From: Natronobacterium haloterrestre | GTDB lineage: Archaea > Halobacteriota > Halobacteria > Halobacteriales > Natrialbaceae | Direction: 5' to 3' | Length of the DNA stretch: 64,000 nucleotides | Assembly: GCF_900112205.1 (NCBI RefSeq) | Contig: NZ_FOKW01000011.1 | Location: forward strand, 1 to 64,000 | Shown: positions 1 through 64,000 of the stretch, piece by piece | Layout: each line of letters begins with the position of its first letter | Position numbering within the stretch: the stretch's first letter is position 1 | Notes under the pieces: model-generated | Database searches by the model: none | The model's input: the letters and a program-made list of their open reading frames with translations, nothing else | What the model was told of the DNA's origin: nothing | Translations under genes and position numbers: made by a program

Positions 1-94
1 AGTTCCGTGAAATTGTCCTCATGTTCGCCATCATCAACATAGAAAAGCTCTGTGAGCCTCTCTAACTACCATTCAGAAGCTATTCAACAAAGCA
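1..94 (+). mobile_element. Right end of an insertion sequence
   Basis: This stretch holds the transposase tail and a short non-coding end finishing in TATTCAACAAAGCA (81-94). At about base 94 the helicase reading frame on the other strand stops making sense. Native helicase residues run to about residue 361, and the last four codons and the TAG stop come from this element. The terminal inverted repeat and target duplication cannot be confirmed, because the other end is outside the window. The exact border (about 90-97) is an inference. Confidence 0.6.
3..65 (+). CDS. Transposase C-terminal fragment (window-truncated)
   Basis: The frame open from base 3 gives 20 residues (FREIVLMFAIINIEK, then LCEPL) and a TAA stop at 63-65. 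The FREI...NI pattern resembles the end of haloarchaeal IS4/IS5-type DDE transposases, though so short a tail does not fix the family. Only the last residues are in the window; the rest lies to the left. It points toward the interrupted helicase gene, and its stop lies about 30 bases before the apparent insertion boundary, as expected for a transposase gene close to its IS end. Confidence 0.6.
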   Translation, partial: FREIVLMFAIINIEKLCEPL

Positions 95-1177
95 GTTCTC
101 TTCCTGCTGAGCGAGATTGTAGTACTCTCGAATGTACTCGGTGACGTCGTCGTACAGCTTCCGCTCGGCTGGCGACATGTCTACCCCGAGCGCCTCGATG
201 TTTTTCTCGGGAAACATGCGAGTCCCGTCGGTTTCGTACATATCGTCCTTCAGCCGACGGATCATCAGGTCGTCCAGTGCGTCGGGATTGATCTGAGATT
301 CGTGGCTGAAGCGGTAGGGATCAAGCAGGCTAACGAGGAAGTAGAACTGGTCAGACTTCCCCTTGTGGGGTGTCCCGGTCAGCAGCAGGAGCGCGTCGGA
401 GTTCTCGGCGACGGCCTCACCGACCATGTACCGCTGTGTGCGTTCGATCGAATCGTCGCTGGACCGCCGGGCAGTGAGATGGTGTGCTTCGTCGAACACG
501 GCGGCATCCCAGGGAACGTCGAGGTTTCGCAGGGCCTCCAGCATGTCGTCCTGCTTGGCGAAGTCGATGGAGGTGATGATGAGGTCCTCCTGTAGCCAGA
601 CGTTCTGATTCGGGTGGGATTTTCGGTGTGAGCGGACTGTCTCGCGGTCGTAGATGACGAAGTTCCGATCGAACTTCTCGCGCATCTCCTCCTGCCACTG
701 GACGACGAGCGGTGCAGGAGCGACGATGAGCACACGCTGTGCGCGCTCGCGGGCGATGAGTTCTTCGATGACGATGCCGGCCTCGATGGTCTTCCCGAGC
801 CCGACTTCGTCACCGATGAGATATCTATGGTCGTACGAGTTCAGAATCTCGTAAGCCGCCTGGACCTGGTACGGTTCTATCTCAATACGGTTGTTCGTCA
901 GCGACAGGAAGCGGTCGTATCGGTACGCGAGGTCGAGGCGGGTCGCACGTTCTCGGAGGTCGTGGTGAAGCGGGGCATCGATCTGTTTCGCTGCCAAACG
1001 GTCAGCGATGGAGTCGATCCGCTCAATGTGGGGAAGTCCACTGGGCAGTTTGCGAAGCTGTCCTTCTGTGGTGTAGACGTGGAGGAGTTGCCCTCCATTC
1101 GGGCGGTCCTCGATTTTGGTGATTTCACCCTGCCCGCCGGCGAACTTGACGTGGTCACCGACCTCGAAGCTAGTCAT
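80..1177 (-). pseudogene. SNF2/SF2 helicase, truncated by an IS
   Basis: A superfamily 2 (SNF2/RapA/DrmD-like) helicase with only the N-terminal ATPase lobe. It has Walker A GDEVGLGKT at residues 122-130, the DEAH box at 229-232 and a TGTPHKG motif near residue 265. The C-terminal helicase lobe (motifs IV-VI) is missing. The frame ends after NLAQQEEN with four residues encoded by the adjoining IS end. Family members are about 900-1000 aa, so roughly two thirds is lost or lies beyond the IS. The start ATG overlaps the stop of the TBP-like gene (ATGA), so the two were translationally coupled. It is probably the motor of the methylase cassette upstream, related to DrmD of class 1 DISARM or to helicases paired with PglX-like methylases. 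It should be inactive as read. Confidence 0.85.
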
Positions 1178-1719
1178 TTTTCATCCATGAGGGACCTGAT
1201 TTTATTATGAAGTTCTCGGAAGGCTTGCTTAGACCTTGCTTTGCTACTTTCGCCCACAATATTCACCTTTCCAGACCGGAATATCATTATTGTACAATCA
1301 GCTTGGTCCGGTGTATACAAGACCGCGGCAAGGGAGTCCGGGTCATACTCAGTCCTTTCTAAGCCCAATCCCACAGAAATCGAACTTAATTCCAGCTCCA
1401 TACCTAAATCGCCAGAGAGTACATAATTACAGATTTCAAACTCTTGTAGGTTCACAGAGCACTGGGTAATCTCAGACAAGATACTTATCATATTTTCCTT
1501 TGAACAATTGACTCCTTCCCTGGACTTAGAGCCAGTAACAATGAATTTGCCAGTACGGTAGAGGATTGCCAAGCCGTCATCAGTATATAAATATAGGCCA
1601 GGATGCATCTCCGGTTCATACCGAGTATTTCCAGTCAAAGAAGTAGCTAAATAGTTTAAATCAAACTCCTGTTCCAAGAGGCCAACAGCAACGATATTCA
1701 CGGTTTTTAGGTTATCCAT
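1174..1719 (-). CDS. Divergent TATA-binding-protein homologue
   Basis: The 181 residues form two direct repeats of the TBP saddle fold. Repeat 1 runs about 7-85 (YEPEMHPGLYLYTDDG, then YRTGKFIVTGSKS). Repeat 2 runs about 94-178 (SGDLGMELELSSISVGLGLE, YDPDSLAAVLYT, IFRSGKVNIVGESS). Length and repeat layout match archaeal TBP (about 186 aa). Of the four phenylalanines that kink DNA in canonical TBPs, by motif alignment only the repeat 2 one in IFRSGK survives; the others are His, Tyr and Leu. The gene is AT-rich compared with the core genome. It lies between the methylase and helicase genes, overlapping the helicase start by ATGA. It may be a cassette-specific DNA-binding subunit or a dedicated transcription factor; that role is an inference. 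Confidence 0.85.
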   Translation of the reverse strand: MDNLKTVNIVAVGLLEQEFDLNYLATSLTGNTRYEPEMHPGLYLYTDDGLAILYRTGKFIVTGSKSREGVNCSKENMISILSEITQCSVNLQEFEICNYVLSGDLGMELELSSISVGLGLERTEYDPDSLAAVLYTPDQADCTIMIFRSGKVNIVGESSKARSKQAFRELHNKIRSLMDEK

Positions 1720-1761
1720 TTGGGTGGTACGTGTGATTTGGCGGTTTCCAACTTTATACGA

Positions 1762-4700
1762 CTAAACCCCTTCTTGCACCGTCTTAATCTTGTCTTCAGA
1801 GAGCCCATAAAGCTCGTAGACTCGGTCGTTGATTTTTTGTTCTAATTTTTTAACTTCTGTTTCTAATTCCTTATATTGGCTCTTCTTCTTCCTGAAATTG
1901 CGGAAGGAGTCTTCAATATCCTCGTATTCAGGAAGGGTGAGTTTTTCAAGACGGTTGATAGGGGAATTCGTCTTAGTCGCCTTCTCACGGAACCCAGCAA
2001 ACCCATCTCCTTTCTCAACGGCGTACGGGACAAATTCCTTCAGAAGATCCTCACGCTCTTGGTCAATTCCTACGAACTCTAGCGCAGCAAATTTTTCTGT
2101 TTCGGTGTATCCCCATTGATCAGTTTCGTAATCGTCGGGCTCCTCTGGCTTGTACCTCGCTGATGCGTATACAGTTGTTTTTGTGTCTGCTGAGGCGACA
2201 TGAACGTCACCAATACGAAGACTGTCCTGATCTTTGCTTGTGGCGCTTAGGATTGTATCTCCGACGCCCTTAGGCGGTTGATACCCTGGAATATCTTGTA
2301 GAGATGGACCCCACGAATAACTACCTAAATAATCAGAGAGATTAACGTTGATCTCGCTCATTTTCTTTTTATTCTCTAGGATGTTATCCACAGCACGGAT
2401 TATTTCTTGATCTACATCTGTCGGAACTTGGAGTTCATGTAGAAAACCCGTTTTGTAAGCCCGAAACCCTCCTCGTTTCTGAGGTGAAATACCTCTGTAA
2501 ATGAACTCTAGAAGTTCAGAATTTAATAATCCAAGTAGGAATTTTAGATCATAATCCTCAGTAACGCGTATGCTCTTCACCTTCGTATTAAAGTAGTAAT
2601 TTTTGTCACCTGTATCTGCAGTAAAGTTACTCTTATCGGAGATCTCGGGTGTCAAAATCTTGGGGTTCTGGTAAATGTCGGAATGCCTCTCACACCAGAG
2701 TTCATACCAATTCCGATTCGAATTCATCACATGAGTCCGACTTCGAACTTTCTCCTCATTTTCTTTTAAATACTCCCAAGTATTCGGGAACTCAGTTTTC
2801 ATTCGTCTTTCTGGGATAACCTGATTATTTTCATAGGGGTAGATCGATTTTAGATCCGTTTTTGGAGGTTCGTACCGTTTGACATCTTGACCCTTCAAGA
2901 CTGGTTTTAGAATTTCTTCTTCAAGATTATATTCCCCCACGGTTTCAGGGTCCACGAAATAGACTTCATCCTTAGATGTGTCAATACCTTGGGATATAGA
3001 CTTAGTTACATTATCCAAGGTGACAAACTCACCGCTCATCGAGTCAAGTACATTTGCTACTGGAGCAGGAATTACGTCCCACGGCTTTTTGGAGAGTTCT
3101 GAATTCTTGAGTGTATAATTCTGCATTTCTTCTCGATCAAGAGTTTCGTAATTATTTGAATCAGGGGTATAAACTACAAACTCATCATCATTAGCTGAAT
3201 TAGATAAAGAAATTATACATACGTAGTTTGTCGCTTCACCGAACACCTGAACATCGGATAGTTCAACAATTTCGGTTACGTGGGAGTGTTCGCTGATGAC
3301 CTTTCTGAGACCTTCCCCGTAGGGCCTTCTCAAGAACATGGATGGCTGTATGTATGAGATTGAACCATTACAGATCTCGATTCCCATTTCTGTGAATAGG
3401 CAATAAATATCCCAACGTCCAGTCGTCGAATCATACTTTGTCTTAAAGTATGATTTTTGGAAGTCATTGAGAGACCGAGAACGAATGTAAGGGGGGTTTC
3501 CAATTACTGCGTCAAATCCGGATTTGTCCTTTTGACTACCATCGGTACCATAGAATACCTCAGGATACTCAAGCTTCCAGTGGAAGTAGTAGTCCTGTGA
3601 TGCCCATTTCTGAGCCGTACGGAACCATTGCATCCCTTCAATTTCTTTCCATTTTTCATCCTCATCCAAAGCAGCAGCCATTCTCTCGTAGGCATCACTA
3701 GGTATCTCACCTAAGCCAAAATCGGCTGCTGTAGCTACATTTGCTATCGCCTCAAGTCGCTGCCGAAGCTTGTTCTGTTCGAATTCGTCGTACTTGGACT
3801 CCATCTCCTTGACATCCGCGAGTTCCTGGTTCTCGATGGCGATGAAGTCCTCGTAGATTCGCATCAGCTGCTCCATCGTCCCCTTCCGGGCAATACCGAA
3901 GTCTGCGAGCGAGGCGTTCTGCCCGTCGCCACCGCTATCTGACTCCAGTTCCTCTATTTCCTCTATATCGCTCCCAACGAGTGAATTCCCGGTCTTCAGA
4001 TGGTGGTCAAGGAACGCGAGCGGTTGTTCGGCTGCAAGAGTCCGAAGCCACAGTGACACCTTCGCTAGTTCCACAGCGAGTGGATTTAGATCCACACCGT
4101 AGATACAACGCTGGGCGACTTGCCGGCGTGCCCAATTGATATCGTGCTCCTCATCAACCGTCTCGATACCTTCTTGTGCTGCCTGCTTTTCTTGGGCGTC
4201 AATGATCTCACGGGCCAAGTAGTCAACCGCGCTAGTGAGGAAGTGACCGCTCCCCATCGCTGGGTCTAAGATCCTCAGTTCGAACACTCTTTCAGCGAAT
4301 TCAGCAGCGAATCCCCCTTCATCGAAGGCACTTTGACCGGCAAGGTCCATTCGAATGTCTTCGACGAGCGGTCCCAGCGTGTTCTCAACGATGTACTCTA
4401 CAACGTACTCGGGCGTGTAGTACGATCCAGTGGCTTTCCGTTCGCCGCTATCTGTCGTAAGGTACACTTCATCTTCCTGCACGACAACGTCGTCGTCCTC
4501 ATCAGCGCTTACATACTCACCATCGTCCAGCGCCAAAGGCTCGTCAGCAACGTTTAATTGATACTCCAGTAGTCCCTCGTAGATACTTCCGAGGTGACGG
4601 ACGTCAAGTGAGGAGTAATCGACGAAGATCTTTCCGCCACCGTTGCCGTTCTTGCTCCGCGTCAGGAGTTCAATGACCTTCGCCAGGTAGGCATCACCGG

Positions 4701-5874
4701 CCGTGTGTTCGGCGAGGAATCGAGCTTCCGGGCTGTCGTCTTCGTCGGGATCAGTCCGGAACAACCCGCCGTTGTACGCCGGAATGTAGAGATCTTCTTC
4801 TGGGATGCCTCGGGACTTGCTTCCTTGGTCAATGAGCTTGAACAGCTCGTCCAGTCGGTCCCAGAGGTTGTCTTGCCAGTCGCGGTACTTCGGATCACCA
4901 CTGTCGATCTCCTCGGCGACCTCCTGCTTGAGCGAGTTCAGGCTGTATGAGTGTTCATAAATCTCGTTGTCAGTGTCGAGGAGGTCACGACCCTCGGCTT
5001 CTGCGTACAGCACGAAGATGAGCCGGTACAGGTAGATGAGCGAGGAGTCGTGAATCAAGTCGAGGTCGTCCTCACTAAGGTCGTTATCGGGGTACTGTAG
5101 GAACCCCTCCGATAAGATCTTGATCGCCTCGTAGATGTTGTCCTGTAGGTCCTCTCCCAACTCCTGAGCGAAGACGTTGGACTCGTCGTAGACGTCATCG
5201 AGAAAACTGTCCCCGCCGGCGTCTTCGAGGAACGCCTCGTGTCGGAAGAAGAGGTAGAAGTACTTAAAGTCCTCAAGATCGCCCTTCTCAATGATAGCCG
5301 GGAGATCGACCTCGTAGTAGGAGTCGAGACGGTGGCTCGTGGGACCGTAGTAGAGCCGCCACTTCTTCCCGTTGGTCAGAACGGCCCACCGAGCAGGAGT
5401 CTCCTGCAGGTAGACGTGGATCTGGTAGCTCGGGTTCTCGAAGTCGCGTTCGTGTTCGCCGCTGCCGCGCGTATCGAGCGGACGTCCCCATCGCTTCGCG
5501 TCGGCGACAGCAGTCGCGTTCTTGTAGAAGTCTCCACCCTCTTCCCGCCGCTCGAACGCTTTCCGGGCGGCATCCTCGGTTTCGAAGAACCCGTAGTCCG
5601 GGCGGCGCTGGGTGCGACTGGTACTTTCCTCGACCTCGAAGGGGATGCCCAACTTCCTGAACATCGGCCGGATGAACTTCTCTTCCAGCTGCGACTCGTT
5701 GCGCTTCGGGGCAGTCGCCTTTTCGCGCTCCCAGAGGTCTTTGATGTCTTCGTATGCAGCTTCCAGTTTTTCGTCGCTGACCTCGTCCCATTCCTCCGTT
5801 TCGGGGAGGTGCTCGTCGAGGTAGTGGTTGGAGAACAGGTCCCGGTTCGTGCGGTAGGTGAGTGCCGTTTGCAT
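1762..5874 (-). CDS. Eco57I/PglX-like nuclease-adenine methyltransferase
   Basis: A 1370-aa single-chain restriction-modification-type protein. The N-terminus carries a PD-(D/E)xK-like nuclease signature: PD at 92-93 and D125-A-K127 within VADAKRWG. A helical region leads to the N6-adenine methylase core, with motif I DPAMGSGHFL from residue 537 and motif IV NPPY at 793-796. The last 500 or so residues look like a TaqI-like target-recognition region followed by a coiled coil. It should methylate adenine in a specific site and may cut unmodified DNA (type IIG), or act as the modifier for the neighbouring helicase as PglX and DrmMI do. DNA for residues 1 to about 700 is GC-rich, while the part covering NPPY and the recognition domain is clearly AT-rich, suggesting exchange of the specificity half. 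It starts three bases after the AbrB-like stop. Confidence 0.88.
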   Translation of the reverse strand: MQTALTYRTNRDLFSNHYLDEHLPETEEWDEVSDEKLEAAYEDIKDLWEREKATAPKRNESQLEEKFIRPMFRKLGIPFEVEESTSRTQRRPDYGFFETEDAARKAFERREEGGDFYKNATAVADAKRWGRPLDTRGSGEHERDFENPSYQIHVYLQETPARWAVLTNGKKWRLYYGPTSHRLDSYYEVDLPAIIEKGDLEDFKYFYLFFRHEAFLEDAGGDSFLDDVYDESNVFAQELGEDLQDNIYEAIKILSEGFLQYPDNDLSEDDLDLIHDSSLIYLYRLIFVLYAEAEGRDLLDTDNEIYEHSYSLNSLKQEVAEEIDSGDPKYRDWQDNLWDRLDELFKLIDQGSKSRGIPEEDLYIPAYNGGLFRTDPDEDDSPEARFLAEHTAGDAYLAKVIELLTRSKNGNGGGKIFVDYSSLDVRHLGSIYEGLLEYQLNVADEPLALDDGEYVSADEDDDVVVQEDEVYLTTDSGERKATGSYYTPEYVVEYIVENTLGPLVEDIRMDLAGQSAFDEGGFAAEFAERVFELRILDPAMGSGHFLTSAVDYLAREIIDAQEKQAAQEGIETVDEEHDINWARRQVAQRCIYGVDLNPLAVELAKVSLWLRTLAAEQPLAFLDHHLKTGNSLVGSDIEEIEELESDSGGDGQNASLADFGIARKGTMEQLMRIYEDFIAIENQELADVKEMESKYDEFEQNKLRQRLEAIANVATAADFGLGEIPSDAYERMAAALDEDEKWKEIEGMQWFRTAQKWASQDYYFHWKLEYPEVFYGTDGSQKDKSGFDAVIGNPPYIRSRSLNDFQKSYFKTKYDSTTGRWDIYCLFTEMGIEICNGSISYIQPSMFLRRPYGEGLRKVISEHSHVTEIVELSDVQVFGEATNYVCIISLSNSANDDEFVVYTPDSNNYETLDREEMQNYTLKNSELSKKPWDVIPAPVANVLDSMSGEFVTLDNVTKSISQGIDTSKDEVYFVDPETVGEYNLEEEILKPVLKGQDVKRYEPPKTDLKSIYPYENNQVIPERRMKTEFPNTWEYLKENEEKVRSRTHVMNSNRNWYELWCERHSDIYQNPKILTPEISDKSNFTADTGDKNYYFNTKVKSIRVTEDYDLKFLLGLLNSELLEFIYRGISPQKRGGFRAYKTGFLHELQVPTDVDQEIIRAVDNILENKKKMSEINVNLSDYLGSYSWGPSLQDIPGYQPPKGVGDTILSATSKDQDSLRIGDVHVASADTKTTVYASARYKPEEPDDYETDQWGYTETEKFAALEFVGIDQEREDLLKEFVPYAVEKGDGFAGFREKATKTNSPINRLEKLTLPEYEDIEDSFRNFRKKKSQYKELETEVKKLEQKINDRVYELYGLSEDKIKTVQEGV

Positions 5875-5877
5875 GTC

Positions 5878-6069
5878 TTAAACTGGGGTAACGATGAGGA
5901 ATTCTTCGGAATCCTTGCTGTCGATCAGTGCGTGTGCGACTTCCTTGGCGTCAGCGACGTCCACTTCGACGTCGTCGCCGATGTCCAAGCCGAGTTTTTC
6001 CAATTCAGACCCGGAGACGTTGATCCGGCCCGAATTCCCGGTGTTTCGACCGACTTGTTTCCGGGTCAT
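5878..6069 (-). CDS. AbrB/SpoVT-like small protein
   Basis: A 63-aa protein beginning MTRKQVGRNTGNSGRINVSG, followed by LEKLGLDIGDDVEVDV, the swapped-hairpin pattern of AbrB/MazE DNA-binding domains. The ATG at 6069 is preferred over an upstream in-frame TTG at 6090, because a TATA-like element about 30 bases upstream would then give a leaderless transcript. It is the first gene of the cassette and ends three bases before the methylase start. AbrB-like proteins often autoregulate their operons, so it may control expression of the methylase, TBP-like protein and helicase. No operator is evident. Confidence 0.75.
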   Translation of the reverse strand: MTRKQVGRNTGNSGRINVSGSELEKLGLDIGDDVEVDVADAKEVAHALIDSKDSEEFLIVTPV

Positions 6070-6095
6070 TTTGATAGCGTGACGTATCAATCGAA

Positions 6096-6105
6096 CCCAT
6101 ATAGT
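6096..6105 (-). promoter_or_regulatory. TATA-like promoter of the methylase cassette
   Basis: On the minus strand CTATATGG sits about 27-36 bases upstream of the AbrB-like ATG at 6069, preceded by AAAGA. Archaeal initiation about 26 bases downstream would fall within a few bases of the ATG, giving a leaderless mRNA for the whole cassette. Assigned by spacing only. Confidence 0.45.
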
Positions 6106-6215
6106 CTTTACTTAGTCTACGAAGTGATCGTAGAACCCCTTTTGAGAGAGTAAAATCAGAAGGGGATTGATGCGTAGATAAGACGTGGAACAAAGAGGTA
6201 GAAGTGAGCTAAACA

Positions 6216-7886
6216 CTACGTAGTCGCTGCTCGCTCGCACTGTTTCGCACTTACAACCAGTTGCTCAGAAATCTCTAGCCACTCTTCCTCCGATGCCACG
6301 TCTTCTTCTACGTTTTCCACTACCGCGTCTACTACTTCTTCCGGCTCATACCGAGCCCAATCATACAGATTGTTGATCTTCAAATCTTGTTTAATATCCT
6401 TGTATGCTCCGTTGAATGCGTCCTCCTGTTTTGGAGTGGCTTCAACAAACACATTTGCAGGAATAGCAGCCAGCAATTCGTTCACTTCCACCTTTCTACC
6501 CAGCAAGTTGTCTATCGCAGTCTCAGTAATAGCACGCGACCCCGTCCCAGTCTCAAGGAACTCGATCAGATCTAGTTGCTTCTTTGCCTCGTCTGGCACG
6601 ATAGCCTCTACATCACTCCGCTCAGGTTCATACGCTGGGTCGGTGATCTCCAGTTTATATGCAGTAACGAATCCAGACTCAATCTTATTATCAGGTATGA
6701 ATTTGAGAACGTCCTCAAGAAACTCGTCGGCAGAAGAAAAGTGGCGCTCAGTGAAGATGATGTGGAACGTAAGCTTGATAGCCTCAGGTAGATCAGAAAC
6801 CTCACTTTCGTTGCCTTTTCTCCCGAAATCAATGTGGTTTGGGTACTTGTCTTGCAGAGTCTCTCTGAGTTCTGGACTCTGATATTTTGAGAGGACGCCT
6901 CCCCATGACATCAACAGATAGGCATCCCTATTCTCGAATTCAGAGCGTACTCGCTGCTTTTCTTTCTCAATCAAATCGTGAACGTCTTTGGCGACAGCTG
7001 ATTGGTCTAATTCACCTCGATCGACCACTTCGATAATGGTGGAGAATAGTTCTTCAGAGAGCGCATGACGATCGCGGAAGGGCAGGAAGCTTTCAATGAA
7101 AGCCGAGTAATATTCATTCAGGTCGTCTTCAGGTGTGCCAGTTAATGGATCAGCATAGAGTGAGTGGTCATGATGAATCGCATCGTAAGCGTTTCCATAG
7201 GCAGTAAGAAGCCATTCAGCGGTTTCGTTCTGCTGTTCAAAATCGCAGCTTGAGGTCGATAGAGCACGAGTGATTCCTGATTTGATGTCGTGAATTGTCT
7301 CCCCGGTTTCCAGAGAATCACCTGCTTTGACGTGTTCACGACAGAAAACAAGGATGAGACGGATTTTCTCTTCATCTTTAGATTGTTCCTCAAACAAGAT
7401 ATTAGCGATGCGCCGGTAGCCATCTCGCTTAAATAGTGAGGTTTCTGTAGAAATCTCGTCGGCCAATTGTTCTCTAACCGCAGGACTGGGTCGGAGTTCT
7501 TCGTCCATTGCCAGTTCGTCGAACGCAATTGTTTCGAAGTCTGAAACAATCTTCTGGGCTTGTTGGATGTCTTTTGTCTCCTCCCCAAATTTAACGAGGA
7601 AGTCAAAAGCAACAATACGTTGGGCGAGATCGTGAAGAGTACACTTAGTGGCTCTGGTACCTGGTTTTACAATTCGATGCCAGATCAAGGTTCCGTGCGT
7701 AATGCCGGATTCTTCAATGCGGTTATATCCCCACCAAAATCCGAGAACGGAACAAACCACGAGAACTATGGTTTCTTCAAGTGTCAGTGATATCACGTTG
7801 TACCTGATGTTGAGATACAGTGATGTGGCGAGAGTAACTGCTGCTACTTCAGCTGAAAGGCCAGTAAGCGGATTTTCTCTCTTCAT
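6216..7886 (-). CDS. Two-TM membrane-anchored protein, unknown function
   Basis: I do not recognise a family for this 556-aa protein. Two hydrophobic segments at about 9-27 and 36-53 should anchor it in the membrane. The remaining 500 residues are acidic and mostly helical, with no nuclease, kinase or ATPase motif visible. The DNA is AT-rich relative to the core genome. It lies 200 bases downstream of the CBASS effector gene and about 150 bases upstream of the AbrB-like gene, all on the same strand. The gap before it contains a possible TATA element (CTATAAT near 7945), so it may have its own promoter. Its place between two defence modules suggests a defence or membrane-damage role, but that is context only. 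Confidence 0.7.
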   Translation of the reverse strand: MKRENPLTGLSAEVAAVTLATSLYLNIRYNVISLTLEETIVLVVCSVLGFWWGYNRIEESGITHGTLIWHRIVKPGTRATKCTLHDLAQRIVAFDFLVKFGEETKDIQQAQKIVSDFETIAFDELAMDEELRPSPAVREQLADEISTETSLFKRDGYRRIANILFEEQSKDEEKIRLILVFCREHVKAGDSLETGETIHDIKSGITRALSTSSCDFEQQNETAEWLLTAYGNAYDAIHHDHSLYADPLTGTPEDDLNEYYSAFIESFLPFRDRHALSEELFSTIIEVVDRGELDQSAVAKDVHDLIEKEKQRVRSEFENRDAYLLMSWGGVLSKYQSPELRETLQDKYPNHIDFGRKGNESEVSDLPEAIKLTFHIIFTERHFSSADEFLEDVLKFIPDNKIESGFVTAYKLEITDPAYEPERSDVEAIVPDEAKKQLDLIEFLETGTGSRAITETAIDNLLGRKVEVNELLAAIPANVFVEATPKQEDAFNGAYKDIKQDLKINNLYDWARYEPEEVVDAVVENVEEDVASEEEWLEISEQLVVSAKQCERAATT

Positions 7887-8085
7887 GTGTTGGTGGTGTT
7901 TTCTCAGCCCAACACGGGCATACTGACAGGTACGAAATCTGTGATTATAGGTGTTCTTCTAAAATCTGAGCTAATTGACTATTCAGTGATAGCTACAAGG
8001 ATTTCTTCCCGAAATTTGTGTCCTCTGAGCATGATGCGGAAAGTTGCTATTGGCGAAGGATCGAATTATCACATTAATTCTTGTT

Positions 8086-8703
8086 TCAGTTTTTTCGATA
8101 CAGCTCTAGAATCCCGTGTGTCCCGCGCTGATCCGGGCGATTATAGTACTTTCCCTCCAATTTATCCTCCTCTTCATCGTACTCCAGAATAGCAGACCCG
8201 TAGTGTGGATCCAAGTCCTCATTCGTCTGGCTGCCTTCATTCCAATAATTGTACGACAATGTGGGCCAAGCTTTCTCTTTTACTAAGATTGTTGCTGCTC
8301 GGCTATACGACGGTGATTCTGGCCCATCCAGTGTTACAAGGATTTTGTCCCACGTTTGGTCAATGTCGATACTGGTCTCCTGTTTCGTCAACCCATCTAT
8401 CTGCTGACCCGTAGTGACAATCTGATCCTCAGGTATAAGCTCTTCATCTGCCGATGTGTAGAGATATCCTTTCCACGTCCCGTTCAAGTCTGGAACAGCA
8501 ACCAGTCCGTGGTCGTGCAGTAAGTCCCACTTCCAGAGATACTTTGTGAACAAGAGATAAAGAATTGTGGATATAACACCTAACGACAACCCGAGGATAG
8601 GTCCGAAGAGTTCTATGGCACCAAGATAAATTACCGCGGTGAGAATGCCGATGAGGATGTATCGACGGTGGCGATTGGTCTGATCAGTGGAAAAGTTGTG
8701 CAT
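8086..8703 (-). CDS. Cap15-like CBASS effector (2TM plus beta-barrel)
   Basis: A 205-aa protein with two N-terminal transmembrane helices (about 15-31 and 36-54), then a beta-rich cytosolic domain opening PDLNGTWKGYL (71-81). This is the SMODS-associating 2TM, beta-strand-rich effector family known as Cap15. In that family the beta-barrel binds the cyclic nucleotide made by the partner CD-NTase, and the TM helices then disrupt the inner membrane and abort infection. The gene overlaps the 3' end of the CD-NTase gene by 20 bases, so they are co-translated. The family call rests on architecture, the NGTWKG motif and the partner gene. Confidence 0.85.
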   Translation of the reverse strand: MHNFSTDQTNRHRRYILIGILTAVIYLGAIELFGPILGLSLGVISTILYLLFTKYLWKWDLLHDHGLVAVPDLNGTWKGYLYTSADEELIPEDQIVTTGQQIDGLTKQETSIDIDQTWDKILVTLDGPESPSYSRAATILVKEKAWPTLSYNYWNEGSQTNEDLDPHYGSAILEYDEEEDKLEGKYYNRPDQRGTHGILELYRKN

Positions 8704-9616
8704 TCTTTTTCTTGTCGTACCAGTCGTTCCACATCTCTCGAAGCCGGGTTATGAGTTCGTTTGCTTCGGTTGTATTCCACTGTGTGTTGCTGTCACCAAA
8801 TAACGGCTCCATTTCGGAGACCTGATCAAACTCGGTGAAGTCTGCATTTTGGAGATGCGTGAGCGCTTCATCAAAACGATCTGACCGACTAGATCGTTTT
8901 AGAATGTCCTCCGGGACATTATAGATGAGGCATTCGATGCCGTACGAGTGAGCGCTGATCGTCCAAAATGTATCAAAATGGTCGTTGTAGTAGTCTCGGG
9001 CGTTCTTGAAGATTCGTACAGTCTCTTTGTAGTTGCTATGCTTGTCGCACCCGTTTTTGTAGTGTTCTGTCGGGTAGTTAATGATGATTTCGTCAGAGAA
9101 ACGTGGTTCGAAGGCCATCCCGGAAATATATTCTCCCTGTTCGTAACCCGGATAACTGGTATAGTACCGGTGTTCGATACATGGGACGAGATCAACATCT
9201 ACACTGAGTCGATTACTTTCACTGTTGATTTCGATGGCCTTCCCATTCCACGAGATGTAACTGCTATCGAACTGTTTCGTGAGCCACTGCCAGACGTCGT
9301 CTGCAAACTCGTCGTATCCGTAATCAGGTGTGCCATGGTGACTATGATACAGTTCTCTTTCGTCGTCATCCAATTCGGATAGATCTCGCGTCCATGCCGA
9401 TGTGAGTTTAGCAATGATATCGACGTCGCTACTCCCATAGGTGTGTGTGGTATTCTTGTATGACCCCTGTCGAAGAACGGTGAAGGAGCCGTCGCTTTGC
9501 TTTACCGGGGATCGATCCATAGTAAGTAACCACTCGATTTTATCGGCGGCCTCTTTGGATCCTTTGTCAGCACCTGTTTTGTGCCAGTCGTTGAACTTTG
9601 ATTCCGGAATAGGCAT
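8684..9616 (-). CDS. CBASS cyclic-nucleotide synthase (CD-NTase)
   Basis: A 310-aa cGAS/DncV-like nucleotidyltransferase. It has the activation-loop motif GSYKNTTHTYGSSDVDII (51-68) with catalytic D64 and D66, and a third acidic residue in SVDVDLVPC (D140 or D142). Length and motif spacing match the SMODS family. On sensing phage infection it should join nucleotides into a cyclic messenger for the Cap15-like effector encoded next. Which clade it belongs to and which bases it uses cannot be told here. GGAGGG lies ten bases upstream of the ATG. There are no E1/E2/JAB or HORMA/TRIP13 accessory genes, so this reads as a minimal type I CBASS. Confidence 0.88.
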   Translation of the reverse strand: MPIPESKFNDWHKTGADKGSKEAADKIEWLLTMDRSPVKQSDGSFTVLRQGSYKNTTHTYGSSDVDIIAKLTSAWTRDLSELDDDERELYHSHHGTPDYGYDEFADDVWQWLTKQFDSSYISWNGKAIEINSESNRLSVDVDLVPCIEHRYYTSYPGYEQGEYISGMAFEPRFSDEIIINYPTEHYKNGCDKHSNYKETVRIFKNARDYYNDHFDTFWTISAHSYGIECLIYNVPEDILKRSSRSDRFDEALTHLQNADFTEFDQVSEMEPLFGDSNTQWNTTEANELITRLREMWNDWYDKKKNAQLFH

Positions 9617-9626
9617 TATTTGTTTT

Positions 9627-9683
9627 CCCTCCGGGATCCAACTGTTCTCATTATCGAGACTATTAGTTTGTAACCTACTTAAA
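9627..9683 (-). promoter_or_regulatory. CBASS operon promoter and Shine-Dalgarno
   Basis: On the minus strand TTTAAGTAGG (9674-9683) could serve as TATA element about 60 bases before the start. A clear Shine-Dalgarno GGAGGG (9627-9632) lies ten bases from the ATG at 9616. A leadered message with a strong ribosome site is notable among the mostly leaderless starts in this island. The rest of the gap up to 9878 shows no gene. Confidence 0.5.
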
Positions 9684-9878
9684 TGATTTCCTACCTTTGT
9701 GGAAGTGGAAGTTGCCGCGTTGTAGCTATTCTCTTGGGTTTATCCTGTTCTTCCCTACGAAGGATAGGGCTAAAATTCGAATATATCTTTACCGGTTAGG
9801 TCAAAGTAGTCATCAGCTGATTGAATATGCGAACTGTTCTCTGAGGACTAAACCCGCAAAATCGAGGACACTACCCCA

Positions 9879-12800
9879 CTACAAATCCGTCGATAGTTGT
9901 GCGTTGATTAGACTACCTGCATTCATGATCGCCTCATGAACTGCCGAACGAATTTTCTCGGTCGTAACCTCGTAGGCATCTTCCACATCGTTGGGTTCCC
10001 AAGTGTGCGTGCGATCGGCGTCGGTGAAGAACAACGTCACTAAAACGTCACGCTCCGGATCGGCCTGCATCAACGAGGCCGCGTATGCCATCACCTGTGG
10101 CTCATGGTGAGCAGCGCGTCGATCGAGGAACTCCTCAATAGTTTCGTCGTCCCCCTTCCGATCCGTCTTGTAATCGACGACGTGGTACTGGTCTGGTGTG
10201 ACGACCAGGTGGTCGATGTATCCCTGGAGTTCGCCGTTCGGGAACGTCAGTTCGATCGGGAACTCGTCGTACGTGGCCAGCGTCTCACTCTGTTCGTGAA
10301 GATCCTCGACAAACGTGATCGCACACTCGGCCGCACCTTCGATCGCATCGAGATCACCGCTACTCGCCTGAAGTATCTCATCTGAATCGACCGATCGTTC
10401 CTCTGCGAACACCTGTTCGATAAACGATCGCCACGTCTGGCGAGGCGGTCGGACCTCACAGAGTCGATGCACTGCCTGACCGAAGAACGCTGCCGAGATG
10501 CCGGGCTGTTCGTCCGACGGCGATCGGTCACTCGTCTCTCGCGTCTCCGCTTTCTCCGTCGTAGTTGGTCGAATGCACCGCTCGACGTCGTCCACCGTTA
10601 GCTCCACGCTCCCGTCTTCGAGTCCGGTGAGGGCAGACGGAGAGAGCCTAATTTCCCAGGGAAGTTCGTACTCGTACCTGGATCGCTGCGTCTGCGGCTC
10701 GATCTGCTCGACGTCGCCGTCGTACGTTCCGGTAACGGGCGGGAGTCGAACGGTGAACTCTCCTGTTCCGGTTTCACCGTCGAGCTGGTAGTCTAACTCC
10801 GTCGTGAATCGACCGTCCTCTTCGAGTTTGGTCCAGGACTCGACGGCGTCGTCCTCGACGCCGAACAGCGTCGGCTGGATCCAGTCGCGCATCGAACCTG
10901 CCTCCGTCGGAACTGGCGGCGTGACTCCCGTCTCGCTGTCGCTATCGCTCGTGTGTTGACCGGTAAGGATGAGGTGGTCTTCGGCTCGCGTACACCCCAC
11001 GTACAGGACTCGCTTCTCCTCGGCGCGCTCTTCGGCTCGACGTCGCTCTCGTGCGATGTCACGCAACAGCGTCCCCTCGTCGTCCTCACCCCAATCGCCT
11101 GGGACGTTGAGGCCGAGGACTGGTCGCCGTTCGCCGTCGATCGGGACGAGTTCGAACTCGACAGAGCCGTTGGCAATCCGGCCGCGATCCGTGAACCCCT
11201 TGCTGACTCCGGGGACCACGACGACGGGGAACTCCTGACCCTTCGCCTCGTGGATCGTCATGATTCGAACGCCGCTTCCCTCCGCAGCGACGTTCGCCTC
11301 CGCCTCGGTCCGACCCTGTTCGGATTGCTCGTTCAGCCGAGCGACGACACGGTCCAGACTCGGGACGCCGGCGACGTCGAATTCCCGGAGCTTCTCGCGG
11401 AACTTGTCCACGTTGGCGACGGCGGCGACGCCTCGCTCGTCGGCGGTGATCGACACGAGATAGCCGGTTTCCTCGACGATTCGATCGGCGAGTTCGACCC
11501 AGCTTCCGACCCGCGATCTGGTCGTGCTATCAGCCGTTCCAGCGTACTCTCTCCAGCGTTGGATGTCCTCCGCGACGCTCCGTACATCTTCCACGTCGGT
11601 GGTTCGAAGGTTCTCCCACAGCGACGTTCCGGGTTCGTGAACGCGGGCGATCGTCTCGTCCGATAACCCACACAGCGGTGATCGGAGCGCAGCGTACAAC
11701 GTGACTTCGTCGGACGGGTCAGCGAGCGCACGGAATAACGAGACGAACGCCCGGATCTCCGGCGTCTCGAAAAAGCCCTCGCCTTTCACCACCGTGTAGG
11801 GGATCGAAGCCGCCCGTAACGCGCGTTCGTAATCCTTCAGATCGCTCCGCGAGCGAATCAGCACCGCAACGTCGTCGGGTTCCACCCGACGGCCACGACC
11901 GTCAGATTCGACGACGTTGGTTTTGTCACCCGAGTCGGCATCGTCAGCAGTGACTCGAACGTCCCCGTTCAGCAACTCGACGAGCCGACTGGCGATCGCG
12001 GTCGCTTCGATGTCGGCCGGCTCCGACTCCGGCAGCTCGTGAAGATCGTGATTCGGTTTCAACAGGCGATCGCGTAGATCGTCGTCCACGGGAACGGGCA
12101 CGTATTCGACGATGGGATCGATTTGCTGGTTGTTCTCTCGGCCAGCTCGAAGCGGCCCTGCGACCGCTTCGAACGGCTCCTGCCCTCCGTACTCGAACAC
12201 GTGGTCGAACAGGCCATTGATCGCCCCGAGGGGCTTCGGCAGCGTCCGGAAGTTCGTCGCCAGCGGTGGGCCATCGTCGGGCGTACCGTGTCGTACGTTC
12301 GCGGTTCTGAGGGTGTCTCGGGCGGTATCGAAAACGGTGACGTCGGCGTCGCGGAATCGATAGATGCTCTGTTTCGAGTCCCCGACGATGAACACGTTAT
12401 CGGCGTCGAACGGACGGCCAGTAGACGAATCCCGCACAGTCGAACTGCTGACCAGTGCCTTCACCAGTCGCCACTGAAGATCGTTCGTGTCCTGGAACTC
12501 GTCCACCATCACGTAGTGCAGGTCGGATCGCAGGCGTTCGACTTCGGTTTGGTCTCCGTTTTCGAGAAAGTCGATCGTGAGTCTGATCAGGTCGTCGTAG
12601 TCCAGGACGCCACGTCGTTCCTTTCGACGATCGTATCGGTCGAGAGCCGTTCGCGTGAGAGAGGCGAGCGACCGCAGGAGTTCGTACGCCTCTCGGTCGG
12701 GCGCGATGTCCGAGTCGATCGGCTGTCCGGCAGGGCCCACCGCGGCGAGCACTGCCGTCATCGCCTCCGAGTATTGAGCCTCGACATCGCCGCTCCCGGT

Positions 12801-13808
12801 TCGGAAGCCCTTGTTCCCGAAGTACGTCCCCTCGGCGTACGCTTCGTTGTCACCGTTCGTGAGCGCGTCGCAGAGATCGATACACAACGAGAGTCGTTCG
12901 AACGGAGTGAGCGATTCGACGGGGACGCGGGATGCTCGGTCGAACCACTCTTGCAACGGCCGTCCAACGCTTTTCATCGATCGGGTTCCGATTCGATCAC
13001 ACACGGCGTCGTCTTGGAGTATCTCGCACAGCGTTTCGACGTCGCTCATCACCTCTTCGAGCATCGTCTCGGGATCGGCGGAAAACGGGTGAATCGAGAC
13101 GAGGAAGGCTTCGTACTCGGTTTCGTCCTCAAACCGATCGAAGTCATCGATCCATGCCTCGGTCATTTCGCGTTCCGAGATGAGTCCGCTGAGGACCTCC
13201 CCGAGTCTCGATCGATCGAACAACGGCGCGAGCGTCCGTACTTCGGGTGGCTCCTCTTCGATCAACTCCGTGACTACCGTGGCCGCGAGCAATCCGGCGT
13301 CGTCCTCCTCGATAACCTCGAACTGGGGATCGACACCCGACGTCGAGATAGCGTATTCCTGGAGGATACGATTACAGAAGCCGTGGATCGTGTGGACGTA
13401 GCTCGATTCGACGCCGTCGGCGGCGGCGCGCCACAGTTCCCATCGATTCGGATCGTCGATCTCGTCGAGGTGATCGCGGAGTTTCGACCGGATGGACGCT
13501 TTCAGGTCCTCTGCGGCGCGCTCGGTGAACGTCGTGACGACGATTCGTTCGGGAAGCCGCCGTGCCTCCTCGGGATCCGAAATCCGTGTAATGTCGTCCG
13601 GAATTCGGTAAGAGGGTTCGCCATCGTCTACGTCTTCGGCCAGTGTTTCGGGACCATCGATGTGTGCCCGAAGAATCGTTACGTAGCGCTCGGTGAGTGT
13701 CGTCGTTTTGCCCGTCCCGGCCCCTGCCTCGACGCTCACGTTTCGGTCGAACGTCCGCGCTGCCGCCTGCTGCTCTGGTTCGAGCGTGAACGCGTCGTCG
13801 TCGCTCAC
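9879..13808 (-). CDS. AddA-like UvrD helicase-nuclease
   Basis: A 1309-aa superfamily 1A helicase. Visible motifs are Walker A in EAGAGTGKTT (K34), motif II MVDEFQDTND, motif III VGDSKQSIYRFRDAD, motif V IMTIHEAKGQEFP and motif VI LYVGCTRAEDHL. A C-terminal RecB-type nuclease has GYID (D1199), DYKT (D1212, K1214) and the following Q-x3-Y motif. It should unwind and degrade DNA from double-strand ends together with the upstream AddB-like protein. The two genes overlap by four bases (ATGA). Archaea normally resect ends with Mre11-Rad50/HerA-NurA, so this is an accessory bacterial-type machine and may also degrade phage DNA. All key residues appear intact. Confidence 0.92.
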   Translation of the reverse strand: MSDDDAFTLEPEQQAAARTFDRNVSVEAGAGTGKTTTLTERYVTILRAHIDGPETLAEDVDDGEPSYRIPDDITRISDPEEARRLPERIVVTTFTERAAEDLKASIRSKLRDHLDEIDDPNRWELWRAAADGVESSYVHTIHGFCNRILQEYAISTSGVDPQFEVIEEDDAGLLAATVVTELIEEEPPEVRTLAPLFDRSRLGEVLSGLISEREMTEAWIDDFDRFEDETEYEAFLVSIHPFSADPETMLEEVMSDVETLCEILQDDAVCDRIGTRSMKSVGRPLQEWFDRASRVPVESLTPFERLSLCIDLCDALTNGDNEAYAEGTYFGNKGFRTGSGDVEAQYSEAMTAVLAAVGPAGQPIDSDIAPDREAYELLRSLASLTRTALDRYDRRKERRGVLDYDDLIRLTIDFLENGDQTEVERLRSDLHYVMVDEFQDTNDLQWRLVKALVSSSTVRDSSTGRPFDADNVFIVGDSKQSIYRFRDADVTVFDTARDTLRTANVRHGTPDDGPPLATNFRTLPKPLGAINGLFDHVFEYGGQEPFEAVAGPLRAGRENNQQIDPIVEYVPVPVDDDLRDRLLKPNHDLHELPESEPADIEATAIASRLVELLNGDVRVTADDADSGDKTNVVESDGRGRRVEPDDVAVLIRSRSDLKDYERALRAASIPYTVVKGEGFFETPEIRAFVSLFRALADPSDEVTLYAALRSPLCGLSDETIARVHEPGTSLWENLRTTDVEDVRSVAEDIQRWREYAGTADSTTRSRVGSWVELADRIVEETGYLVSITADERGVAAVANVDKFREKLREFDVAGVPSLDRVVARLNEQSEQGRTEAEANVAAEGSGVRIMTIHEAKGQEFPVVVVPGVSKGFTDRGRIANGSVEFELVPIDGERRPVLGLNVPGDWGEDDEGTLLRDIARERRRAEERAEEKRVLYVGCTRAEDHLILTGQHTSDSDSETGVTPPVPTEAGSMRDWIQPTLFGVEDDAVESWTKLEEDGRFTTELDYQLDGETGTGEFTVRLPPVTGTYDGDVEQIEPQTQRSRYEYELPWEIRLSPSALTGLEDGSVELTVDDVERCIRPTTTEKAETRETSDRSPSDEQPGISAAFFGQAVHRLCEVRPPRQTWRSFIEQVFAEERSVDSDEILQASSGDLDAIEGAAECAITFVEDLHEQSETLATYDEFPIELTFPNGELQGYIDHLVVTPDQYHVVDYKTDRKGDDETIEEFLDRRAAHHEPQVMAYAASLMQADPERDVLVTLFFTDADRTHTWEPNDVEDAYEVTTEKIRSAVHEAIMNAGSLINAQLSTDL

Positions 13809-16800
13809 TGTTCGTTCACCCCCGCTGTCGGAATATAGTTCGGAACGCCATCGTCGATGATCGTCTCGTGGATCTCGTGGCGACGGTGATGGCGAACGTC
13901 ACACGCGTCGCGGTAGTCACAGTATTCGCACCCGGCCGAATCCGGACCGAGAATGGTCGGGATGAACGTCCCTTCCCGTACCGCCGTCGCAACTCGTTCG
14001 ATACGGTCACTCACCTCCTCGCGGAGGAACGCGTGGAACTCCTCACGGCTCTCGAATTCGAGGGTCCGATACCGACGCAACGGATCCTCCGTCTCGTGTC
14101 GGTAGTAACTCGCGTCGTCTTCTGCACCGATCGTGCCCGCCCAGTACGAGATCGACGAGTCAGGATCCACCTGATAATATGACGCTCCCACGGCCTCCCC
14201 GTCGAGCGCCTCTTCGGCCATTAGAAGGTACGCCGTGAGCTGGAACGCGTACCCGTCGAGTGTGTCCCCTGTACTCGGCGTGCTTCCCGTCTTGTAGTCG
14301 TACGCCACGAGGCCACCGTCCGCCGTGACGTCGATACGATCGATCTTCCCGTGAAGACTGACGGAACTTCCAGGAAGCTGAATCGGATCGGGCGAGATCA
14401 CGTTCGCATCGGGATCGTCGGCGTCGATCCCGACGTGCGCTTCGAAGTACGTGGGCTGTGCCCGCGTCGCCGACAGCGCCACCTCCGCATCGAGGAACCG
14501 CCGGAACAGCCCCGCGGGTCCGTCCGGATCGCCGTGAGCGTTCCCCTCTACTTCGAGTCCATCGAACAGCGATTCGATCCACGTTCCGTGGAACACTGTC
14601 GGATTCGCGTCCAGGTCGTCCAATCGCTCGACGGCGACGTCGTACAGAACGGCCTGTGCCTCCGAGAGTGTCGCGTCGGTAACCGATCGATGGCCGGCGG
14701 CGATCCACTCTCGGTAAAACGTTTCGAGCACGTCGTGGACGTAGTTCCCGGCGTCGAGCGCGTTGGCTTCGATCGTGATTTCCTCGTCGGCATCGATATC
14801 CAGAACCGAGTTCATGTAGAATTTGAACCCGCAGCCAGCGTACGTCTCCAGCCGACTCGGACTGAATGGCGCGTTCCTCTCGCGGAGCTCTCGAACGACC
14901 TCCGATGTCACGCGCCCATCGAACTTTCCGACCTCCGCTCTAGCACGTGCCGAGGCGAGTTTCACACCGCGTCGGAGACGAGACGTGACGTCGGCCTCGG
15001 GTATCTCGATGTCGAACGCATCGGCGTCGGCGTCGATCTGATCGTAATTGATCCCACCCGTTTCGAGCGCTTCCGCGAGCGATCGATGAACGTCTTCTCT
15101 GCTCGCCGGGGGAGCAACGTAGCGCTCCCTCGACTCCGTTTCAGTATCGCTCACCCGCTGGAGTTCCTTCAGAACGTCAGCCGGAACGTACGGGTCACCG
15201 TTCGCGTTTCGTTCGGGTCTGGACAGGTGGAGTTGAGCGTCACTGGCCAGTAACAGACCGAACGTGTACCGTGCCTGTCGGACGGGATCTGCGGACTGGA
15301 AATCCACGTGAGATTCGTTAAGTCTCCGCGTAAACGCGAGACGTCGAGCCGGCGACGGAGTATGATCGGTCGTCAATCCGGGGATGAACACGTGTGAATA
15401 GGGGTTCCACGCCGCCTCGGTCGGACTACACACCCGGACGCTTCCGGACGCCCTACCCACGGTGTTCTCGACCGTAACCTGTTCGAGCGCTCGTCGAAGC
15501 CCTTCAGCGTCATTTTCGCCGTCCATCGAGGCCAGAGAGTCACACACTTGCGCGGAAAGGGTGAGGGCGGACGTCTCACGGGCACGTTCTCGCTCGGAAA
15601 AGGGAAACTCGTCATCGAGTTCGAGACCACTCGTATCGATTGGAACACCGAGTGATTCGAACAATGCCGCTCGTGCGCGCCCATGATCAGAACGCTCGGC
15701 GAACCGCTCGCACGATGTTGCGACTGCCTCGACGATCTCGTCGGCAGGTGAGTCGAGATGCGATTGAAGCGCTTCGATCCGGGTCGATTCCAGTCGTCTC
15801 GCTTCCCGGATAATCTCGCTCACGCTACCATCGTCGGAAGGATTGACGAGCGGGTTTGCTAGCAGCCGGCAGAGCGGTTCCTGCCGATTCGGCTCAGTGC
15901 CGAGATCCAACGCGGCCTCGAACAGTTTCCCGGTCGTCGTCGCAAAGAACGGTCGCGGGAGATCGTAATTCACTGGGACGTCCGCTGCGTCGAGGGCTTG
16001 CCCGATCCGTTCCGCGTACGTATCTGAGTCATACACGGCGACACAGATTTCGTCGGGATCGACACCTTCGGCAATCAGCGAGCGTATCTCGCGGGCGATT
16101 CCACTCGTCTCGTGTCGAACTGTTGGGTACGATAGAGATTCGACGTCGAGTTCCGTGGTTCGTTCGGACGGTGACGGTGAGCCAAACCGATACAAACGTC
16201 TTGCGACATCGGTACTCGTGGACTCTACAGCGGTCGATGAATCATCTGATCGCTCAGGTGGCTCGAACCCGAGTGACTCGTACCACGTGTGAACCCGTGC
16301 AAGCGCTCGGTCAACGCCACTCGGAACCTCCGAGTCAGTCACCCGGGCGCAGACGACGGCGGTATCGTACGTCGAAGCGAGCGTGTCGATCAGATCCCGT
16401 TCGAGCGGCGACAATGTCTGGAATGCGCCGACGATCACGACGTCCGTGGCAGAGAGTACAGCAGAACACAACTCATCGCCATTCAGAATCACGTGCGCGT
16501 ATCGTTCACTCCGAAACGATTTGCGCTGCTTCAACGAATTCTCCCGAACGAAGTGCACTTCCTCAACAAACGTAGAGAGCGGTTCGACGAGATCGTCGAG
16601 CCCGACTTCGTTCAACCGCTCCACCACTGCCTCCGGCGTGTTTAGACCAGCGAACTCCAAAAGCGAGAGGAGCTCTTCGGCTTGCTCGATGAGTCCAACG
16701 GTTGGACTGTCTTCGGTGAATAACGGATTCTCGGGTGTATCGATACGCGTGAGAGCCGTTTCGACGATCCAACGGCGTTCTTCACTCGATACGTAGGTCG

Positions 16801-17044
16801 ATTCACCCTCGTTAGTCGATGCTTCGTACAGTCGGTCAACGATGCCGTCGAACGTCGTAAGGTCTACCGCCAATTTTGAGCCGTGTTCCATCCACGATTC
16901 GGCGACCGTCTCCCTATCCACCTCTGGCGGGCAGACATACATAACCGAATGCGGGAGCCCCGATGCTCTGTTTACGGCCCACTGAAATGCACTGCTTCTT
17001 CCTCGATGTGTGTTGGCGGAAGAGAACAGACAGCGAGTTGCCAT
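13805..17044 (-). CDS. AddB-like nuclease with iron-sulfur cysteines
   Basis: A 1079-aa AddB/RexB-type subunit. The N-terminal half resembles an inactivated SF1 helicase. The start (SSANTHRGRSS) has no proper Walker A, so it probably scans or binds DNA rather than acting as a motor. The C-terminal part is a PD-(D/E)xK nuclease with GKID (D902), DYKTG (D916, K918) and QLTAY. Cysteines C738, C1039, C1042 and C1048 (CEYCDYRDAC) match the 4Fe-4S staple of AddB nuclease domains. It is first in the operon with the AddA-like gene. Lack of an active helicase but presence of a nuclease is the normal AddB arrangement, which argues for a functional pair. Confidence 0.88.
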   Translation of the reverse strand: MATRCLFSSANTHRGRSSAFQWAVNRASGLPHSVMYVCPPEVDRETVAESWMEHGSKLAVDLTTFDGIVDRLYEASTNEGESTYVSSEERRWIVETALTRIDTPENPLFTEDSPTVGLIEQAEELLSLLEFAGLNTPEAVVERLNEVGLDDLVEPLSTFVEEVHFVRENSLKQRKSFRSERYAHVILNGDELCSAVLSATDVVIVGAFQTLSPLERDLIDTLASTYDTAVVCARVTDSEVPSGVDRALARVHTWYESLGFEPPERSDDSSTAVESTSTDVARRLYRFGSPSPSERTTELDVESLSYPTVRHETSGIAREIRSLIAEGVDPDEICVAVYDSDTYAERIGQALDAADVPVNYDLPRPFFATTTGKLFEAALDLGTEPNRQEPLCRLLANPLVNPSDDGSVSEIIREARRLESTRIEALQSHLDSPADEIVEAVATSCERFAERSDHGRARAALFESLGVPIDTSGLELDDEFPFSERERARETSALTLSAQVCDSLASMDGENDAEGLRRALEQVTVENTVGRASGSVRVCSPTEAAWNPYSHVFIPGLTTDHTPSPARRLAFTRRLNESHVDFQSADPVRQARYTFGLLLASDAQLHLSRPERNANGDPYVPADVLKELQRVSDTETESRERYVAPPASREDVHRSLAEALETGGINYDQIDADADAFDIEIPEADVTSRLRRGVKLASARARAEVGKFDGRVTSEVVRELRERNAPFSPSRLETYAGCGFKFYMNSVLDIDADEEITIEANALDAGNYVHDVLETFYREWIAAGHRSVTDATLSEAQAVLYDVAVERLDDLDANPTVFHGTWIESLFDGLEVEGNAHGDPDGPAGLFRRFLDAEVALSATRAQPTYFEAHVGIDADDPDANVISPDPIQLPGSSVSLHGKIDRIDVTADGGLVAYDYKTGSTPSTGDTLDGYAFQLTAYLLMAEEALDGEAVGASYYQVDPDSSISYWAGTIGAEDDASYYRHETEDPLRRYRTLEFESREEFHAFLREEVSDRIERVATAVREGTFIPTILGPDSAGCEYCDYRDACDVRHHRRHEIHETIIDDGVPNYIPTAGVNEQ

Positions 17045-17187
17045 TGCATGGAACTCGTAGATCAGATACCTGAATCTTCCGGCGATGGTGAGATACGGCC
17101 TTTGTCTAATTTGTACTCTGCCGAAAGAAGCAGATCCTAACGGAAAAGGTATACTTCAGCGTCATTCAAACTGCTGTGGGATCCCTG

Positions 17188-17193
17188 TTTAAG
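17188..17193 (+). promoter_or_regulatory. TATA element of the zinc-ribbon gene
   Basis: TTTAAG is centred about 27 bases before the ATG at 17217, so the transcript should start at or within a few bases of the start codon. The 172-base space between this gene and the divergent AddB-like gene must also hold the addAB promoter, which I cannot place with confidence. Confidence 0.5.
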
Positions 17194-17216
17194 CGCTTTA
17201 TCGGCAAATTTGGAGT

Positions 17217-17762
17217 ATGGAATCTTGCATCCGGTGCCGAGAGGCAGTTTCAATGCCCGAAGCGAACTACTGCGGGAACTGCGGTTTCCCCGTTCTTGCA
17301 AATCCGAACGAAGAGGAAGTTAGAGAACTGGCGCAGCAAGAGGAAAACGGGTTCCTGGACGGATTCGATATCAGGACCATCCTCGATGAGATGAATGGAA
17401 AGCAGAAACCTCCATCAGAAGCCTATCAATGGTATCTCGAAGAGTGCATAAAGAAGGCGCTCATCGACATCGCAATTCTCCAACAGTGGGATTGGTTCGA
17501 TACGGATCACATCTCAGGACTATTCTTCCAGGAAGATCTCTTTGAGGAGGACCCATCAGATGATGCAACGGAGGATTTTATCCTTTGGGCGCGTATCTCG
17601 GCGTTCTTCTATGAAGCGATGCAACCAGAAGGCCTCGAACTGAGTATTAGAATGGGAGCACTCTTTGCAGATGGGTTAGACCCTACCGATGATATTGATG
17701 TTACAATAGAAACAAATCCGGGTGACGATACAGAACAAAGCTCGTCTGGGCCGACTTCGTAG
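17217..17762 (+). CDS. Zinc-ribbon protein, unknown function
   Basis: A 181-aa acidic protein. It starts with a four-cysteine zinc ribbon, C4-x2-C7 and C19-x2-C22 (CIRC and CGNC), followed by a mainly helical region without recognisable catalytic motifs and a disordered Asp/Ser-rich tail. It is divergent from the AddB-like gene, with its own leaderless-type TATA element, and converges on the serine recombinase. The small zinc ribbon suggests nucleic-acid or protein binding. Any link to the addAB-like operon is context only. Confidence 0.65.
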   Translation: MESCIRCREAVSMPEANYCGNCGFPVLANPNEEEVRELAQQEENGFLDGFDIRTILDEMNGKQKPPSEAYQWYLEECIKKALIDIAILQQWDWFDTDHISGLFFQEDLFEEDPSDDATEDFILWARISAFFYEAMQPEGLELSIRMGALFADGLDPTDDIDVTIETNPGDDTEQSSSGPTS

Positions 17763-17773
17763 CATTTCGCCTT

Positions 17774-18508
17774 CTATTGGACCCGAGAAACACACGATTC
17801 TATCGATGGCCACTGTATATCATGCTCTTCAGCCAGTTTGTGATACCACTCCCGAGAATCCAAGATGTTTTTCAAGGTCCCAGTGGAATTGATCTCTGTT
17901 TGTTCGATAATATCCCGATAACTGAACCGAGGGCTCTTCGATTCTGCCATCCTGATCGCTAGTAGTGCATCCGGAAACTGATCTGGGTCCGGCACGAGAT
18001 ATGCATTTTCCGAGTCGTACTTTGTTCCCCAGCGAGGCCGCCCCTCATCGTATCCCTTCTCACGCCGCCGTTCCAGTGCTCGTTTCGCTTTTCGGATCTC
18101 CTCCTCTTTCGTCTCACGCTCGATGCGTCGATGAATGTCGAACGTGAGATCATCATCCGCAACATCGCCAACGTAGACGATCTCGGCGTCTCCTTGGTTA
18201 CAAGAATATTGAATGATGGTCAGATAATTATCGCGGCAAATCCGACGGTCATCAAACGCGACGAGGTAATCGAATTCGCCTTGCTCCAATCGGTCAATTA
18301 CGTCGAGAACGTCCGGATTTTGATCTAAGAGCCCACTGTCGTCCTTGCGCGACATCGTACTGAATCCCGTATGAACGCCGAGATCGAGGCAGACTACCTC
18401 TTCAGCTACCTCGTGTGCCAGTTCGAGAACCAGTTCGCGTTGCTCCTCCAAGCCGATATCGTCGTCAGAGCCTCTCGATTTTCGAATCCATGCCAGTGCC
18501 TTACTCAT
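17774..18508 (-). CDS. Serine recombinase (resolvase family)
   Basis: A 244-aa site-specific recombinase. The N-terminal resolvase fold begins SKALAWIRKSRG, where the serine after RK is the likely nucleophile, followed by EEQRE and the FDDRRICRDN motif equivalent to the arginine-rich active-site segment of resolvases. The C-terminal third has a recombinase-type linker helix and an HTH-like segment (FSYRDIIEQTEINS). I chose the ATG at 18508 rather than 18571, because homology to resolvases begins there and it overlaps the stop of the small upstream gene (ATGAGTAA). It is probably the mobility or inversion enzyme of part of the island; no paired crossover sites were identified. Confidence 0.8.
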   Translation of the reverse strand: MSKALAWIRKSRGSDDDIGLEEQRELVLELAHEVAEEVVCLDLGVHTGFSTMSRKDDSGLLDQNPDVLDVIDRLEQGEFDYLVAFDDRRICRDNYLTIIQYSCNQGDAEIVYVGDVADDDLTFDIHRRIERETKEEEIRKAKRALERRREKGYDEGRPRWGTKYDSENAYLVPDPDQFPDALLAIRMAESKSPRFSYRDIIEQTEINSTGTLKNILDSREWYHKLAEEHDIQWPSIESCVSRVQ

Positions 18509-18659
18509 CGGTTTGACGGGATGTAATTTGAAGTTCGAGTTTGTTCCGTGAAGCGATGGACCACTCCGCATCAGCGCCGGCTAAATCCATTGCGTCACCG
18601 ATTCCTTTGTCGATTGTCACCACATATTGACCGTTGGATTTGAGCTGAATCTTTGGCAT
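18501..18659 (-). CDS. 52-aa AbrB-like protein
   Basis: A short ORF starting MPKIQLKSNGQYVVTIDKG and ending ELQITSRQTDE. The KSNGQYVVTIDKGIGDAM segment fits the N-terminal strand-turn-helix of AbrB-type domains. It overlaps the recombinase start by eight bases, so the two are co-translated. Such small proteins commonly precede resolvase genes in haloarchaea (general knowledge, not checked). It may repress its own promoter through the palindrome that begins eight bases upstream of its start. Confidence 0.65.
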   Translation of the reverse strand: MPKIQLKSNGQYVVTIDKGIGDAMDLAGADAEWSIASRNKLELQITSRQTDE

Positions 18660-18666
18660 CTGTCTA

Positions 18667-18686
18667 TACCGTTATTTCTAACGGTA
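18667..18686. promoter_or_regulatory. Perfect palindrome, probable operator
   Basis: TACCGTTA (18667-18674) and its exact reverse complement TAACGGTA (18679-18686) are separated by four bases. The site begins eight bases upstream of the 52-aa gene's ATG, where initiation for a leaderless transcript would fall. A dimeric DNA-binding protein bound there would block transcription of the recombinase pair. The AbrB-like product or the recombinase itself are the obvious candidates. Confidence 0.5.
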
Positions 18687-18707
18687 GAACTAAAGGTATT
18701 TCGGAGT

Positions 18708-18733
18708 GTTCAGGAACTCCAGGTTTCCTGAAC
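18708..18733. repeat. 9-bp perfect inverted repeat, unexplained
   Basis: GTTCAGGAA (18708-18716) is followed eight bases later by its exact complement TTCCTGAAC (18725-18733). It lies between the divergent recombinase and antitoxin-like genes and is followed by a second short stem (TCCGC...GCGGA near 18770). It could be a recombinase site, an operator or the end of a decayed IS200/IS605-type element. Nothing decides between these. Confidence 0.4.
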
Positions 18734-18903
18734 AAATCTTCTTACAGGGCTCCCTCGTGAGTGAAGACTCCGCGGCTCTCTGCGGATATCGCATTTGGGA
18801 GATGGTCCACGCCGGAGTCATTCGAGAAACTCGTCTTGAGAGAACTGCCTATGGCTCTTCTCTACCACAGAGTCTTAATTTGCCAAGAGGTGAATAAACG
18901 AGT

Positions 18904-19092
18904 ATGGACGAGATCGAGGCGGAGAAGATCAGGACATACGAACGGTATCGGTGTGGCGAGATCACGGAGCAAGAGGTTCGAGAAGCACTTGGCGACGAGA
19001 CTATCGATGCGATGCAGGCTGATGTGGAAGCGTTCAAATCGGCGATGGAACTCGATACGAGCGTGGTTTTTGCCTGCGACGACATTGAATGA
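18904..19092 (+). CDS. 62-aa antitoxin-like protein
   Basis: A small acidic protein (MDEIEAEKIRTYERYRCGEI...). Its segment YRCGEITEQEVREALGDE lines up with YEDGEISEQAARRLLGDD of the downstream UPF0175-like antitoxin, so it looks like a second, shorter copy of that family lacking the N-terminal region. AAGAGGTG just upstream gives a plausible ribosome site. There is no toxin directly behind it; the next genes are the full antitoxin and the PIN toxin. It may be a decoy antitoxin, a remnant of an older module or an autonomous regulator. Confidence 0.55.
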   Translation: MDEIEAEKIRTYERYRCGEITEQEVREALGDETIDAMQADVEAFKSAMELDTSVVFACDDIE

Positions 19093-19277
19093 CTCTTCAG
19101 CTTGAGCAGGAGACTCGACGAATTCGTTTTGAGTAGACCCTATTGAATTACGCAGATCGGAGTCCCAACCCGACTCAGGGTAGTACAGAATAGCTCGACT
19201 GCATTTGGCTGGCTATGTTCGATCTCGACCGAAAGTTTATTCGGGCCGCTAGCGTACCCTCTTCCAAGAGATCAGCA

Positions 19278-19547
19278 ATGTCTACAAAATCCCATTCTCT
19301 CAGTGAGGCGGTTCGCATTGCTGAATCGGTGACTGACGAGTCGATCGAAGATCGACTCATTCCGACACTCCGTGATAGTCTCGATGACTCGGCCAAAGCT
19401 CGTGTACTGGGCTTGTACGAAGATGGTGAGATTTCAGAGCAAGCCGCACGTCGGTTGCTCGGTGACGATGATTTCGAGGAGAGTCAATTAATGGCGAGTG
19501 GGGCGGACTCTCTTCTATCGGGAGACACGAGTCGGTTCGTTGACTAA
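19278..19547 (+). CDS. UPF0175-like antitoxin
   Basis: An 89-aa protein whose middle (residues about 35-65, KARVLGLYEDGEISEQAARRLLGDD) has the helix-turn-helix pattern of UPF0175 antitoxins. I use the ATG at 19278, since upstream residues in the open frame lack similarity to the family. A TTTAT element lies about 40 bases upstream. It precedes the PIN-domain gene by 30 bases. The family usually binds DNA and neutralises a DUF3368/PIN toxin, which matches the neighbour. Confidence 0.65.
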   Translation: MSTKSHSLSEAVRIAESVTDESIEDRLIPTLRDSLDDSAKARVLGLYEDGEISEQAARRLLGDDDFEESQLMASGADSLLSGDTSRFVD

Positions 19548-19577
19548 ATCTAACACGTTACTATCTTCCCCGTTCCT

Positions 19578-20183
19578 ATGGCTGATCGTTCTGTCCACCC
19601 GATACTCGCAGACACTGATGCACTCATAGCGTATGCGAGGCTTGATTGCTGGGACGTGATCCGGTCACAATTGTATCTCACAACAACGAATGTCTGTTAT
19701 AGAGAGCTGCTCGACCACACGGATCTTTCGGGTGGAGAAAAATACGATGCTGATGCAAAGGCCAGAGCAGATGCAGCTCAGCGAGTTTTAGATGCGATCG
19801 AAGACGAGACGTCAACGATCACACGAGAATTCTGCGGACAATCGGGGATCACACTGGGTGAACATAGTCTTCCGCCGTTAGCAAAGCAACATTCGGATAC
19901 GGTTGAAGCAATCCTGATGATGGACAAAGGCAACGAGGATCGCGCTGAGGGAGGCCGCGCCTACATTCAGCGAAAGCTGGACCTTGAAGAGTTAGGAATC
20001 GAATTGCCATCATTGGGCGTGCCACTTGGGATATTGGCGAAAGAAGGATATCTGACGGAAGACGAAGCGTGTTCCGAGATCAACGAGCTTGCTGAAAAAG
20101 AGGGTTGGAAGAGTCGAAGTGCATTAGAACGTATTTGGAAGAGTGTCCCGTTAGACTGCGATCAAGAACCAGACTTCTTGTAA
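19578..20183 (+). CDS. PIN-domain (DUF3368-like) toxin
   Basis: A 201-aa PIN-fold RNase candidate. The first strand ILADTDALIAYARL places acidic D12 and D14 at the catalytic position. The C-terminus (PSLGVPLGILAKEGYLTEDEA, then GWKSRSALERIW) has the layout of DUF3368 toxins, where a Gly-rich turn is followed by a helical tail. At 201 aa it is longer than VapC toxins (about 130 aa), with an extra region near residues 50-110. With the antitoxin 30 bases upstream it forms a type II toxin-antitoxin module that may stabilise the island. Its RNA target is unknown. Confidence 0.7.
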   Translation: MADRSVHPILADTDALIAYARLDCWDVIRSQLYLTTTNVCYRELLDHTDLSGGEKYDADAKARADAAQRVLDAIEDETSTITREFCGQSGITLGEHSLPPLAKQHSDTVEAILMMDKGNEDRAEGGRAYIQRKLDLEELGIELPSLGVPLGILAKEGYLTEDEACSEINELAEKEGWKSRSALERIWKSVPLDCDQEPDFL

Positions 20184-20275
20184 TTGCTAACTCTTTCTTA
20201 ACTGAACGAAGCAATCCTACGCGAGAAGGCCGCGAACACTCGTCAGCGTACCGGTCACTAAATATACAAATAGTT

Positions 20276-20337
20276 TTTATACTGTATCTACTACCCAAAA
20301 CCGGCTGAAATCGCCCCCCGGTGTTGCAGCACCGGGG
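20276..20337 (+). promoter_or_regulatory. Promoter and leader hairpin of the seven-gene operon
   Basis: TTTATAC (20276-20282) is a good archaeal TATA box and predicts a start near 20305. The roughly 50-base leader would contain a perfect hairpin: CCCCGGTG (20316-20323), a six-base loop, and CACCGGGG (20330-20337). It ends 17 bases before the first ATG. No Shine-Dalgarno is visible. A leader with a stable stem suggests post-transcriptional control or an operator. Confidence 0.55.
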
Positions 20338-20354
20338 AACAGACGCTGCCAAGG

Positions 20355-20657
20355 ATGACAGCAAAAGACACTAATCGTGTCGGGAGTGATAACTCTGTCT
20401 CTCGGCCGGCCGAGGAGACGGAGATCGTTACCGAACACGATACACAAAGCAGACGAATTGTTCGCCACGCACGGAATAGCGGAGGCTCAACGACGCGGAG
20501 AGACCTCCTTATGAAGACCGATCTCTCCGACGATGAACTGGACGGTCTACTTAGACGGCTCGCAGATGGCGGTTACGTTGACCTGATCGGGGAAGCGGAA
20601 CGCGAAGCGATCGTGTTGACGTGTAGCGGGGAGCATCTCGCCGGGGGGTTCCGATGA
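20355..20657 (+). CDS. Small winged-helix protein (operon gene 1)
   Basis: A 100-aa protein with a disordered start and a C-terminal winged-helix-like segment: RRIVRHARNSGGSTTRRDLL, then DDELDGLLRRLADGGYVDLI and a short wing. The pattern is that of archaeal ArsR/MarR-like transcription factors without a sensor domain. It opens a seven-gene operon in which every gene overlaps the next, here by ATGA. Likely the regulator of the operon or a DNA-binding adaptor. Confidence 0.7.
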   Translation: MTAKDTNRVGSDNSVSRPAEETEIVTEHDTQSRRIVRHARNSGGSTTRRDLLMKTDLSDDELDGLLRRLADGGYVDLIGEAEREAIVLTCSGEHLAGGFR

Positions 20658-21028
20658 CCGGAATCGATCACGGATACGCCATCCCCATCGACCCCAATGA
20701 TGCGTTCAAAGCGGTCTCGAACAGCCGGCGACGTCGGATTCTACTCTCACTCGCCCAGTCGGAGGATCCGCTTACAGCCTCGGAGCTGGCCCTCGAAATC
20801 GCGGCCATCGAAAATCTCGTCGATCCAAGCGAAGTAACGAGCGAGCAGCGAACCCGAGTGTACATCTCGCTGATTCAATCACATTTGGAGACGTTGGATG
20901 AGTTGGGGGTTGCCGATTACGACGAACGTGCGAAGAAGGTCTCACCAACGGATGCTACACAACCGATCGCGCGCCACATCCGCGAGATCACGACCGCGTG
21001 CTACAAGCCGGAGGGTGCGTGCGAATGA
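20654..21028 (+). CDS. HTH protein (DUF7344-like; operon gene 2)
   Basis: A 124-aa protein with the haloarchaeal HTH signature DAFKAVSNSRRRRILLSLAQ at about residues 15-34, then a helix pair (ELALEIAAIENL) and a long helix (RVYISLIQSHLETLDELGVA) leading to a wing and YDERAKKV. This is the fold of the small haloarchaeal winged-helix proteins related to DUF7344. It overlaps both neighbours by four bases. Two adjacent HTH proteins ahead of nuclease genes suggest tight control of a potentially toxic system. Confidence 0.75.
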   Translation: MTGIDHGYAIPIDPNDAFKAVSNSRRRRILLSLAQSEDPLTASELALEIAAIENLVDPSEVTSEQRTRVYISLIQSHLETLDELGVADYDERAKKVSPTDATQPIARHIREITTACYKPEGACE

Positions 21029-21531
21029 CGAGAATTTCGGAAGAGAGACTAACCGACGAGATGGTCGTCCGGAATCTCACGTACCAGTTCGACCGGACAC
21101 TCCAGCTCCTGGAATGCCTCGCCGCTGATGGGCAGGAGGGCGATCCGGAAGTCTGCGTGATCGGATCGTACTCGAAGAAGAAACTTGAGGCCGCTGCCGA
21201 ACAGGCGCTGACTGGCTGGTCGCTTCCGGAGGATACGACATGTAGTCAGTGTGACCGCGGGCTCACGGCGCACAGGCCCGTAATGATTCGCGCCAGAAGA
21301 CCGCTGGAACTGCTGACGTGGTACCTCGATCAGTGCGTGTGCGACGAGTGCGACGTACCGCTCGATCCACGACCGGATGGACTGGACGTGATCGCTTCCG
21401 CGTGGATCGCTCCGTGGGATGATCCAGAGAGCAGAAGGCCACTGCTGTTGAGCGACGTCACGATTGAGGAATCGAGCGGAACCAACTACGAAACCGGTTC
21501 AAACGTGGAGGGGACCGATGGGACGCAGTGA
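21025..21531 (+). CDS. Cysteine-pair protein, unknown (operon gene 3)
   Basis: A 168-aa acidic protein with no family I recognise. Two cysteine pairs, CSQC (residues about 73-76) and CDEC (about 104-107), could bind zinc. The first 60 residues are helical and resemble a coiled or HTH-like segment, and the tail is disordered. I start at 21025, where ATG overlaps the preceding stop, rather than at the upstream in-frame ATG at 20998. It overlaps the HNH gene by 14 bases. Confidence 0.6.
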   Translation: MTRISEERLTDEMVVRNLTYQFDRTLQLLECLAADGQEGDPEVCVIGSYSKKKLEAAAEQALTGWSLPEDTTCSQCDRGLTAHRPVMIRARRPLELLTWYLDQCVCDECDVPLDPRPDGLDVIASAWIAPWDDPESRRPLLLSDVTIEESSGTNYETGSNVEGTDGTQ

Positions 21532-22300
21532 CGGATACCGTACGTTCCCCACCAGCGTTCGGAAACAGATCCTGAAACGGGACAATCATCAGTGTCAGGT
21601 CTGTGGGCGGCTCGGCCCCGAGCGCGGTGGAAACATCGACCTCGAAGCCCACCACATGCAGGAGGAACCGGAGTTGATCGATCGGGATCATCCCGACAAC
21701 GGAACGACGATGTGTATCCCATGTCACCACTTGGTGACCCACCGGACGACTACGGACGATCTTCCGTTCGACATCGACGACGTCGCCGCCGAAGTCAATC
21801 TTCTCTACAAGGACATCGAGATCCTCGTGTACCTGTACGAACACGGGCCAGCGACGACGAGCGAAATACGCGAGGCCACGAGTGGGTCTGCGCGAACGTC
21901 GATCATCGAGCGGCTCTGGACGCTCATGTCGATCGATCGGGATGTGGACTCGTTGGATGGTCCGCTGATCGACAAGGATCTCGACACAGACGAGTGGGGG
22001 TATCCCGACGACATCGGAAGGACCGTCCGCGGGCGAATCCCGGATAACGAAGAGGAATTGGTGGATCGGCTGCGGGACGAGTTGCTCCGACGGCTTCTCG
22101 ACGCCGGCGTGAGTCGATCGACGCTCGCGTTGTTCTTCGGTCGTTCTCGGCGAGCGACGTTCTACATCAGCAAGCGTGCGGGCGCAGTTCGCGTGCCGTT
22201 CGACGACGACGATCATCCTGGAGCGCTGATGGACGAGGACGAGTTCGAACGAGTGGTCGATGGAATGGGACGGTTGTTCGAAGAGATTGGTTCGAAATGA
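21518..22300 (+). CDS. HNH endonuclease fused to winged-helix domain (operon gene 4)
   Basis: A 260-aa protein. Residues 12-76 form an HNH nuclease with zinc cysteines C26, C29, C66 and C69 (CQVC and CIPC) and catalytic-site histidines H45-H46 (LEAHHM) and H75. Residues about 85-140 look like a winged helix (LYKDIEILVYLYEHGPATTS), and a further helical region near 170-230 includes RSTLALFFGRSRRATFYIS, a second HTH-like stretch. Fusion of an HNH nuclease to DNA-binding domains suggests sequence- or structure-directed DNA cleavage. I chose the ATG at 21518, since HNH homology begins shortly after. The last four bases overlap the next gene. Confidence 0.82.
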   Translation: MGRSDGYRTFPTSVRKQILKRDNHQCQVCGRLGPERGGNIDLEAHHMQEEPELIDRDHPDNGTTMCIPCHHLVTHRTTTDDLPFDIDDVAAEVNLLYKDIEILVYLYEHGPATTSEIREATSGSARTSIIERLWTLMSIDRDVDSLDGPLIDKDLDTDEWGYPDDIGRTVRGRIPDNEEELVDRLRDELLRRLLDAGVSRSTLALFFGRSRRATFYISKRAGAVRVPFDDDDHPGALMDEDEFERVVDGMGRLFEEIGSK

Positions 22301-23184
22301 CCGATAAGTATTCTATATTGACTTGTGTAGGAATGAGAACGAACCAATCGTGTCGGGGCCGACGGATGGGAGATGCATATGTACGTCACCAGGAACTGAC
22401 GAAGCGATTAACCCTTCACGTGGGGGACGAGGAACACTTGTTCGAGCGAGCACGTTGCTGTTCACAGCCGACAGAACTCGTGGTCGCACCAGTGGAACTT
22501 CACCGACGGAACGTTCAGCGCCGGCTTCGTGAACGAAACGCACCGAAGGACGCGTTCGCGTTCGATGACCCGGAAGGGGTGAGCAAAGGAATCCTGAGTG
22601 CCGCTGGCGAACCGAACAAAGCGATCGATCGTATCGACCGTCTCGCACAGGTCCGGTCCATACTGACTGAGCTGGCTGAAGGGGATATGGACCCCCTCTC
22701 GCTCCCGCCGGGAGTGTCGTCACACGATTCACGATACATCGAACAGATCCGTACAGAGGTGGAAGCGGTCACCAACTTCCATCCAGAACGAATCGAAGTG
22801 TGGAAACACGCGGCTGACGGTCTGTACGCGCCAATCGATTCGGAAACCGGAGAGATCCTCAATCTCGCGCTCGCCGTAGAACGTAGGCTCCAGAACCGAA
22901 CGGCGAAGGCGACCTCTGAGACGGACCTCGTACGGCGAGCGACACGAACCATCGTATCGTCGAGCGGCTCAGCGTGGACTGAAGCGTATCCGGAAATCGA
23001 ACGCGTCACATTGCTCGGTCTGAGCGGCCTCTCCGCACCGCACGCGGACTTGTTACACGCGCTGTTAGCGACGACGTCGATCGACGTTCACGTCCACTTC
23101 CGCGAGGGTTCGGGAGCATACCTGAAGAGGCGTATGCCCGCACTACTCGACATCGAGGGGCCTGGACAGGTGGTGTTCGAATGA
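22297..23184 (+). CDS. AddB-like N-terminal half (operon gene 5)
   Basis: A 295-aa protein that matches the order of elements in domain 1 of AddB/RexB inactivated helicases: an opening strand (TELVVAPVELHRRNVQRRLR), a segment equivalent to the FAR...L region (DDPEGVSKGILSAAGEP), IDRLAQVRSIL, and a closing Walker-B-like strand (RVTLLGLSGLSAPHADLLH). There is no Walker A, so no ATPase activity is expected. It overlaps the next gene by ATGA, and the two together rebuild an AddB-type helicase fold. The start at 22297 keeps the overlap with the HNH stop; ATG 22366 is an alternative. The assignment is by pattern only. Confidence 0.6.
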   Translation: MTDKYSILTCVGMRTNQSCRGRRMGDAYVRHQELTKRLTLHVGDEEHLFERARCCSQPTELVVAPVELHRRNVQRRLRERNAPKDAFAFDDPEGVSKGILSAAGEPNKAIDRIDRLAQVRSILTELAEGDMDPLSLPPGVSSHDSRYIEQIRTEVEAVTNFHPERIEVWKHAADGLYAPIDSETGEILNLALAVERRLQNRTAKATSETDLVRRATRTIVSSSGSAWTEAYPEIERVTLLGLSGLSAPHADLLHALLATTSIDVHVHFREGSGAYLKRRMPALLDIEGPGQVVFE

Positions 23185-24425
23185 CGATCTCAGAACGACT
23201 GAGACTCTCTCGCCCGTTCGATCCGCCAACGGTTCCGACAGTTGAACTCGTGTCGCCAACGCGGCGAGAAGAAGCTCGAAGCGCTATGGCGATCGTTGCG
23301 GAGCTGCGCGATCGGGACGTCCCGATCCGGGATATCGCAGTCGTCGCCCGAGATCTCGACTCGTACGAACAGTCGCTCTTCAGAGCAGCCATCCAATACG
23401 GAATTGCGCCCGTATTCTGGAGGCAACTCTACGTCACGAGGACGCGCCCGTACGCGCTCGTGGAATCAGTCTGTGAGGCACTCGACGCGGACGAACTCGA
23501 CCGGAGAACGCTGCTTCGTCCGCTCGAACATCGATGGGCGCCATCGAACGCGCCATCCGACGACTGGCCGGTCGATCCGGCGACGCTGTACCGAGTGAAA
23601 CACGCGCTTCCCCAGGGTGCACGCCCAACCGAGGAGTGGATTGAGGTGTTGGAAACGATCGACGACGCCGACGCCCGTTTCACGACGTTCGTAGAGTGGC
23701 TCGCCGACGTTCCGGAGCCGAACCCGGAGACCGTCACGTCTGTTCTCGGCGACGTCGTCGAAGCGTACGCCGATCACGGCCTCGCGGTGACGAGGGAGAG
23801 CGATTCGCCAGCGCTGCTCGATACCGAGACCGACGCACGGGCGGTCGTCCGCGGACGAACACTCGTCCAACAACTTCGCCACAAATTCGCGGATCGACTC
23901 CAAGAAGAAACGCTCGAACGATCCTGGGGCGATGTCGCCGATCTCGCCAACGTGATCGCCACCCAACGCCCGGGGCGACGCGAACACTCCAACGCTCGGG
24001 CGCTGGACATCCTCGAAGCTAACGACGTATGGATGCTTGACGTCCAGTACGTGATTGCCGTCGGGATGACCGCTGACGAGTGGCCACGAGCGACTGAATC
24101 GGTGGTTCCACCGGAGTTCCAGGAAGTCGTTCTCCGAGGCGACGATGACACCTCGAAGCTCGCTCCTCGAACGGCGTGGACGGACGGACGTGACCGCGAC
24201 CAGTTCCTGGACGTGTTCCGAGCTGCTGGAACGGGCGTAATACTCACGCGCCACACCCAGACGGTCGATGGTGACGACGTCCATTCGTCGCCGTTCCTCG
24301 ATCATCTCGATCTTCAGACGGTCGCCGAATCCCACCGTCAGCAACTGCTGAGCACGAATCGAGAGCTTCCCCCGGAAATACAGGACTTCCTCGAAGAACG
24401 AGCGGAGGCGACCGCCAATGAGTGA
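23181..24425 (+). CDS. AddB-like C-terminal helicase half, no nuclease (operon gene 6)
   Basis: A 414-aa protein like the second helicase domain of AddB. It opens VELVSPTRREEARSAMAIVA, followed by IAVVARDLDSYEQSLFRAAI, and has DVQYVIAVGMTADEWPR near residues 288-304, the place where AddB has its motif V-like strand. The protein ends soon after (FLEERAEATANE). The PD-(D/E)xK nuclease and the iron-sulfur cysteines found in the 1079-aa AddB of this island are absent. It is coupled by short overlaps to both neighbours. Probably a structural or DNA-scanning subunit for the helicase-nuclease encoded next. Confidence 0.7.
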   Translation: MTISERLRLSRPFDPPTVPTVELVSPTRREEARSAMAIVAELRDRDVPIRDIAVVARDLDSYEQSLFRAAIQYGIAPVFWRQLYVTRTRPYALVESVCEALDADELDRRTLLRPLEHRWAPSNAPSDDWPVDPATLYRVKHALPQGARPTEEWIEVLETIDDADARFTTFVEWLADVPEPNPETVTSVLGDVVEAYADHGLAVTRESDSPALLDTETDARAVVRGRTLVQQLRHKFADRLQEETLERSWGDVADLANVIATQRPGRREHSNARALDILEANDVWMLDVQYVIAVGMTADEWPRATESVVPPEFQEVVLRGDDDTSKLAPRTAWTDGRDRDQFLDVFRAAGTGVILTRHTQTVDGDDVHSSPFLDHLDLQTVAESHRQQLLSTNRELPPEIQDFLEERAEATANE

Positions 24426-27400
24426 GCCCAACGACGATCCGATTCGGCTGAAGGGCGCACAACGCGAGATTCGAGGTGCCTACTTCGACAACGAGACGGG
24501 ATTGTTCACTCTGAATTGCGTCCCCGGTTCGGGAAAATCGGTGGTCGCACACCACCTTGCTGCGGAGGACGTTCTTCGTCGGTACGTCGCAGGCAGTCCG
24601 ACGCCGGAGCAGCACGTCGCGGTCATCTCGTTCAACCGGGACGAGGCCGCCGCGATCGTTCCCGAAATCTGTGACCGGCTTCGAACGATCGTCGAACATG
24701 AACTCGTTCCGGCGGCAACCGACGTGAGCGACGACGAACTGGAGTATTTGATCCAGCGCGTTCGTCAAGCGCCGTACGTCGGAACCATCGACAGTCTCCT
24801 TCGAGGCGTGCTCGTAGAGATCGCATCAGATGCAGGGTTCGAGGAGGTACCCGCAATCGGGAACGAGGCACTCCTGACGCAGGTCCACGTCGAGTGTTAC
24901 GAGACACTTCGTGACGAACCTCAGTATTCGACTCGCCTCGAACAGTTGGAGGCTGCCTACCCCGACGGGGAGTACGACGACAGTGTCGCCGAAATGCTCG
25001 TCCGGGCCGTCGAGTACTGTCGTGACCAGCAACTTACGACGTCAGCGTTCCGGTCAGAACTCGAACTGACGCGGGAGTCGGTGTACGCGGAAGGCGAACC
25101 AGAGGCGTTCCGCGATGTCGTCGCAGCAGTCGAACGTTGCGTTGATGACGAGAGTATCGGGGAACGAGTCCGCGAGGCAGTCGAAGGTGAGGATCGAGAC
25201 CGTGTCGTAGAGGCGGATCGAACCCTGTACGAAGCGTGGTGTGCGCGTATCGACGACTTCTGTACAGTACTCTCGGCGTACCGAGATGCCTATCGAGAAG
25301 CGATACGAGAGCACGGCGTCGTTTCACACACCGACGTCGCGTTTCTTGTGGCCAGGTATTTCGACGACGCTGCGGACGCAACAGCGTCTCTCGAAGTGTT
25401 CGACGAGATCGACGAACGACATCGGGAGCGTATTCTCCAAAGGCATCGTGCCCGATTGAGAAGCGTGATCATCGACGAGGCGCAGGACGTTTCTGCGATC
25501 CAACACGCAGCGCTCGCTCACCTCGTCACGCCCGAGACGCGCGTCTGTGCGGTCGGTGACGCTCTACAGGGGATCTATCTCTGGCGGCATGCAGATCCGT
25601 CCTGGTTCGAAACGGCGACGACGAGCGGAACGTACCTCGGCATTGACTGGGACACGCACGAGAATCGGACCGCGACGACGACGTACCGATGCGTTCCGGA
25701 CGTCGCCACGGCGATCAACTCGATTTCCGAACCGGTGTTCTCGGACCCGTCGCGCGGTGATCTCGGTACCCTCGATACGACGTTCTCTCCGCTGGAAGCT
25801 GCGCGTGACGGGAGCGACGAGACGGCGGTGCATATCTCCTCGTTCACCGGCGTCGGTACCCCCGGATCAGCAGACTGGGCGAACCCCGGTGACGGCGTCG
25901 GCGAGGCGAATATACTGGCGACGCATCTCTCGCAGGGACTTGTCGACGGGACGTTCGCTGACGATACTGGCACCCCATTGGGGATCACTGTCCTCTTTCG
26001 GAAGCGGGCACGAATGAGCGATTATGAGGCGGCATTCGCCGCAGAGGGACTCCGCGTGCGGAACGCGAGTGAGTCACTGTTCGACTGCCCCGCAGTCAGT
26101 ACGGTGTTCGACGTTTGTGACTGGCTCGTTCAACCAGGATCTCCTGACCGAACGAGAACACTCATCACCGAATCCGCTCTGGGAATCGGCACACTGGAAG
26201 GTGCCTTCTCCGATCACGACTGGCGTCTCAACGGTGTACTCGGCGACGACGACATTCAGTCGGACCTCACCGAGGCACAACGACGCACGCTAACCGGTCT
26301 CGTCCATCTTCGTGATCAGCGCGACACGTCCGAAATGCGACCTGCCGGGGCGTACGTCGAAGACGTCGTCGAGGCGCTTTCGCTCAGAGCGGATTCGAAC
26401 GGCTACTTCACGGACACTGATTCCGAACAGCGCGTCGCAAACCTCGACGCCCTCGTCGAGACAATCGCTCAGTGGGTAGGTGACGATCACTCCACTCTGG
26501 ACGACCTGATCGAACTGGTCGCTCCGTTTCGAGAAGAACCGGATGACGGCCCACCGCAACCGAGCACGGCGGGTTCCGAATACGACGTGGAATTCCAAAC
26601 AGCGCATCGATCGAAAGGCGACCAAGACGATGTCGTCGTCATCGCAGATCCAGGATTTGACCTCTGGGCACCCGGTCCGCACAATCAGCGGTTCATCGCG
26701 CAAGGGTCCATCGTGGGCCTCGCCCCGCCGGAGAACGTAAATCTCCCTGAAGAGATCACCATCCCACCGTTCGAAGGTGGCCTGTTCGATCCGGCGAATA
26801 GCTGGGATCGTGATGCCGGACTTCGATGGGTGAGCGCATTGTGGTGCGATTTGGTCACCGATTCAGCGGGAAGAGACGGTCTCGTCGGTACCGAACGGCT
26901 CTGTCAGGTCGCCAGAAACGAGCGCGCTGAAGGATGGAGACTGCTATACGTTGCACTCACCCGTGCGCGCGATCACCTCGTTATCCCGCTTCCACGGTCA
27001 GTTCTGACTACTGACCGGCATCGTGATCGGTGGCTCGATACCATTCGAGATGAACTCAACTATCAGGGAGGGACTGACTCGTATACGCTGTCGGTTCCTG
27101 ATACGGATCCGAACGGCGACTCGATCGAAATCGGCGTTAATGACGTCGATCTATTCGCGCGACGATCAGATGTGCGAGAGCCTACGCCGGACACGGACGT
27201 CGCCGTTTCTCAACCTCGTCGTGATCGACTCGACCCGTGGATTCCGAGATTCGTCAACCCTAGTACGATGTATCCGCTGACCGAGGGTCAGGATGAGTAT
27301 CTCATCGCTCACCTCCTCGGAGACTCGCTTCACACCGAGACGAACGACGTTCCCGACGACCTCCCCTTAGAGTTCGATCGATTAGGTCCCGGTGAAGTCG

Positions 27401-27960
27401 GGACGTGTCTACACGACGTCCTCACCGAGTTAGTAGAGTGTGACGTTCCTGAAAACTCCTTACGAAGGATGAACGACGACGTTCGGCGAGTGTTCGACGA
27501 GAAGGTCAAGGAGATGGCACCCAAGATCGGGTCTGACGAACGCGAGGGATTGTGGGCGTTCTTTGCGGTGGTTCTAGACGACTTCCTCGCGTCAGACCTC
27601 TGGGAGCGAATCCGTGATCCTCAAACCATTACAACCGTCGAACAGCCGATCGACGGACTCAGCACGATCGATGGCGTCGAGATCGAAATTCATGGCGAAG
27701 CGGATTTCGTCGTCGAACTGCCCTCGGGTGAACGGCACGTGACCGACGTGAAGATTACACTGACGGACCAAACGCCGGAGACACGACATCGGTACGAACT
27801 CCAGGTGGCAGCCTACTCGTACCTCTTTGAACAGCAGGAGTGCTCGACAAAACCCGTGAATCGGGCAGTGGAGACCTTCGGGGTTGAGCGTGACACAATC
27901 AAATCAGGGTGGCCGTCGGAGATTATCGAACGGAGACTTGCCTCTCTGGTTCGACAGTAA
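24418..27960 (+). CDS. UvrD helicase with C-terminal PD-(D/E)xK nuclease (operon gene 7)
   Basis: A 1180-aa SF1A helicase with intact motifs: Walker A CVPGSGKSVV (about residues 38-47), DEAQDVS, VGDALQGIYLWRHADPSW, FQTAHRSKGDQDDVVV and LLYVALTRARDHL. Near the C-terminus GEADFVVEL, VTDVKIT and LQVAAYSYLF supply the three parts of a RecB-type nuclease site. It is AddA-like in layout but clearly a different lineage from the 1309-aa protein at 9.9-13.8 kb. It is the only predicted motor and, with the HNH protein, one of two nucleases in this operon. It overlaps the preceding gene by eight bases. Confidence 0.88.
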   Translation: MSEPNDDPIRLKGAQREIRGAYFDNETGLFTLNCVPGSGKSVVAHHLAAEDVLRRYVAGSPTPEQHVAVISFNRDEAAAIVPEICDRLRTIVEHELVPAATDVSDDELEYLIQRVRQAPYVGTIDSLLRGVLVEIASDAGFEEVPAIGNEALLTQVHVECYETLRDEPQYSTRLEQLEAAYPDGEYDDSVAEMLVRAVEYCRDQQLTTSAFRSELELTRESVYAEGEPEAFRDVVAAVERCVDDESIGERVREAVEGEDRDRVVEADRTLYEAWCARIDDFCTVLSAYRDAYREAIREHGVVSHTDVAFLVARYFDDAADATASLEVFDEIDERHRERILQRHRARLRSVIIDEAQDVSAIQHAALAHLVTPETRVCAVGDALQGIYLWRHADPSWFETATTSGTYLGIDWDTHENRTATTTYRCVPDVATAINSISEPVFSDPSRGDLGTLDTTFSPLEAARDGSDETAVHISSFTGVGTPGSADWANPGDGVGEANILATHLSQGLVDGTFADDTGTPLGITVLFRKRARMSDYEAAFAAEGLRVRNASESLFDCPAVSTVFDVCDWLVQPGSPDRTRTLITESALGIGTLEGAFSDHDWRLNGVLGDDDIQSDLTEAQRRTLTGLVHLRDQRDTSEMRPAGAYVEDVVEALSLRADSNGYFTDTDSEQRVANLDALVETIAQWVGDDHSTLDDLIELVAPFREEPDDGPPQPSTAGSEYDVEFQTAHRSKGDQDDVVVIADPGFDLWAPGPHNQRFIAQGSIVGLAPPENVNLPEEITIPPFEGGLFDPANSWDRDAGLRWVSALWCDLVTDSAGRDGLVGTERLCQVARNERAEGWRLLYVALTRARDHLVIPLPRSVLTTDRHRDRWLDTIRDELNYQGGTDSYTLSVPDTDPNGDSIEIGVNDVDLFARRSDVREPTPDTDVAVSQPRRDRLDPWIPRFVNPSTMYPLTEGQDEYLIAHLLGDSLHTETNDVPDDLPLEFDRLGPGEVGTCLHDVLTELVECDVPENSLRRMNDDVRRVFDEKVKEMAPKIGSDEREGLWAFFAVVLDDFLASDLWERIRDPQTITTVEQPIDGLSTIDGVEIEIHGEADFVVELPSGERHVTDVKITLTDQTPETRHRYELQVAAYSYLFEQQECSTKPVNRAVETFGVERDTIKSGWPSEIIERRLASLVRQ

Positions 27961-28022
27961 CAGTCTGCTATGCCCTGTCTCACGGCTGACCCTTTTCCCG
28001 CAGACGCTCATACAAGGGGTGC

Positions 28023-29462
28023 ATGACGAACCCGAATGCCCTTCCATCGGCCGATAAAGCCCTCAATACGGACGCCTACTTCAGGCTCTATCAGGGCGCG
28101 CTCAGGATTGAGGATCCCAGTGCTCGGCTCGCCGCCTGCTACATCATCCTGCTCGCTGGCCGACTTGGCCTCCGCCTGCAAGAGATTCAGCACCTTCGTG
28201 AGGAGTGGATCGACTGGCGGCGCGGCGAAATCAAGATTCCAAGCTACGACCCCTGCGGCTGCAAACGGTGTTGGCTCACTGCCCGCGACATCTGGGGCCG
28301 TCGCGGCCTATCGGAACTCCAGGAGAAAGGCGAGTGGGCTGACGACGTTAAGTGGCGAGACCTGAATGCAGACGCCCGCGATACCGTCGTTGAGAAGGCG
28401 AGCTACTGTCGGCCGGAGACGCTAGAGGACATCCTCTATAGTGAGCGGTGGGAGCCGAAATACAACCGGTCAGCACGCACCGTCCCGTTCGGGTGGTCTG
28501 AACGCATCACTGCATGCCTCATGACCTTCTTCGACCACAATGACTGCCTTCAACACCAGCGGTACTCGGTGAGCCGGTTGATTACGAAAGCTGCAGAAAA
28601 CGCTAACGGCTTGGACCCTGATGAGCTGTCTCCCCATCCGCTTCGCGCAACTGGTCTCACGTTTCTCGCGGATATCTCGGTTGACCCGAAGATGTTGTGC
28701 GACCTTGCGGGTTGGCAGGATATTCAGACTGCTGCCCGGTACCTGCGGGAGAGTGGCCGCATTACCAGCCACAAGGTGTATTCGCTGTTAGGAAAGGAAA
28801 ACGAAGCGCCACCGGTCGTGCCAGCCGAGCCCGAGTATCGGTTTCCAGTCGTGATGAATCCGATCCCATTCGAGGGAGAGCCGTTCGCGCCGATCACGCC
28901 AGACGGATCTCGGTTTGACCGGGATGTCCGGCTTGCCCGCCACCACGAGCAACGTGACACTCCGATTCGGCTTGTACATCCGCGCAAAGCTTCACTCCCC
29001 TACAACTATGCCGGCTTCCCTGATGTGGACGAGCTAAGTTACGACCCCCGGAAACACGATCTCCCTGGCCATTTGGATTGGGATTCTGACCGCGTTCAGT
29101 TCGATGATGGCCGGCCCGTTACGACAGCGACGACGCTTGCAGACCTTGCAGACCCACACCGTGTGGATCCAAGCGAGCATACGCCACCGGAAGAGTACCG
29201 TGCGGAGACAGTGGACACACGGCTGTCAGACTATTTCGACGAGGATCACACCAACGACAGGATGGCAGCGGCGACGTTCACGGGCGTTGCCGCATTTACG
29301 GCTAGTGCTGTTGGGGAACGGCTTGGTCGAGAGTGGACCGAATACTGGACGGTTGGCGAGGGCGCTGCCCCAGATGCGGGACGACTGGCGAAAGGGATGG
29401 CTGCGTATCTCGTGCTGGTTGTGTGTCCGCTGTCGTTAAATCTCATTCTTCTCTTTCAGTAG
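28023..29462 (+). CDS. Tyrosine integrase/recombinase
   Basis: A 479-aa phage-type integrase. Catalytic residues appear in order: R51 (GLRLQEIQHL), H205-x2-R208 (HPLRATG), W231 in the H/W position and nucleophile Y240 (ARYLR). The catalytic domain is thus confined to about residues 20-260. A long C-terminal extension follows, ending in a hydrophobic stretch (AYLVLVVCPLSLNLILLF), so the protein may be membrane-associated, which is unusual for an integrase though seen in haloarchaeal relatives. It lies 62 bases downstream of the UvrD-nuclease gene on the same strand, at the island edge nearest secY, and may have brought in the island. No attachment site was found beside it. Confidence 0.82.
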   Translation: MTNPNALPSADKALNTDAYFRLYQGALRIEDPSARLAACYIILLAGRLGLRLQEIQHLREEWIDWRRGEIKIPSYDPCGCKRCWLTARDIWGRRGLSELQEKGEWADDVKWRDLNADARDTVVEKASYCRPETLEDILYSERWEPKYNRSARTVPFGWSERITACLMTFFDHNDCLQHQRYSVSRLITKAAENANGLDPDELSPHPLRATGLTFLADISVDPKMLCDLAGWQDIQTAARYLRESGRITSHKVYSLLGKENEAPPVVPAEPEYRFPVVMNPIPFEGEPFAPITPDGSRFDRDVRLARHHEQRDTPIRLVHPRKASLPYNYAGFPDVDELSYDPRKHDLPGHLDWDSDRVQFDDGRPVTTATTLADLADPHRVDPSEHTPPEEYRAETVDTRLSDYFDEDHTNDRMAAATFTGVAAFTASAVGERLGREWTEYWTVGEGAAPDAGRLAKGMAAYLVLVVCPLSLNLILLFQ

Positions 29463-29748
29463 ACGCACTGGCGGGGTGCGCGCCAAGCCCGTTTCGGCGA
29501 AAAACATTTCCGTAAGGAAATCACCAGCGGTGCGGGGTAGTACGATATGGCGCACACCACTCTTGAAGTAACCAGATCCGACTTGCACCGAGGTAATCAT
29601 TATCACTTGATAGAGACCCAAGATAGGTTCATCACAGATTCGGCACGGCATCACGGGCAATAGACACCGATGGTCTGATCGATCTGGGCAGGCAAGCTGC
29701 GGGCACACCGGCGAAATCGGTTTGACGTTCAATCACGTCACAACGACC
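29463..29748. other. Intergenic, no gene seen
   Basis: Between the integrase and the 45-aa ORF I see no coding frame with haloarchaeal character. A small stem ATTTCC-GTAA-GGAAAT (29506-29521) shortly after the integrase stop may contribute to termination, but it has no T-rich tail. Confidence 0.4.
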
Positions 29749-29886
29749 ATGACCAACGACAACGATGATGATTGGACAGAACCATATCCAGACGACATAG
29801 ACGGCGGGTGGCCGGACGAAGACATCGAGGTACCGTTTAATGACAACGCCGCCACGGAGCGCTGGAAGGAACCGTACCCCGAGTGA
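29749..29886 (+). CDS. 45-aa acidic hypothetical protein
   Basis: A small ORF with an ATG start (MTNDNDDDWTEPYP) and a second copy of the EPYP motif at its very end (WKEPYPE). The acidic composition, low in hydrophobic residues, is typical of haloarchaeal proteins, unlike chance ORFs nearby. No family is recognised. It might be a small regulator or adaptor; it could also be non-functional. Confidence 0.4.
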   Translation: MTNDNDDDWTEPYPDDIDGGWPDEDIEVPFNDNAATERWKEPYPE

Positions 29887-30030
29887 CTGGCGATTGAATC
29901 CTGTTCACACCACCACATCAGCTGCTCCTAGTGGTGTGGAAGCGATCTGGTCAGGCAAGCAACAACCATCGACCCTCAACGACGAGGGAAAGATTGTCAA
30001 CGGTGGACAAAACGACCGTCCGACTCACAC

Positions 30031-30222
30031 TCAGCGATTGACGATTCCAACTAACTCAACGACGAGCGCGAGCGCGAAGACGATCCCAACAACCCACAGA
30101 GTCCACGCGGGAGCAACGTCTTGAATGACCATGACCGCGACGACCCCGGTCACGAGCGCCGCGACAGTCCTGGTCCATCGCTGCCGCGCGTTACTGGCGA
30201 TTTCGCGTCCGTGCACCGTCAT
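30031..30222 (-). CDS. 63-aa small membrane protein
   Basis: A short N-terminal basic segment (MTVHGREIASNARQRWTR) is followed by two hydrophobic helices, about 21-36 (ALVTGVVAVMVIQDV) and 40-60 (TLWVVGIVFALALVVEL). Positive residues precede helix 1, so both ends are likely cytoplasmic. This resembles the many small two-TM proteins of haloarchaea of unknown role. No partner gene is evident. Confidence 0.55.
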   Translation of the reverse strand: MTVHGREIASNARQRWTRTVAALVTGVVAVMVIQDVAPAWTLWVVGIVFALALVVELVGIVNR

Positions 30223-30565
30223 ACCTAATGGTTGCTCACCGCTCGAATCACTATAATCTGTCCCGTCCAGACAACCCCGACCGAACAGTCCAAGAAGCCA
30301 CGATTCGAACCGGCGGACGACTACGGGACAGCGGACGCCTCCTCATTCCTCGAAAAGTAGCCTCGATAAGCCGCCGCTGCCACGTGGTTTTTCTCTTAGC
30401 TAAAGACGGATCGGTCCGTAAATGATACTTCAACGACGCGTACGGATTACGACCAGCTCTGATCGTCTTGAGTCTCGGGAATATGTTTGAACCAAATCCC
30501 GAATAATTCGGTGATGAAGAATAACCAGATGTCGCTACTAACGGACTTTGCGAAGAGAAGAAATC
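30223..30565. other. Intergenic, no gene seen
   Basis: Between the small membrane protein and the secY terminator hairpin no ORF has haloarchaeal composition. A short match to the tRNA T-loop consensus (GGTTCGAATC on the minus strand near 30305) does not fold into a tRNA. Confidence 0.5.
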
Positions 30566-30584
30566 GAACGCCGCGGTGGCGTTC
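30566..30584 (-). terminator. Hairpin after secY
   Basis: A perfect 7-bp stem (GAACGCC and GGCGTTC with a five-base loop) lies 12 bases past the secY stop. On the minus strand it is followed by a pyrimidine-rich run (GATTTCTTCTCTT). It is a plausible terminator for the whole ribosomal operon. Confidence 0.45.
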
Positions 30585-30595
30585 TACAAATGTTC

Positions 30596-32089
30596 TTACT
30601 CTTTGCCAAACATCTGGCGCATCATCGGATGCATCTCCATCATCTGCTCTTCCGCGATCTCCTCGTAGAGCTTGTAGGTGATGGAGACTGCCAGCAGCAG
30701 TCCGGTCCCGGTGACCGAACCGATGGTACCGAGCATGTTCGCCATGACGGCGAGCAGGCCGACCAGCGCGCCGCCGATGACGGTCACCTGCGGGATGTAC
30801 CGCTCCATGACCTTCTCGATGACGCCGACGTTCTGTCGGAAGCCGGGGATCTGCATCCCGGAGTTCTGGATCTGCTTTGCCGTCGCTTCCGGCCCCATGT
30901 CCGTCGTCTCGACCCAGAAGATGGCGAAGACCGCGCCCCCGACGATCATGAACGTCAGGTCGAAGGCGACGCGAATCAGCACCATCCAGACCTCGGCCGT
31001 GATCTCGCCGGTCCACCACATCCAGTCGTCGGGGCTGTAGATCGGGGAGACGTAGTAGAACAGCCCGCTGACGGGCTGGCTCTGGTCGTAGACCCCGAGC
31101 CACGGCAGTTCCTGGCCGAACAGGATGATCGGGCCGGCCTCACGGTCCGGACCGAGGGTGAACATGATCTGTCCGATGAACTGAACGTTCGCCTGCAGCG
31201 CGCGAACGAGGATCATCGGCAGGACGCTCGCGTAGATGAGCTTCACGGGGAAGCGACCGCGAGCACCCTTGACCCTGGCGTGGCTGAGCGGAATCTCGAC
31301 GCGGACCGACTCCGCGTAGACGACGATCCCGAAGATCAGGACCGTCGTGAACAGCGCGAGGAGCTGTCCGCCGTCCTGCGAGAGCAGCACGAACAGCCCA
31401 TCACCGGTGAGCACCGAGCCGACGGCGACCTCGTCGGTGAAGAGGATCTGGTACCAGCTGTAGAAGAACCCCTGAGGCGTCGGCGAGATCAGCCCAGAGA
31501 CGAGTCGCTGGCTCACGCCGGCGACGATGAACAGGCCGATACCGCTGCCGACCCCCCACTTGCTGACGACCTCGTCCATGTACAGGAGGAGGACACCGCC
31601 AGCGAAGATCTGGAGGAACATTAGTACCTGGACCTGCGAGCCGACGAACTCGAGCCCACCGAGGACTAACTGATCCTGGGCTGGCAGGAAGCCGCCGGCG
31701 AACACCATCGGAAGGGCGGTCAGCGCCGTCATGACGACGACCAGCAGCTTCTGGAGGCCCTGGTAGAGGACCTGGTCCCGAGGGTCGTCGGTGTCGAGCC
31801 CGAGCAGGTTCGCACCGCCGAGCAACTGCATGACGATGCTCGCCGTGACGATCGGTCCGATACCGACCTGCAACAGCGAGCCCTGTGACCCGGCGAGGAT
31901 CGCGCGGAACTCTCCGAAGAGGTCTTGCCCCCCGGCCGCGCCGAGGATCTCGATGTTCGTCAGGAAGAAGTACAACACGAGGATCCCCGCCGTCCACGCC
32001 AGCTTGCGCTTGAAGGGGACGTGCCCCTCCGGACGCTTCACTGCGGGCATCCGCGTTAGGACCGGTTCAGCGGCTTCCTTCCATCCCAT
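30596..32089 (-). CDS. secY: Protein translocase subunit SecY
   Basis: The 497-aa channel subunit of the Sec translocon. About ten hydrophobic helices are visible, starting with WTAGILVLYFFLTNIEIL near residue 30. The plug and pore region follows (GGQDLFGEF, then GIGPIVTASIVMQLLGG). Conserved cytoplasmic loops include PLSHARVKGARGRFPVKLIY. The N-terminus KEAAEPVLTRMPAV is typical of archaeal SecY. It is the last gene of the ribosomal operon, three bases after L15. In related genomes adenylate kinase usually follows secY; here the accessory island does. Confidence 0.96.
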   Translation of the reverse strand: MGWKEAAEPVLTRMPAVKRPEGHVPFKRKLAWTAGILVLYFFLTNIEILGAAGGQDLFGEFRAILAGSQGSLLQVGIGPIVTASIVMQLLGGANLLGLDTDDPRDQVLYQGLQKLLVVVMTALTALPMVFAGGFLPAQDQLVLGGLEFVGSQVQVLMFLQIFAGGVLLLYMDEVVSKWGVGSGIGLFIVAGVSQRLVSGLISPTPQGFFYSWYQILFTDEVAVGSVLTGDGLFVLLSQDGGQLLALFTTVLIFGIVVYAESVRVEIPLSHARVKGARGRFPVKLIYASVLPMILVRALQANVQFIGQIMFTLGPDREAGPIILFGQELPWLGVYDQSQPVSGLFYYVSPIYSPDDWMWWTGEITAEVWMVLIRVAFDLTFMIVGGAVFAIFWVETTDMGPEATAKQIQNSGMQIPGFRQNVGVIEKVMERYIPQVTVIGGALVGLLAVMANMLGTIGSVTGTGLLLAVSITYKLYEEIAEEQMMEMHPMMRQMFGKE

Positions 32090-32092
32090 ACG

Positions 32093-32602
32093 TTAGTCCT
32101 CGTTCTGTTCGTCTTCGTCGTCTTCGGCGTCGGCCGCTTGCTCCTCGGCGCGCTGCTTTCCGCGCTCGGAGAGAACGGCTTCGCCGCCGGCCTCCTCGAG
32201 TTTCTCCTGTGCGGCCGCGGAGAACGCGTCGGCCGTGACCTCGAGCTGGTTGCGGACCTGTCCGGAACCGAGGACCTTCACGACGTCGACCTCGTGGCCG
32301 TCCTCGACGATGTCGCGCGCGTCGAGACGGTAGCCACCGTCGTCGAGCTCTTCGGCCTGCCCCTCGGCAGCGTAGAGGATCGCGTCCTCGTCGAGCTTCT
32401 GGACGTCGATCTCCGCGACGTCTTCGCGGATGTCCTGGGGACGCTTGAAGCCGTGCTTGCCCTTCGGTTCGTAGTTGTGGAACTCGTGTTTGCTACGGCC
32501 GGCGCGACCGCGGCCGCCACGGTGGCCCGCTCCGCGTCGGTTCTTGTGGGAGCCACCGCCGTGCGTGCGCGATCCGCGCTGGCGTCGTTTTTTGCTCGTC
32601 AT
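32093..32602 (-). CDS. rpl15: Ribosomal protein L15 (uL15)
   Basis: A 169-aa large-subunit protein. The basic, Gly-rich N-terminus (MTSKKRRQRGSRTHGGGSHK, then GRAGRSKHEF) is the rRNA-binding extension of L15. The globular domain contains VKVLGSGQVRNQLEVTADAFS. The tail is very acidic (EEQAADAEDDEDEQNED), a halophile adaptation. It starts two bases after the L30 stop and runs into secY. Confidence 0.96.
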   Translation of the reverse strand: MTSKKRRQRGSRTHGGGSHKNRRGAGHRGGRGRAGRSKHEFHNYEPKGKHGFKRPQDIREDVAEIDVQKLDEDAILYAAEGQAEELDDGGYRLDARDIVEDGHEVDVVKVLGSGQVRNQLEVTADAFSAAAQEKLEEAGGEAVLSERGKQRAEEQAADAEDDEDEQNED

Positions 32603-32604
32603 GG

Positions 32605-33072
32605 TTATCGCATCGATTCTAAGAGGTCGTTGATTTCCTCGGTTGTATGCTTTCCGAGTTGGCCGCCCTCGACGGTCGGCTTCTTGATCCCGTCGTGGCC
32701 GCCACGTGGCGGGTGCAGTCGCAGCGTCGGCGACAGCCCCTCGTCACGAAGCGTCGTCTCCTCGGCGAGCAGCGCCTCGGCGAGCGCGTCGAAGTCGTCG
32801 TACTCCGTGTTCTCGGCGAGCCACTCCTCGTCGACGTCGGCCTGCCGGCCCTCGAGGGGCTCGGAACGGCGCTCGAGCAGCGTCGCGAGCACGTCGGCGC
32901 TCGGTTCGCCGTGGGCGACGTAGTCGTTGACCTTCGTCACCATCCCCTCGTACGTATCCGTCTCGGGGACGAGCGCACAGTGGTTGACGCCGTGAATGTT
33001 CAGCATCTCCAGGGTGTCCTGGACCTTCTGCTGACGGTTCACTTCGCCACGAACCTGCACGACTGCCTTCAT
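32605..33072 (-). CDS. rpl30: Ribosomal protein L30 (uL30)
   Basis: A 155-aa archaeal/eukaryal-length L30. The ferredoxin-like core starts [20 protein letters not shown], with the [15 protein letters not shown] segment near the C-terminus that marks the archaeal version. The ATG overlaps the S5 stop by four bases, implying coupled translation. Bacterial L30 has only about 60 aa, so the extra C-terminal domain identifies the archaeal lineage. Confidence 0.96.
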
Positions 33073-33749
33073 TGTTCGCTCACCTCGGCTTCCACGTCGG
33101 ATTCGGCTCGCTCGCTACCCTCACGGAGACCGCCCGGGTGACGCGACTGGGATGCGTTTTCCAGGGCGTTGAACGTCGCTTTCGCGAGGTTCACCGTGGT
33201 TCGGGTGTTGCCGTGGCTCTTGGTCCAGGCGTTCTCGATGCCGGCCAGCTCGAGCACCGCGCGAACGGTGTCGCTGGCGGCCAGCCCGAGCCCTTCGGGG
33301 GCAGGGATGACCTCGACCTCGACGGAGCCGGCCTTCCCCTTCGTCCGTCGGGTCAGCGAGTGGGGCCGGTCCGAGCGGTCCTCCCAGGAACCGGAGCCGC
33401 GCGGGACCTTGATCATGTTCAGCTTCGCGATGCCGATCGCCTTCTGGATGGCAGAGCCGACCTGATCGTCCCGACCTTCCGCGTAGCCGACGTAGCCGTC
33501 GCGGTTGCCCACGACGACGACGCAGCGGAACTTGACGCGGCGCCCGGAGTCGGTCATGCGCTGGACCATGTTGATGTCCAGCACCTCGTCTTCTAGCCCC
33601 GGCAGGAGCTGGTCGACGAGTTCGGGCTCTTTCAGCGGCAGGCCCGAGTTGAGGGCGGCCTCCATCGTGTCGATGTCGCCCTCCTGGACCTTCCGGCCGA
33701 GACGGGTGACGGGCTGCCAACCGTCGTCGTTGTAGTCGTTTGCGCTCAT
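33069..33749 (-). CDS. rps5: Ribosomal protein S5 (uS5)
   Basis: A 226-aa small-subunit protein with the double-stranded RNA-binding S5 domain ([20 protein letters not shown]) and the C-terminal domain ([20 protein letters not shown], then [20 protein letters not shown]). An acidic extension of about 15 residues ends the protein. It overlaps L18 by four bases and L30 by four bases. Confidence 0.97.
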
Positions 33750-34294
33750 TCTAGGATCGCCTCTCGTACCTCGTCGAAGTGTTCAGGGAGTTCGGTTGCG
33801 TCGAACTCGCCGCTGTACAGCGGCTCGTCGAGCTGTTCGGCGTACTCGGCGATGTGTTCGCCGCGAGTACGCGACCAGTCCGCGAGCACCGCGTCGTTGT
33901 GCGGGATCTCGAGGCCAGCGTCGATCGCGCCCTCCTGGACGGCGAACACCTTGTTGCCGGGCGTCGCCGTGTTGAGGCCGATGTCGAGGACTGCTTCCTC
34001 GAGGCCCGCTTCGACGGCGCGCGTGCCGGCCAGCAGGCCGGTCAGGTACGCCGCAGAAATGTTACTCGTGGGTGCGTCCCAGCCGTACTCCTCGAGATCG
34101 CTCGAGTGTGCGCTCGCGAGCGTCTCGTCGCCCTGTGGTCCGGGGACGATCAGCTGCGCCGTGGTGTGCTTGTTGCTCTTTCGAGCGACGAGGCGGGGCT
34201 TACCCGACTTCAGCAGGCGCAACCTCTGATGGTAGTCCGTCCGGACCTCACGGCGACGCCGCATCGGAACGTTGTATCGTGGTCCTGTCGCCAT
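33746..34294 (-). CDS. rpl18: Ribosomal protein L18 (uL18)
   Basis: A 182-aa 5S rRNA-binding protein with the conserved start [20 protein letters not shown] and [19 protein letters not shown]-terminal acidic region is of archaeal type. Its first base coincides with the last base of L19e. With L5 it forms the 5S RNP of the central protuberance. Confidence 0.97.
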
Positions 34295-34743
34295 TATTGG
34301 TCACCGTAGTTTTCGTCGATGTAGTTCAACAGGTACCGGACGCTACGGAACTCCCCACCGCCAGCCTTCTTGTAGAGCTCGCGGTACTGCGTGGGCGTGA
34401 TCTCGCCCTTGTCTCGGAGTTCACGCAGCTTCCGGCGCTGTGCGCGGATCTTGTTCTGCCACTCCTCTTTCTCGTTCTGGCGTGCGCCCTTCTTGCCCTT
34501 GCGCTTGCCCGGGCCATTCTGGTGGCCGTAGGCACGTTTCTCGTTGCGCTCTCGGGCGCGACCGCGGGAGTTGCCCTTGGCGTCTTCGGCCTGGATGCGA
34601 CCGTCCTCGACGAGTTCGCGGATCTCGTCGCGGGTGATCGCTTCGGCGATGTCGGCCTGGGCGTCGGGGTCGAGCCAGACGCGGTTCTCGCCGACGTCCA
34701 AGACGTCGGCTGCGAGTCGCTTCTGTGCGGAGAGATCAGTCAT
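34294..34743 (-). CDS. rpl19e: Ribosomal protein L19e (eL19)
   Basis: A 149-aa archaeal/eukaryal-specific large-subunit protein ([20 protein letters not shown], then [20 protein letters not shown] and the [19 protein letters not shown] tail). The central basic linker reaching into rRNA is intact. It overlaps L32e by eight bases. Confidence 0.97.
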
Positions 34744-35485
34744 CCGTTTCCACCTCCACTTCTTCGTAGGTCGGGTTCAGAACGCGGACGCCCTGTTCCT
34801 CGGCCTGTTCCTCGATGCGCTCGCGCTTGCGAGCACCGACCGAGGAGGCGATACGGACTGCCTCGCGGGAGCCGTCGACGCCCTCGAGGTCGTCGACGTT
34901 TTCGACGTACACTTCCTCGAAGCCGCTGGGGTGTTTGCCCCGAACGGCCGTGGGCGTACGGAAGCCGGCTTCGACTTTCGGGCCCTTGCCCTTGACGCCC
35001 TTGCGCTGCTTCGAGAGCTGACCGCGAGGGCGACGCCAGGATTCCGGCGTCCGCTTTTTCATGTGGTAGTCCTGCCGGTTGAACTGCGGCTTGCCCTCGC
35101 TTTTGCGCCGCTCGAGGAGGCGTTCCTCCTCTTCGGAGAGCTCGGGCGTCTTGTCGACGAGCCCGCGGGGCTGCAGTTCGGTCTCGACGTCCTCGTCGGG
35201 TTCCGCTTCTGCTTCCGCCTCGGGGGTCTCGTCTTCGATCTCGGCTTCGGTCTCCTCGGAGACCTCGAGGTCGCCGACGTCGGCCTTGATACGGGCCGCC
35301 AGCGCGTTGCCGATCCCGTCGGCCTCGGCCAGGTCGTCCTGGTCGGCCTCCTTGACGTCCTCGATGGACTCGTAGCCGGCCTCGCGCAGGGCCTCGGCCT
35401 TGCTCTCGCCGACGCCGCTGATGTCCTCGAGTTCCTGCGGTTCGTCTTCGGCTTCAGCGTCCGGTTCCGATTGTTCGTCTGCCAT
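34736..35485 (-). CDS. rpl32e: Ribosomal protein L32e with helix-hairpin-helix extension
   Basis: A 249-aa protein. The L32e core lies in the C-terminal half (about residues 135-240: [20 protein letters not shown], then [20 protein letters not shown]). The first 60 residues carry a helix-hairpin-helix-like domain ([36 protein letters not shown]), followed by an Asp/Glu-rich linker. This N-terminal fusion is known in haloarchaeal L32e and absent from most other archaea; its role on the ribosome is unclear. It starts after a four-base gap from L6. Confidence 0.95.
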
Positions 35486-35488
35486 CTA

Positions 35489-36022
35489 TTAGACACCCCC
35501 CTTCGCGGGTTTCTGGGTGATGTAGACCCCGTCCTGGAAGATACGCGTGTCCTTGCCGCTGACACGCGTCAGCTGCTCGATGTCGGCCGCGGTCTGGCCG
35601 ACGTCTTCCTTGTCGGGGCCCGAGAGGACGATCTGCTCGTCGTCGACGGTGACCTCGGTGTCACCGTGGATAGTCGTGCGTCGCGGTGCCTTTTCGCCGA
35701 GGAAGTTTTCGATGACGACGTCGTCGCCCTCCACGCGGACCTGCATCGGGAAGTGGGAGTAGAAGACTTCCATCTCGTACTCCCAGCCCTCGGTTACGCC
35801 GTGGAACGCGTTCTCGATGTGGCTCTCGAAGGTGCCGACGGTCGCGTTCGTCTTCGCGTCCTCGGCTTCGCTTTCGATTACCACGCTGTCGTCTTCCACG
35901 TCGACGCTCACGTCGGGGTACCAGAGGCGTCGCGTAACGCTGCCCTCCGGTCCGTCGACGGTCACGTCGAGGTGGTCTTTCTCGACGGTTACGTTGTCGG
36001 GGATTTCCAGTTCGACTCGCAT
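35489..36022 (-). CDS. rpl6: Ribosomal protein L6 (uL6)
   Basis: A 177-aa protein with two L6 repeats (MRVELEIPDNVTVEKDHLDV, ATVGTFESHIENAFHGVTEG, FLGEKAPRRTTIHG). I use the ATG at 36022; the longer open frame runs through the S8 gene end and lacks homology. It binds near the sarcin-ricin loop. It starts three bases after the S8 stop. Confidence 0.97.
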   Translation of the reverse strand: MRVELEIPDNVTVEKDHLDVTVDGPEGSVTRRLWYPDVSVDVEDDSVVIESEAEDAKTNATVGTFESHIENAFHGVTEGWEYEMEVFYSHFPMQVRVEGDDVVIENFLGEKAPRRTTIHGDTEVTVDDEQIVLSGPDKEDVGQTAADIEQLTRVSGKDTRIFQDGVYITQKPAKGGV

Positions 36023-36024
36023 GA

Positions 36025-36417
36025 TTAGTAGACGTATGCGATCACCTGGCCCCCAATGCCCTGCTGGCGAGCCTCGTAGTGGCTCATGATGCCGTTGCTC
36101 GTCGTAACGACGAGCGCGCCGAAGTCCCGAGCGGGGAGGTATCGCTTCTCCCATTTCTCGAACTCGTCGGCGCCGACACTATAGCGGGGCTTGACGGGGC
36201 CACACTCGTTGATCGCTCCTTTCAGTTCGACCTCGAACTGACCGGCTTTGCCGTCGTCGACGTACTCGAAGCCGTCGATGTACCCGCGGTCGTAGAAGAC
36301 CTCGAGCACGCTGCCGATCTCGTTCGAGGCGGGCGTTACCTCGTGCGTGAGATGCCCCACGCTCTCGGCGTTGTCGAGCCCCGAGAGCGCGTTGCTGAGT
36401 GGGTCGTTGCCTGTCAT
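36025..36417 (-). CDS. rps8: Ribosomal protein S8 (uS8)
   Basis: A 130-aa protein, the usual archaeal length, starting [19 protein letters not shown] and ending with the conserved [20 protein letters not shown] motif. The ATG at 36417 is chosen, since upstream residues in the open frame are S14 read in another frame. It starts two bases after S14. Confidence 0.97.
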
Positions 36418-36418
36418 A

Positions 36419-36634
36419 TTATCGGTACTTCCTGAATCCCATGTCGCGGGCGATTTCTCGGAAGCACTGGCGGCACAGGTTGATGTCGTACTTGCCGACA
36501 AGACCCTGCTTGCGGCCACAGCGCTGGCACTCCTCGATCTGGCCGGTACGCTTTGCGGCGTGCTCGCCGGTCCGGTCGGCCGCGTCGGCTTCCGGTTCGG
36601 ATTCCGTCTCTGGTTCTGATTCGCTTTCACTCAT
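36419..36634 (-). CDS. rps14: Ribosomal protein S14 (uS14), zinc-binding
   Basis: A 71-aa protein. The zinc form of S14 is recognised by CQRCGRKQG and [14 protein letters not shown], and it ends KYR. The N-terminal 20 or so residues ([19 protein letters not shown]) are an acidic extension not found in most archaeal S14 proteins, which have about 50-60 aa. The start at 36634 overlaps the L5 stop by eight bases; a later start would give the shorter family length, so the extension should be checked. Confidence 0.93.
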
Positions 36635-37163
36635 CTGCGGACTCCTCCACGGTTGCATCGAAAGTCGACTCGAGGAACGCGACCGCGTCCTCGGTCGTGA
36701 GTCGGTGACTCGACGGGATCGAGCGGGTCGCCTTGTCACGCTTGGCGATGCGGTAGCCCGGACGGACCAGGTTGACGGTCACGTCCAGCCCGTAGATCCC
36801 GACGTTCGGGTCGTACTCCTGGCTCGGGAACTCGGTGTGTTCCTCGATCCCGAAGCTGAAGTTGCCCGTGTCGTCGAACTGCGACTCGGAGATCTCCGCG
36901 AGGGGCAGAGCCTTCTCGAGGAACTCGTGAGCGTCCTCGCCACGAAGGGTGACCTTCGTGCCGATCGGGTCGCCCTGGCGAATGCCGAAGTCGGGTTCGG
37001 TCTCTTTCGCCTGGGTGCGGACGCTCTCCTGACCCGTGATCTCCTCGATGATGTCCTCGGCTTTGCCGAGTTCGCGGCCACCCTGACCGACGCCCATGTG
37101 GACGACGACCTTCTCGACGCGTGGCTCGCGCATCTCGTGGAATCCGGTATCAGCTTCGCTCAT
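36627..37163 (-). CDS. rpl5: Ribosomal protein L5 (uL5)
   Basis: A 178-aa 5S rRNA-binding protein. It includes [40 protein letters not shown] and the loop [20 protein letters not shown]. The ATG overlaps the S4e stop by four bases. It works with L18 in assembling the central protuberance. Confidence 0.97.
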
Positions 37164-37912
37164 TCGTCATCACCCGTGCTCACGGTTTCACCGTTCGCGT
37201 CTTCCGAGGACGAGTCCTCACCCGTGAAGTTCTCGTCGATGACGACGACGTACTCCTCGACGGTCTCGAACTCGCCGTCGTCCGTCGAGACGGTGACGGT
37301 GTTCGAGCCGCTGCCCAGCGTCACGTCGATGTCCTCGATCTCGCCGATCTTGCCGCCGTGGTTGCCACGAACGGCCGTCACGAGGGCGCCTTCCTCGTAG
37401 GGGAAGTGCGCGACGATCGACTTGTCCTCGTTGTCGACGACGATCGAGTCCTTGGTGCTGTACTCGCCGCCGTCGCCCTCGACGAGGACGTTCGTCCCGT
37501 CGTGCAGCGTCAGCTGGGTGTCGCCGCCCGACACCTGCTGTTTGCCCTCGATCTTGCCGAGACGGCTCTCGGCGGCGTCCGCGTCGATTTCGGTCAGCGC
37601 GAGCCGACCGCCCTCGTCGGGGAAGACGCGGTAGTACTCCTCTCGACCGGGGAACGCGATGATGTCGAAGATGCCGATCGGACGCTGCTCGTCGTTGATC
37701 GGCTCCCCGTTGACGAGGATCGAGTCCTCGGAGAGGGCGTACCGTGCTTCCTTCGTCGAGTCCACGTAGCCAAGCACGTCCCGCAGGAGGACGACGAGCG
37801 GCACGCCTTCCTCGCCGTGGGGACCGGCGCCGGCCTTGACCGTGAACACGTCGGTCTTTCGCTCGACCGGCCAGGTCTTCGGGACCGACAGTCGTTTCTG
37901 GTGTTTCGTCAT
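37160..37912 (-). CDS. rps4e: Ribosomal protein S4e (eS4)
   Basis: A 250-aa archaeal/eukaryal small-subunit protein. It begins [20 protein letters not shown]. An S4-type RNA-binding segment is visible ([20 protein letters not shown]), as is a C-terminal KOW-like segment ([20 protein letters not shown]). It ends in an acidic tail. It overlaps both L24 and L5 by four bases. Confidence 0.97.
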
Positions 37913-38277
37913 TCGCTATCACCTTCGTTTTCGCCTTCGAGGCGTGCTTCGCGACGCTCGTCCTCCAGGTCGAGCTCCGTGATACGGACGTTCGACGGGT
38001 CGAGCGGTCGCGGCACTTCCTCGCCGTCGGCCGTCTCGACGGTAACGTCCTCGACGTGGATCGTTCCGTCCTCGAGGATCGCGCGGACGACTTCGCCTTC
38101 CTCGCCGGCGTGGTCGCCACGCATGATCTCGACACGGTCGCCCGCGTTGACACGGGTGCGTCGGGTGTCGTACTCCTCGCGGAGCTCGTCGGAGAGCGTC
38201 GCGTGCAGCTGCTTCTGTCGCTTGTGCAGCGGTGCACGCTCGGTCTGCGTTCGCTGTTTGTGGGGTTGCTCCGTCAT
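37909..38277 (-). CDS. rpl24: Ribosomal protein L24 (uL24)
   Basis: A 122-aa protein. The KOW motif reads [20 protein letters not shown], preceded by a basic region ([20 protein letters not shown]). The tail is acidic. It starts four bases after the L14 stop and overlaps S4e by ATGA. Confidence 0.97.
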
Positions 38278-38281
38278 GGTT

Positions 38282-38680
38282 CTATACGATCATCGTCGCG
38301 GTGGAGGCGATCGCGCCGAAGCGTTCGGCGACTTCTCGAGCGATCGGCCCCTTGATCTCCGTCCCGCGGGGCTCCTCGTTCTCGTCGATGATGACCGCCG
38401 CGTTGTCCTCGAACTTCAGTCGGGTGCCGTCGGGCCGGCGGATCGACTTCCGCTGGCGGACGATGACGGCCTCGAGGACCTGGCGGCGCATCTCGGGGGT
38501 ACCCTTGGTCACGGAGACCGTGACCTTGTCACCGATCCCCGCCTTCGGCTGGCGGTTCTTGGTGCCGTGGTAGCCCGAGACGCTGACGACCTTCAGTTCG
38601 CGTGCGCCGGTGTTGTCGGCGCAGGTGACCAGCGAGCCCTTCTTCAGACCCTGCGTGACGTCGGCTTTCATCGCCTCCAT
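38282..38680 (-). CDS. rpl14: Ribosomal protein L14 (uL14)
   Basis: A 132-aa protein with the highly conserved [34 protein letters not shown] and [19 protein letters not shown] segments. I start at the ATG at 38680, which overlaps the S17 stop as TGATG; an in-frame GTG one codon upstream is possible but less likely. It contacts L19e and the subunit interface. Confidence 0.97.
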
Positions 38681-39114
38681 CACTGATCACCCTCGGTTTC
38701 CGTAGCGAGGTCCTCGTCGGAGAGGCCCGGCTCGGGTTCGGTCTCGCCGGTCAGCTCCGCGACGTCCTCGGCGGTCGCTTCTTCGGTTACTTCGACGACC
38801 ACGTGCGATTTGGTCTTCGACAGTGGTCGGGTCTCTGCGATCTTGACCGTGTCACCGACCGAGAGCGGCTCGAGCACGCCCGGCACGTGGGCCGGAATGC
38901 GCGAGCGTCGCTTCATGTAGCGGTCGTATTTCGGAACCGCTACATCGTACTCTCGTTCGACGACCACGGTCTTGTCCATGTCCGTCGAGACGACCTGCCC
39001 CTCGAGGATCTGACCTCGAACGGACAGCTCGCCGTAGAACGGACACTTCTCGTAGTCGTATTCCTCCGGGTTTTCGGGTTCCGGAGGGGTTTCAACGTCT
39101 AGTCCTATTGCCAT
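38680..39114 (-). CDS. rps17: Ribosomal protein S17 (uS17)
   Basis: A 144-aa protein with the OB-fold core ([20 protein letters not shown], then [14 protein letters not shown] and [20 protein letters not shown]). A 30-residue acidic C-terminal extension follows. Its start lies inside the end of the Rnp1 gene with a ten-base overlap. Confidence 0.97.
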
Positions 39115-39614
39115 GGTGAATCACCATTCGTTTCCGTGCGTCGGGCGGGTCGTGAGAGCAAGCGCGATCCATCGACCGTAACGTAGGCCACGTCCTCGCC
39201 GGCAGCGCGGCGGCGGTTCGTCGAACCGTCGCCGCGACAGCTGGCGGCATCGCCGTCAGCTCGGTCTGCGGTGTCCGATCGCTCGGTCTCCGCAGGTTGA
39301 GTGTCGGCCAGTTTGGACGCGGTCCCCGACCCCTTCTCGAGGTCGGCGGCGTCATCTGTGATCGCGAACTCGAACGTCGAGCCCGATTTGGGCACCATCA
39401 CTACCCGAGACTCGCCGTCGTCACGGTCGGCGGCGACGCCGCCGTTCCACCGTTCCGCCTCCGGCGGAACGCAAACCTCGATCGAGAGGGTGTTGGTCGT
39501 CTCGATGACGACCCGCCCCTCGAGGCCCACCCGCGACTCGTCGTCGCTCTCGACGACGCGGACGGGGAGCCCGTTGAGTTCGTGTCGTGGCAGGGTCTCG
39601 GGTGTCAGTGCCAT
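39105..39614 (-). CDS. rnp1: RNase P protein component 1 (Rpp29/POP4 homologue)
   Basis: A 169-aa archaeal RNase P subunit encoded, as is common, inside the ribosomal operon between L29 and S17. The Sm-like core is seen in [35 protein letters not shown] and [13 protein letters not shown], and the end in [15 protein letters not shown]. Between them, about residues 92-145 form an Asp/Ser/Ala-rich, apparently disordered insert not present in other archaeal P29 proteins (about 95-130 aa). The ATG at 39614 matches the family start. Confidence 0.92.
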
Positions 39615-39621
39615 TTGTGTA

Positions 39622-39843
39622 TTACTGTTCGTCTTCGTCCTCGAAGTCGCCTTCCTCGGTCTGGATCGTCTTGATCCGCGCGATGGTCCGGCGAAGCTCG
39701 CCGATGCGGCCCGGGTTCTCCGGGGCCCCACCGGCCGCGAGGACGGATTTCTGGTTGAGCAGTTCGGTCTCGAGCTCCTCGAGTTCCTCCTGCCGTTCGG
39801 CAGGCGTCATGTCGCGGATCTCTTCGACGTGCAGGATCGCCAT
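39622..39843 (-). CDS. rpl29: Ribosomal protein L29 (uL29)
   Basis: A 73-aa two-helix protein ([20 protein letters not shown], then [20 protein letters not shown]) at the polypeptide exit. It ends in an acidic tail. Its start overlaps the end of S3 by one base. Confidence 0.96.
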
Positions 39844-40796
39844 CAGTCGTCACCTCCCTCGGACTCGTCTTCGTCTTCTTCCATCTCGGCGACGAGTTCC
39901 TCGGCTTCGGCTTCGACGTCCTCTTCGAGCTCCTCGAGTTCTTCCTCGACGTCCTCGTCGCCGCCGGGGACTTCGACCTCTTCGAACTCCTCGTCGGCGT
40001 CGTCGGCGTCGACTTCCTCTTCGATGACCTCCTCGACGACCTCTTCGTCGAGGTCGGCCTCGTCGGCTTCGGTCTCCGGGGGTTCGTCGGCCTCCGCGGC
40101 CTCGGCCCCTTCGGCCCCTTCGGGCTCACCCTCGAGGAGTTCCTCGACGCCTTCGGCCTCGTTGGCCTCGACGGCCTCGGGAACGACTTCCTCGGGATCG
40201 AGGTCCTCGTGGATCTCGAAGTCGTCGGGCAGCTGCGCGTTCGGCGGGATGATCTTCACCGTGACGCCGATCGTGCCCAGCTTCATGACGGCCGTCGCCT
40301 GCCCTTCGTCGACGATCTCTTCGGCGGGCTGGCCGTTGTGCTTGATGTAGCCGCGGTTGAACTTCTCGACGCGCGAGCGGGCGCCCGTGACCTTCCCGGA
40401 GAGGACGATCTCGGCACCCAGTGCGCCGGCTTCCATGATCCGGTCGATCGTCGTGTGACCGGCCTTCCGGAAGTACCAGCCACGCTCCAAGGCGTTTGCC
40501 AGGCGGTCGGCGACGATCCGTGCGTTCAGGTCGGGTTCGTCGACCTCCTGTACGTCGACCTGGGGATCCTCGAGGTCGAACTTCTCCTCGAGGGCGGTCG
40601 TGACCTTTCGGATGTTCTCGCCGCCTTTGCCGATGACCATCCCCGGCTTCTCGGCCTTGAGGACGATCTGGGTTCCCATCGGCGTCTTGGCGACGTCCAT
40701 GCCACCGTAGCCCGCGCGGCCGAGTTCTTCCTGGAAGAACTCGTCGATCTGGGACCGCTGCAGGCCGTTTTCGATGAACTGTTGTTCGTCAGCCAT
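39843..40796 (-). CDS. rps3: Ribosomal protein S3 (uS3)
   Basis: A 317-aa protein. The KH domain ([20 protein letters not shown]) and S3 C-terminal domain ([20 protein letters not shown]) occupy residues 1-200. The remaining 110 or so residues are almost purely Asp/Glu/Ala, much longer than in non-halophiles. It forms the mRNA entry channel. Start and stop each overlap a neighbour by one base. Confidence 0.97.
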
Positions 40797-41296
40797 TAGT
40801 TGTCACCCTCCTCGTCCTCGGATTCGGTGTCGGTGTCGGTGTCGACCTCTTCGACGACGATCTCGACGTCGACCTCCGGCGTGTTCCACGCGGAGGCACG
40901 CCCCATCGCGCGGGGCTTGCGGCCGACCGACTCGCCGACCTTGTGAGCGGCGACGTGGACGATCTCCATCGACTCGCCGTCGAAGCCCTGATGGTCGGCG
41001 TTGGCCTCGACGTTCTCGAGCAGGTCGAGGAACTCGTTCGAGACCTTCTCGGGGTACTTTCCTGCGTCCCACCCGTCGATGTCGGAACGGTGTCCGGCAC
41101 CGGCGTTGTGGGACTTGAACGGGACCGACTGTTCCTCGTCGATCACGTCCTGGAGGTAGGCCCGGGCCTCGCCGACGGTTCGGCCCTTGATTTCGCGGGC
41201 GACCTCCTTGCTGTGCTTGTGGCTCATGTGACGCTCCCGGAGCATCGCTTTCGCGGTCGCGTCCGGATCCGCGTCGACTGAGTAGTTGATTCCCAT
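40796..41296 (-). CDS. rpl22: Ribosomal protein L22 (uL22)
   Basis: A 166-aa protein with archaeal L22 features: INYSVDADPDATAKAMLRER, SHKHSKEVAREIKGRTVGEA and a C-terminal beta hairpin region (KVGESVGRKPRAMGRASAWN). It lines the exit tunnel. It begins seven bases after S19. Confidence 0.97.
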   Translation of the reverse strand: MGINYSVDADPDATAKAMLRERHMSHKHSKEVAREIKGRTVGEARAYLQDVIDEEQSVPFKSHNAGAGHRSDIDGWDAGKYPEKVSNEFLDLLENVEANADHQGFDGESMEIVHVAAHKVGESVGRKPRAMGRASAWNTPEVDVEIVVEEVDTDTDTESEDEEGDN

Positions 41297-41303
41297 ACGA
41301 TGA

Positions 41304-41726
41304 TCACTTCAGTGGGACGAACTTCGAGGAGCGAGTCGCGCCGATCCCGGCCTGTCCGTGTTCGACGGACGTGCGGGTCAGCTGGAACTCGCCGAGATAG
41401 TGTCCGATCATCTCGGGTTCGACGTAAACGCGCTCGAAGGACTGTCCGTTGTGGACTTCGAAGGTCAGTCCGACGAACTCCGGCAGGATCGGCATGTCCC
41501 GCAGGTGAGTTCGGATCGGCGCGTTGGCGGTCTCCTCCTCGCCTTTCTCGCGGGCCTCCTCGAGAAGCTTCTGCTTCTCGACGGAGAGACCGCGTTCGAT
41601 ACTTCGCCGCTTTCGTGCGGGTAGCAGTTCCGCGACTTCCTCGAGCTCCATGTCCTGCAGCTCGTCGAGCGTGTGACCGCGGTAGGTGAACTCACCTTCA
41701 CGGCCGGTTCGGTACTCCTGGCTCAT
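41304..41726 (-). CDS. rps19: Ribosomal protein S19 (uS19)
   Basis: A 140-aa protein of archaeal length with N-terminal extension [20 protein letters not shown] and the core [40 protein letters not shown] and GEFQLTR. The ATG overlaps the L2 stop by four bases. Confidence 0.97.
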
Positions 41727-42445
41727 TTGTTTCCACCTCGACCGGTACGGCGCGAGGAGATGTCACCGACCTTCCGTCCCGGCGGGGCGTCCCGCGAGAC
41801 GGATTTCGGTTTCCCGGGGTGCTGTCGACCGCCGCCACCGAACGGGTGATCGACGGCGTTCATCGCGACACCGCGGACGCGGGGCCACTTCGTGCCTCGC
41901 GCTTTCATCTTGTGGTGCTTGTTCCCTGCCTTGACCATCGGCTTCTCCGTGCGACCCCCACCGGCGACGACGCCGATGGTGGCTCGACACTGCGGATCGA
42001 GGCGCTTGACCTCGCCGCTTGGCAGCTGGACGACCGCCGCGTTGCGGTCGTGGGTGATCAGGTCCGCGTTGACACCCGAGGCGCGGGCGAACTTGCCGCC
42101 GTCGCCCGGGTTCGCTTCGACGTTACAGACCGGGACCCCTTCCGGGATCTCCGCGAGCGGGAGCGTGTTGCCCGGCTTGATCTCGGCGGAGACGCCGACC
42201 TGCAGCTCCTCGCCGACCGTGATACCCTCGGGGGCGAGGACCAGACGCTGGTCGCCGTCCTCGAACTCGACGGCGGCGACGGGCGCCGATCGCGCGGGGT
42301 CGTGTTCGATGTCCACGACCGTCCCGCGGACGAGGTCGTCGTCTTCCTCTTTCTTGTGATCGAGCTTCGCCTTGTATCGGTGCGACGGGGCACGGAACGT
42401 GGAGGTACCGCGACCGCGTCGTTGTCCGAGAATGCGTCGTCCCAT
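41723..42445 (-). CDS. rpl2: Ribosomal protein L2 (uL2)
   Basis: A 240-aa peptidyl-transferase-centre protein. Recognised by [20 protein letters not shown], the SH3-like region ([20 protein letters not shown]) and the highly conserved [20 protein letters not shown] segment with its functional histidine. The C-terminal basic tail is intact. It lies two bases after L23. Confidence 0.97.
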
Positions 42446-42447
42446 CG

Positions 42448-42702
42448 TCAGAACACCCCGATTCGCGAGGCGACTTCCTGTGCGTCGTCGTCCTCGGAGA
42501 GTCGAACTGTCGCTTTCTTCTTGCCCTTCATCGTTACCTGGGTGTTGATGTCGTCGACGGAGACCTCGAAGCGCTCCTCGACTTCGTCCCGAATTTCGGG
42601 CTTGGTGGCGTCGGGGGAGACGACGAACTGGAGCTTGTTCTCGAAGTCCATGTCGTTCATCGCCTTCTCCGTGACGAGCGGGTGCTCGATGACCGTACTC
42701 AT
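42448..42702 (-). CDS. rpl23: Ribosomal protein L23 (uL23)
   Basis: An 84-aa protein (STVIEHPLVTEKAMNDMDFE, EIRDEVEERFEVSVDDINTQ) forming part of the tunnel-exit docking site for SRP. The ATG at 42702 overlaps the L4 stop by four bases; the very long open frame upstream is the L4/L3 region read in the wrong frame. Confidence 0.97.
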   Translation of the reverse strand: MSTVIEHPLVTEKAMNDMDFENKLQFVVSPDATKPEIRDEVEERFEVSVDDINTQVTMKGKKKATVRLSEDDDAQEVASRIGVF

Positions 42703-43451
42703 CGTTCGGCCACCTCCTCGAGAGCGCTCTCGGTCCAGACCGTCAGTCGACCCGGCTGTGCGCCGGGCGCGAGGTCTTCGGCGTTGACCTCCGCAGCCGT
42801 CGCGACGTCGGCGCCGGCCAGGTTTCGAGCGGCACGGGACGGGCCCGTCTCGCTCGAGGTGACGAAGAGGATCGACGTGGGCTCCTGGTACTTCCGACCG
42901 CGGGTCTTCCCGCGACCGGAGCGGACGCCCCGACCCTCGTCGGCGCGTTCGACGTCGGCCTCGAGACCGGTGGCCTCGAGGAAGTCGACGACTTCGCGGG
43001 TCTTCACGAGGTCCTCGAACTCGTCGTCGACGACGACGGGAAGCTCGAGGTCCTCGTCGAACTCGTGGCCGCGCTCGGCGACGAGTTCGGCGTCGGTCGT
43101 CGCAGCGATCGCGCTGCGGACGGCCAACTTCCGCTCTTTGGTGTTCATCGATTCGGTCCAGTCCTTCTCGGCCTTCGGCGGGTGGGCCTTGCGTCCCTTG
43201 ACGGACTGGGGAACGCGTCGTGCGCGTCCGTCCTGTCGTGGGACGTGGGCCATCCCTCGGCCGCTGCCGAACGATTCGGCCGGCGTTCGGAGGCCGGCGA
43301 ACTCGTCGGCACCGTAGTCCTGTTTCCGGTTGGCCTGGGCGGCCTGTACGGCGCGGGCGATCAGGTCCGGGCGGTACTGCGTCTCGAAGACCGCCGGGAG
43401 ATCGACCGAGCCCGCGTCCGAGCCGTCCAGGTCGTATACTGTTGCTTCCAT
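42699..43451 (-). CDS. rpl4: Ribosomal protein L4 (uL4)
   Basis: A 250-aa protein. Typical segments are YDLDGSDAGSVDLPAVFETQ, the tunnel loop (GSGRGMAHVPRQDGRARRVP) and the C-terminal GADVATAAEVNAEDLAPGAQ. It starts three bases after L3. In enterobacteria L4 regulates the S10 operon; here no such evidence is visible. Confidence 0.97.
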   Translation of the reverse strand: MEATVYDLDGSDAGSVDLPAVFETQYRPDLIARAVQAAQANRKQDYGADEFAGLRTPAESFGSGRGMAHVPRQDGRARRVPQSVKGRKAHPPKAEKDWTESMNTKERKLAVRSAIAATTDAELVAERGHEFDEDLELPVVVDDEFEDLVKTREVVDFLEATGLEADVERADEGRGVRSGRGKTRGRKYQEPTSILFVTSSETGPSRAARNLAGADVATAAEVNAEDLAPGAQPGRLTVWTESALEEVAER

Positions 43452-43454
43452 ATG

Positions 43455-44474
43455 TTATCCCTGGTTGGATGCGGTGGAGACGTACCGAACCTCGGGATCG
43501 AGGCGCGGCTGGTCTCCGGGTCGGATCGCCGGGCGGAAGCGTACGAGACGCTTCTCCGGCCCGGGGAGCGAGCCCTTGATCAGCGCGTGCGGCCCGTCGA
43601 CTTCGCCGTAGTTGACGAAGCCGCCGTCGACCGTCGCGTCTGCGCCCTCGCCCATGTCGACGAGGCGCTTGTTGAGTTCCGTCCGCTGGTGGTAGCCGGT
43701 CTGGCCCTGCTGTGGGACCGTCGACCGGACGCGGGACGGATTCCAGGGACCGAGGTTCCCGATGCGGCGGCGCCATCCCTGCCGGGCGTGTTTGCCCTTG
43801 CGCTTCTGGACGCCCCAGCGCTTGACGGGACCCTGGGTCCCTTTCCCTTTCGTGACGCCGCTTGCGTCGACGTACTCGCCGGCGCGGAACACGTCGTTCA
43901 TGACGTGTTCGCCACCGTCCTCGAGCAGTTCGAGGCCGAAGTCGACGCGTTCGTCGACGGAGCCCCCGCCGATGCGGGTCTCCATGACGTCCGGCTTCTT
44001 CTTGGGCACGGACGGTACCTCGCTCGGTACCGTGTGCGTGATCGCGCGAACGTCGTCGACGCGCCCGTTCTCGAGCAGTCCGCGAAGCTCGTCGGCGGCG
44101 GCGTCGCTGTCGTAGTCGTCGCCGGGGAGGTCCAGGACGCGATCGAGTTCGGGTGCGAACTCGTCGGTCCAGACCTCGGTTACGGGGTTCATTCCGTACG
44201 GCGTGTCTTCGTACGCACGCAGGGCGACGGCGCGCATCGGCGGCGTCTCCACGATCGTCACGGGGACGGTCTGTTCCATCCCCTCGGTCGGCGAGTTCGC
44301 TTTATCGTCGACCATGACGACGTGGGTCATGCCGGCCTTGTAGCCCGCGAAGCCCTGGAGCGTCGGCTGTCCGTCAGTGTCCGGCCACGAGTTGAAGCGC
44401 GGAACCTCCGAGGAGGCGCGCTTCCGTGGACCGAACCCGAGTGAGCCTTTCCGTGGTGCGTTTGATTGTGGCAT
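43455..44474 (-). CDS. rpl3: Ribosomal protein L3 (uL3)
   Basis: A 339-aa archaeal/eukaryal-size L3. The start MPQSNAPRKGSLGFGPRKRA, QGFAGYKAGMTHVVMVDDKA and the W-loop/basic region GVTKGKGTQGPVKRWGVQKR are all diagnostic. It lies four bases downstream of the SPOUT methyltransferase gene and leads the ribosomal block. Confidence 0.97.
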   Translation of the reverse strand: MPQSNAPRKGSLGFGPRKRASSEVPRFNSWPDTDGQPTLQGFAGYKAGMTHVVMVDDKANSPTEGMEQTVPVTIVETPPMRAVALRAYEDTPYGMNPVTEVWTDEFAPELDRVLDLPGDDYDSDAAADELRGLLENGRVDDVRAITHTVPSEVPSVPKKKPDVMETRIGGGSVDERVDFGLELLEDGGEHVMNDVFRAGEYVDASGVTKGKGTQGPVKRWGVQKRKGKHARQGWRRRIGNLGPWNPSRVRSTVPQQGQTGYHQRTELNKRLVDMGEGADATVDGGFVNYGEVDGPHALIKGSLPGPEKRLVRFRPAIRPGDQPRLDPEVRYVSTASNQG

Positions 44475-44478
44475 TCTA

Positions 44479-45369
44479 TCACTCTCTCAGTGAGAGGGGA
44501 GCGAGCGTGGCGAACACCGCTTCTTCGGTGCGCACCACGTCGCTTCCCTGATCCGGAACCGTGTTTAGCCAGAGGTCGAACCCCGGATCGGCCGGTGTGG
44601 GTTCGACTCCGTCGTCCGCGTCGGAATCCCCTCGATCCGATGGATCCGGATCGACGGCGACGGCGGACGCCTCGATTCCGAGGATATCCGGCAGCCCTCT
44701 CTCGGGCGCGCCGAAGGCGACGGTCAGACCGTCGTCCTCGATGCGTCCGGCCAGCGTCTCGAGCCGCCCCACGGTGAGTTCTTCACCGTATCGGGAGGCG
44801 GCGATGCGGACGCCGGCGTCCTCACGGCCGAGTGCTGCCGATAGGTCCGTCCGCTCGACTGAAAGCCCCGGAAGGGGGCGATCGACGAGCTTCGCTCGGA
44901 CCGGTCGTCGCGAAGAGATCCTGACGGTCACGCGCTCCCCCTCTTCGACCTCCATGTCAGGAGGCGTGTTGAGGGAGATCGGGTGTTGCATGCCGCAATT
45001 GACCCGGACGCGCCCTTCAGGTCCGACCTCGGTCACGATCCCTTGTCTTAACGACCCCGAATCGTTCGATTCGGAGCCGGTCCGTGACACGGCGCGGAGC
45101 GGCGGCAAGACGCCGACGTACTCCAGTTCGTCTCGCATCCCCCAGGCCTCGTTTCGGAGGTAGGGGGGCGTTGCGGCGTACCGCAGGACGGTACTGACGA
45201 ACCCGTCGCCGAACCGCCCTGTTTCGCCATCCCGATCGGGATAGACGATCAGGCGATCGACCCGGTAGATCGTCGCCGCGCGGGCGACGTATCCGAGCTT
45301 GCGAGTTGCCTCGCGTTTGTCCTCGGCTTCCCGGGTGAGCGACGACGGCACGAGTACGCTGACGGTCAT
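44479..45369 (-). CDS. SPOUT-family RNA methyltransferase (DUF171/C9orf114-like)
   Basis: A 296-aa protein of the SPOUT superfamily. The first strand is SVLVPSSLTREAEDKREATR, followed by YRVDRLIVYPDRD. A middle OB-like insert (IVTEVGPEGRVRVNCGMQHP) is typical of the DUF171/C9orf114 group. The C-terminal part should hold the trefoil knot that binds SAM. Relatives are predicted or shown to methylate uridine in large-subunit rRNA. It is the first gene of the ribosomal operon, four bases ahead of L3, which fits a ribosome-biogenesis role. Confidence 0.82.
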   Translation of the reverse strand: MTVSVLVPSSLTREAEDKREATRKLGYVARAATIYRVDRLIVYPDRDGETGRFGDGFVSTVLRYAATPPYLRNEAWGMRDELEYVGVLPPLRAVSRTGSESNDSGSLRQGIVTEVGPEGRVRVNCGMQHPISLNTPPDMEVEEGERVTVRISSRRPVRAKLVDRPLPGLSVERTDLSAALGREDAGVRIAASRYGEELTVGRLETLAGRIEDDGLTVAFGAPERGLPDILGIEASAVAVDPDPSDRGDSDADDGVEPTPADPGFDLWLNTVPDQGSDVVRTEEAVFATLAPLSLRE

Positions 45370-45372
45370 GCC

Positions 45373-45432
45373 GTGACGCTTCGGCGCCGCGTCACTAGAC
45401 TGTAGCGATGTATTGCGGATAGGGTCTTAAAA
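45373..45432 (-). promoter_or_regulatory. Ribosomal operon promoter and start-proximal hairpin
   Basis: On the minus strand TTTTAA (45427-45432) within CCTTTTAAGA is a strong archaeal TATA/BRE match, predicting initiation near 45404. The 35-base leader contains a perfect stem, GTGACGC (45395-45389) and GCGTCAC (45379-45373) with a nine-base GC-rich loop, ending three bases before the first ATG. A hairpin this close to the start would restrict ribosome access and could be a protein-binding control site. Confidence 0.6.
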
Positions 45433-45451
45433 GGATAGCGGATTCGAATAC

Positions 45452-45472
45452 GGCTGTGAACTCCTCACAGCC
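45452..45472. repeat. 8-bp perfect inverted repeat upstream of ribosomal promoter
   Basis: GGCTGTGA (45452-45459) and TCACAGCC (45465-45472) flank a five-base loop, 20 bases upstream of the TATA box. It may be an activator or repressor site or the terminator of something arriving from the left. It also resembles the stem found at ends of IS200/IS605-type elements, but no transposase is near. Confidence 0.4.
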
Positions 45473-46032
45473 CTGAATTCGTGGGGAACGGACACATACC
45501 GGTCACCGATAGAAGGTCGGGTCCCGGCGACCCGTTCCGGAAGGGGAACAGCTCCCGGACTCGGGGATCGATCGTGGAGCGCGGCCGGCAGATCGCGGCG
45601 ATTGGGGGCGATTTTCCGCTCGGCCAGATCACGTACGTCTCGGAGCCGGAGAGGTGCACGTCCCGGGGGTGACGAACGACGTTGGTCGGGGTGGATCGAC
45701 ACGCCGCCGATGCACTCAGTGACGAAGCCGGTCCCCCGTCGAGGCCAGGCCGGGATGGAGACGTCCTCGTCGTAGAAGCCGGACGAAGTGTCGCAGCTGT
45801 ACGGCCCGTGGGATATTCGTGCGCGCCCGCGTACGAGTATTCGTGAGGCGGTCCCCGTTCGCTCCCGTCCGGTTTCGCCCGTCCGTCGTGTGCGAACGGG
45901 ATGTGACGACTGTCAGCGGAACCGTCCCCCGGTTCGAGCGGCCAAGGGCCACGTCTCGGTCACCGTTGGCTGGTCCAAAACGCCCTACGCTATCGTGTTC
46001 CACTGTGTCTAACTCCGATCGATTCGCAACCC
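45473..46032. other. Intergenic, no gene seen
   Basis: About 560 GC-rich bases. Open frames here encode Arg/Ser/Pro-rich peptides unlike the acidic proteins of this genome, so I treat them as chance. I looked for SRP RNA and RNase P RNA signatures and did not recognise any. Confidence 0.45.
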
Positions 46033-46037
46033 TTATA
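46033..46037 (+). promoter_or_regulatory. TATA element of tRNA-Gly
   Basis: TTATA within CCCTTATACATCC lies about 36 bases before the mature 5' end of the tRNA, so initiation would fall some ten bases upstream of it and the precursor would need RNase P processing. Confidence 0.5.
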
Positions 46038-46070
46038 CATCCCTCCGACAGTAGGTGTAAGTGCAGCAGG

Positions 46071-46141
46071 GCGCTGGTAGTGTAGTGGTATCACGTGACC
46101 TTGCCATGGTCACAACCTGGGTTCAAATCCCAGCCAGCGCA
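46071..46141 (+). tRNA. tRNA-Gly (GCC)
   Basis: 71 bases fold as a standard cloverleaf. The acceptor stem is GCGCTGG with CCAGCGC, then discriminator A (no encoded CCA). The anticodon stem TGACC/GGTCA encloses loop TTGCCAT, giving anticodon GCC for glycine. The T arm GGGTTCAAATCCC has a perfect stem. No intron. Its 3' 26 bases recur at 46279. Confidence 0.95.
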
Positions 46142-46278
46142 CTTCTCTGAATCCAAACTCACGAGCGACTGCGATTCGGATAGCGTGTCGTGAGTACACC
46201 TACATTCGGGAAGTCGCCCTTTGATTTGAACGAGAGAGGACCCAGCGGCGAACGGGGCGAGGCGACCGTCTTCGCGGT

Positions 46279-46304
46279 GTTCAAATCCCAGCCAGCACAC
46301 TTCT
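46279..46304 (+). repeat. Partial copy of the tRNA-Gly 3' end
   Basis: 26 bases matching 46121-46146 with a single difference (A for G at 46297). They cover the T loop, T stem, 3' acceptor strand and six flanking bases. The copy lacks the rest of a tRNA. Such half-tRNA direct repeats are the usual footprint of integrases using a tRNA 3' end as attB. The interval between the copies (46147-46278) holds no gene. Confidence 0.75.
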
Positions 46305-46555
46305 GTCGCGACCAATCTACGAGCGACGGCGATCGATCACGGAAGCATCCGAGAGGTTACGATCCGCCGTAGTCGCGAGCGAGACCGTGTCTCGAGTCCG
46401 ATCGACGTGGAACGACCGCCCGGCCGACTCGAGGCTGTTACGGGGCTCGAGCATCCGGATGAGCCCGCGGCCCCCAGCGCTCGTCCGGTCGTCGTCACCG
46501 ACCCCTAGCCGTCCGAGTAGTTCACGAATGAATACTGATGTAGCAGGCGGTTGGC
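46305..46555. other. Intergenic, no gene seen
   Basis: Between the partial tRNA copy and the HalOD1 promoter I see no convincing ORF. A frame open on the opposite strand gives a peptide without haloarchaeal character. Confidence 0.4.
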
Positions 46556-46563
46556 TTTTATGC
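46556..46563 (+). promoter_or_regulatory. TATA element of the HalOD1 gene
   Basis: TTTTATGC lies 45-52 bases before the ATG at 46608, so a short leader of about 20 bases is predicted. Confidence 0.45.
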
Positions 46564-46607
46564 CAGAGATAACTATGGATCGATAGACGATTGCCCACCA
46601 GATAGCA

Positions 46608-46937
46608 ATGCAGACCGAAACCCCACTCCCCGATGACGCGGACGACCTGCAGTACGACCAGCGCAACGACAGGTACGTCTTCCACCACGACACCGACGGC
46701 CCGGCGACGATCACGACGACGATCGTCCACGCCCTGACGTCGATCACCGAGACCGACGTCTCCCAGGGCGAGTTCTCCCTCTACGACAGCATCGATCCCG
46801 ACGCGCTCGACCGCCTCTTCCGACCCAAGGCCGACGGCACCGAGCGCACGAGCGGCCACGTCGCGTTCACGGCCCTCGATCACGAGGTCTACGTCTACGC
46901 GAACGGCGACGTGATTATCTACCCGCCGTCGAACTGA
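46608..46937 (+). CDS. HalOD1 output-domain protein
   Basis: A 109-aa protein made of a single HalOD1 domain: ATITTTIVHALTSITETDVS, FSLYDSIDPDALDRLFRP and SGHVAFTALDHEVYVYANGD. HalOD1 is a haloarchaeal-specific domain found alone or behind bacterio-opsin activator and response-regulator modules; its biochemical output is unknown. It stands alone with its own promoter. Confidence 0.85.
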   Translation: MQTETPLPDDADDLQYDQRNDRYVFHHDTDGPATITTTIVHALTSITETDVSQGEFSLYDSIDPDALDRLFRPKADGTERTSGHVAFTALDHEVYVYANGDVIIYPPSN

Positions 46938-47033
46938 GGGGTCGTCCTTTTCTTTTTCATATTTACGTTTCCACGTGCCCGCGTGAGTCGCATTGCCCGC
47001 CCATTTAGAACCGTGGCGGTCCTTCGTGGACGT

Positions 47034-47357
47034 ATGACCGTCATCGCACTATTGAGCGTCGCACCGGTGATCGAGGATAGCATGGCCGACGACGTCGCGG
47101 ACGCCGTCGCGGCCCTCGAGGAGTACGACGTCGAGTACGAGACCAATCCGATGGGGACGGTGATCGAGGCCGACGACGTCGGAGAACTGTTCGCGGCGGC
47201 CCAGGCGGCCCACGAGGCGGTCGACGCCGACCGGGTCAGTACCGTGTTGAAGATCGACGACAAACGCGACCGCGAGACTACCGCGTCCGAGAAGGTCGAC
47301 GCGGTCGAGGAGGCGCTCGGCCGGCCGCCGACCAACAAGGACGGGGAGGGCAGCTAG
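47034..47357 (+). CDS. Thiamine-binding-like protein (MTH1187/YkoF/UPF0045 family)
   Basis: A 107-aa ferredoxin-like protein (TVIALLSVAPVIEDSMADDV, YDVEYETNPMGTVIEADDVG, then DADRVSTVLKIDDKRD). This matches the MTH1187/UPF0045 group, whose members bind thiamine or related pyrimidines. I use the ATG at 47034; the open frame upstream is not conserved in character. A TTTAGAA element about 20 bases before it suggests a near-leaderless mRNA. Confidence 0.8.
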   Translation: MTVIALLSVAPVIEDSMADDVADAVAALEEYDVEYETNPMGTVIEADDVGELFAAAQAAHEAVDADRVSTVLKIDDKRDRETTASEKVDAVEEALGRPPTNKDGEGS

Positions 47358-47424
47358 GGTGGCTTCAGCGGACGAACCCGCCGGAGGGAAAACACTCAAC
47401 TCCCGGCCGGCCCTGCTCACGCGT

Positions 47425-47634
47425 ATGGAACGAACCACGATCGACGTCAGCGGGATGTCCTGTAGCGGCTGCGAGGAGAACGTCGTCGACGCGCTCGAGG
47501 CGCTGTCGGGGGTCTCCTCCGCGACGGCCGACCACGAGGCCGGCGAGGTACAGGTCGAACACGACGACGACGCGGTCGACGAGGCGACGATCGGCAACAC
47601 GATCGAGGACGCGGGGTACGAGCCCGCGGTCTGA
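47425..47634 (+). CDS. Heavy-metal-associated (HMA) domain protein
   Basis: A 69-aa copper-chaperone-like protein. The metal site GMSCSGCEENV (C-x2-C) lies near residues 10-20, and the fold closes with TIGNTIEDAGYEPAV. Such free-standing HMA proteins carry Cu(I) to P-type ATPases; no such ATPase lies in this window. The ATG at 47425 gives the correct family start. Confidence 0.85.
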   Translation: MERTTIDVSGMSCSGCEENVVDALEALSGVSSATADHEAGEVQVEHDDDAVDEATIGNTIEDAGYEPAV

Positions 47635-47713
47635 GAGAAAACAGACGTCGGCGGCCGCGGAGCCCCTCGCGAGAACTGACAAACTGTTTTACGCCGGAGG
47701 CTGAAGGACGGCC

Positions 47714-48646
47714 ATGGAGAGTCTGAACCGGATGGCGATCGAACTCGTCGACGAGGCCCTCGAGTACGCCGAGGAGCTGAACGTCGGCGGCTACGACCTC
47801 GAGAACGAAGCGACGGTCCTGGACTTCGGGATCGAGTTCGACGGCGGCGTCGAGGCCGGACTGCTGTTGACCGAGATCCAGACGGCCGGGATGGCGACGC
47901 CGAGCCACGAACTCGGCGAACTCGGCGGCGCGCCGATCCCGTACGTGGAACTGACGACTGACCAGCCTGCCCTCTCGCTGCTGTGTTCCCAGAAGGCCGG
48001 CTGGGAACTGACCACGGAGGACTTCGAGGGCCTGGGCAGCGGCCCCGCGCGGGCGCTGGTCGCCGAGGAGGACGAGTTCCGCCGGATCGGCTACACCGAC
48101 GCGTTCGACCTGACGGCGCTGGCCGTCGAAACCGACGAGTTACCGACCGAATCGGCCGCAGCACAGGTCGCGGACCTCGCGGAGGTCGAGGAAAGCAGCG
48201 TCTTCCTGCTTGCCTATCCGACCGCGAGCACCGTCGGGAGCATCACCAACGCCGCGCGCGCGGCCGAACTCGCGACCTTCCGCCTGTCTGAACTGGGGTA
48301 CGACCCGCTGGACGTCGTCTCCGCGACCGGCCGCGCGCCCGTCGCGCCCGTGGCCGACGACGAGGCGACCGCCATCGCGCGCACGAACGACGCGATCGCC
48401 TACGGCGGGGTCGCCCACCTCACCGTCCGGGAGGACGCCGACGTCTTCGACTCGATCCCGTCGACGGCAGCCGAGGACCACGGCCGGCCGTTCGAGGACG
48501 TGTTCGACGACCTCGGATGGGAGTTCGACGAGGTCCCCTCGGACCTGTTCGCCCCCGCGAAGGTGACCGTCGACGTGATCGGCGGCCCGACCTACGTCTA
48601 CGGCGAAACGGACGAGGACCTGCTGGTGGAGTCGTTCGGCCTGTAG
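47714..48646 (+). CDS. mch: Methenyltetrahydromethanopterin cyclohydrolase
   Basis: A 310-aa enzyme converting methenyl-H4MPT (or its folate equivalent in haloarchaea) to formyl-H4MPT, a C1-carrier step. Family features are SLNRMAIELVDEALEYAEEL, GGVEAGLLLTEIQTAGMATP, SGPARALVAEEDEFRRIGY and the end GGPTYVYGETDEDL. Length matches Mch (about 310-320 aa). Haloarchaea keep this gene for folate-type C1 metabolism although they do not make methane. A TGTTTTACG element lies about 25 bases upstream. Confidence 0.93.
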   Translation: MESLNRMAIELVDEALEYAEELNVGGYDLENEATVLDFGIEFDGGVEAGLLLTEIQTAGMATPSHELGELGGAPIPYVELTTDQPALSLLCSQKAGWELTTEDFEGLGSGPARALVAEEDEFRRIGYTDAFDLTALAVETDELPTESAAAQVADLAEVEESSVFLLAYPTASTVGSITNAARAAELATFRLSELGYDPLDVVSATGRAPVAPVADDEATAIARTNDAIAYGGVAHLTVREDADVFDSIPSTAAEDHGRPFEDVFDDLGWEFDEVPSDLFAPAKVTVDVIGGPTYVYGETDEDLLVESFGL

Positions 48647-48651
48647 CCGCG

Positions 48652-49377
48652 ATGGTCGAGTTCGATCGAGACGACGCGGTCGACGGCCGGCTGGAATCGC
48701 TGCTCGAGTTCCTGGAACTCAAGGACGAGCGCCGCACCGGCTGGGTGCTCCGGGGCGTCGAGGGGCCGGAGTCGGTGGCCGCCCACACCTGGGGGACGGC
48801 GACGCTCTGTCTGCTGTACGCCGATCACGAGGCGGTCGACGACGCCGTAGACCGCAGCCGAGCGGTGGAGATGGCACTGGTTCACGACCTCGCGGAGGCG
48901 CGCACCGGCGACGTTCCGACTCGCGCCGAGCAGGGGCGGGAACGGCTCTCCGACGCCGAGAAGGAACGGGCGGAACGGGAGGCGATGACCGCGCTGCTCG
49001 TGCCGTTCGGACTCGAACTCGAGGTCGAGGACGCGGGCGGGGGCGTGGGCGGAGGCGGAGGCGGGGACGACCCCGCGAGCCAAAGCACGGGCGAGGACCT
49101 CCTCGCGCTGTGGGAGGAGTACGAACGCCGGGAGACGCCGACCGCCCGGTTCGTCAAGGAGATGGACCTCCTCGAGAACTGTCTGCAGGCGCTCAAGTAC
49201 GAACGCGAGGATCGCTACGAGGCCGACGGGGACAACGAGCACTTCGACGAGTACGACGACTTAGACGAGTTCTTCGCGACCGCGGCGCCGCGACTGGAGA
49301 CGTCGTTCGGCGAGCGACTGTTCGAACGGATCAGGTCGGCATACGAACGGGAGATCGGCCGGGACTGTCAGCTGTAA
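48652..49377 (+). CDS. HD-domain hydrolase (YfbR/HDDC2-like 5'-nucleotidase)
   Basis: A 241-aa HD-superfamily protein: GVEGPESVAAHTWGTATLCL (first His), DRSRAVEMALVHDLAEARTG (HD) and the helix around LWEEYERRETPTARFVKEMD (distal Asp). This is the layout of dNMP 5'-nucleotidases of the YfbR/HDDC2 group. A Gly/Glu stretch near residues 125-140 (two Gly-rich runs) interrupts the domain and looks like low-complexity expansion. It lies five bases after mch and converges on the GTPase gene. Confidence 0.85.
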   Translation: MVEFDRDDAVDGRLESLLEFLELKDERRTGWVLRGVEGPESVAAHTWGTATLCLLYADHEAVDDAVDRSRAVEMALVHDLAEARTGDVPTRAEQGRERLSDAEKERAEREAMTALLVPFGLELEVEDAGGGVGGGGGGDDPASQSTGEDLLALWEEYERRETPTARFVKEMDLLENCLQALKYEREDRYEADGDNEHFDEYDDLDEFFATAAPRLETSFGERLFERIRSAYEREIGRDCQL

Positions 49378-49392
49378 GCGGACCCTGGCCCG

Positions 49393-50994
49393 TCAGTCCA
49401 TCGGGTGGACGTCGGTCACCGTTCCGACGCCCTTGCTCCGGCCTTCGCGGAAGACGAACTTCTGGCCCTCCTCGACGAGGTACGGGCGGAACTTGAACCG
49501 GACGGTGGTCTTGCCGGTGTCGCCGGGGAGTAGCCGGCCGTTCTCGGGGTAGAACGCGGCGGCCTCGCCGATCGTCTCGAGGTGGACGACGGGTTCGTAG
49601 CCGTCGCCGATCCGGGTCGGGTGGTTGAGCACCATCACTTCGGCCTCGAACTCGCGGACGGGATCGGGGTCGGCCTCGCGCGGGAGCAGGACCATCCCCC
49701 GCTCGATGGCGCTTTCCTTGATCCCTTTCAGCGCGATGCCGACGATGCGGCCCGCCTGGGCCTCGTCGACGCGGTGATAGTGCATCTCGATCGAGCGCAC
49801 CTCGACCTCGTGGAACCGGCCGTCGGACATCGGCCCGATCAGTAGTTCGTCGCCGGCCTCGACCTCGCCGGACATCACCGTCCCCGAGGCGACCGCGCCG
49901 ACCCCCGTGACGGAGTAGCTGCGATCGACGTACATCCGGAACTCGCCGTCGTCGTGGGCGGTCTTGGGCAGCCGATCGAACAGTTCGTCGAGCGTCTCGA
50001 GGCCCTCCATCGTGATCGCGCTGGTTTCGACGATGGGGACGACGCGCTCGCTGATCTCCTCGACGGCGGCGTCGACGCCGTGGCGCGAGACCCGCAGGGG
50101 CGACTTCTCGACGTCCCGAAGCAGGCTCTCGACCTCGCGTTCGACCTCCTCGACGCGCTCGTCGGAGACGGCGTCGGTCTTGGTGATCGCGACGATGGTC
50201 GGGAGGTCGGTCGCCAGCAGGACGCCGAGGTGTTCCCGCGTGGTCCGCGTGGGACCGTCGTCGGCGGCGACGACCAACAGCCCGTAGTCGAGTTTCTGCC
50301 CGACGAGTCCCCGGATCGTCGTCCGGAGCCAGGGCTCGTGGCCGACGGTGTCGACGAACGAGACGAGGCGGTCGGCCTCCTCGACGACTGCCGCACGATC
50401 GGACTTGCGGTTGGGGTTGCGGACCCGGACGGGGCCGTCGTCGTCGAAGCCGTAGACCGCATACGAGAGGTCGGCCGACAGTCCGCGTTCGACCTCGTGG
50501 GGCTGGACGTCGAGGTACGATCGCGTTGCGCCGTCGCCGTCGTCCGGCTTCCCCGTTACGAGCGAGCCGACGAGCGTGCTCTTCCCGTGGTCGACGTGGC
50601 CTGCGGTGCCGATCACGACGTGTTCGTCGTCGGTCTCGAGGACGCCGCCTTCCTGGATCAGTGCGACCCCGACCAGTCCGTCCTCGATTCCCCACGTCTG
50701 GACGTCGTCGATGTGGGCGTCGGCCTCCTCGGCGAGCAAGGAGAGGACGTCCATCGTCTCCGAGAAGGTATCCGGATCGACCCCGGCCAGGCCGCCGTCG
50801 TCGGTGACGCCGACGACGTAGGTCGCCTCGCCGTCGCCGGAGAGCAGTCGGTGTCGCAACTGCGCCGCCAGACTTTCCCGTCGTCCACCCTCGAGGTGGA
50901 CGTCCCGTGAGAGTCGTTCCTTGAATTCGACGCTGCCACCGTCCTGTTCGCCACGTTCCAGGGCCCGCTCGAGGAGGGCCCGGTCACGGCTCAT
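49393..50994 (-). CDS. GTPBP1-like translational GTPase
   Basis: A 533-aa archaeal elongation-factor-like GTPase. After a 125-residue N-terminal domain (VEFKERLSRDVHLEGGRRES) come G1 GHVDHGKS (132-139), G3 DTVGHEPW and G4 TKTD, then EF-Tu-like domains 2 and 3 (GAVASGTVMSGEVEAGDELL; FKFRPYLVEEGQKFVFREGR). This order fits archaeal GTPBP1/AGP-1 homologues, whose role in mRNA turnover or translation is not settled. I start at ATG 50994. Confidence 0.88.
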   Translation of the reverse strand: MSRDRALLERALERGEQDGGSVEFKERLSRDVHLEGGRRESLAAQLRHRLLSGDGEATYVVGVTDDGGLAGVDPDTFSETMDVLSLLAEEADAHIDDVQTWGIEDGLVGVALIQEGGVLETDDEHVVIGTAGHVDHGKSTLVGSLVTGKPDDGDGATRSYLDVQPHEVERGLSADLSYAVYGFDDDGPVRVRNPNRKSDRAAVVEEADRLVSFVDTVGHEPWLRTTIRGLVGQKLDYGLLVVAADDGPTRTTREHLGVLLATDLPTIVAITKTDAVSDERVEEVEREVESLLRDVEKSPLRVSRHGVDAAVEEISERVVPIVETSAITMEGLETLDELFDRLPKTAHDDGEFRMYVDRSYSVTGVGAVASGTVMSGEVEAGDELLIGPMSDGRFHEVEVRSIEMHYHRVDEAQAGRIVGIALKGIKESAIERGMVLLPREADPDPVREFEAEVMVLNHPTRIGDGYEPVVHLETIGEAAAFYPENGRLLPGDTGKTTVRFKFRPYLVEEGQKFVFREGRSKGVGTVTDVHPMD

Positions 50995-51181
50995 AGGGGC
51001 CGGTAACGGCCCACACGGCAAAAGCCTTCCCGTCTATTGGTACCTAATGTCACACTAACGCCGCGTATCAGCCAGTTTCGCTCCCGAGAGATGGGGACAC
51101 AGGGGGAGACGAGTCCACTCGGCGGCCGGGCACGGATCGTTCCGGGCCCGGTTTCAAGACGCTCGAGGACGTACTGCGGCC

Positions 51182-51367
51182 ATGAGCGTCAGCGGCCTCT
51201 GCCAGATCTGTGAGTCGCGACCCGCCGAACACCGGTGTGATAACTGCGGGACGCTCGCCTGTGATCCCCACTACGAGGAGGGAAAAGGCCTGTGTGCCGA
51301 CTGTGCGTCCCGGGCCGATCCCCGTCCCGGCCAGGATCGGGACGACGTCGACGTCCACCGGTTCTAA
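51182..51367 (+). CDS. Small zinc-finger (zf-HIT/B-box-like) protein
   Basis: A 61-aa protein with paired cysteines and histidines: CQIC, HRCDNC, C-x2-HY and CADC. The pattern C-x2-C...C-x2-C...C-x2-H...C-x2-C binds two zinc ions in zf-HIT and B-box domains. Small proteins like this are common and uncharacterised in haloarchaea. It ends one base before the GTG start of the next gene, so the two are probably co-transcribed. Confidence 0.75.
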   Translation: MSVSGLCQICESRPAEHRCDNCGTLACDPHYEEGKGLCADCASRADPRPGQDRDDVDVHRF

Positions 51368-51368
51368 C

Positions 51369-51632
51369 GTGACCTCGATCGAGGACCACCTCGCGGAGTC
51401 CCTCGGCGTCGGCGAGACCGTCCGGGTCGTCCTCGAGGAGCGGGACGGTCGGCTGGTGGCCGACCACCCGCGGGAGGAGAGTCCGCTCGACATCCTCGTC
51501 GAAGACCGGGAGCGACTCGAGGAGGGGGTCCCGGACGAGTCGCTCGAGAGCGGGGTCGAGGTCGAAATCCAGGAACGGATCGTCGACGGCCGCGTCGTGG
51601 GGCAGATCGTCGATACGGCCGACGGGTCCTGA
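51369..51632 (+). CDS. 87-aa haloarchaeal hypothetical protein
   Basis: The best start is the GTG at 51369, giving VTSIEDHLAESLGVGETVRV, then a beta-rich acidic body ending VVGQIVDTADGS. Upstream in-frame sequence is the zinc-finger gene in another frame and is not plausible protein. No catalytic motif is visible. It is directly downstream of the zinc-finger gene and convergent with pyrF. Confidence 0.65.
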   Translation: MTSIEDHLAESLGVGETVRVVLEERDGRLVADHPREESPLDILVEDRERLEEGVPDESLESGVEVEIQERIVDGRVVGQIVDTADGS

Positions 51633-51638
51633 TCGCTG

Positions 51639-52436
51639 CTACCGGTACCGGTTCAGCCGCTTCTTGAGCCGTTTCGCTGCCCGTTCGCTCGCCTTCGCGA
51701 ACTCCTCGCCCCGGTCCTCTCCAGCGAAGATGATCCCCCGCGAGGAGTTGACCAGCCCGACGCCGTCCGCGAGGCCGTACTCGACGGCCGCCTCGGCGTC
51801 GCCGCCCTGTGCGCCGATGCCCGGCACGAGGAACGGGAGGTCGGGCACCTGCTCGCGTAAGTCCTCGAGTTCCTCGGGTTTTGTCGCGCCCACCACGAGG
51901 CCGACGTTGTCGTTCTCGTTCCACAGGTCCGCGAGCGCGGCGACCCGTTCGTACACCGGTTCGCCGGTCTCGAGTTCCAGGTCCTGGAGGTCCTCGCCGC
52001 CGGGGTTCGAGGTCCGACAGAGGACGAAGACGCCGGCCTCCTCGTCGGCCAGGAACGGCTGTAGCGAGTCCCGGCCCATGTAGGGGTTGACCGTGATCGC
52101 GTCGACCGTCTCGAGGATCCGTGCGTACTGGCGGGTCGTGTTCCCGATGTCGGCCCGCTTGGCGTCGAGCAGGACTGGAACACCTTTCCCGTGTGCGTAC
52201 GCGACGGTCTCCTCCAGGGCGGCCCAGCCGTCCGGATCCTCGTAGAACGCGGCGTTTGGCTTGAAGACGGCGGCGTGTTCGTGGGTGGCGTCGATGATCC
52301 GCCGGTTGAACGCCCAGCGGGGCAGGTCGTACTCGTGGAGGTGGTCCGGGATCCGGTCGAGGTCGGGGTCGAGACCGATGCTGACGACGCTGTCGACCGT
52401 CCGGATCCGGTCGTGGAGCCGATCGAAGAAGTTCAT
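51639..52436 (-). CDS. pyrF: Orotidine-5'-phosphate decarboxylase
   Basis: A 265-aa TIM-barrel enzyme making UMP from OMP, the last step of pyrimidine synthesis. The type 2 (long) family is seen in FFDRLHDRIRTVDSVVSIGL with DPDLDR, FKPNAAFYEDPDG, the catalytic LLDAKRADIGNT (Asp/Lys/Asp) and the phosphate-binding end NSSRGIIFAGE. The ATG at 52436 is used instead of the in-frame start four codons earlier. Confidence 0.95.
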   Translation of the reverse strand: MNFFDRLHDRIRTVDSVVSIGLDPDLDRIPDHLHEYDLPRWAFNRRIIDATHEHAAVFKPNAAFYEDPDGWAALEETVAYAHGKGVPVLLDAKRADIGNTTRQYARILETVDAITVNPYMGRDSLQPFLADEEAGVFVLCRTSNPGGEDLQDLELETGEPVYERVAALADLWNENDNVGLVVGATKPEELEDLREQVPDLPFLVPGIGAQGGDAEAAVEYGLADGVGLVNSSRGIIFAGEDRGEEFAKASERAAKRLKKRLNRYR

Positions 52437-52538
52437 GCGATGTTGCACTCGAGTGGACTCCCGACCGTCGAAAAGGTTGCTATCCTGCTGGCGACCCGAC
52501 GTGGGCGGCCGCTCGAGCGAGCGATCGGTGCAGTCTCA

Positions 52539-52617
52539 TACGGATTGCTGTAACTGTTTACCGGTGCAACCGCAGGACGGTCGTGGTTGCGCCGGTAATG
52601 ACTTACAGCAGTCCGTA
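52539..52617. repeat. 33-bp imperfect palindrome
   Basis: The left arm (52539-52571) and right arm (52585-52617) are reverse complements at 28 of 33 positions, around a 13-base loop. It fills the gap between pyrF and the VOC gene and abuts the VOC stop codon. As RNA it would form one long hairpin. It could terminate the VOC transcript, or be a small mobile palindrome (MITE- or REP-like) dispersed in the genome. Confidence 0.7.
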
Positions 52618-53043
52618 TCAGGCCTCGAGCAGTTCGACCAGGTTGTTCTCCGGATCCCGGAGGAAACAGATCGTCGTCCCGCTCTCGGTCGTCCGGGGTT
52701 CGCTGATCGTTCGGACGTCGTCGGGCAACTCGCGGTAGAACGACTCGAGGTCGTCGACCGAGAGGCCGACGTGGACCGCGCCGGGCTGGTTGAGACCGGC
52801 GGCCGGCGAACCGCGGGCCTCGGGGTCGTACTCGACGAGTTCGATCCGGGAGCCGTCGGCAGCGAGGTGGGCGAACCGGGCGCTCGCGTCCTCGACGTCG
52901 ACGGCCGCGGAGAACTCCTCGCCCGCGACCTCGAACCGGTCGACGACCTCGAGACCGAGCGTATCGCGGTAGAACGGGAGGACGGTCTCGAGGTCGCTGA
53001 CGGTGATACCGACGTGGTGGGCGGCGGGGTCCTGTCGTGCCAT
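52618..53043 (-). CDS. VOC/glyoxalase-family protein
   Basis: A 141-aa protein with two beta-alpha-beta-beta-beta modules: [20 protein letters not shown] and [19 protein letters not shown], ending [18 protein letters not shown]. The metal ligands expected at H-x and E positions (HHVG, HVG, ELLE) are present. It may be a methylmalonyl-CoA epimerase or lactoylglutathione lyase relative; the substrate cannot be assigned. The methylglyoxal synthase gene is divergent next to it, so a methylglyoxal-related role is possible. Confidence 0.82.
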
Positions 53044-53188
53044 GCCCGGTCGTGGAACGAGTAGCTACGAAAAACGTTCGACTCCGGGCCCGCGCTCGTC
53101 CCCGATTCCCACCGAGTCCGCGAGTCCGGATCGCCGGAGTGGCCGTTCCGGTCCGTACCGTTATCTCCCTGGCGAACGACGGTCCGGT

Positions 53189-53557
53189 ATGCCCCGCGTG
53201 GCCCTCATCGCCCACGACGAGAAGAAACCGGATCTGATCGAGTTCGCAAACGACAACGAGGACCTGCTCGACGAGTGCGAACTGATCGCGACCGGAACCA
53301 CCGGAAAGCGACTGCTCGAGGAGACGGATCTCGACGTCGAGCGCAAGGCGTCCGGGCCGCTCGGTGGGGACCTGATGATCGGCGCGGAGGTCGCGGAGGG
53401 CGTCCTCGACGGTATCGTTTTCCTCCGGGATCCGCTCCAGGCCCAGCCCCACGAGCCGGACATCTCCGCGCTGTTGCGGATCTGTGACGTCCACGAGACC
53501 GCGCTCGCGACCAACCTCGCGTCTGCCGAGTACCTCGTCGAGGGGCTGGCGGAGTGA
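53189..53557 (+). CDS. mgsA: Methylglyoxal synthase
   Basis: A 122-aa enzyme turning dihydroxyacetone phosphate into methylglyoxal. Key features are [18 protein letters not shown] (His and Lys of the phosphate site), [28 protein letters not shown] and [16 protein letters not shown] with the catalytic Asp. Length fits the family. A good start is the ATG at 53189. In haloarchaea the enzyme takes part in fructose/DHAP overflow. Confidence 0.93.
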
Positions 53558-53649
53558 GCGGCCCCGGCAGTAGTCAGCCCGCAATCTCGTCTGAAGCTCA
53601 CAGTGGGCCCGTCGCGCCTTTTATGATCGTGGCACCGCCTCGTATCACC

Positions 53650-54144
53650 ATGACCATCTACGAGAGCGACCTCCCCGGCGTCGGGAAGAAACACGAGGTC
53701 GAACTCGAGAACGGGGAACGGCTCGTCATCGTGACCCACAACACGGGGAAACGAGAAGTGTTCACGAAAGCAAACGAGGACGCCGACAGCGAGAAAGTGT
53801 TCGAGGCGTCGGATCGGCTCGCCCGCAAGATCGGGACGATCCTCGAGGGAGCGTACTTCCAGCCGGTTCGGACCGACCGGGTCGAGACGATGCTGTCGGA
53901 CGAGACGTTCATCGAGTGGTACGGGGTCGACGACGACGCCCAGCTGGCGGGCGTCCCGATCGGGGACGCGGATATCCGGGAACGGACCGGGGTCTCCGTC
54001 ATCGCGATCCAGCGCGACAACGATCTGATCTCCCCGCCGACGCCCGAGACCGTCATCGAGCCCGACGACACCGTCGTCGTCATCGGCGAACGGGAGGACT
54101 GTCGCGAGTTCGAGCGACTACTCTCGAGCCCGGAGTCGGAGTAA
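53650..54144 (+). CDS. TrkA-C domain regulatory subunit of cation/proton antiporter
   Basis: A 164-aa cytoplasmic protein. Residues about 1-80 form an N-terminal domain starting MTIYESDLPGVGKKHEVELE. The C-terminal 80 form a TrkA-C/RCK-C domain (IRERTGVSVIAIQRDNDLIS, then PDDTVVVIGEREDCREFERL). It is 35 bases ahead of the CPA2 antiporter and probably gates it in response to ligand. This pairing (TrkA-C protein plus KefB-like membrane subunit) resembles KhtT/KhtU. A CTTTTATG element upstream would serve as TATA box. Confidence 0.85.
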   Translation: MTIYESDLPGVGKKHEVELENGERLVIVTHNTGKREVFTKANEDADSEKVFEASDRLARKIGTILEGAYFQPVRTDRVETMLSDETFIEWYGVDDDAQLAGVPIGDADIRERTGVSVIAIQRDNDLISPPTPETVIEPDDTVVVIGEREDCREFERLLSSPESE

Positions 54145-54179
54145 TCGCCCGATGCTGATTACGTCGGAGGTGAGACCGA

Positions 54180-55499
54180 GTGGCAGCTGAATCGACCGCG
54201 CTGATCGACGCTGGAGTGCTTTTCGCCACGGTGGCGCTCGCCGGGGTGGTCGCGAACCGGATCAACCAGTCGGTGATCCCCTTCTACATCCTCGGCGGTA
54301 TCCTCCTGGGTCCGTACGTGCTCGGCGAACTCCCCGAAGTCGTCGAGGACGTCGCCGGCCCCGGGATCGACCTCTCGCTTTTCGGCTACGACCTCATCGA
54401 GGCGGTCGGTGCCGTCGCGCTGGCCGAGACGGACTTCATCCACCTCGGCGCGGAACTGGGGATCGTCCTCCTCCTGTTTTTCCTCGGCCTCGAGTTCAAC
54501 CTCGAGCGGCTGATCGCGGCCAGAGACAGGATCGGCAAAGCCGGCACCGTGGATCTCGCCATCAACTTCGGCGTCGGACTGGTCCTCGGGTGGCTGCTGT
54601 TTCGCGCGTTCCTGCCGGCCTTTCTCGCCGCCGGAGTGGTCTACATCTCCTCGAGTGCGATCATCACGAAGTCGCTGATCGATCTGGGCTGGATCGCCAA
54701 CGACGAGGCCGACCCGATGCTCGGAACGCTCGTCTACGAGGACCTGTTCATCGCGGTCTACCTGGCGATTGCGACGGCGCTCGTCATGGGCGGCGGCGAC
54801 GTCGGCGAGGCGCTGGGACAGATCGGCGTCGCCGTCGGATTCATCCTCGCGTTGCTCGTGGTCGTCTACGTCGGTACGTCGTGGTTCCAGCGGAGCCTGG
54901 AAACCGACTCCCACGAGTTCCTCGTCCTGCGGGCGCTCGGGATCACGACCCTGGTCTCGGGTGCCGCGCTCGCGCTCGGCGTCAGCGAAGCCGTCGCGGC
55001 CTTCTTCGTCGGGATGGCCTTTTCGGCGACCGACCACGTCCACGACCTCGAGAACCTGCTCGAACCGGTCCGGGACACCTTCGCCGCGGTGTTTTTCTTC
55101 TGGATCGGGCTGATCACCGACCCCGGGGTGTTTCTCGACGCGTTCGTCCTGGCAGCGATCGCCGCCGCAGTCGTGCTGACGGCCCCGTCGAAGCTCGTGA
55201 GCGGCTACCTCGGCGGCCGGATCTACGACCTGAGCGAACGCCGCTCGCTCCGGGTCGGGCTCGGGATGACGACCCGCGGCGAGTTCTCCCTGATCATCGC
55301 GAGCATCGCGATCGGCGGGGCCGGCATCGGCCTCACCGAGGGAACCGCCGAGGCGCTGTACGCCTTCGCCGTCGGCTACGTGCTCGTCATGAGCATCCTC
55401 GGGACGACGCTCATGCAGTACTCGAGCGAGATCGAGTCCGTCGTCGTGCCGCGTCTCGAGGCCCGCCACGAGACGACGGCGCGGCCGAGCGATGACTGA
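54180..55499 (+). CDS. CPA2-family cation/proton antiporter
   Basis: A 439-aa membrane protein with about 12 hydrophobic helices, starting at a GTG. Recognisable parts are VANRINQSVIPFYILGGILL, ELGIVLLLFFLGLEFNLERL and FFVGMAFSATDHVHDLENLL, near the transport core of KefB/NapA-type exchangers, and the end MTTRGEFSLIIASIAIGGAG. No internal TrkA-N domain is present. Regulation is likely through the separate TrkA-C protein encoded just upstream. It likely moves K+ or Na+ against H+ for salt and pH homeostasis. Confidence 0.88.
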   Translation: MAAESTALIDAGVLFATVALAGVVANRINQSVIPFYILGGILLGPYVLGELPEVVEDVAGPGIDLSLFGYDLIEAVGAVALAETDFIHLGAELGIVLLLFFLGLEFNLERLIAARDRIGKAGTVDLAINFGVGLVLGWLLFRAFLPAFLAAGVVYISSSAIITKSLIDLGWIANDEADPMLGTLVYEDLFIAVYLAIATALVMGGGDVGEALGQIGVAVGFILALLVVVYVGTSWFQRSLETDSHEFLVLRALGITTLVSGAALALGVSEAVAAFFVGMAFSATDHVHDLENLLEPVRDTFAAVFFFWIGLITDPGVFLDAFVLAAIAAAVVLTAPSKLVSGYLGGRIYDLSERRSLRVGLGMTTRGEFSLIIASIAIGGAGIGLTEGTAEALYAFAVGYVLVMSILGTTLMQYSSEIESVVVPRLEARHETTARPSDD

Positions 55500-55578
55500 G
55501 TCGGACCCGTTCCGGCCGGGCCATGCAGCCGCGGTCCGAAGGGATAGCTTCAACCGCCTCGAGCCCTCCGTCCTCCCT

Positions 55579-56328
55579 ATGATACGGGCGGTCGTCTTCG
55601 ACCTCGATTACACGCTCGCGGTACCGACCCGGGATCGCGAGACGATCCTGCGGGAGGCCGTCGACGCCACCGGCGCACCGGAGATCACGCGCGAGGAGTA
55701 CCTCGAGGTCCACGGCCAGCACCTCACCCGCGAGAGCCGCGAACCGATCTTCGCGGACTTGCTCGAGGGGAGAGTCGACGGGGACGAGGACGAGGACGGG
55801 GACGAGGACGAGAACGGGGGCGATGGCAGGGACAAGGACGGGAACCAGAACGAGGTCGGAGTCGCCCCCGAACGGCTCGCGGCCGCCTACCGCGAAACCA
55901 TTGCCGACGCCCTCGAGCCCCTCCCGGGCGTCGAAGCCATGATCGCGGACCTCAGCGGGGAGTATCGCGTCGGTCTGCTCACAAACGGCCCCGTCCGCGC
56001 CCAGCGGGACAAACTCGAGACCCTTGGCTGGGAGGACGCCTTCGACGCCGCGCTGGTCACCGGGGAACTCGAGGCCGGCAAACCCGATCCGCGCGCGTTC
56101 GAGGCGATCGCGGCCGAACTCGACGTCGCGCCCGGCGAAACCGTCTACGTCGGCGACGACGTCGAGGCGGACGTCTACGGGGCGACGAACGCAGGGATGG
56201 CGGTCGTGCAAGTGCTCCTCGAGGACGGCCCCGACCCGGACCCGCGAGCGGCGGCCCACGTCGACCAGAAAGAGGTCGCGACGGCGATACCGGAGGTCGT
56301 CGCGAATCTGGACACGAACCGTAGTTAG
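55579..56328 (+). CDS. HAD-superfamily hydrolase
   Basis: A 249-aa phosphatase-type protein. Motif I is FDLDYTLAVP, motif II LLTNGP, motif III lies in AGKPDPRAFE and motif IV is VYVGDDVEADVYGA. The cap region contains an Asp/Glu/Gly/Asn low-complexity insert of about 25 residues (about 71-98). The in-frame upstream ATG at 55492 overlaps the antiporter, but the conserved fold begins at 55579. Substrate unknown; similar haloarchaeal proteins are annotated as HAD family hydrolases of the phosphoglycolate phosphatase-like type. Confidence 0.87.
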   Translation: MIRAVVFDLDYTLAVPTRDRETILREAVDATGAPEITREEYLEVHGQHLTRESREPIFADLLEGRVDGDEDEDGDEDENGGDGRDKDGNQNEVGVAPERLAAAYRETIADALEPLPGVEAMIADLSGEYRVGLLTNGPVRAQRDKLETLGWEDAFDAALVTGELEAGKPDPRAFEAIAAELDVAPGETVYVGDDVEADVYGATNAGMAVVQVLLEDGPDPDPRAAAHVDQKEVATAIPEVVANLDTNRS

Positions 56329-56771
56329 GTGTCGGCGTCGGCCTCGAGACCGCGAACGACCGCGCACACCACGTCCGTCGCCCGCTTGACCGCCGCGCCG
56401 CTCTCGACGAACACGAGCGTCCGGGGCGGTTGCGTCGCCTTGGGGCGAACCCGGAGGTCCGCGGCCTCGGCTTCCTCGGCCGCACGGTCCTGTTGCAGTT
56501 CGAACTCGAGATGGGCGCGATCCTCGTGGACGAACGCTCGAGCGATGCGTCGGCCCTCCGTCTCGTCTTCGTCACCCTCGGAACCTCCGTCGTCTCGAGC
56601 GTCACCGACTATTTCCACGTCGTACGCGCGCGCGCCGTCGGGGGTCGGCTCGACGTCGGTATCCGCATTGGTTACCGCAACGGCCGCAAAGGCTCCGTCT
56701 TCGCGGCCGTCGAGTTCGGAGGAGAGCAACTGGGCGATCCGCGTCCCGTCGGTGATCCGATCTTCGACCAT
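56325..56771 (-). CDS. Haloarchaeal hypothetical protein (148 aa)
   Basis: An acidic 148-aa protein starting MVEDRITDGTRIAQLLSSEL with a beta-rich C-terminal half (RIARAFVHEDRAHLEFELQQ, TLVFVESGAAVKRATDVV). There are no catalytic motifs. It converges on the HAD hydrolase gene with a four-base overlap of stop regions. The acidic composition and regular secondary structure argue for a real gene of unknown role. Confidence 0.7.
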   Translation of the reverse strand: MVEDRITDGTRIAQLLSSELDGREDGAFAAVAVTNADTDVEPTPDGARAYDVEIVGDARDDGGSEGDEDETEGRRIARAFVHEDRAHLEFELQQDRAAEEAEAADLRVRPKATQPPRTLVFVESGAAVKRATDVVCAVVRGLEADADT

Positions 56772-56829
56772 GTGCGTCGGTCGGGCGGCCGAGGATTAAG
56801 AGTACTCGTCTTCGGCCGTTCCCGAGTGG

Positions 56830-57306
56830 TCAGGCTTTCGCGTCCGAGTCGTCCTCCCCCAGCGCCGCCTTCGCGATCGGCGCGAGTTCCGAGACGTCGA
56901 TCCCCTCGCGACGGGCGTAGACGACCGCCGCGGCCTCGATCGTCAGTCCGAGTTCGTCCTGGAGCCCGTTGATCGCGCCGACGGCCTCGTGTTTCTCCAT
57001 CCCCTCGGCGACGAGCGCGTCGAGGACTCGCTCGAACGCGGACCGCTCCCGGAGGATGTCGTCGTCCGGGACGAAATCCTCGGGAACCGTCACCTCCGTG
57101 TGATCGAACGTCGGGACGAGGTCGTCCCCTTCGGGACCCTCGCGCTCGAGCAGCCCCTCTCGCGTGGCGACGTCGATCAGGCGCTTTGCCTGGTCGGGCG
57201 AGAACCAGTCACGATCCAGCGAGAGCGAGACGACGAACTCGCCCTCCTCGAGGCTGTTCGTGCCGTGCTGGATGAACGGGGCCGCGACGGCGACGCGAAG
57301 GCTCAT
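56830..57306 (-). CDS. DUF2240-family protein
   Basis: A 158-aa protein (SLRVAVAAPFIQHGTNSLEE, SLDRDWFSPDQAKRLIDVAT, REGLLEREGPEGDDLVPTFD) with winged-helix character, matching the archaeal DUF2240 family. The last third (HEAVGAINGLQDELGLTIEA) resembles a helical domain seen in that family. I choose the ATG at 57306. Role unknown, possibly nucleic-acid binding. It is 52 bases downstream of the RNase H gene. Confidence 0.75.
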   Translation of the reverse strand: MSLRVAVAAPFIQHGTNSLEEGEFVVSLSLDRDWFSPDQAKRLIDVATREGLLEREGPEGDDLVPTFDHTEVTVPEDFVPDDDILRERSAFERVLDALVAEGMEKHEAVGAINGLQDELGLTIEAAAVVYARREGIDVSELAPIAKAALGEDDSDAKA

Positions 57307-57358
57307 CGGGGACGACTCTCGTGAGCGGCGAAATAACGGTGGCGGTTCGGGGACGGGG

Positions 57359-58009
57359 TCAGTCCGAAGCGCGGCCACCGCCGTTACGATCGGCACGGGA
57401 CGGGGGCGGGAACTCGGTGGCCGAGGAGCCAGACCTCGCGGGTTCGGGCGGGTCGGGGAGCACGCAGCGGTCGGGCTCCTGGTTGACGTGCTGGTACCGG
57501 TCCGGTTCGTTCGCGAGGGGGTGGGCGGGGTTCTGGTCGCTGTCGATGCGAGCGGCGCGTACCTCGTCGAATCCACAGAGGCGCGCCCGAATGCCTCGCC
57601 AGTGGTAGCGGGTCTCCGCCGGGACCGACAGCGGCTGTGGCGGTTTTCCCTCGGGATGGTCGGTCGCGAGGATGGCGTTGTTCACGTTGCTCGCCAGGGC
57701 GTCGTGATCGACGAGCACCCCTACGCGAGCGTCACGCGGCGCTCTCGCGGCGAGGACGTCGAGTCCGAGGTGAAGCGCCCGGTACTCGGCGACGTTGTTG
57801 TCCGGCGGCGCGTCCGCGGTCGCAATCCGTGCGACGCGTGCGCCGTCGCGCGTTTCGATGACGGCCCCCAGGCCGCCGCCCGATTCCCGGAAGGACCCGT
57901 CGGTGGCGACGTAGAAATCGCGGTGATGAGTCCGGGGAGGATGGGCGATATGCGGCGTGGGCGACTCGTCGAACAGGTCCCGCAGTGCGGACCGGCCGTG
58001 AGCGGCCAT
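57359..58009 (-). CDS. rnhA: Ribonuclease HI (archaeal type)
   Basis: A 216-aa RNase H-fold protein. The motif YVATDGSFRESGGGLGAVIE gives the first catalytic Asp, APPDNNVAEYRALHLGLDVL the Glu, and GVLVDHDALA the second Asp, with HPLANEPDR near the end where the active-site His and last Asp region are expected. It cleaves RNA in RNA-DNA hybrids. N-terminal 50 and C-terminal 40 residues are haloarchaeal extensions. The ATG at 58009 is preferred over one eight codons earlier. Confidence 0.85.
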   Translation of the reverse strand: MAAHGRSALRDLFDESPTPHIAHPPRTHHRDFYVATDGSFRESGGGLGAVIETRDGARVARIATADAPPDNNVAEYRALHLGLDVLAARAPRDARVGVLVDHDALASNVNNAILATDHPEGKPPQPLSVPAETRYHWRGIRARLCGFDEVRAARIDSDQNPAHPLANEPDRYQHVNQEPDRCVLPDPPEPARSGSSATEFPPPSRADRNGGGRASD

Positions 58010-58135
58010 ATCCCGTGTAGGAGACGAGTACAACTTAAACTTGTGGGTGAATTCAGTGCTCGCGACGGGCCGACCCCGTTATGTGAGCGATTCAACGTCG
58101 AATCGGTCGTGAAAATGTGTCCCATACCACCAACA

Positions 58136-58143
58136 TTTATATT
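58136..58143 (+). promoter_or_regulatory. TATA element of the ABC transporter operon
   Basis: TTTATATT is centred 28 bases before the ATG at 58168, so the transcript should be leaderless. The region upstream (58010-58130) shows no gene. Confidence 0.65.
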
Positions 58144-58167
58144 ACATATCCCTCTCATTAAGCCCGT

Positions 58168-59805
58168 ATGAAGGGTGCTAACAACATAGCAATCGATCGC
58201 CGAACGCTGCTGAAACTCACCGGGGCTGCTGGAACCACGACCGGTCTGGCCGCGCTCGCCGGGTGCATGGGCGAGGAAGGTGAAGACGGGGAAGAAGGCG
58301 GTGACGGGAACGGGTTCGATCCAAGCGAGATGACCGTGACGCTGTCACAGTTCCCCGATACCATCGACCCGCTCGACCACATCACCGGGGACTACTTCGA
58401 CGTCTACGACCACATCTACGAGCCCCTGTTCGACTTCGAGCCGGGCGAGGGGATCTTCCCGCGCGTCGCCGAGGACTGGGAAGCACAGGGCGACGGGACG
58501 ACCGAGGTTTACCTTCGGGACGACGTCGTCTTCCACAACGGCGACGACCTGACCGCGGAGGACGTCGCCTGGACGATCGAGCGGACGATCGACCCCGAGA
58601 TGGGCGTCCCCAGTCCGATCGGGACGTTCGGTCTCGGCTCGATCGAAGGCGCGGAGGCGGTCGACGAAACGACCGTCGCCATCGAGTACGGCGCCGCGCC
58701 GGGTCTCGCCGAGTTCGAGTTCGGCAACTACGCCCGCGCGCTCAACCGCCAGTGGGCGATCGACAACCACGACGCCGAAAACGACGCGATCTCCGGGTCC
58801 AGTCCCGAGGACTTCAACGGGACCGGCCCCTACGAGGTCGTCGACTTCACTTCCGGCGAAGAGATCGTCCTCGAGCGGTTCGACGACTACTGGGGCGACG
58901 AGCCACCGTTCGAACAGGTCACGTTCAACGCGGACAGCGAATCCAGCGGTCGCGTCGCCTCGCTCGAGGCGGGCGAGACCGACCTGACGATCAACATCCT
59001 GCCGGAGGACGTGGCGACGGTGCAGGAAGCGCCGGACATCGAGGTCCGACGGGTGACGAGCTTCCGGAACATCTTCTGCCCGATGAAAAACACCGTCGAG
59101 CCGTTCGACAGCCAGGAGTTCCGGCAGGCGATGAACTACGCCGTGGACAACACGGAGATCGTCGAGACGGCCCTCAGCGGGTTCGGCGAACCGCGCGGCC
59201 AGCCCGTCGCGCCCGGTATCAACGGCTTCAACGACGACATCGAACCCTACGAGCAGGACATCGGCATGGCCGAGAGCCTGGTCGAGGAGAGCGGTTACGG
59301 CGGCGCCGAGATCGAACTCGTCGCGCCCCAGGGCCGGTACCTCAACGACGCCGACATCGCCGAGATGGTCGCCGACCAGATCGACCAGCTCGAGAACGTC
59401 AGTTGCGAGGCGAGCATCGTCGACTTCGGTGTCGTCTCCGACGCCAACCAGGCGGGGGTCGACCCCGACGAATTCGGCGACACCTGGGAGATCCCGTTCT
59501 ACATGATCGGGTGGGGGACCATCACTGGCGACACCGACTACGGCGTCCAGGGCTTCTTTACGATCCCGGACAACCCGAACCGGACCTTCGACGACGAGGA
59601 GCTCAGCGACGCCATCCTCGAGAGCCAGCAGATCGAGGACCCCGACGAGCGACGCCAGAAGCTCGAGGAAGTCAACCAGCTGGCCCACGAGAAGGCGCCG
59701 TTCGTGTTCCTGCACACCCAGGAGAGCATTTACGGCATTCGCGAGGAGATCCAGTGGGAACCCCGCGAGGACGAGACCGTCTACCTCTGGGGAATGGACG
59801 CGTAG
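58168..59805 (+). CDS. Dipeptide/oligopeptide ABC transporter substrate-binding lipoprotein
   Basis: A 545-aa extracytoplasmic solute receptor of the SBP_bac_5 (DppA/OppA) family. A Tat signal (DRRTLLK) and hydrophobic core end in lipobox LAGC with C33 as the predicted lipidated cysteine, typical of haloarchaeal lipoproteins. The mature protein starts with an acidic linker and shows FPDTIDPLDHITGDYFDVYD, VAEDWEAQGDGTTEVYLRDD and NGDDLTAEDVAWTIER as expected. The substrate may be peptides or a sugar; the sequence does not decide. First gene of a five-gene operon. Confidence 0.92.
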   Translation: MKGANNIAIDRRTLLKLTGAAGTTTGLAALAGCMGEEGEDGEEGGDGNGFDPSEMTVTLSQFPDTIDPLDHITGDYFDVYDHIYEPLFDFEPGEGIFPRVAEDWEAQGDGTTEVYLRDDVVFHNGDDLTAEDVAWTIERTIDPEMGVPSPIGTFGLGSIEGAEAVDETTVAIEYGAAPGLAEFEFGNYARALNRQWAIDNHDAENDAISGSSPEDFNGTGPYEVVDFTSGEEIVLERFDDYWGDEPPFEQVTFNADSESSGRVASLEAGETDLTINILPEDVATVQEAPDIEVRRVTSFRNIFCPMKNTVEPFDSQEFRQAMNYAVDNTEIVETALSGFGEPRGQPVAPGINGFNDDIEPYEQDIGMAESLVEESGYGGAEIELVAPQGRYLNDADIAEMVADQIDQLENVSCEASIVDFGVVSDANQAGVDPDEFGDTWEIPFYMIGWGTITGDTDYGVQGFFTIPDNPNRTFDDEELSDAILESQQIEDPDERRQKLEEVNQLAHEKAPFVFLHTQESIYGIREEIQWEPREDETVYLWGMDA

Positions 59806-59822
59806 CGTCGCTGCCGTAATCG

Positions 59823-59853
59823 GATCGAAACCCTAATCATTATCCTTTCGATC
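59823..59853 (+). promoter_or_regulatory. Stem-loop between receptor and permease genes
   Basis: GATCGAAA (59823-59830) and TTTCGATC (59846-59853) form a perfect 8-bp stem with a 15-base loop in the only sizeable gap of the operon. Such stems after a solute-receptor gene often stabilise its mRNA or partly stop transcription, giving more receptor than permease. Confidence 0.5.
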
Positions 59854-59869
59854 TTCATGATATGTTCCA

Positions 59870-60856
59870 ATGAGCCTGGGTAAGTTTCTCGTCCGGCGGA
59901 TACTCCAGGGCATATTCGTCATCTGGGGCGCGATCACGATCATGTTCGGACTCCGTGCGGTGTCGCCGGGCGATCCGGCGAATCTGATGCTCGCGGAGGG
60001 TGCCACTCAAGAGTTGGTCGAACAGGTCAGACGCGAGGAAGGCCTCGATCAGCCGATCTACGTCCAGTACTTCGACTACCTCCAGGGAATCGTCACCGGC
60101 GACTTCGGGTACTCCTGGCAATCGAACCGGGAGGTCGAGGCGATGGTGATCGAGCGCATCCCCGCGACGATCGAACTCGCGGTGGCCGCGACCATCGTCG
60201 CGATCGTCATCGCGATTCCGCTGGGCGTGATCTCGGCGACGCGGCGAAACCAGCCGTCCGACTACGGGGCGACGCTGTTCTCGCTGCTTGGCATCTCGAC
60301 GCCGAACTTCTGGCTAGGACTGATGTTGATCCTGGTGCTCGGCGTCTGGACCGGGGTCTTCCCGACCGGACGTCGACCGGTCGGACTCGGCGAAGCCGCG
60401 ATGACGTTCGCCCAAACCGGGTCGCCCGGTGACCTGTTCACGTGGCTGCGGTACATCACGCTCCCGGCGCTCACGCTCGGGACGTACTTCACGGCGCTCA
60501 TCACCCGCCTCACCCGGAGCGGTATGATCGACGAACTCGGGAAACCGTACGTGACCGCCAGCCGTGCGAAGGGACTGCCCAACGTGCTCGTCCGGTACAA
60601 GCACGTGCTCCGGAACACGATGATCCCGATCATCACCGTCCTGGGGCTCCAGATGGGGACCCTGATGGGCGGTGCAGTCATCACGGAGACGGTATTCAAC
60701 TGGCCCGGACTGGGCCTACGGCTCATCGACGCCCTCGACGCCCGCGACTGGCCGCTCATGCAGGGCATCATTCTGTTCATCGCGGTCGCGTTCGTGGTGA
60801 TCAACATCGTCGTCGACGGACTCTACTCGTACCTCAACCCGCAGGTGAGAGAATGA
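59870..60856 (+). CDS. ABC transporter permease, DppB type
   Basis: A 328-aa inner-membrane subunit. The first helix FVIWGAITIMFGLRAV is followed by the DppB signature region (SPGDPANLMLAEGATQE; LDQPIYVQYFDYLQGIVTGD). The EAA loop TASRAKGLPNVLVRYKHVLR contacts the ATPases. It ends NIVVDGLYSYLNPQVRE, as DppB proteins do. It overlaps the next permease gene by four bases. Confidence 0.94.
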   Translation: MSLGKFLVRRILQGIFVIWGAITIMFGLRAVSPGDPANLMLAEGATQELVEQVRREEGLDQPIYVQYFDYLQGIVTGDFGYSWQSNREVEAMVIERIPATIELAVAATIVAIVIAIPLGVISATRRNQPSDYGATLFSLLGISTPNFWLGLMLILVLGVWTGVFPTGRRPVGLGEAAMTFAQTGSPGDLFTWLRYITLPALTLGTYFTALITRLTRSGMIDELGKPYVTASRAKGLPNVLVRYKHVLRNTMIPIITVLGLQMGTLMGGAVITETVFNWPGLGLRLIDALDARDWPLMQGIILFIAVAFVVINIVVDGLYSYLNPQVRE

Positions 60857-61848
60857 TCTCGGACAGAGTCAAGTCGAACCTGAAACAGACGCTCTCGGAG
60901 AGTTTGCTCCCGAAGATCGGGCTGCTACTACTGGTATCGATCGTCCTCATGGCGATCTTCGCGCCGCTTCTGGCCACTCACGACCCGACGAGGACGGGGT
61001 ACTACAGCGAACAGGGATCGGAGTATCCGCCGATCGGCCACGAATACACGACCCAGGTCGCATCGGAGGGTGAGATCGCCGAAATCACCGTCGAGCCGAC
61101 CTCCGAACACGTTCTCGGTACCAACAACGTCGGCCAGGACGTCTATTCGCGGTTCCTCTACGGCGCTCGAGTGTCGCTGTTGGTCGGGATACTCGGCACC
61201 ACGATGGCGCTGGTAATCGGGGTGCCGTTCGGCCTCATTTCCGGCTACTACGGCGGCCGGGTGGACGACGGGCTGATGCGGATCGCGGACACCATGCTCG
61301 CGTTCCCCGCGCTCGTGCTCGCGCTGGCGTTGATCGGCGTGTTCGGCGAATCGCCGGTGATGGTCCCCGACCCGTTCGTCATGGCGGGACTCGCCGACGG
61401 GATGCCGGAGTCGATACCCATCCCGGGTACCGTGACGATCGTCGTCGCGCTGGTGACCTGGGTGTGGTTCGCCCGCGTCGCCCGCGGGGAGGCCCTGTCG
61501 ATCCGCAACGAGGAGTACGTGAAGGCGGCCCGGAGCTTCGGCACCAGCAACAGGACGATCCTGCTCAAACACGTCCTACCGAACAGCCTCACGCCGATCA
61601 TCGTCCTCGCGTCGATCCAGGTCGCGACCATCATCCTGATCGAGGCCTCCCTGGCGTATCTCGGCTTCTCCGGGACGACGCTGTCGTGGGGGTACGAGAT
61701 CGAGCGCGGGCAGGACGTGCTCAGGACCCGACCGTGGGTCGCGATGATCCCGGGCATCGGGATCGTCCTGGCCGTGATCAGCATCAACCTGCTCGGCGAC
61801 TGGTTCCGCGACGCACTGGACCCGAACATCGAGGGTGAGGCGCGATGA
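60853..61848 (+). CDS. ABC transporter permease, DppC type
   Basis: A 331-aa permease. The N-terminal region ends LLATHDPTRTG, as in DppC/OppC, and a periplasmic segment with HVLGTNNVGQDVYSRFLYGA follows. The EAA loop is KAARSFGTSNRTILLKHVLP. The end (SINLLGDWFRDALDPN) is the family's conserved C-terminus. The ATG at 60853 overlaps the DppB stop, and the stop overlaps the ATPase start, so translation is coupled. Confidence 0.94.
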   Translation: MISDRVKSNLKQTLSESLLPKIGLLLLVSIVLMAIFAPLLATHDPTRTGYYSEQGSEYPPIGHEYTTQVASEGEIAEITVEPTSEHVLGTNNVGQDVYSRFLYGARVSLLVGILGTTMALVIGVPFGLISGYYGGRVDDGLMRIADTMLAFPALVLALALIGVFGESPVMVPDPFVMAGLADGMPESIPIPGTVTIVVALVTWVWFARVARGEALSIRNEEYVKAARSFGTSNRTILLKHVLPNSLTPIIVLASIQVATIILIEASLAYLGFSGTTLSWGYEIERGQDVLRTRPWVAMIPGIGIVLAVISINLLGDWFRDALDPNIEGEAR

Positions 61849-63161
61849 CAGAAACAGAAATGGATACGACGACACGGAACACGAACGCGGAGGAGATCCT
61901 CCGTGTGAGCGGTCTCTCGACTCGCTTCTTCACGCAGGAGGGACAGGTAAACGCGGTCTCGGACCTCGATCTACGGATCGAACGCGGCGAGGTCTTCGGG
62001 ATCGTCGGGGAAAGCGGCAGCGGCAAAAGTGTCACCGCCAGGTCGCTCATGGACCTGATCGAACCCCCCGGCGAGATCACCGAGGGGAAAATCGAGTACA
62101 ACGACCCGGACCTGGCCGACGCGGTACGAGACGACTACCCCCAGGCCGTCGACGGGGAGTACGTCGACTTACTCGAGGTCCCGGCGGACGTCCGCGAGTC
62201 GCTTCGCGGGACGTCGTTCAGCATGATCTTCCAGGACCCCGAGAGCAGTTTCAACCCGACGCTGACCGTCGGCGAACAGCTCGCGGAGGCGGTCGAGGTC
62301 CAGCGCCGTGCGAGCGCGCGGCCCCGATCGACCCGTGCCAAGACCCAGGACTACACGCTCGCTTCCTTCGCCCTGTCGACGGTGCTCCCCTCGAGGGAGT
62401 ACGTCAGCGAGGAGAGCCGCGAGCGGGCCATCGAACTGCTCGAGATGGTCGGCATTCCCGACCCCGTCGAGCGGGCCGACGAGTACCCCCACGAGTACTC
62501 CGGGGGGATGCTTCAGCGGGCGATGATCGCCCAGGCGCTCGCCGGCGAACCCGACGTACTGGTCGCCGACGAGCCGACGACGGCCCTCGACGTGACGATC
62601 CAGGCGCAGATCCTCGATCTGCTGGCCGAGATCCAGGAGGAGACCGGGATGACGATCGTCCTGATCACCCACAATCTCGGCGTCATCGCCCGCATGTGCG
62701 ACCGCGTCGGCGTCATGTACGCCGGCGAGATCGTCGAGCGCGGCACCCTCGAGGACGTGTTCGACGACCACGTCCACCCCTACACGGAGGGGCTGCTCGG
62801 CTCGATCCCCGACCTCGAGGGGGCACGCGGCCGCCTGCAGCCGATCCCCGGCAACGTGCCGAGCCTCCTCGATTCGGAGATGGAAGATCGGTGTTACTTC
62901 GCCGACCGCTGTCCGAACGCCATGGAGGACTGCCTGGATCACCCGCCGGAGTACGACGCCGACGGGAGCGCGGACCACGAGGTCCGGTGTGTTCTCGCCG
63001 AACGGGACTACGAGGAGTCCCGGGCGTTGCCCGAGGGTTACTTCGGCGAGACGGAACGCCCGGCCGCGGACAAGCACGCCGATCCGGACCGCACGGAAGA
63101 AGACGTCCAGCCCGAGCGGGCCGAGCAACCGGTCGACGACTCCGGAGGTGATCGTCTATGA
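61845..63161 (+). CDS. Peptide ABC transporter ATPase, DppD type
   Basis: A 438-aa ATPase with Walker A GESGSGKS (55-62), the Q loop in [13 protein letters not shown], signature [15 protein letters not shown], Walker [15 protein letters not shown] and a C-terminal oligopeptide-type extension with cysteines ([21 protein letters not shown]) that binds a metal cluster in DppD-like proteins. It is longer than usual (about 330-360 aa). Insertions near residues 85-110 and 150-185, and an acidic tail, account for the excess. Confidence 0.93.
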
Positions 63162-64000
63162 GTTCGGACCTCTCGGACGCGACGGGAGCAGAGACGGCGG
63201 ACGCCGCGAGCGATGCCGACGGCGAGCAACCCCTCGTCCGGGTCGAGGGACTGGAGAAGTACTTCTGGGAGAACGACTCACTGATCGACCGCCTGCTCGG
63301 GGACGAGCCCGTCGCCGTCCGCGCGGTCGACGGCGTCAGCTTCGACATCCACGAGGGCGAGACGCTCGGCCTCGTCGGCGAGTCCGGCTGCGGGAAATCC
63401 ACCACGGGCGAGACGCTGTTGCGCCTGCAGGAGCCAACGAACGGCCGCGTCGAATTCGACGGCGAGAACGTCTACGACCTCGACGGGAGCGAGCTGACGG
63501 ACTTCCGGCGGTCGGCCCAGGTCGTCTTCCAGGACCCCTTCTCGAGTCTCGACCCGCGGATGACGATCGGCGACATCGTCCAGCAACCGCTCGACGTCCA
63601 CGACGTCGGAACCGAAGCCGAGCGCGAAGAGCGCGTTCGCGACCTCCTCGAGCGGGTCGGACTCTCGGTCGACCAGCTCGATCGGTTCCCCCACGAGTTC
63701 TCCGGCGGCCAGCGCCAGCGCATCGGCATCGCGCGGGCGCTCGCGCTCGATCCGGAGTTCCTCGTCCTCGACGAACCGACGAGCGCGCTCGACGTCTCCG
63801 TCCAGGCGCAGGTGTTGAACCTGCTGGACGACCTCCAGACGGAGTTCGACCTGACCTACCTGCTGATCAGCCACGACCTCTCGGTGATCCGCCACATCTG
63901 CGACCGCGTCGCGGTGATGTATCTGGGCGAGATCGTCGAGGTCGGGCCGGCCGACGACCTCTTCGAGGACCCGAGACATCCCTACACGCAGGCGCTGCTC
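63158..64000 (+). CDS. Peptide ABC transporter ATPase, DppF type (cut by window end)
   Basis: The first 281 residues are present. Walker A is GESGCGKST, the Q loop [13 protein letters not shown], the signature [15 protein letters not shown], Walker [15 protein letters not shown] and the switch His in LISHDLSVI; it breaks off at HPYTQALL. All nucleotide-binding motifs are intact. A 20-residue acidic start precedes the domain. The ATG overlaps the DppD stop by four bases. It should pair with DppD as a heterodimer. Confidence 0.93.

Follow-up and report, generated by a model that had tools for sequence, protein, structure and literature searches.

A distinct branch of haloarchaeal TATA-binding proteins linked to methylase-based defence systems

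We describe a distinct branch of haloarchaeal TATA-binding proteins (TBPs), here termed the class, that is devoted to methylase-based defence and is broader than any one cassette. Its linkage to DNA methylases is firm, and from it we infer a mechanism: the genes almost always lie beside DNA-methylation defence genes, so they probably serve as a portable switch for those systems. Our preferred reading, to which we assign a probability of about 0.55, is that class TBPs are portable, accessory, TFB-recruiting regulators of methylase-based defence systems. The near-exclusive tie gives a concrete and testable role to the TbpC-type TBPs, so far an unexplained share of the haloarchaeal transcription-factor expansion. 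If class TBPs are indeed regulators, archaea would have brought in a general transcription factor family again and again to govern restriction-type immunity, for which we know of no earlier case, and defence loci could be picked out by a simple residue signature in both archaeal genomes and viruses.

The window, by which we mean the whole stretch of DNA analysed, covers the initial 64 kb of contig C26, and it opens on part of a minus-strand cassette. Its largest gene (1762-5874) encodes an adenine DNA methyltransferase of 1370 aa, PglX/DrmMI-like and with a TaqI-like specificity domain, for which Pfam finds Eco57I (132 bits) and TaqI_C and PADLOC gives DrmMI as the best score (346 bits). The gene for TBP1 (1174-1719), a divergent two-repeat TBP of 181 aa that we treat as an optional slot gene, starts 42 bp past the methylase gene and shares an ATGA overlap with the start of an SNF2 helicase gene (80-1177), of which only the first ~360 codons are present and which PADLOC scores as BrxHII, HmaA and DrmD, HmaA ranking second. 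Positions 1-94 are the end of an insertion sequence (IS) that splits the helicase gene, with an inverted-repeat end common to the start of contig C12, and the stop of the helicase ORF at position 80 falls within this fragment. An 8-bp target-site duplication, AAGAGAAC (95-102), is found again where C12 begins, adjoining the IS end in inverted orientation. The C26 and C12 flanks join in frame; the helicase has therefore been broken by an IS here. Its remainder lies on C12 (L007:122-1960) and is overlapped by a second TBP gene, TBP2 (L007:1957-2502), with the Phe pattern YYFF. The operon is headed by a small AbrB-like ORF (5878-6069, minus strand; called from 6090, with relatives conserving the ATG at 6069), which has no Pfam match and received its AbrB label by eye. 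The full cassette order is AbrB-like gene - methylase - TBP1 - helicase - TBP2. The ORF map and Pfam confirm the original prediction of a TBP gene between a PglX-like methylase and a helicase with an ATGA overlap; the gene order stands, but the helicase proves to be only partial, cut by the IS, and a second TBP lies on C12, outside the window. An uninterrupted methylase - TBP - helicase - TBP arrangement is found in another genome (L091), and Halorubrum cibi has two intact TBPs with the helicase missing between them.

Several neighbours of the cassette may be recorded here. Beside TBP2 (L007:2710-6846) lie two genes, one for restriction of the GmrSD type and one for an Mrr-type endonuclease, and a DUF262 gene likewise adjoins a TBP in Halorubrum lacusprofundi pHLAC01. 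That plasmid bears a complete cassette (HLAC_RS18250, RS16000, RS16005 and RS16010), in which HLAC_RS16010 is a class TBP, and a strain without pHLAC01 has been described (PMC10544981). On the minus strand upstream of the cassette is a two-gene CBASS (8086-9616), with a CD-NTase (8684-9616) and a Cap15-type 2TM effector (8086-8703) identified by PADLOC/Pfam; between it and the methylase cassette lies a 556-aa protein (6216-7886, minus strand) with no Pfam or PADLOC match. Two large proteins (9879-17044, minus strand) appear by eye to be an AddA/AddB-type helicase-nuclease, and in H. cibi two proteins of like appearance come after the cassette (L011:10200-16545).

TBP1 matches PF00352 in two stretches at 111 bits (cut-off 22.9), in keeping with a two-repeat protein, and its AlphaFold2 model (pLDDT 86.8) is a predicted TBP saddle that matches the TBP structures 1ais (TM 0.77) and 1vok (0.86). 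Alignment to the canonical TBP of its own genome bears out the earlier claim that three of the four DNA-kinking Phe are replaced: the intercalating positions read H, Y and L, with only the fourth Phe kept (HYLF), whereas TBP2 reads Y, Y, F, F in the same comparison. TBP2 has the TbpC-like pattern of a lost N-terminal and a kept C-terminal Phe pair; in TBP1 a single C-terminal Phe remains. TBP1 may also have lost the ability to recruit TFB, because the EPEQ of its repeat-2 TFB stirrup has eroded to DPDS; TBP2 retains EPEQFPG. As had been supposed, TBP1 is not an ordinary haloarchaeal TBP of the tbpE/tbpX kind: in a tree of 115 TBPs it falls outside the 40-row canonical branch (support 99/92), on the methylase-linked side, whose base is weakly supported (58/88), and it has its methylase within 6 kb. 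The possibility that the gene is unique to this locus, which the original prediction had named as a point against itself, was rejected, but the only close orthologue seen was that of Halorubrum cibi (64-65%).

The linkage to methylases was counted in two samples. A search of 391 genomes of the taxonomic class yielded a first 60 loci, picked by similarity to TBP1, and in 47 of them a methylase ORF lies no more than 6 kb from a TBP. Because these loci had been chosen by similarity to TBP1, we drew a separate systematic sample, 39 genomes taken at fixed intervals (G010 to G390), which holds 94 TBP loci and, after merging, 116 N6-type methylase loci. Here 14 of the 94 TBPs have a PF02384/PF07669 methylase no more than 5 kb away, as compared to 0.93 expected from genome sizes (Poisson P 1.6e-12); the converse count is 14 of 116 methylase loci with a TBP that near, so most methylases manage without one.

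Phylogeny separates the linked from the unlinked TBPs. From 122 TBP ORFs, seven were kept out of the tree as duplicates (two from L012, L114 and L115), as a fragment or broken (L068_3 and L050), or as being of fusion length (L057); 40 of the remaining 115 form the canonical branch, and the 75 on the other side make up the class. A methylase ORF lies within 6 kb of 70/75 class members and 0/40 other TBPs, in a strict count that treats as unlinked three rows hand-labelled methylase-linked for the tree and Phe counts (L007, L042 and L051), and that includes two rows placed in the class by tree position and labelled 'no' in the tree and Phe counts (L019 and L077). Each of the five rows lacking a methylase ORF has its own circumstances: for L007 the methylase lies across the IS break, L051 lies at the edge of its contig, the contig of L019 measures 3 kb, L042 stands after what remains of the same helicase, and L077 adjoins an HmaB/DUF1156-type methylase and McrBC, a type outside the query set. 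Among the tree rows that come from the systematic sample (51 of its 94 TBPs), a methylase is nearby for 16 of 18 class members as compared to 0 of 33 others. Mapped on the tree, the methylase-nearby label changes 3 times, versus 34 in shuffles, with 0 of 500 shuffles as low. The class likely has a single origin, yet this is unproven because the deepest fork of the tree is weak (58/88). A class profile run against 294 genomes of the phylum gives, among the matches listed, ten rows at 243-285 bits, all haloarchaeal, and beyond those ten nothing above 192 bits. We also noted six viral contigs, probably marine (L162-L167, with L162 and L163 near-identical), whose TBPs look FFFF; none has a methylase directly adjoining the TBP, and in one a C5 methylase lies ~5 kb off.

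Class members carry a residue signature confined to one half of the protein. All ten columns that discriminate the class from other TBPs fall in repeat 1, among them F42Y, F59Y and L57T; F42 and F59 are both intercalating positions of that repeat, and several of the ten face the minor groove in yeast TBP. The N-terminal pair is Phe in just 5/73 and 6/73 class rows. In repeat 2, Phe 3 and 4 are retained in 68 and 71 of the 73 rows, and the stirrup EPEQ, which binds TFB/TFIIB in known structures, is kept position by position in 69, 73, 70 and 69 of them. As full patterns, YYFF occurs in 48/73 class rows, as compared to FFFF in 38/42 other TBPs. Repeat 1 has been re-specified, with the intercalating Phe pair and TFB stirrup of repeat 2 kept. 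This pattern agrees with a protein that would still engage TFB and half a TATA element but read the remaining half in another way, and it agrees less well with one retained solely as a structural component of an enzyme complex.

To learn how often the cassette carries a TBP, we inspected the surroundings of all 34 loci with a helicase of at least 75% identity, obtained by a helicase search of 382 genomes (our own genome counted once). Downstream of the helicase a complete TBP is present in 20/34 and a fragment in one, with none in 13, including one locus (L141) with only ~730 bases beyond the helicase gene; the downstream TBP is therefore not an obligate subunit. Among 18 loci with the helicase at 51-61% identity, 0/18 have a TBP of their own after the helicase, L148 has one in the slot between methylase and helicase, and L050 has a broken, reversed TBP. 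That slot, which the original prediction proposed to check as the constant place of the gene, is filled in nine loci (the window, L011, L091, L122, L123, L131, L136, L141 and L148), seven of which also carry a downstream TBP, the commoner position. Slot TBPs are of at least three dissimilar kinds (Phe patterns HYLF, HYIF, FFSP, GAFF, RFFF and YFFF), whereas YYFF and EPEQFPG occur in 21/21 complete downstream TBPs, H. cibi included, several of these being near copies; two separate TBP subclades occupy the downstream position of the DrmD-like cassette. With slot TBPs so varied and a downstream TBP in only part of the loci, the TBP is thus a frequent yet optional accessory of the cassette. In two loci (L091:7091-7648 and L131:2821-3369) the slot TBP is FFSP, with the N-terminal Phe pair kept, a mirror of the downstream YYFF of the same cassette; in such cassettes the two could be complementary partners.

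The methylase-helicase pair on which attention had centred is only one setting of the branch, which also accompanies type I restriction-modification (RM), BREX, type IIG and N4-cytosine RM systems. Besides the DrmD-like cassette of the window, class TBPs lie beside an HsdM/HsdR type I system (L046), after a type I R gene in Halobacterium DL1 (annotated 'TATA-box-binding protein C'), beside BREX-1 PglX and PglZ (L059), beside BREX-5 in Halococcus dombrowskii, and with an HmaB-like methylase and McrBC (L077). In halovirus HRTV-9 a type IIG enzyme comes just before the class TBP, and in halovirus HJTV-2 the TBP accompanies an N4-cytosine methylase and an Eco29kI-like nuclease. Our system-type labels are crude, divergent type I loci falling under 'other' and the BREX-5 locus L116 under 'DrmD'. 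TBPs that are 81-91% identical accompany type I RM (L038 and L039) and DrmD-like cassettes (L041 and L042), and such swaps of near-identical TBPs between systems fit a portable regulator. The diversity of partners, two haloviruses included, suits a regulator better than a fitted subunit.

One conserved promoter element was found in the cassette family, and it accompanies the AbrB-like gene, not the TBP. The palindrome TAGTCT-N6-AGACTA, fused to a TATA-like stretch and present in the window as AGWCTAAGNAAAGACTA (6102-6118, minus strand), lies ~30-50 bp before the small AbrB-like gene in the window and 18 related loci, and looks like a dedicated operator, a putative assignment. It was at first seen as exact in six loci, and our own genome has one exact copy plus two places with two mismatches. 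As a TBP target the palindrome was rejected: it accompanies the AbrB-like gene in six cassettes that have no TBP, and H. cibi has both TBPs, yet neither the AbrB-like gene nor the palindrome. Cassettes with and without a TBP differ in the palindrome, but kinship confounds this difference and we made no use of it. By eye, no common promoter motif was seen in 73 stretches upstream of class TBPs.

In the regulator reading, class TBPs would still bind DNA and TFB via repeat 2 and would activate or repress, in a specialised way, the promoters of the cassette or those of invading DNA; they would thus be the archaeal equivalent of the bacterial restriction-controller (C) proteins. TBP2 would be the typical member, and TBP1, its stirrup eroded, an optional extra copy that perhaps modulates TBP2 or pairs with it. 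Of the options first put forward, the conserved residues agree best with a private transcription factor, but the dedicated TBP promoter was not found and the sole conserved element tracks the AbrB-like gene, which counts against a regulator. So do the 13/34 close cassettes lacking a downstream TBP, the eroded stirrup of TBP1 and the lack of an apparent phenotype on deletion of tbpC in Halobacterium NRC-1. More speculatively, and in our estimation improbable, the half-rebuilt TBPs that many kinds of defence cassette bring along might, with host TFB, form a separate transcription-initiation layer for immunity, opening promoters unserved by the housekeeping TBP, possibly in response to methylation state or infection.

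The least improbable of the rivals, though still unlikely, is an antiviral or decoy TBP, whose half-rebuilt saddle would bind viral or foreign promoters together with TFB and block or misdirect transcription beside restriction. Retention of the TFB residues and half the DNA face, loss of the canonical N-terminal half, and the presence of class TBPs in defence cassettes and plasmids agree with such a role; against it, haloviruses carry class TBPs themselves, along with RM genes of their own. The other option first put forward, a DNA-bending or recognition subunit of a restriction/methylation complex, could draw on the ATGA gene overlap and the apparent translational coupling. A fixed role of this kind is disfavoured by the 13/34 close cassettes with no downstream TBP, whole or fragment, by partner enzymes unrelated in kind among which near-identical TBPs change places, and by the conservation of TFB-contact residues that a subunit would not need; we regard it as quite unlikely. 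Slightly lower again we would place decay into non-functional copies, left open for TbpC in the available part of PMC4230888. The lost Phe pairs, the strong divergence of TBP1 and a tbpC deletion with no laboratory phenotype are what it would predict, and it may still hold for some slot copies, but the F-to-Y replacement is uniform (YYFF in 48/73) and both YYFF and EPEQFPG are retained in every one of the 21 complete downstream TBPs. Chance, finally, seems very improbable as the source of the linkage: TBP paralogues could pile up on plasmids and defence islands, TBPs being on 76 plasmid records and defence genes being clustered, yet non-class TBPs lie near methylases in 0/40 cases, and operon overlaps and conserved class-specific residues speak against mere hitchhiking.

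The branch can be compared with several described systems. By title and abstract opening we found no published report of a TBP-methylase link, which may be published in the subscription literature, outside our scope; the main text of a haloarchaeal RM gene survey (PMC6471742) does not contain 'TATA', nor do those of PMC8651126 (haloviruses) and PMC12839542 (BREX) contain 'TATA' or 'TBP'. Closest to the class are the TbpC-like haloarchaeal TBPs of Becker et al. 2014 (PMC4230888), described in the part available to us as a paralogue clade without the N-terminal Phe pair, its role left open; they share the signature of a lost N-terminal and kept C-terminal Phe pair, and that part mentions no genomic connection with methylases and allows that TbpC may be non-functional. 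Halobacterium NRC-1 deleted for tbpC showed no apparent phenotype, according to the accessible portion of PMC2121645. The annotation 'TATA-box-binding protein C' is carried by class members in Halobacterium DL1 and Halococcus; TBP1 diverges further than TbpC does.

According to the sections seen of a 2025 preprint (PMC12458937), TBPs also occur in the bacterial TALON and TOTE conflict systems, which resemble our cassette in encoding a TBP within a conflict or defence operon, but combine it with a TPR-cold-shock fusion, an effector or YprA-like helicase, and a nuclease; neither a TPR-cold-shock protein nor a YprA-like helicase appears in the Pfam/PADLOC results for the scanned neighbours, obtained with general models. 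The cassette also recalls DISARM class 1 and BrxHII-type pairs, its methylase scoring best as DrmMI and its helicase as BrxHII, HmaA and DrmD. It differs from DISARM class 1 in carrying TBPs and in the absence of drmB (MZB/DUF1998) from the cassette, the PF09369 matches in our own genome being all on C21 and none on C26 or C12; moreover, the helicase of the close relative L091 scores 447 bits against the NCBIfam DrmD cut-off of 610. As to Hma, the helicase has HmaA as its second score, and the general-model scan of the neighbours showed no ATPase. The likeness to the C proteins of bacterial RM systems lies in the proposed role: a small regulator of transcription, portable and moving together with RM genes. 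A class TBP would differ from them in being a paralogue of a general transcription factor, whereas C proteins are helix-turn-helix repressors or activators.

Follow-up and report, generated by a model that had tools for sequence, protein, structure and literature searches.

The operon at positions 20355-27960 of the Natronobacterium haloterrestre DNA analyzed here (a stretch of 64,000 nucleotides, hereafter the window) is modular, being composed of a core of three genes (g5-g6-g7), a portable leader-g1-g2 unit, and two optional genes, g3 and g4. The core is well supported, by sequence and by structural modeling, as a predicted AddA-like helicase-nuclease with an AddB-like partner that has no nuclease and is split at a flexible linker. 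The operon is probably an AddAB-type machine in a previously undescribed form, and its leader probably represents a new class. ORF analysis revealed seven genes on the + strand, all starting with ATG and with successive overlaps of 4, 4, 14, 4, 4 and 8 bases; together with the promoter, these bear out a sequence-only reading of seven overlapping same-strand genes behind one promoter and a leader hairpin. Gene order was kept in independent genomes at 40–65% identity, indicating that the arrangement is not due to chance, and the conserved order that the same reading had proposed to look for in other archaeal genomes does recur. The window and Halorubrum saccharovorum each have all seven genes. 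The seven had been taken as a single unit, which holds only in part: in most genomes the core occurs alone, the leader-g1-g2 module accompanies integrases at other loci, and either g3 or g4 may be missing.

The largest protein, encoded by g7 (24418-27960, + strand), is an AddA-like UvrD helicase with a RecB-type nuclease, as previously proposed, and the assignment is upheld by Pfam and NCBIfam matches and by motif conservation. It matched the Pfam families UvrD-helicase and PDDEXK_1 (E = 3.1e-9), and contained intact GSGKS (at residue 37), DEAQ and DVK motifs. The helicase motifs were kept in seven sequences, in which the nuclease residues H999, D1096, D1110, K1112, Q1129 and Y1133 were also invariant, indicating an SF1 motor with Walker A and B motifs and, in the same polypeptide, a RecB-type PD-(D/E)xK nuclease. 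Neither g5 (22297-23184, +) nor g6 (23181-24425, +) had a Pfam match. Their homologues are, however, a single protein in ten related loci (L026, L075, L076, L078-L080, L082, L083, L085 and L086), g5 corresponding to the N-terminal half and g6 to the C-terminal half. Among solved structures, AddB was the best fit by coverage to the model of a fused relative (the L079 protein against AddB 3u4q_B, TMq 0.56, E = 5e-12), and the model also fits AdnB and RecC, suggesting an AddB/RecC fold for the partner. The point at which g5 and g6 are split corresponds to a low-confidence linker in the model, residues 283–309 of the fused protein. Together, g5 and g6 (709 aa) stop short of the C-terminal nuclease of AddB and have neither the DxK motif nor the CxxC, whereas the canonical AddB in the window has both, and its sequence similarity to g5/g6 in profile comparison was weak. 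The proposed AddB kinship of g5 and g6 is therefore drawn from fold, position and fused relatives, which support well the earlier suggestion that the two ORFs jointly represent an inactivated AddB-like helicase.

Strong matches to the core were found in about 62 of 391 genomes, all of them haloarchaeal, and g6 was detected in 72 of the 391 at E<=1e-3, with a patchy distribution. Fifteen plasmid records carried the core, and it was not found in viral contigs or in phage and viral collections. Core copies often stand alone among ordinary genes, as many of those in Halorubrum do, and most are without the leader-g1-g2 module. The g7 tree mixes genera and, taken by itself, requires each module state to have changed two or more times.

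Both optional genes encode proteins with paired cysteines. The product of g3 (21025-21531, +; 168 aa) is zinc-ribbon-like with two CxxC pairs, and all four cysteines were kept in the four sequences aligned; the gene is present in the window, L021/L072, L022/L049, L023/L059 and L041. The 260-aa product of g4 (21518-22300, +) is an HNH nuclease by sequence. Its match to the Pfam HNH family was weak (E = 0.0015, just under the Pfam cut-off), and conserved residues identified an HNH motif with zinc-binding cysteines, the zinc and catalytic positions (H45/H46, N61, H70/H71/H75 and two CxxC) being kept in four homologues. Of the HNH-winged-helix fusion proposed earlier, the HNH part thus stands, and the winged helix was unconfirmed, the structure model being too poor for use beyond the HNH region. 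A relationship to IscB was rejected, since the match was limited to the HNH region and had no RuvC part. HNH families are often mobile and g4 is missing from most relatives, as might be expected of a selfish homing nuclease that entered the operon by chance. However, g4 occupies one position in four divergent loci (the window, L038, L041 and L053) and is conserved above its neighbors by a steady margin, as constraint predicts rather than recent transfer, and locus L071 has a different HNH-like gene between a weak leader-like match and the core. A recent homing insertion is accordingly disfavored, and we consider it improbable.

Upstream of the genes lies a haloarchaeal promoter (TACAAATAGTTTTTATA, starting at 20265; BRE/TATA-like, TACAAATAGTTTTTATAC, 20265-20282, +), which is conserved at the same distance in every leader of the operon subfamily. 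It is followed by a structured leader element (20298-20407, +) that covers the 5' UTR together with the opening codons of g1. Hairpin 1 (20316-20337, +) is formed by CCCCGGTG and CACCGGGG, and hairpin 2 (20345-20362, +), whose loop holds the g1 start codon, by GCTG and CAGC. The leader scored 117 bits against covariance model R1 and had an MFE z of -3.7; 96.8% of pair cells were standard and five pairs showed double changes (0 of 500 shuffles). In hairpin 1, one pair covaries from C-G to U-A (U-A in 15 of 36 sequences), while hairpin 2 has compensatory changes at four of five pairs, its stem being replaced by CTTCG..CGAAG in L071. The first 18 codons of g1 were conserved at the nucleotide level, with 92% synonymous-codon identity compared to 37–60% later in g1 and about 0.40–0.48 in g2 and g6. 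This conserved, covarying structure upstream of genes is that of a putative cis-regulatory leader, and no match was found in Rfam 15 at the gathering score, with only chance-level hits (E>=1), suggesting that the leader is probably a new structured RNA class absent from Rfam. The sequence-only reading had included a leader hairpin, without the conserved structured leader or its ties to proviruses and plasmids.

The two genes that follow the leader encode a 100-aa winged-helix-like protein with a weak DUF7343 match (g1, 20355-20657, +) and a DUF7344 HTH protein (g2, 20654-21028, +; Pfam E = 1.9e-21), a family for which no paper was found in the literature searched. The leader was found in 51 of 292 genomes, with g2 downstream in nearly all leader loci examined, and the leader-g1-g2 module often lies beside integrases in tailed proviruses and plasmids, including pNRC100. 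In proviral and plasmid copies a recombinase directly follows g2. The tyrosine integrase adjoining the operon (28023-29462, +; Phage_integrase, E = 1.7e-9) has 86–87% nucleotide identity to its counterparts next to the operon at L072 and L046, and its relatives include the recombinase that follows g2 on a Natrinema thermotolerans plasmid (E = 1e-19). Because a relative of this integrase directly follows g2 elsewhere, the nuclease genes look like cargo inserted into the separate, portable leader-g1-g2 module. The downstream integrase was kept in only five of ten leader-bearing operon loci, once as a fragment. The island is missing at the congener site, where synteny breaks at 30596.

The surroundings of the operon in the window are rich in defense genes, with CBASS (CD-NTase and Cap15) at 8086-9616 and a canonical AddAB at 9879-17044; these neighbors and the integrase had been named previously and were all confirmed. 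The upstream toxin-antitoxin pair named with them is plausible, and its match was weak (UPF0175, E = 0.03). PADLOC 2023 identified no full system in the operon, only partial GajB, Csa3 and generic matches, and neither PADLOC nor the papers searched held a described system with this gene set, in agreement with the earlier view that none is known. A CRISPR-like or guide-RNA repeat array near the operon was also sought, and none was found. Of the proposed helicase-nuclease defense complex with an added HNH effector, the helicase-nuclease with its inactivated, split AddB-like partner is well supported, and the defense part is no more than plausible. The flanks of relatives (109 proteins sampled from 38 loci, counted without a matched background) showed no enrichment of PADLOC families, none of which matched more than two of the proteins. 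The operon looks like a DNA-destruction cassette controlled by a mobile element.

We propose that g7 would act as motor and nuclease, and that g5 and g6 would form an inactive RecC/AddB-like scaffold of two chains that has lost its nuclease domain. The complex would engage DNA ends, then unwind and degrade the DNA, and the HNH protein, where present, would most simply open entry points for it by nicking or breaking DNA. In the N. haloterrestre lineage, the core may have become cargo within an integrative element's regulatory cassette, in the order folded leader RNA (hairpin 2 with the g1 start), HTH regulators g1 and g2, and tyrosine recombinase. The leader may gate translation of the first cistrons and g1/g2 may (auto)regulate transcription, so that the conditions controlling the element would also release a nuclease that is otherwise kept off, with the breakdown of competing viral or plasmid DNA as the likely gain. 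We give this account of a haloarchaeal RecBCD/AddAB-like machine, taken as a whole, an even chance of being correct. More tentatively, the leader may be a new RNA switch class of haloarchaeal integrative elements, in whose sister subfamily the start-codon hairpin could give way to a long-range stem incompatible with it (AGCACGATTC/GAATCGTGCT versus GCTG/CAGC), and which may have been recruited here, together with its two HTH genes, as the control of a RecBCD-like nuclease directed against rival DNA. Palindromes that serve as DNA sites covary too, and HTH proteins and integrases adjoin the leader, so it is conceivable that these are g1/g2 operators or recombinase arm sites. However, loop lengths vary (about 8–12 nt in hairpin 2, and far longer for hairpin 1 in the second copy of L055), a variation hardly compatible with a dimer operator, and the element lies at transcript distance after the TATA box, holds the start codon and reaches into the g1 coding region; we regard DNA sites as unlikely, though not negligibly so.

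The lack of defense-gene enrichment in the flanks of relatives and the many lone copies count against the defense account and suit repair equally well. AddAB and RecBCD relatives are repair enzymes, and core-only copies in Halorubrum hold stable positions beside metabolic genes, so the core could be mainly an accessory repair and recombination machine that processes double-strand-break ends, with the element-linked copy merely carrying it along. Yet a canonical AddAB is already encoded in this genome, the core is patchy, with copies on plasmids and in integrase-bearing islands, and some copies have an added HNH nuclease; this alternative is a serious one, if somewhat unlikely. The machine might instead serve the integrative element in recombination, excision, replication or exclusion of rivals, as many viruses use recombination enzymes. 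The core is flanked by the leader-g1-g2 module on one side and a tyrosine recombinase on the other, and that module is proviral in other genomes, which would fit such a role. However, neither a virus nor a provirus was found to carry the core, and most core copies have no such module, leaving this role distinctly unlikely.

If the proposed account of a mobile-element-controlled nuclease is correct, it would extend the RecBCD-like machines to an archaeal form whose scaffold is split and has no nuclease, and would show a route by which a helicase-nuclease comes under the control of a mobile element. The leader could clarify the control of haloarchaeal proviruses and integrative plasmids, and since this RNA candidate is present on the Halobacterium salinarum plasmid pNRC100 as well, its function is testable in a standard laboratory archaeon. 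Among known systems, AddAB (RexAB) shares with the operon an AddA-like SF1 helicase with a C-terminal RecB-type nuclease and an AddB-fold partner with a dead helicase. However, the partner here is divided over two genes and has neither the C-terminal nuclease nor the Fe-S cysteines that define AddAB proper, and the operon adds the optional HNH and zinc-ribbon-like proteins and the RNA-leader/HTH module. Like RecBCD, it has a single active nuclease, located on the motor, and an inactive RecC-like scaffold, but there is no RecD, the scaffold consists of two chains without the C-terminal nuclease-like domain, and sequence similarity is only distant. The AddB-like model also matches the AdnB fold of mycobacterial AdnAB, in which AdnA and AdnB each have helicase and nuclease domains, unlike the partner described here. 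GajB UvrD-like models from Gabija match g7 across the helicase motifs only, and the operon has no GajA OLD-family nuclease. UvrD-Cas4-like fusions near restriction systems combine a UvrD helicase with a PD-(D/E)xK nuclease in putative defense contexts, but accompany Mod/Res or Dcm genes, with no AddB-like split partner described (PMC5704561). An AddB-like protein with an inactivated helicase domain has also been reported (PMC10910872); it shares that inactivation with the operon's partner, but keeps its nuclease and has an interspaced repeat array, whereas the partner here has no nuclease and no array lies near the operon.

The operon (20355-27960) consists of seven plus-strand genes, g1 to g7, all starting with ATG (the g4 start was placed at 21518 by analogy with homologues) and overlapping successively by 4, 4, 14, 4, 4 and 8 bases. 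Upstream of g1 lie a leader and a single haloarchaeal promoter (TACAAATAGTTTTTATA, starting at 20265), confirming the layout proposed in the sequence-only reading. Its assignments of g7 as a UvrD helicase with a PD-(D/E)xK nuclease (Pfam UvrD-helicase, E=2.3e-16; PDDEXK_1, 3.1e-9) and of g3 as a cysteine-pair protein (two CxxC pairs, no Pfam match) were also borne out. The HTH gene g2 matched DUF7344 (E=1.9e-21) and g4 matched HNH (E=0.0015), while winged-helix-like g1 gave a weak DUF7343 match only and g5 and g6 had no convincing Pfam match. PADLOC returned only generic helicase matches, to g7.

Genes g5, g6 and g7 remain together across relatives and form the core of the system. At E<=1e-3, g6 matched 72 of 391 haloarchaeal genomes, strongly (E<=2e-86) in about 62 of the 72, as counted from the result table. 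Searches with g7 and g6, based for named genomes on short conserved motifs, revealed further core relatives in 50 named loci and 15 plasmids, and none in phage and viral collections. On plasmid pHG3 of Haloferax gibbonsii, the gene immediately after the core encodes a LAGLIDADG homing endonuclease (L213, 12965-13948).

In several loci (L026/L079, L075, L076, L078, L080, L082, L083, L085 and L086), g5 and g6 are a single protein of about 670-990 aa. The predicted structure of the 754-aa fusion in L079 (mean pLDDT 73) retrieved UvrD-type helicases first by Foldseek E-value, and coverage was best for AddB chains 3u44_B and 3u4q_B (TMq 0.55-0.56), followed by AdnB and RecC; the g5/g6 split point maps to a low-confidence linker (residues 283-309). 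Sequence profile comparison with canonical AddB was weak. The canonical AddB encoded in the window has a DYK nuclease motif as well as Fe-S-type cysteines; both are absent from g5 and g6, which also lack a P-loop. The fused relatives, fold match and missing motifs thus uphold the earlier view of an inactivated AddB-like pair. Because every RecB-type nuclease residue is intact in g7, as are both Walker motifs (A and B), and its partner has no nuclease motif or P-loop, the core looks more like RecB+RecC than AddA+AddB, except that the scaffold is encoded as two separate pieces.

The remaining genes vary between loci: g1 and g2 occur together in 9 of the 50 named loci, g3 in 4 and g4 in 3 (Haloferax massiliensis L038, Halorubrum saccharovorum L041 and Haloferacaceae MAG L053). 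The conserved order holds for g5-g6-g7; the full set was found only in the window and L041, and L041 carries the integrase too. Where g4 is missing, g3 or g2 directly precedes g5, and HNH-bearing and HNH-less states are intermixed in the g7 tree. Nucleotide identity of g4 exceeds that of g5-g7 by a steady margin (82 versus 69-74% in L038, 77 versus 68-69% in L041, 70 versus 65-67% in L053; g4 amino acid identity 88, 83 and 66%), which suggests that g4 is under constraint. In L071, a 410-aa HNH-like gene (6361-7593) lies between the core and a weak leader-like element (6211-6295; E=0.03-0.09) with different complementary stems (GAAGTG/CACTTC, CTTCG/CGAAG).

The leader runs on into g1 in all 10 distinct operon loci with g1. 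At shared amino acids in eight g1 genes, codon choice agreed 92% of the time within codons 1-18, compared with 60, 45, 37 and 38% in later parts, 45-48% in g2 and 40-44% in g6; the g1 start is kept in L022/L023, though g1 is shortened to about 52 aa. The fold predicted for the window leader is more stable than those of shuffled sequences (z -3.7). A search of Halobacteria with its covariance model (R1) located the leader in 51 of 292 genomes; the genome that contains the window has one further copy (G000:C17:44717, E=8e-16; L178 8718-8829). Among 36 distinct leaders, standard pairing filled 96.8% of pair cells, in an alignment built with, and so biased toward, the model's structure; five pairs were changed on both sides, whereas shuffles averaged 1.5 and every slid version fell far short. 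Hairpin 2 (20345-20362; GCTG..CAGC) contains the g1 start codon. In a second subfamily, some hairpin 2 bases are also part of a long-range stem, AGCACGATTC/GAATCGTGCT, so the two pairings are mutually exclusive; 95.6% of cells were paired across the two stems tested, with moderate covariation. The leader had no Rfam match, and is probably a new RNA class.

Nearly all leader copies examined precede a g1-like gene and a DUF7344 gene, and in several a tyrosine integrase ends 120-450 bases upstream. Two such contigs, both present in IMG/VR, have genes for a tail tape-measure protein or for baseplate proteins, indicating that they are tailed proviruses. The leader also follows a site-specific integrase on Halobacterium salinarum pNRC100 and pHS4 and on a Natrinema thermotolerans plasmid. 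The pNRC100 (L214, 3988-4095) and pHS4 (L215) copies are unannotated, each directly followed by an overlooked g1-like ORF, plus a DUF7344 gene. On the N. thermotolerans plasmid and in L180, a second recombinase, related to the window integrase (28023-29462, +; E=1e-19), comes directly after g2. Since the nuclease genes fall exactly between g2 and the integrase in the window, L021/L072, L041 and L046, they are best read, from this gene order, as cargo inserted into the control module of an integrative element. Downstream of the L178 leader are a g1-like gene, two DUF7344 genes, three unknown proteins (279, 250 and 347 aa) and a MarR-like gene; the g1-g2-250aa-347aa-MarR set, whose middle proteins have no Pfam match, recurs in about 13 leader loci. 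Convergent leaders flank the operon in Salinarchaeum L055 (8370-8476, +; 15352-15465, -) and a 3.9-kb region in L179/L217 (L179 10753, -; 6888, +); these pairs may be signs of regulatory units that invert or have been duplicated.

In the congener genome G001, sequence in common with the window begins only at 30596 at the operon site, placing the operon in a genus-variable island adjoining a ribosomal-protein operon, probably the gene run 30596-45369. Rfam identified an L4-Archaeoglobi ribosomal protein leader at 44921-45020 (-). The CBASS genes and second, canonical AddAB noted earlier were both found in the window, along with a type IIG/DrmMI-like methylase and a truncated SNF2 helicase. Near its start (80-1177 and 1762-5874), the truncated SNF2/DrmD-like helicase, a TBP gene and the methylase suggest a DISARM-like remnant.

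What the sequence comparisons show is a conserved core with a split scaffold, the optional genes g3 and g4, a structured leader followed by the two HTH genes, and a tie to integrases. The core would load onto DNA ends and degrade DNA, g4 may open entry points for it, and the leader and HTH proteins would keep expression conditional. Many Halorubrum core copies are isolated beside ordinary genes, and no PADLOC family had more than two matches (raw counts) among 109 flanking proteins of related loci. The benefit could be defence, competition between elements or repair. We favor, at roughly even odds, elimination of foreign DNA by the copies tied to an integrative element, and consider repair rather unlikely. 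As the sequence-only reading anticipated, no described system with this gene set was found in PADLOC, NCBIfam or the open-access literature searched; the operon machine is best viewed as a variant of AddAB/RecBCD-type machines, joined to a leader of a probable new RNA class.
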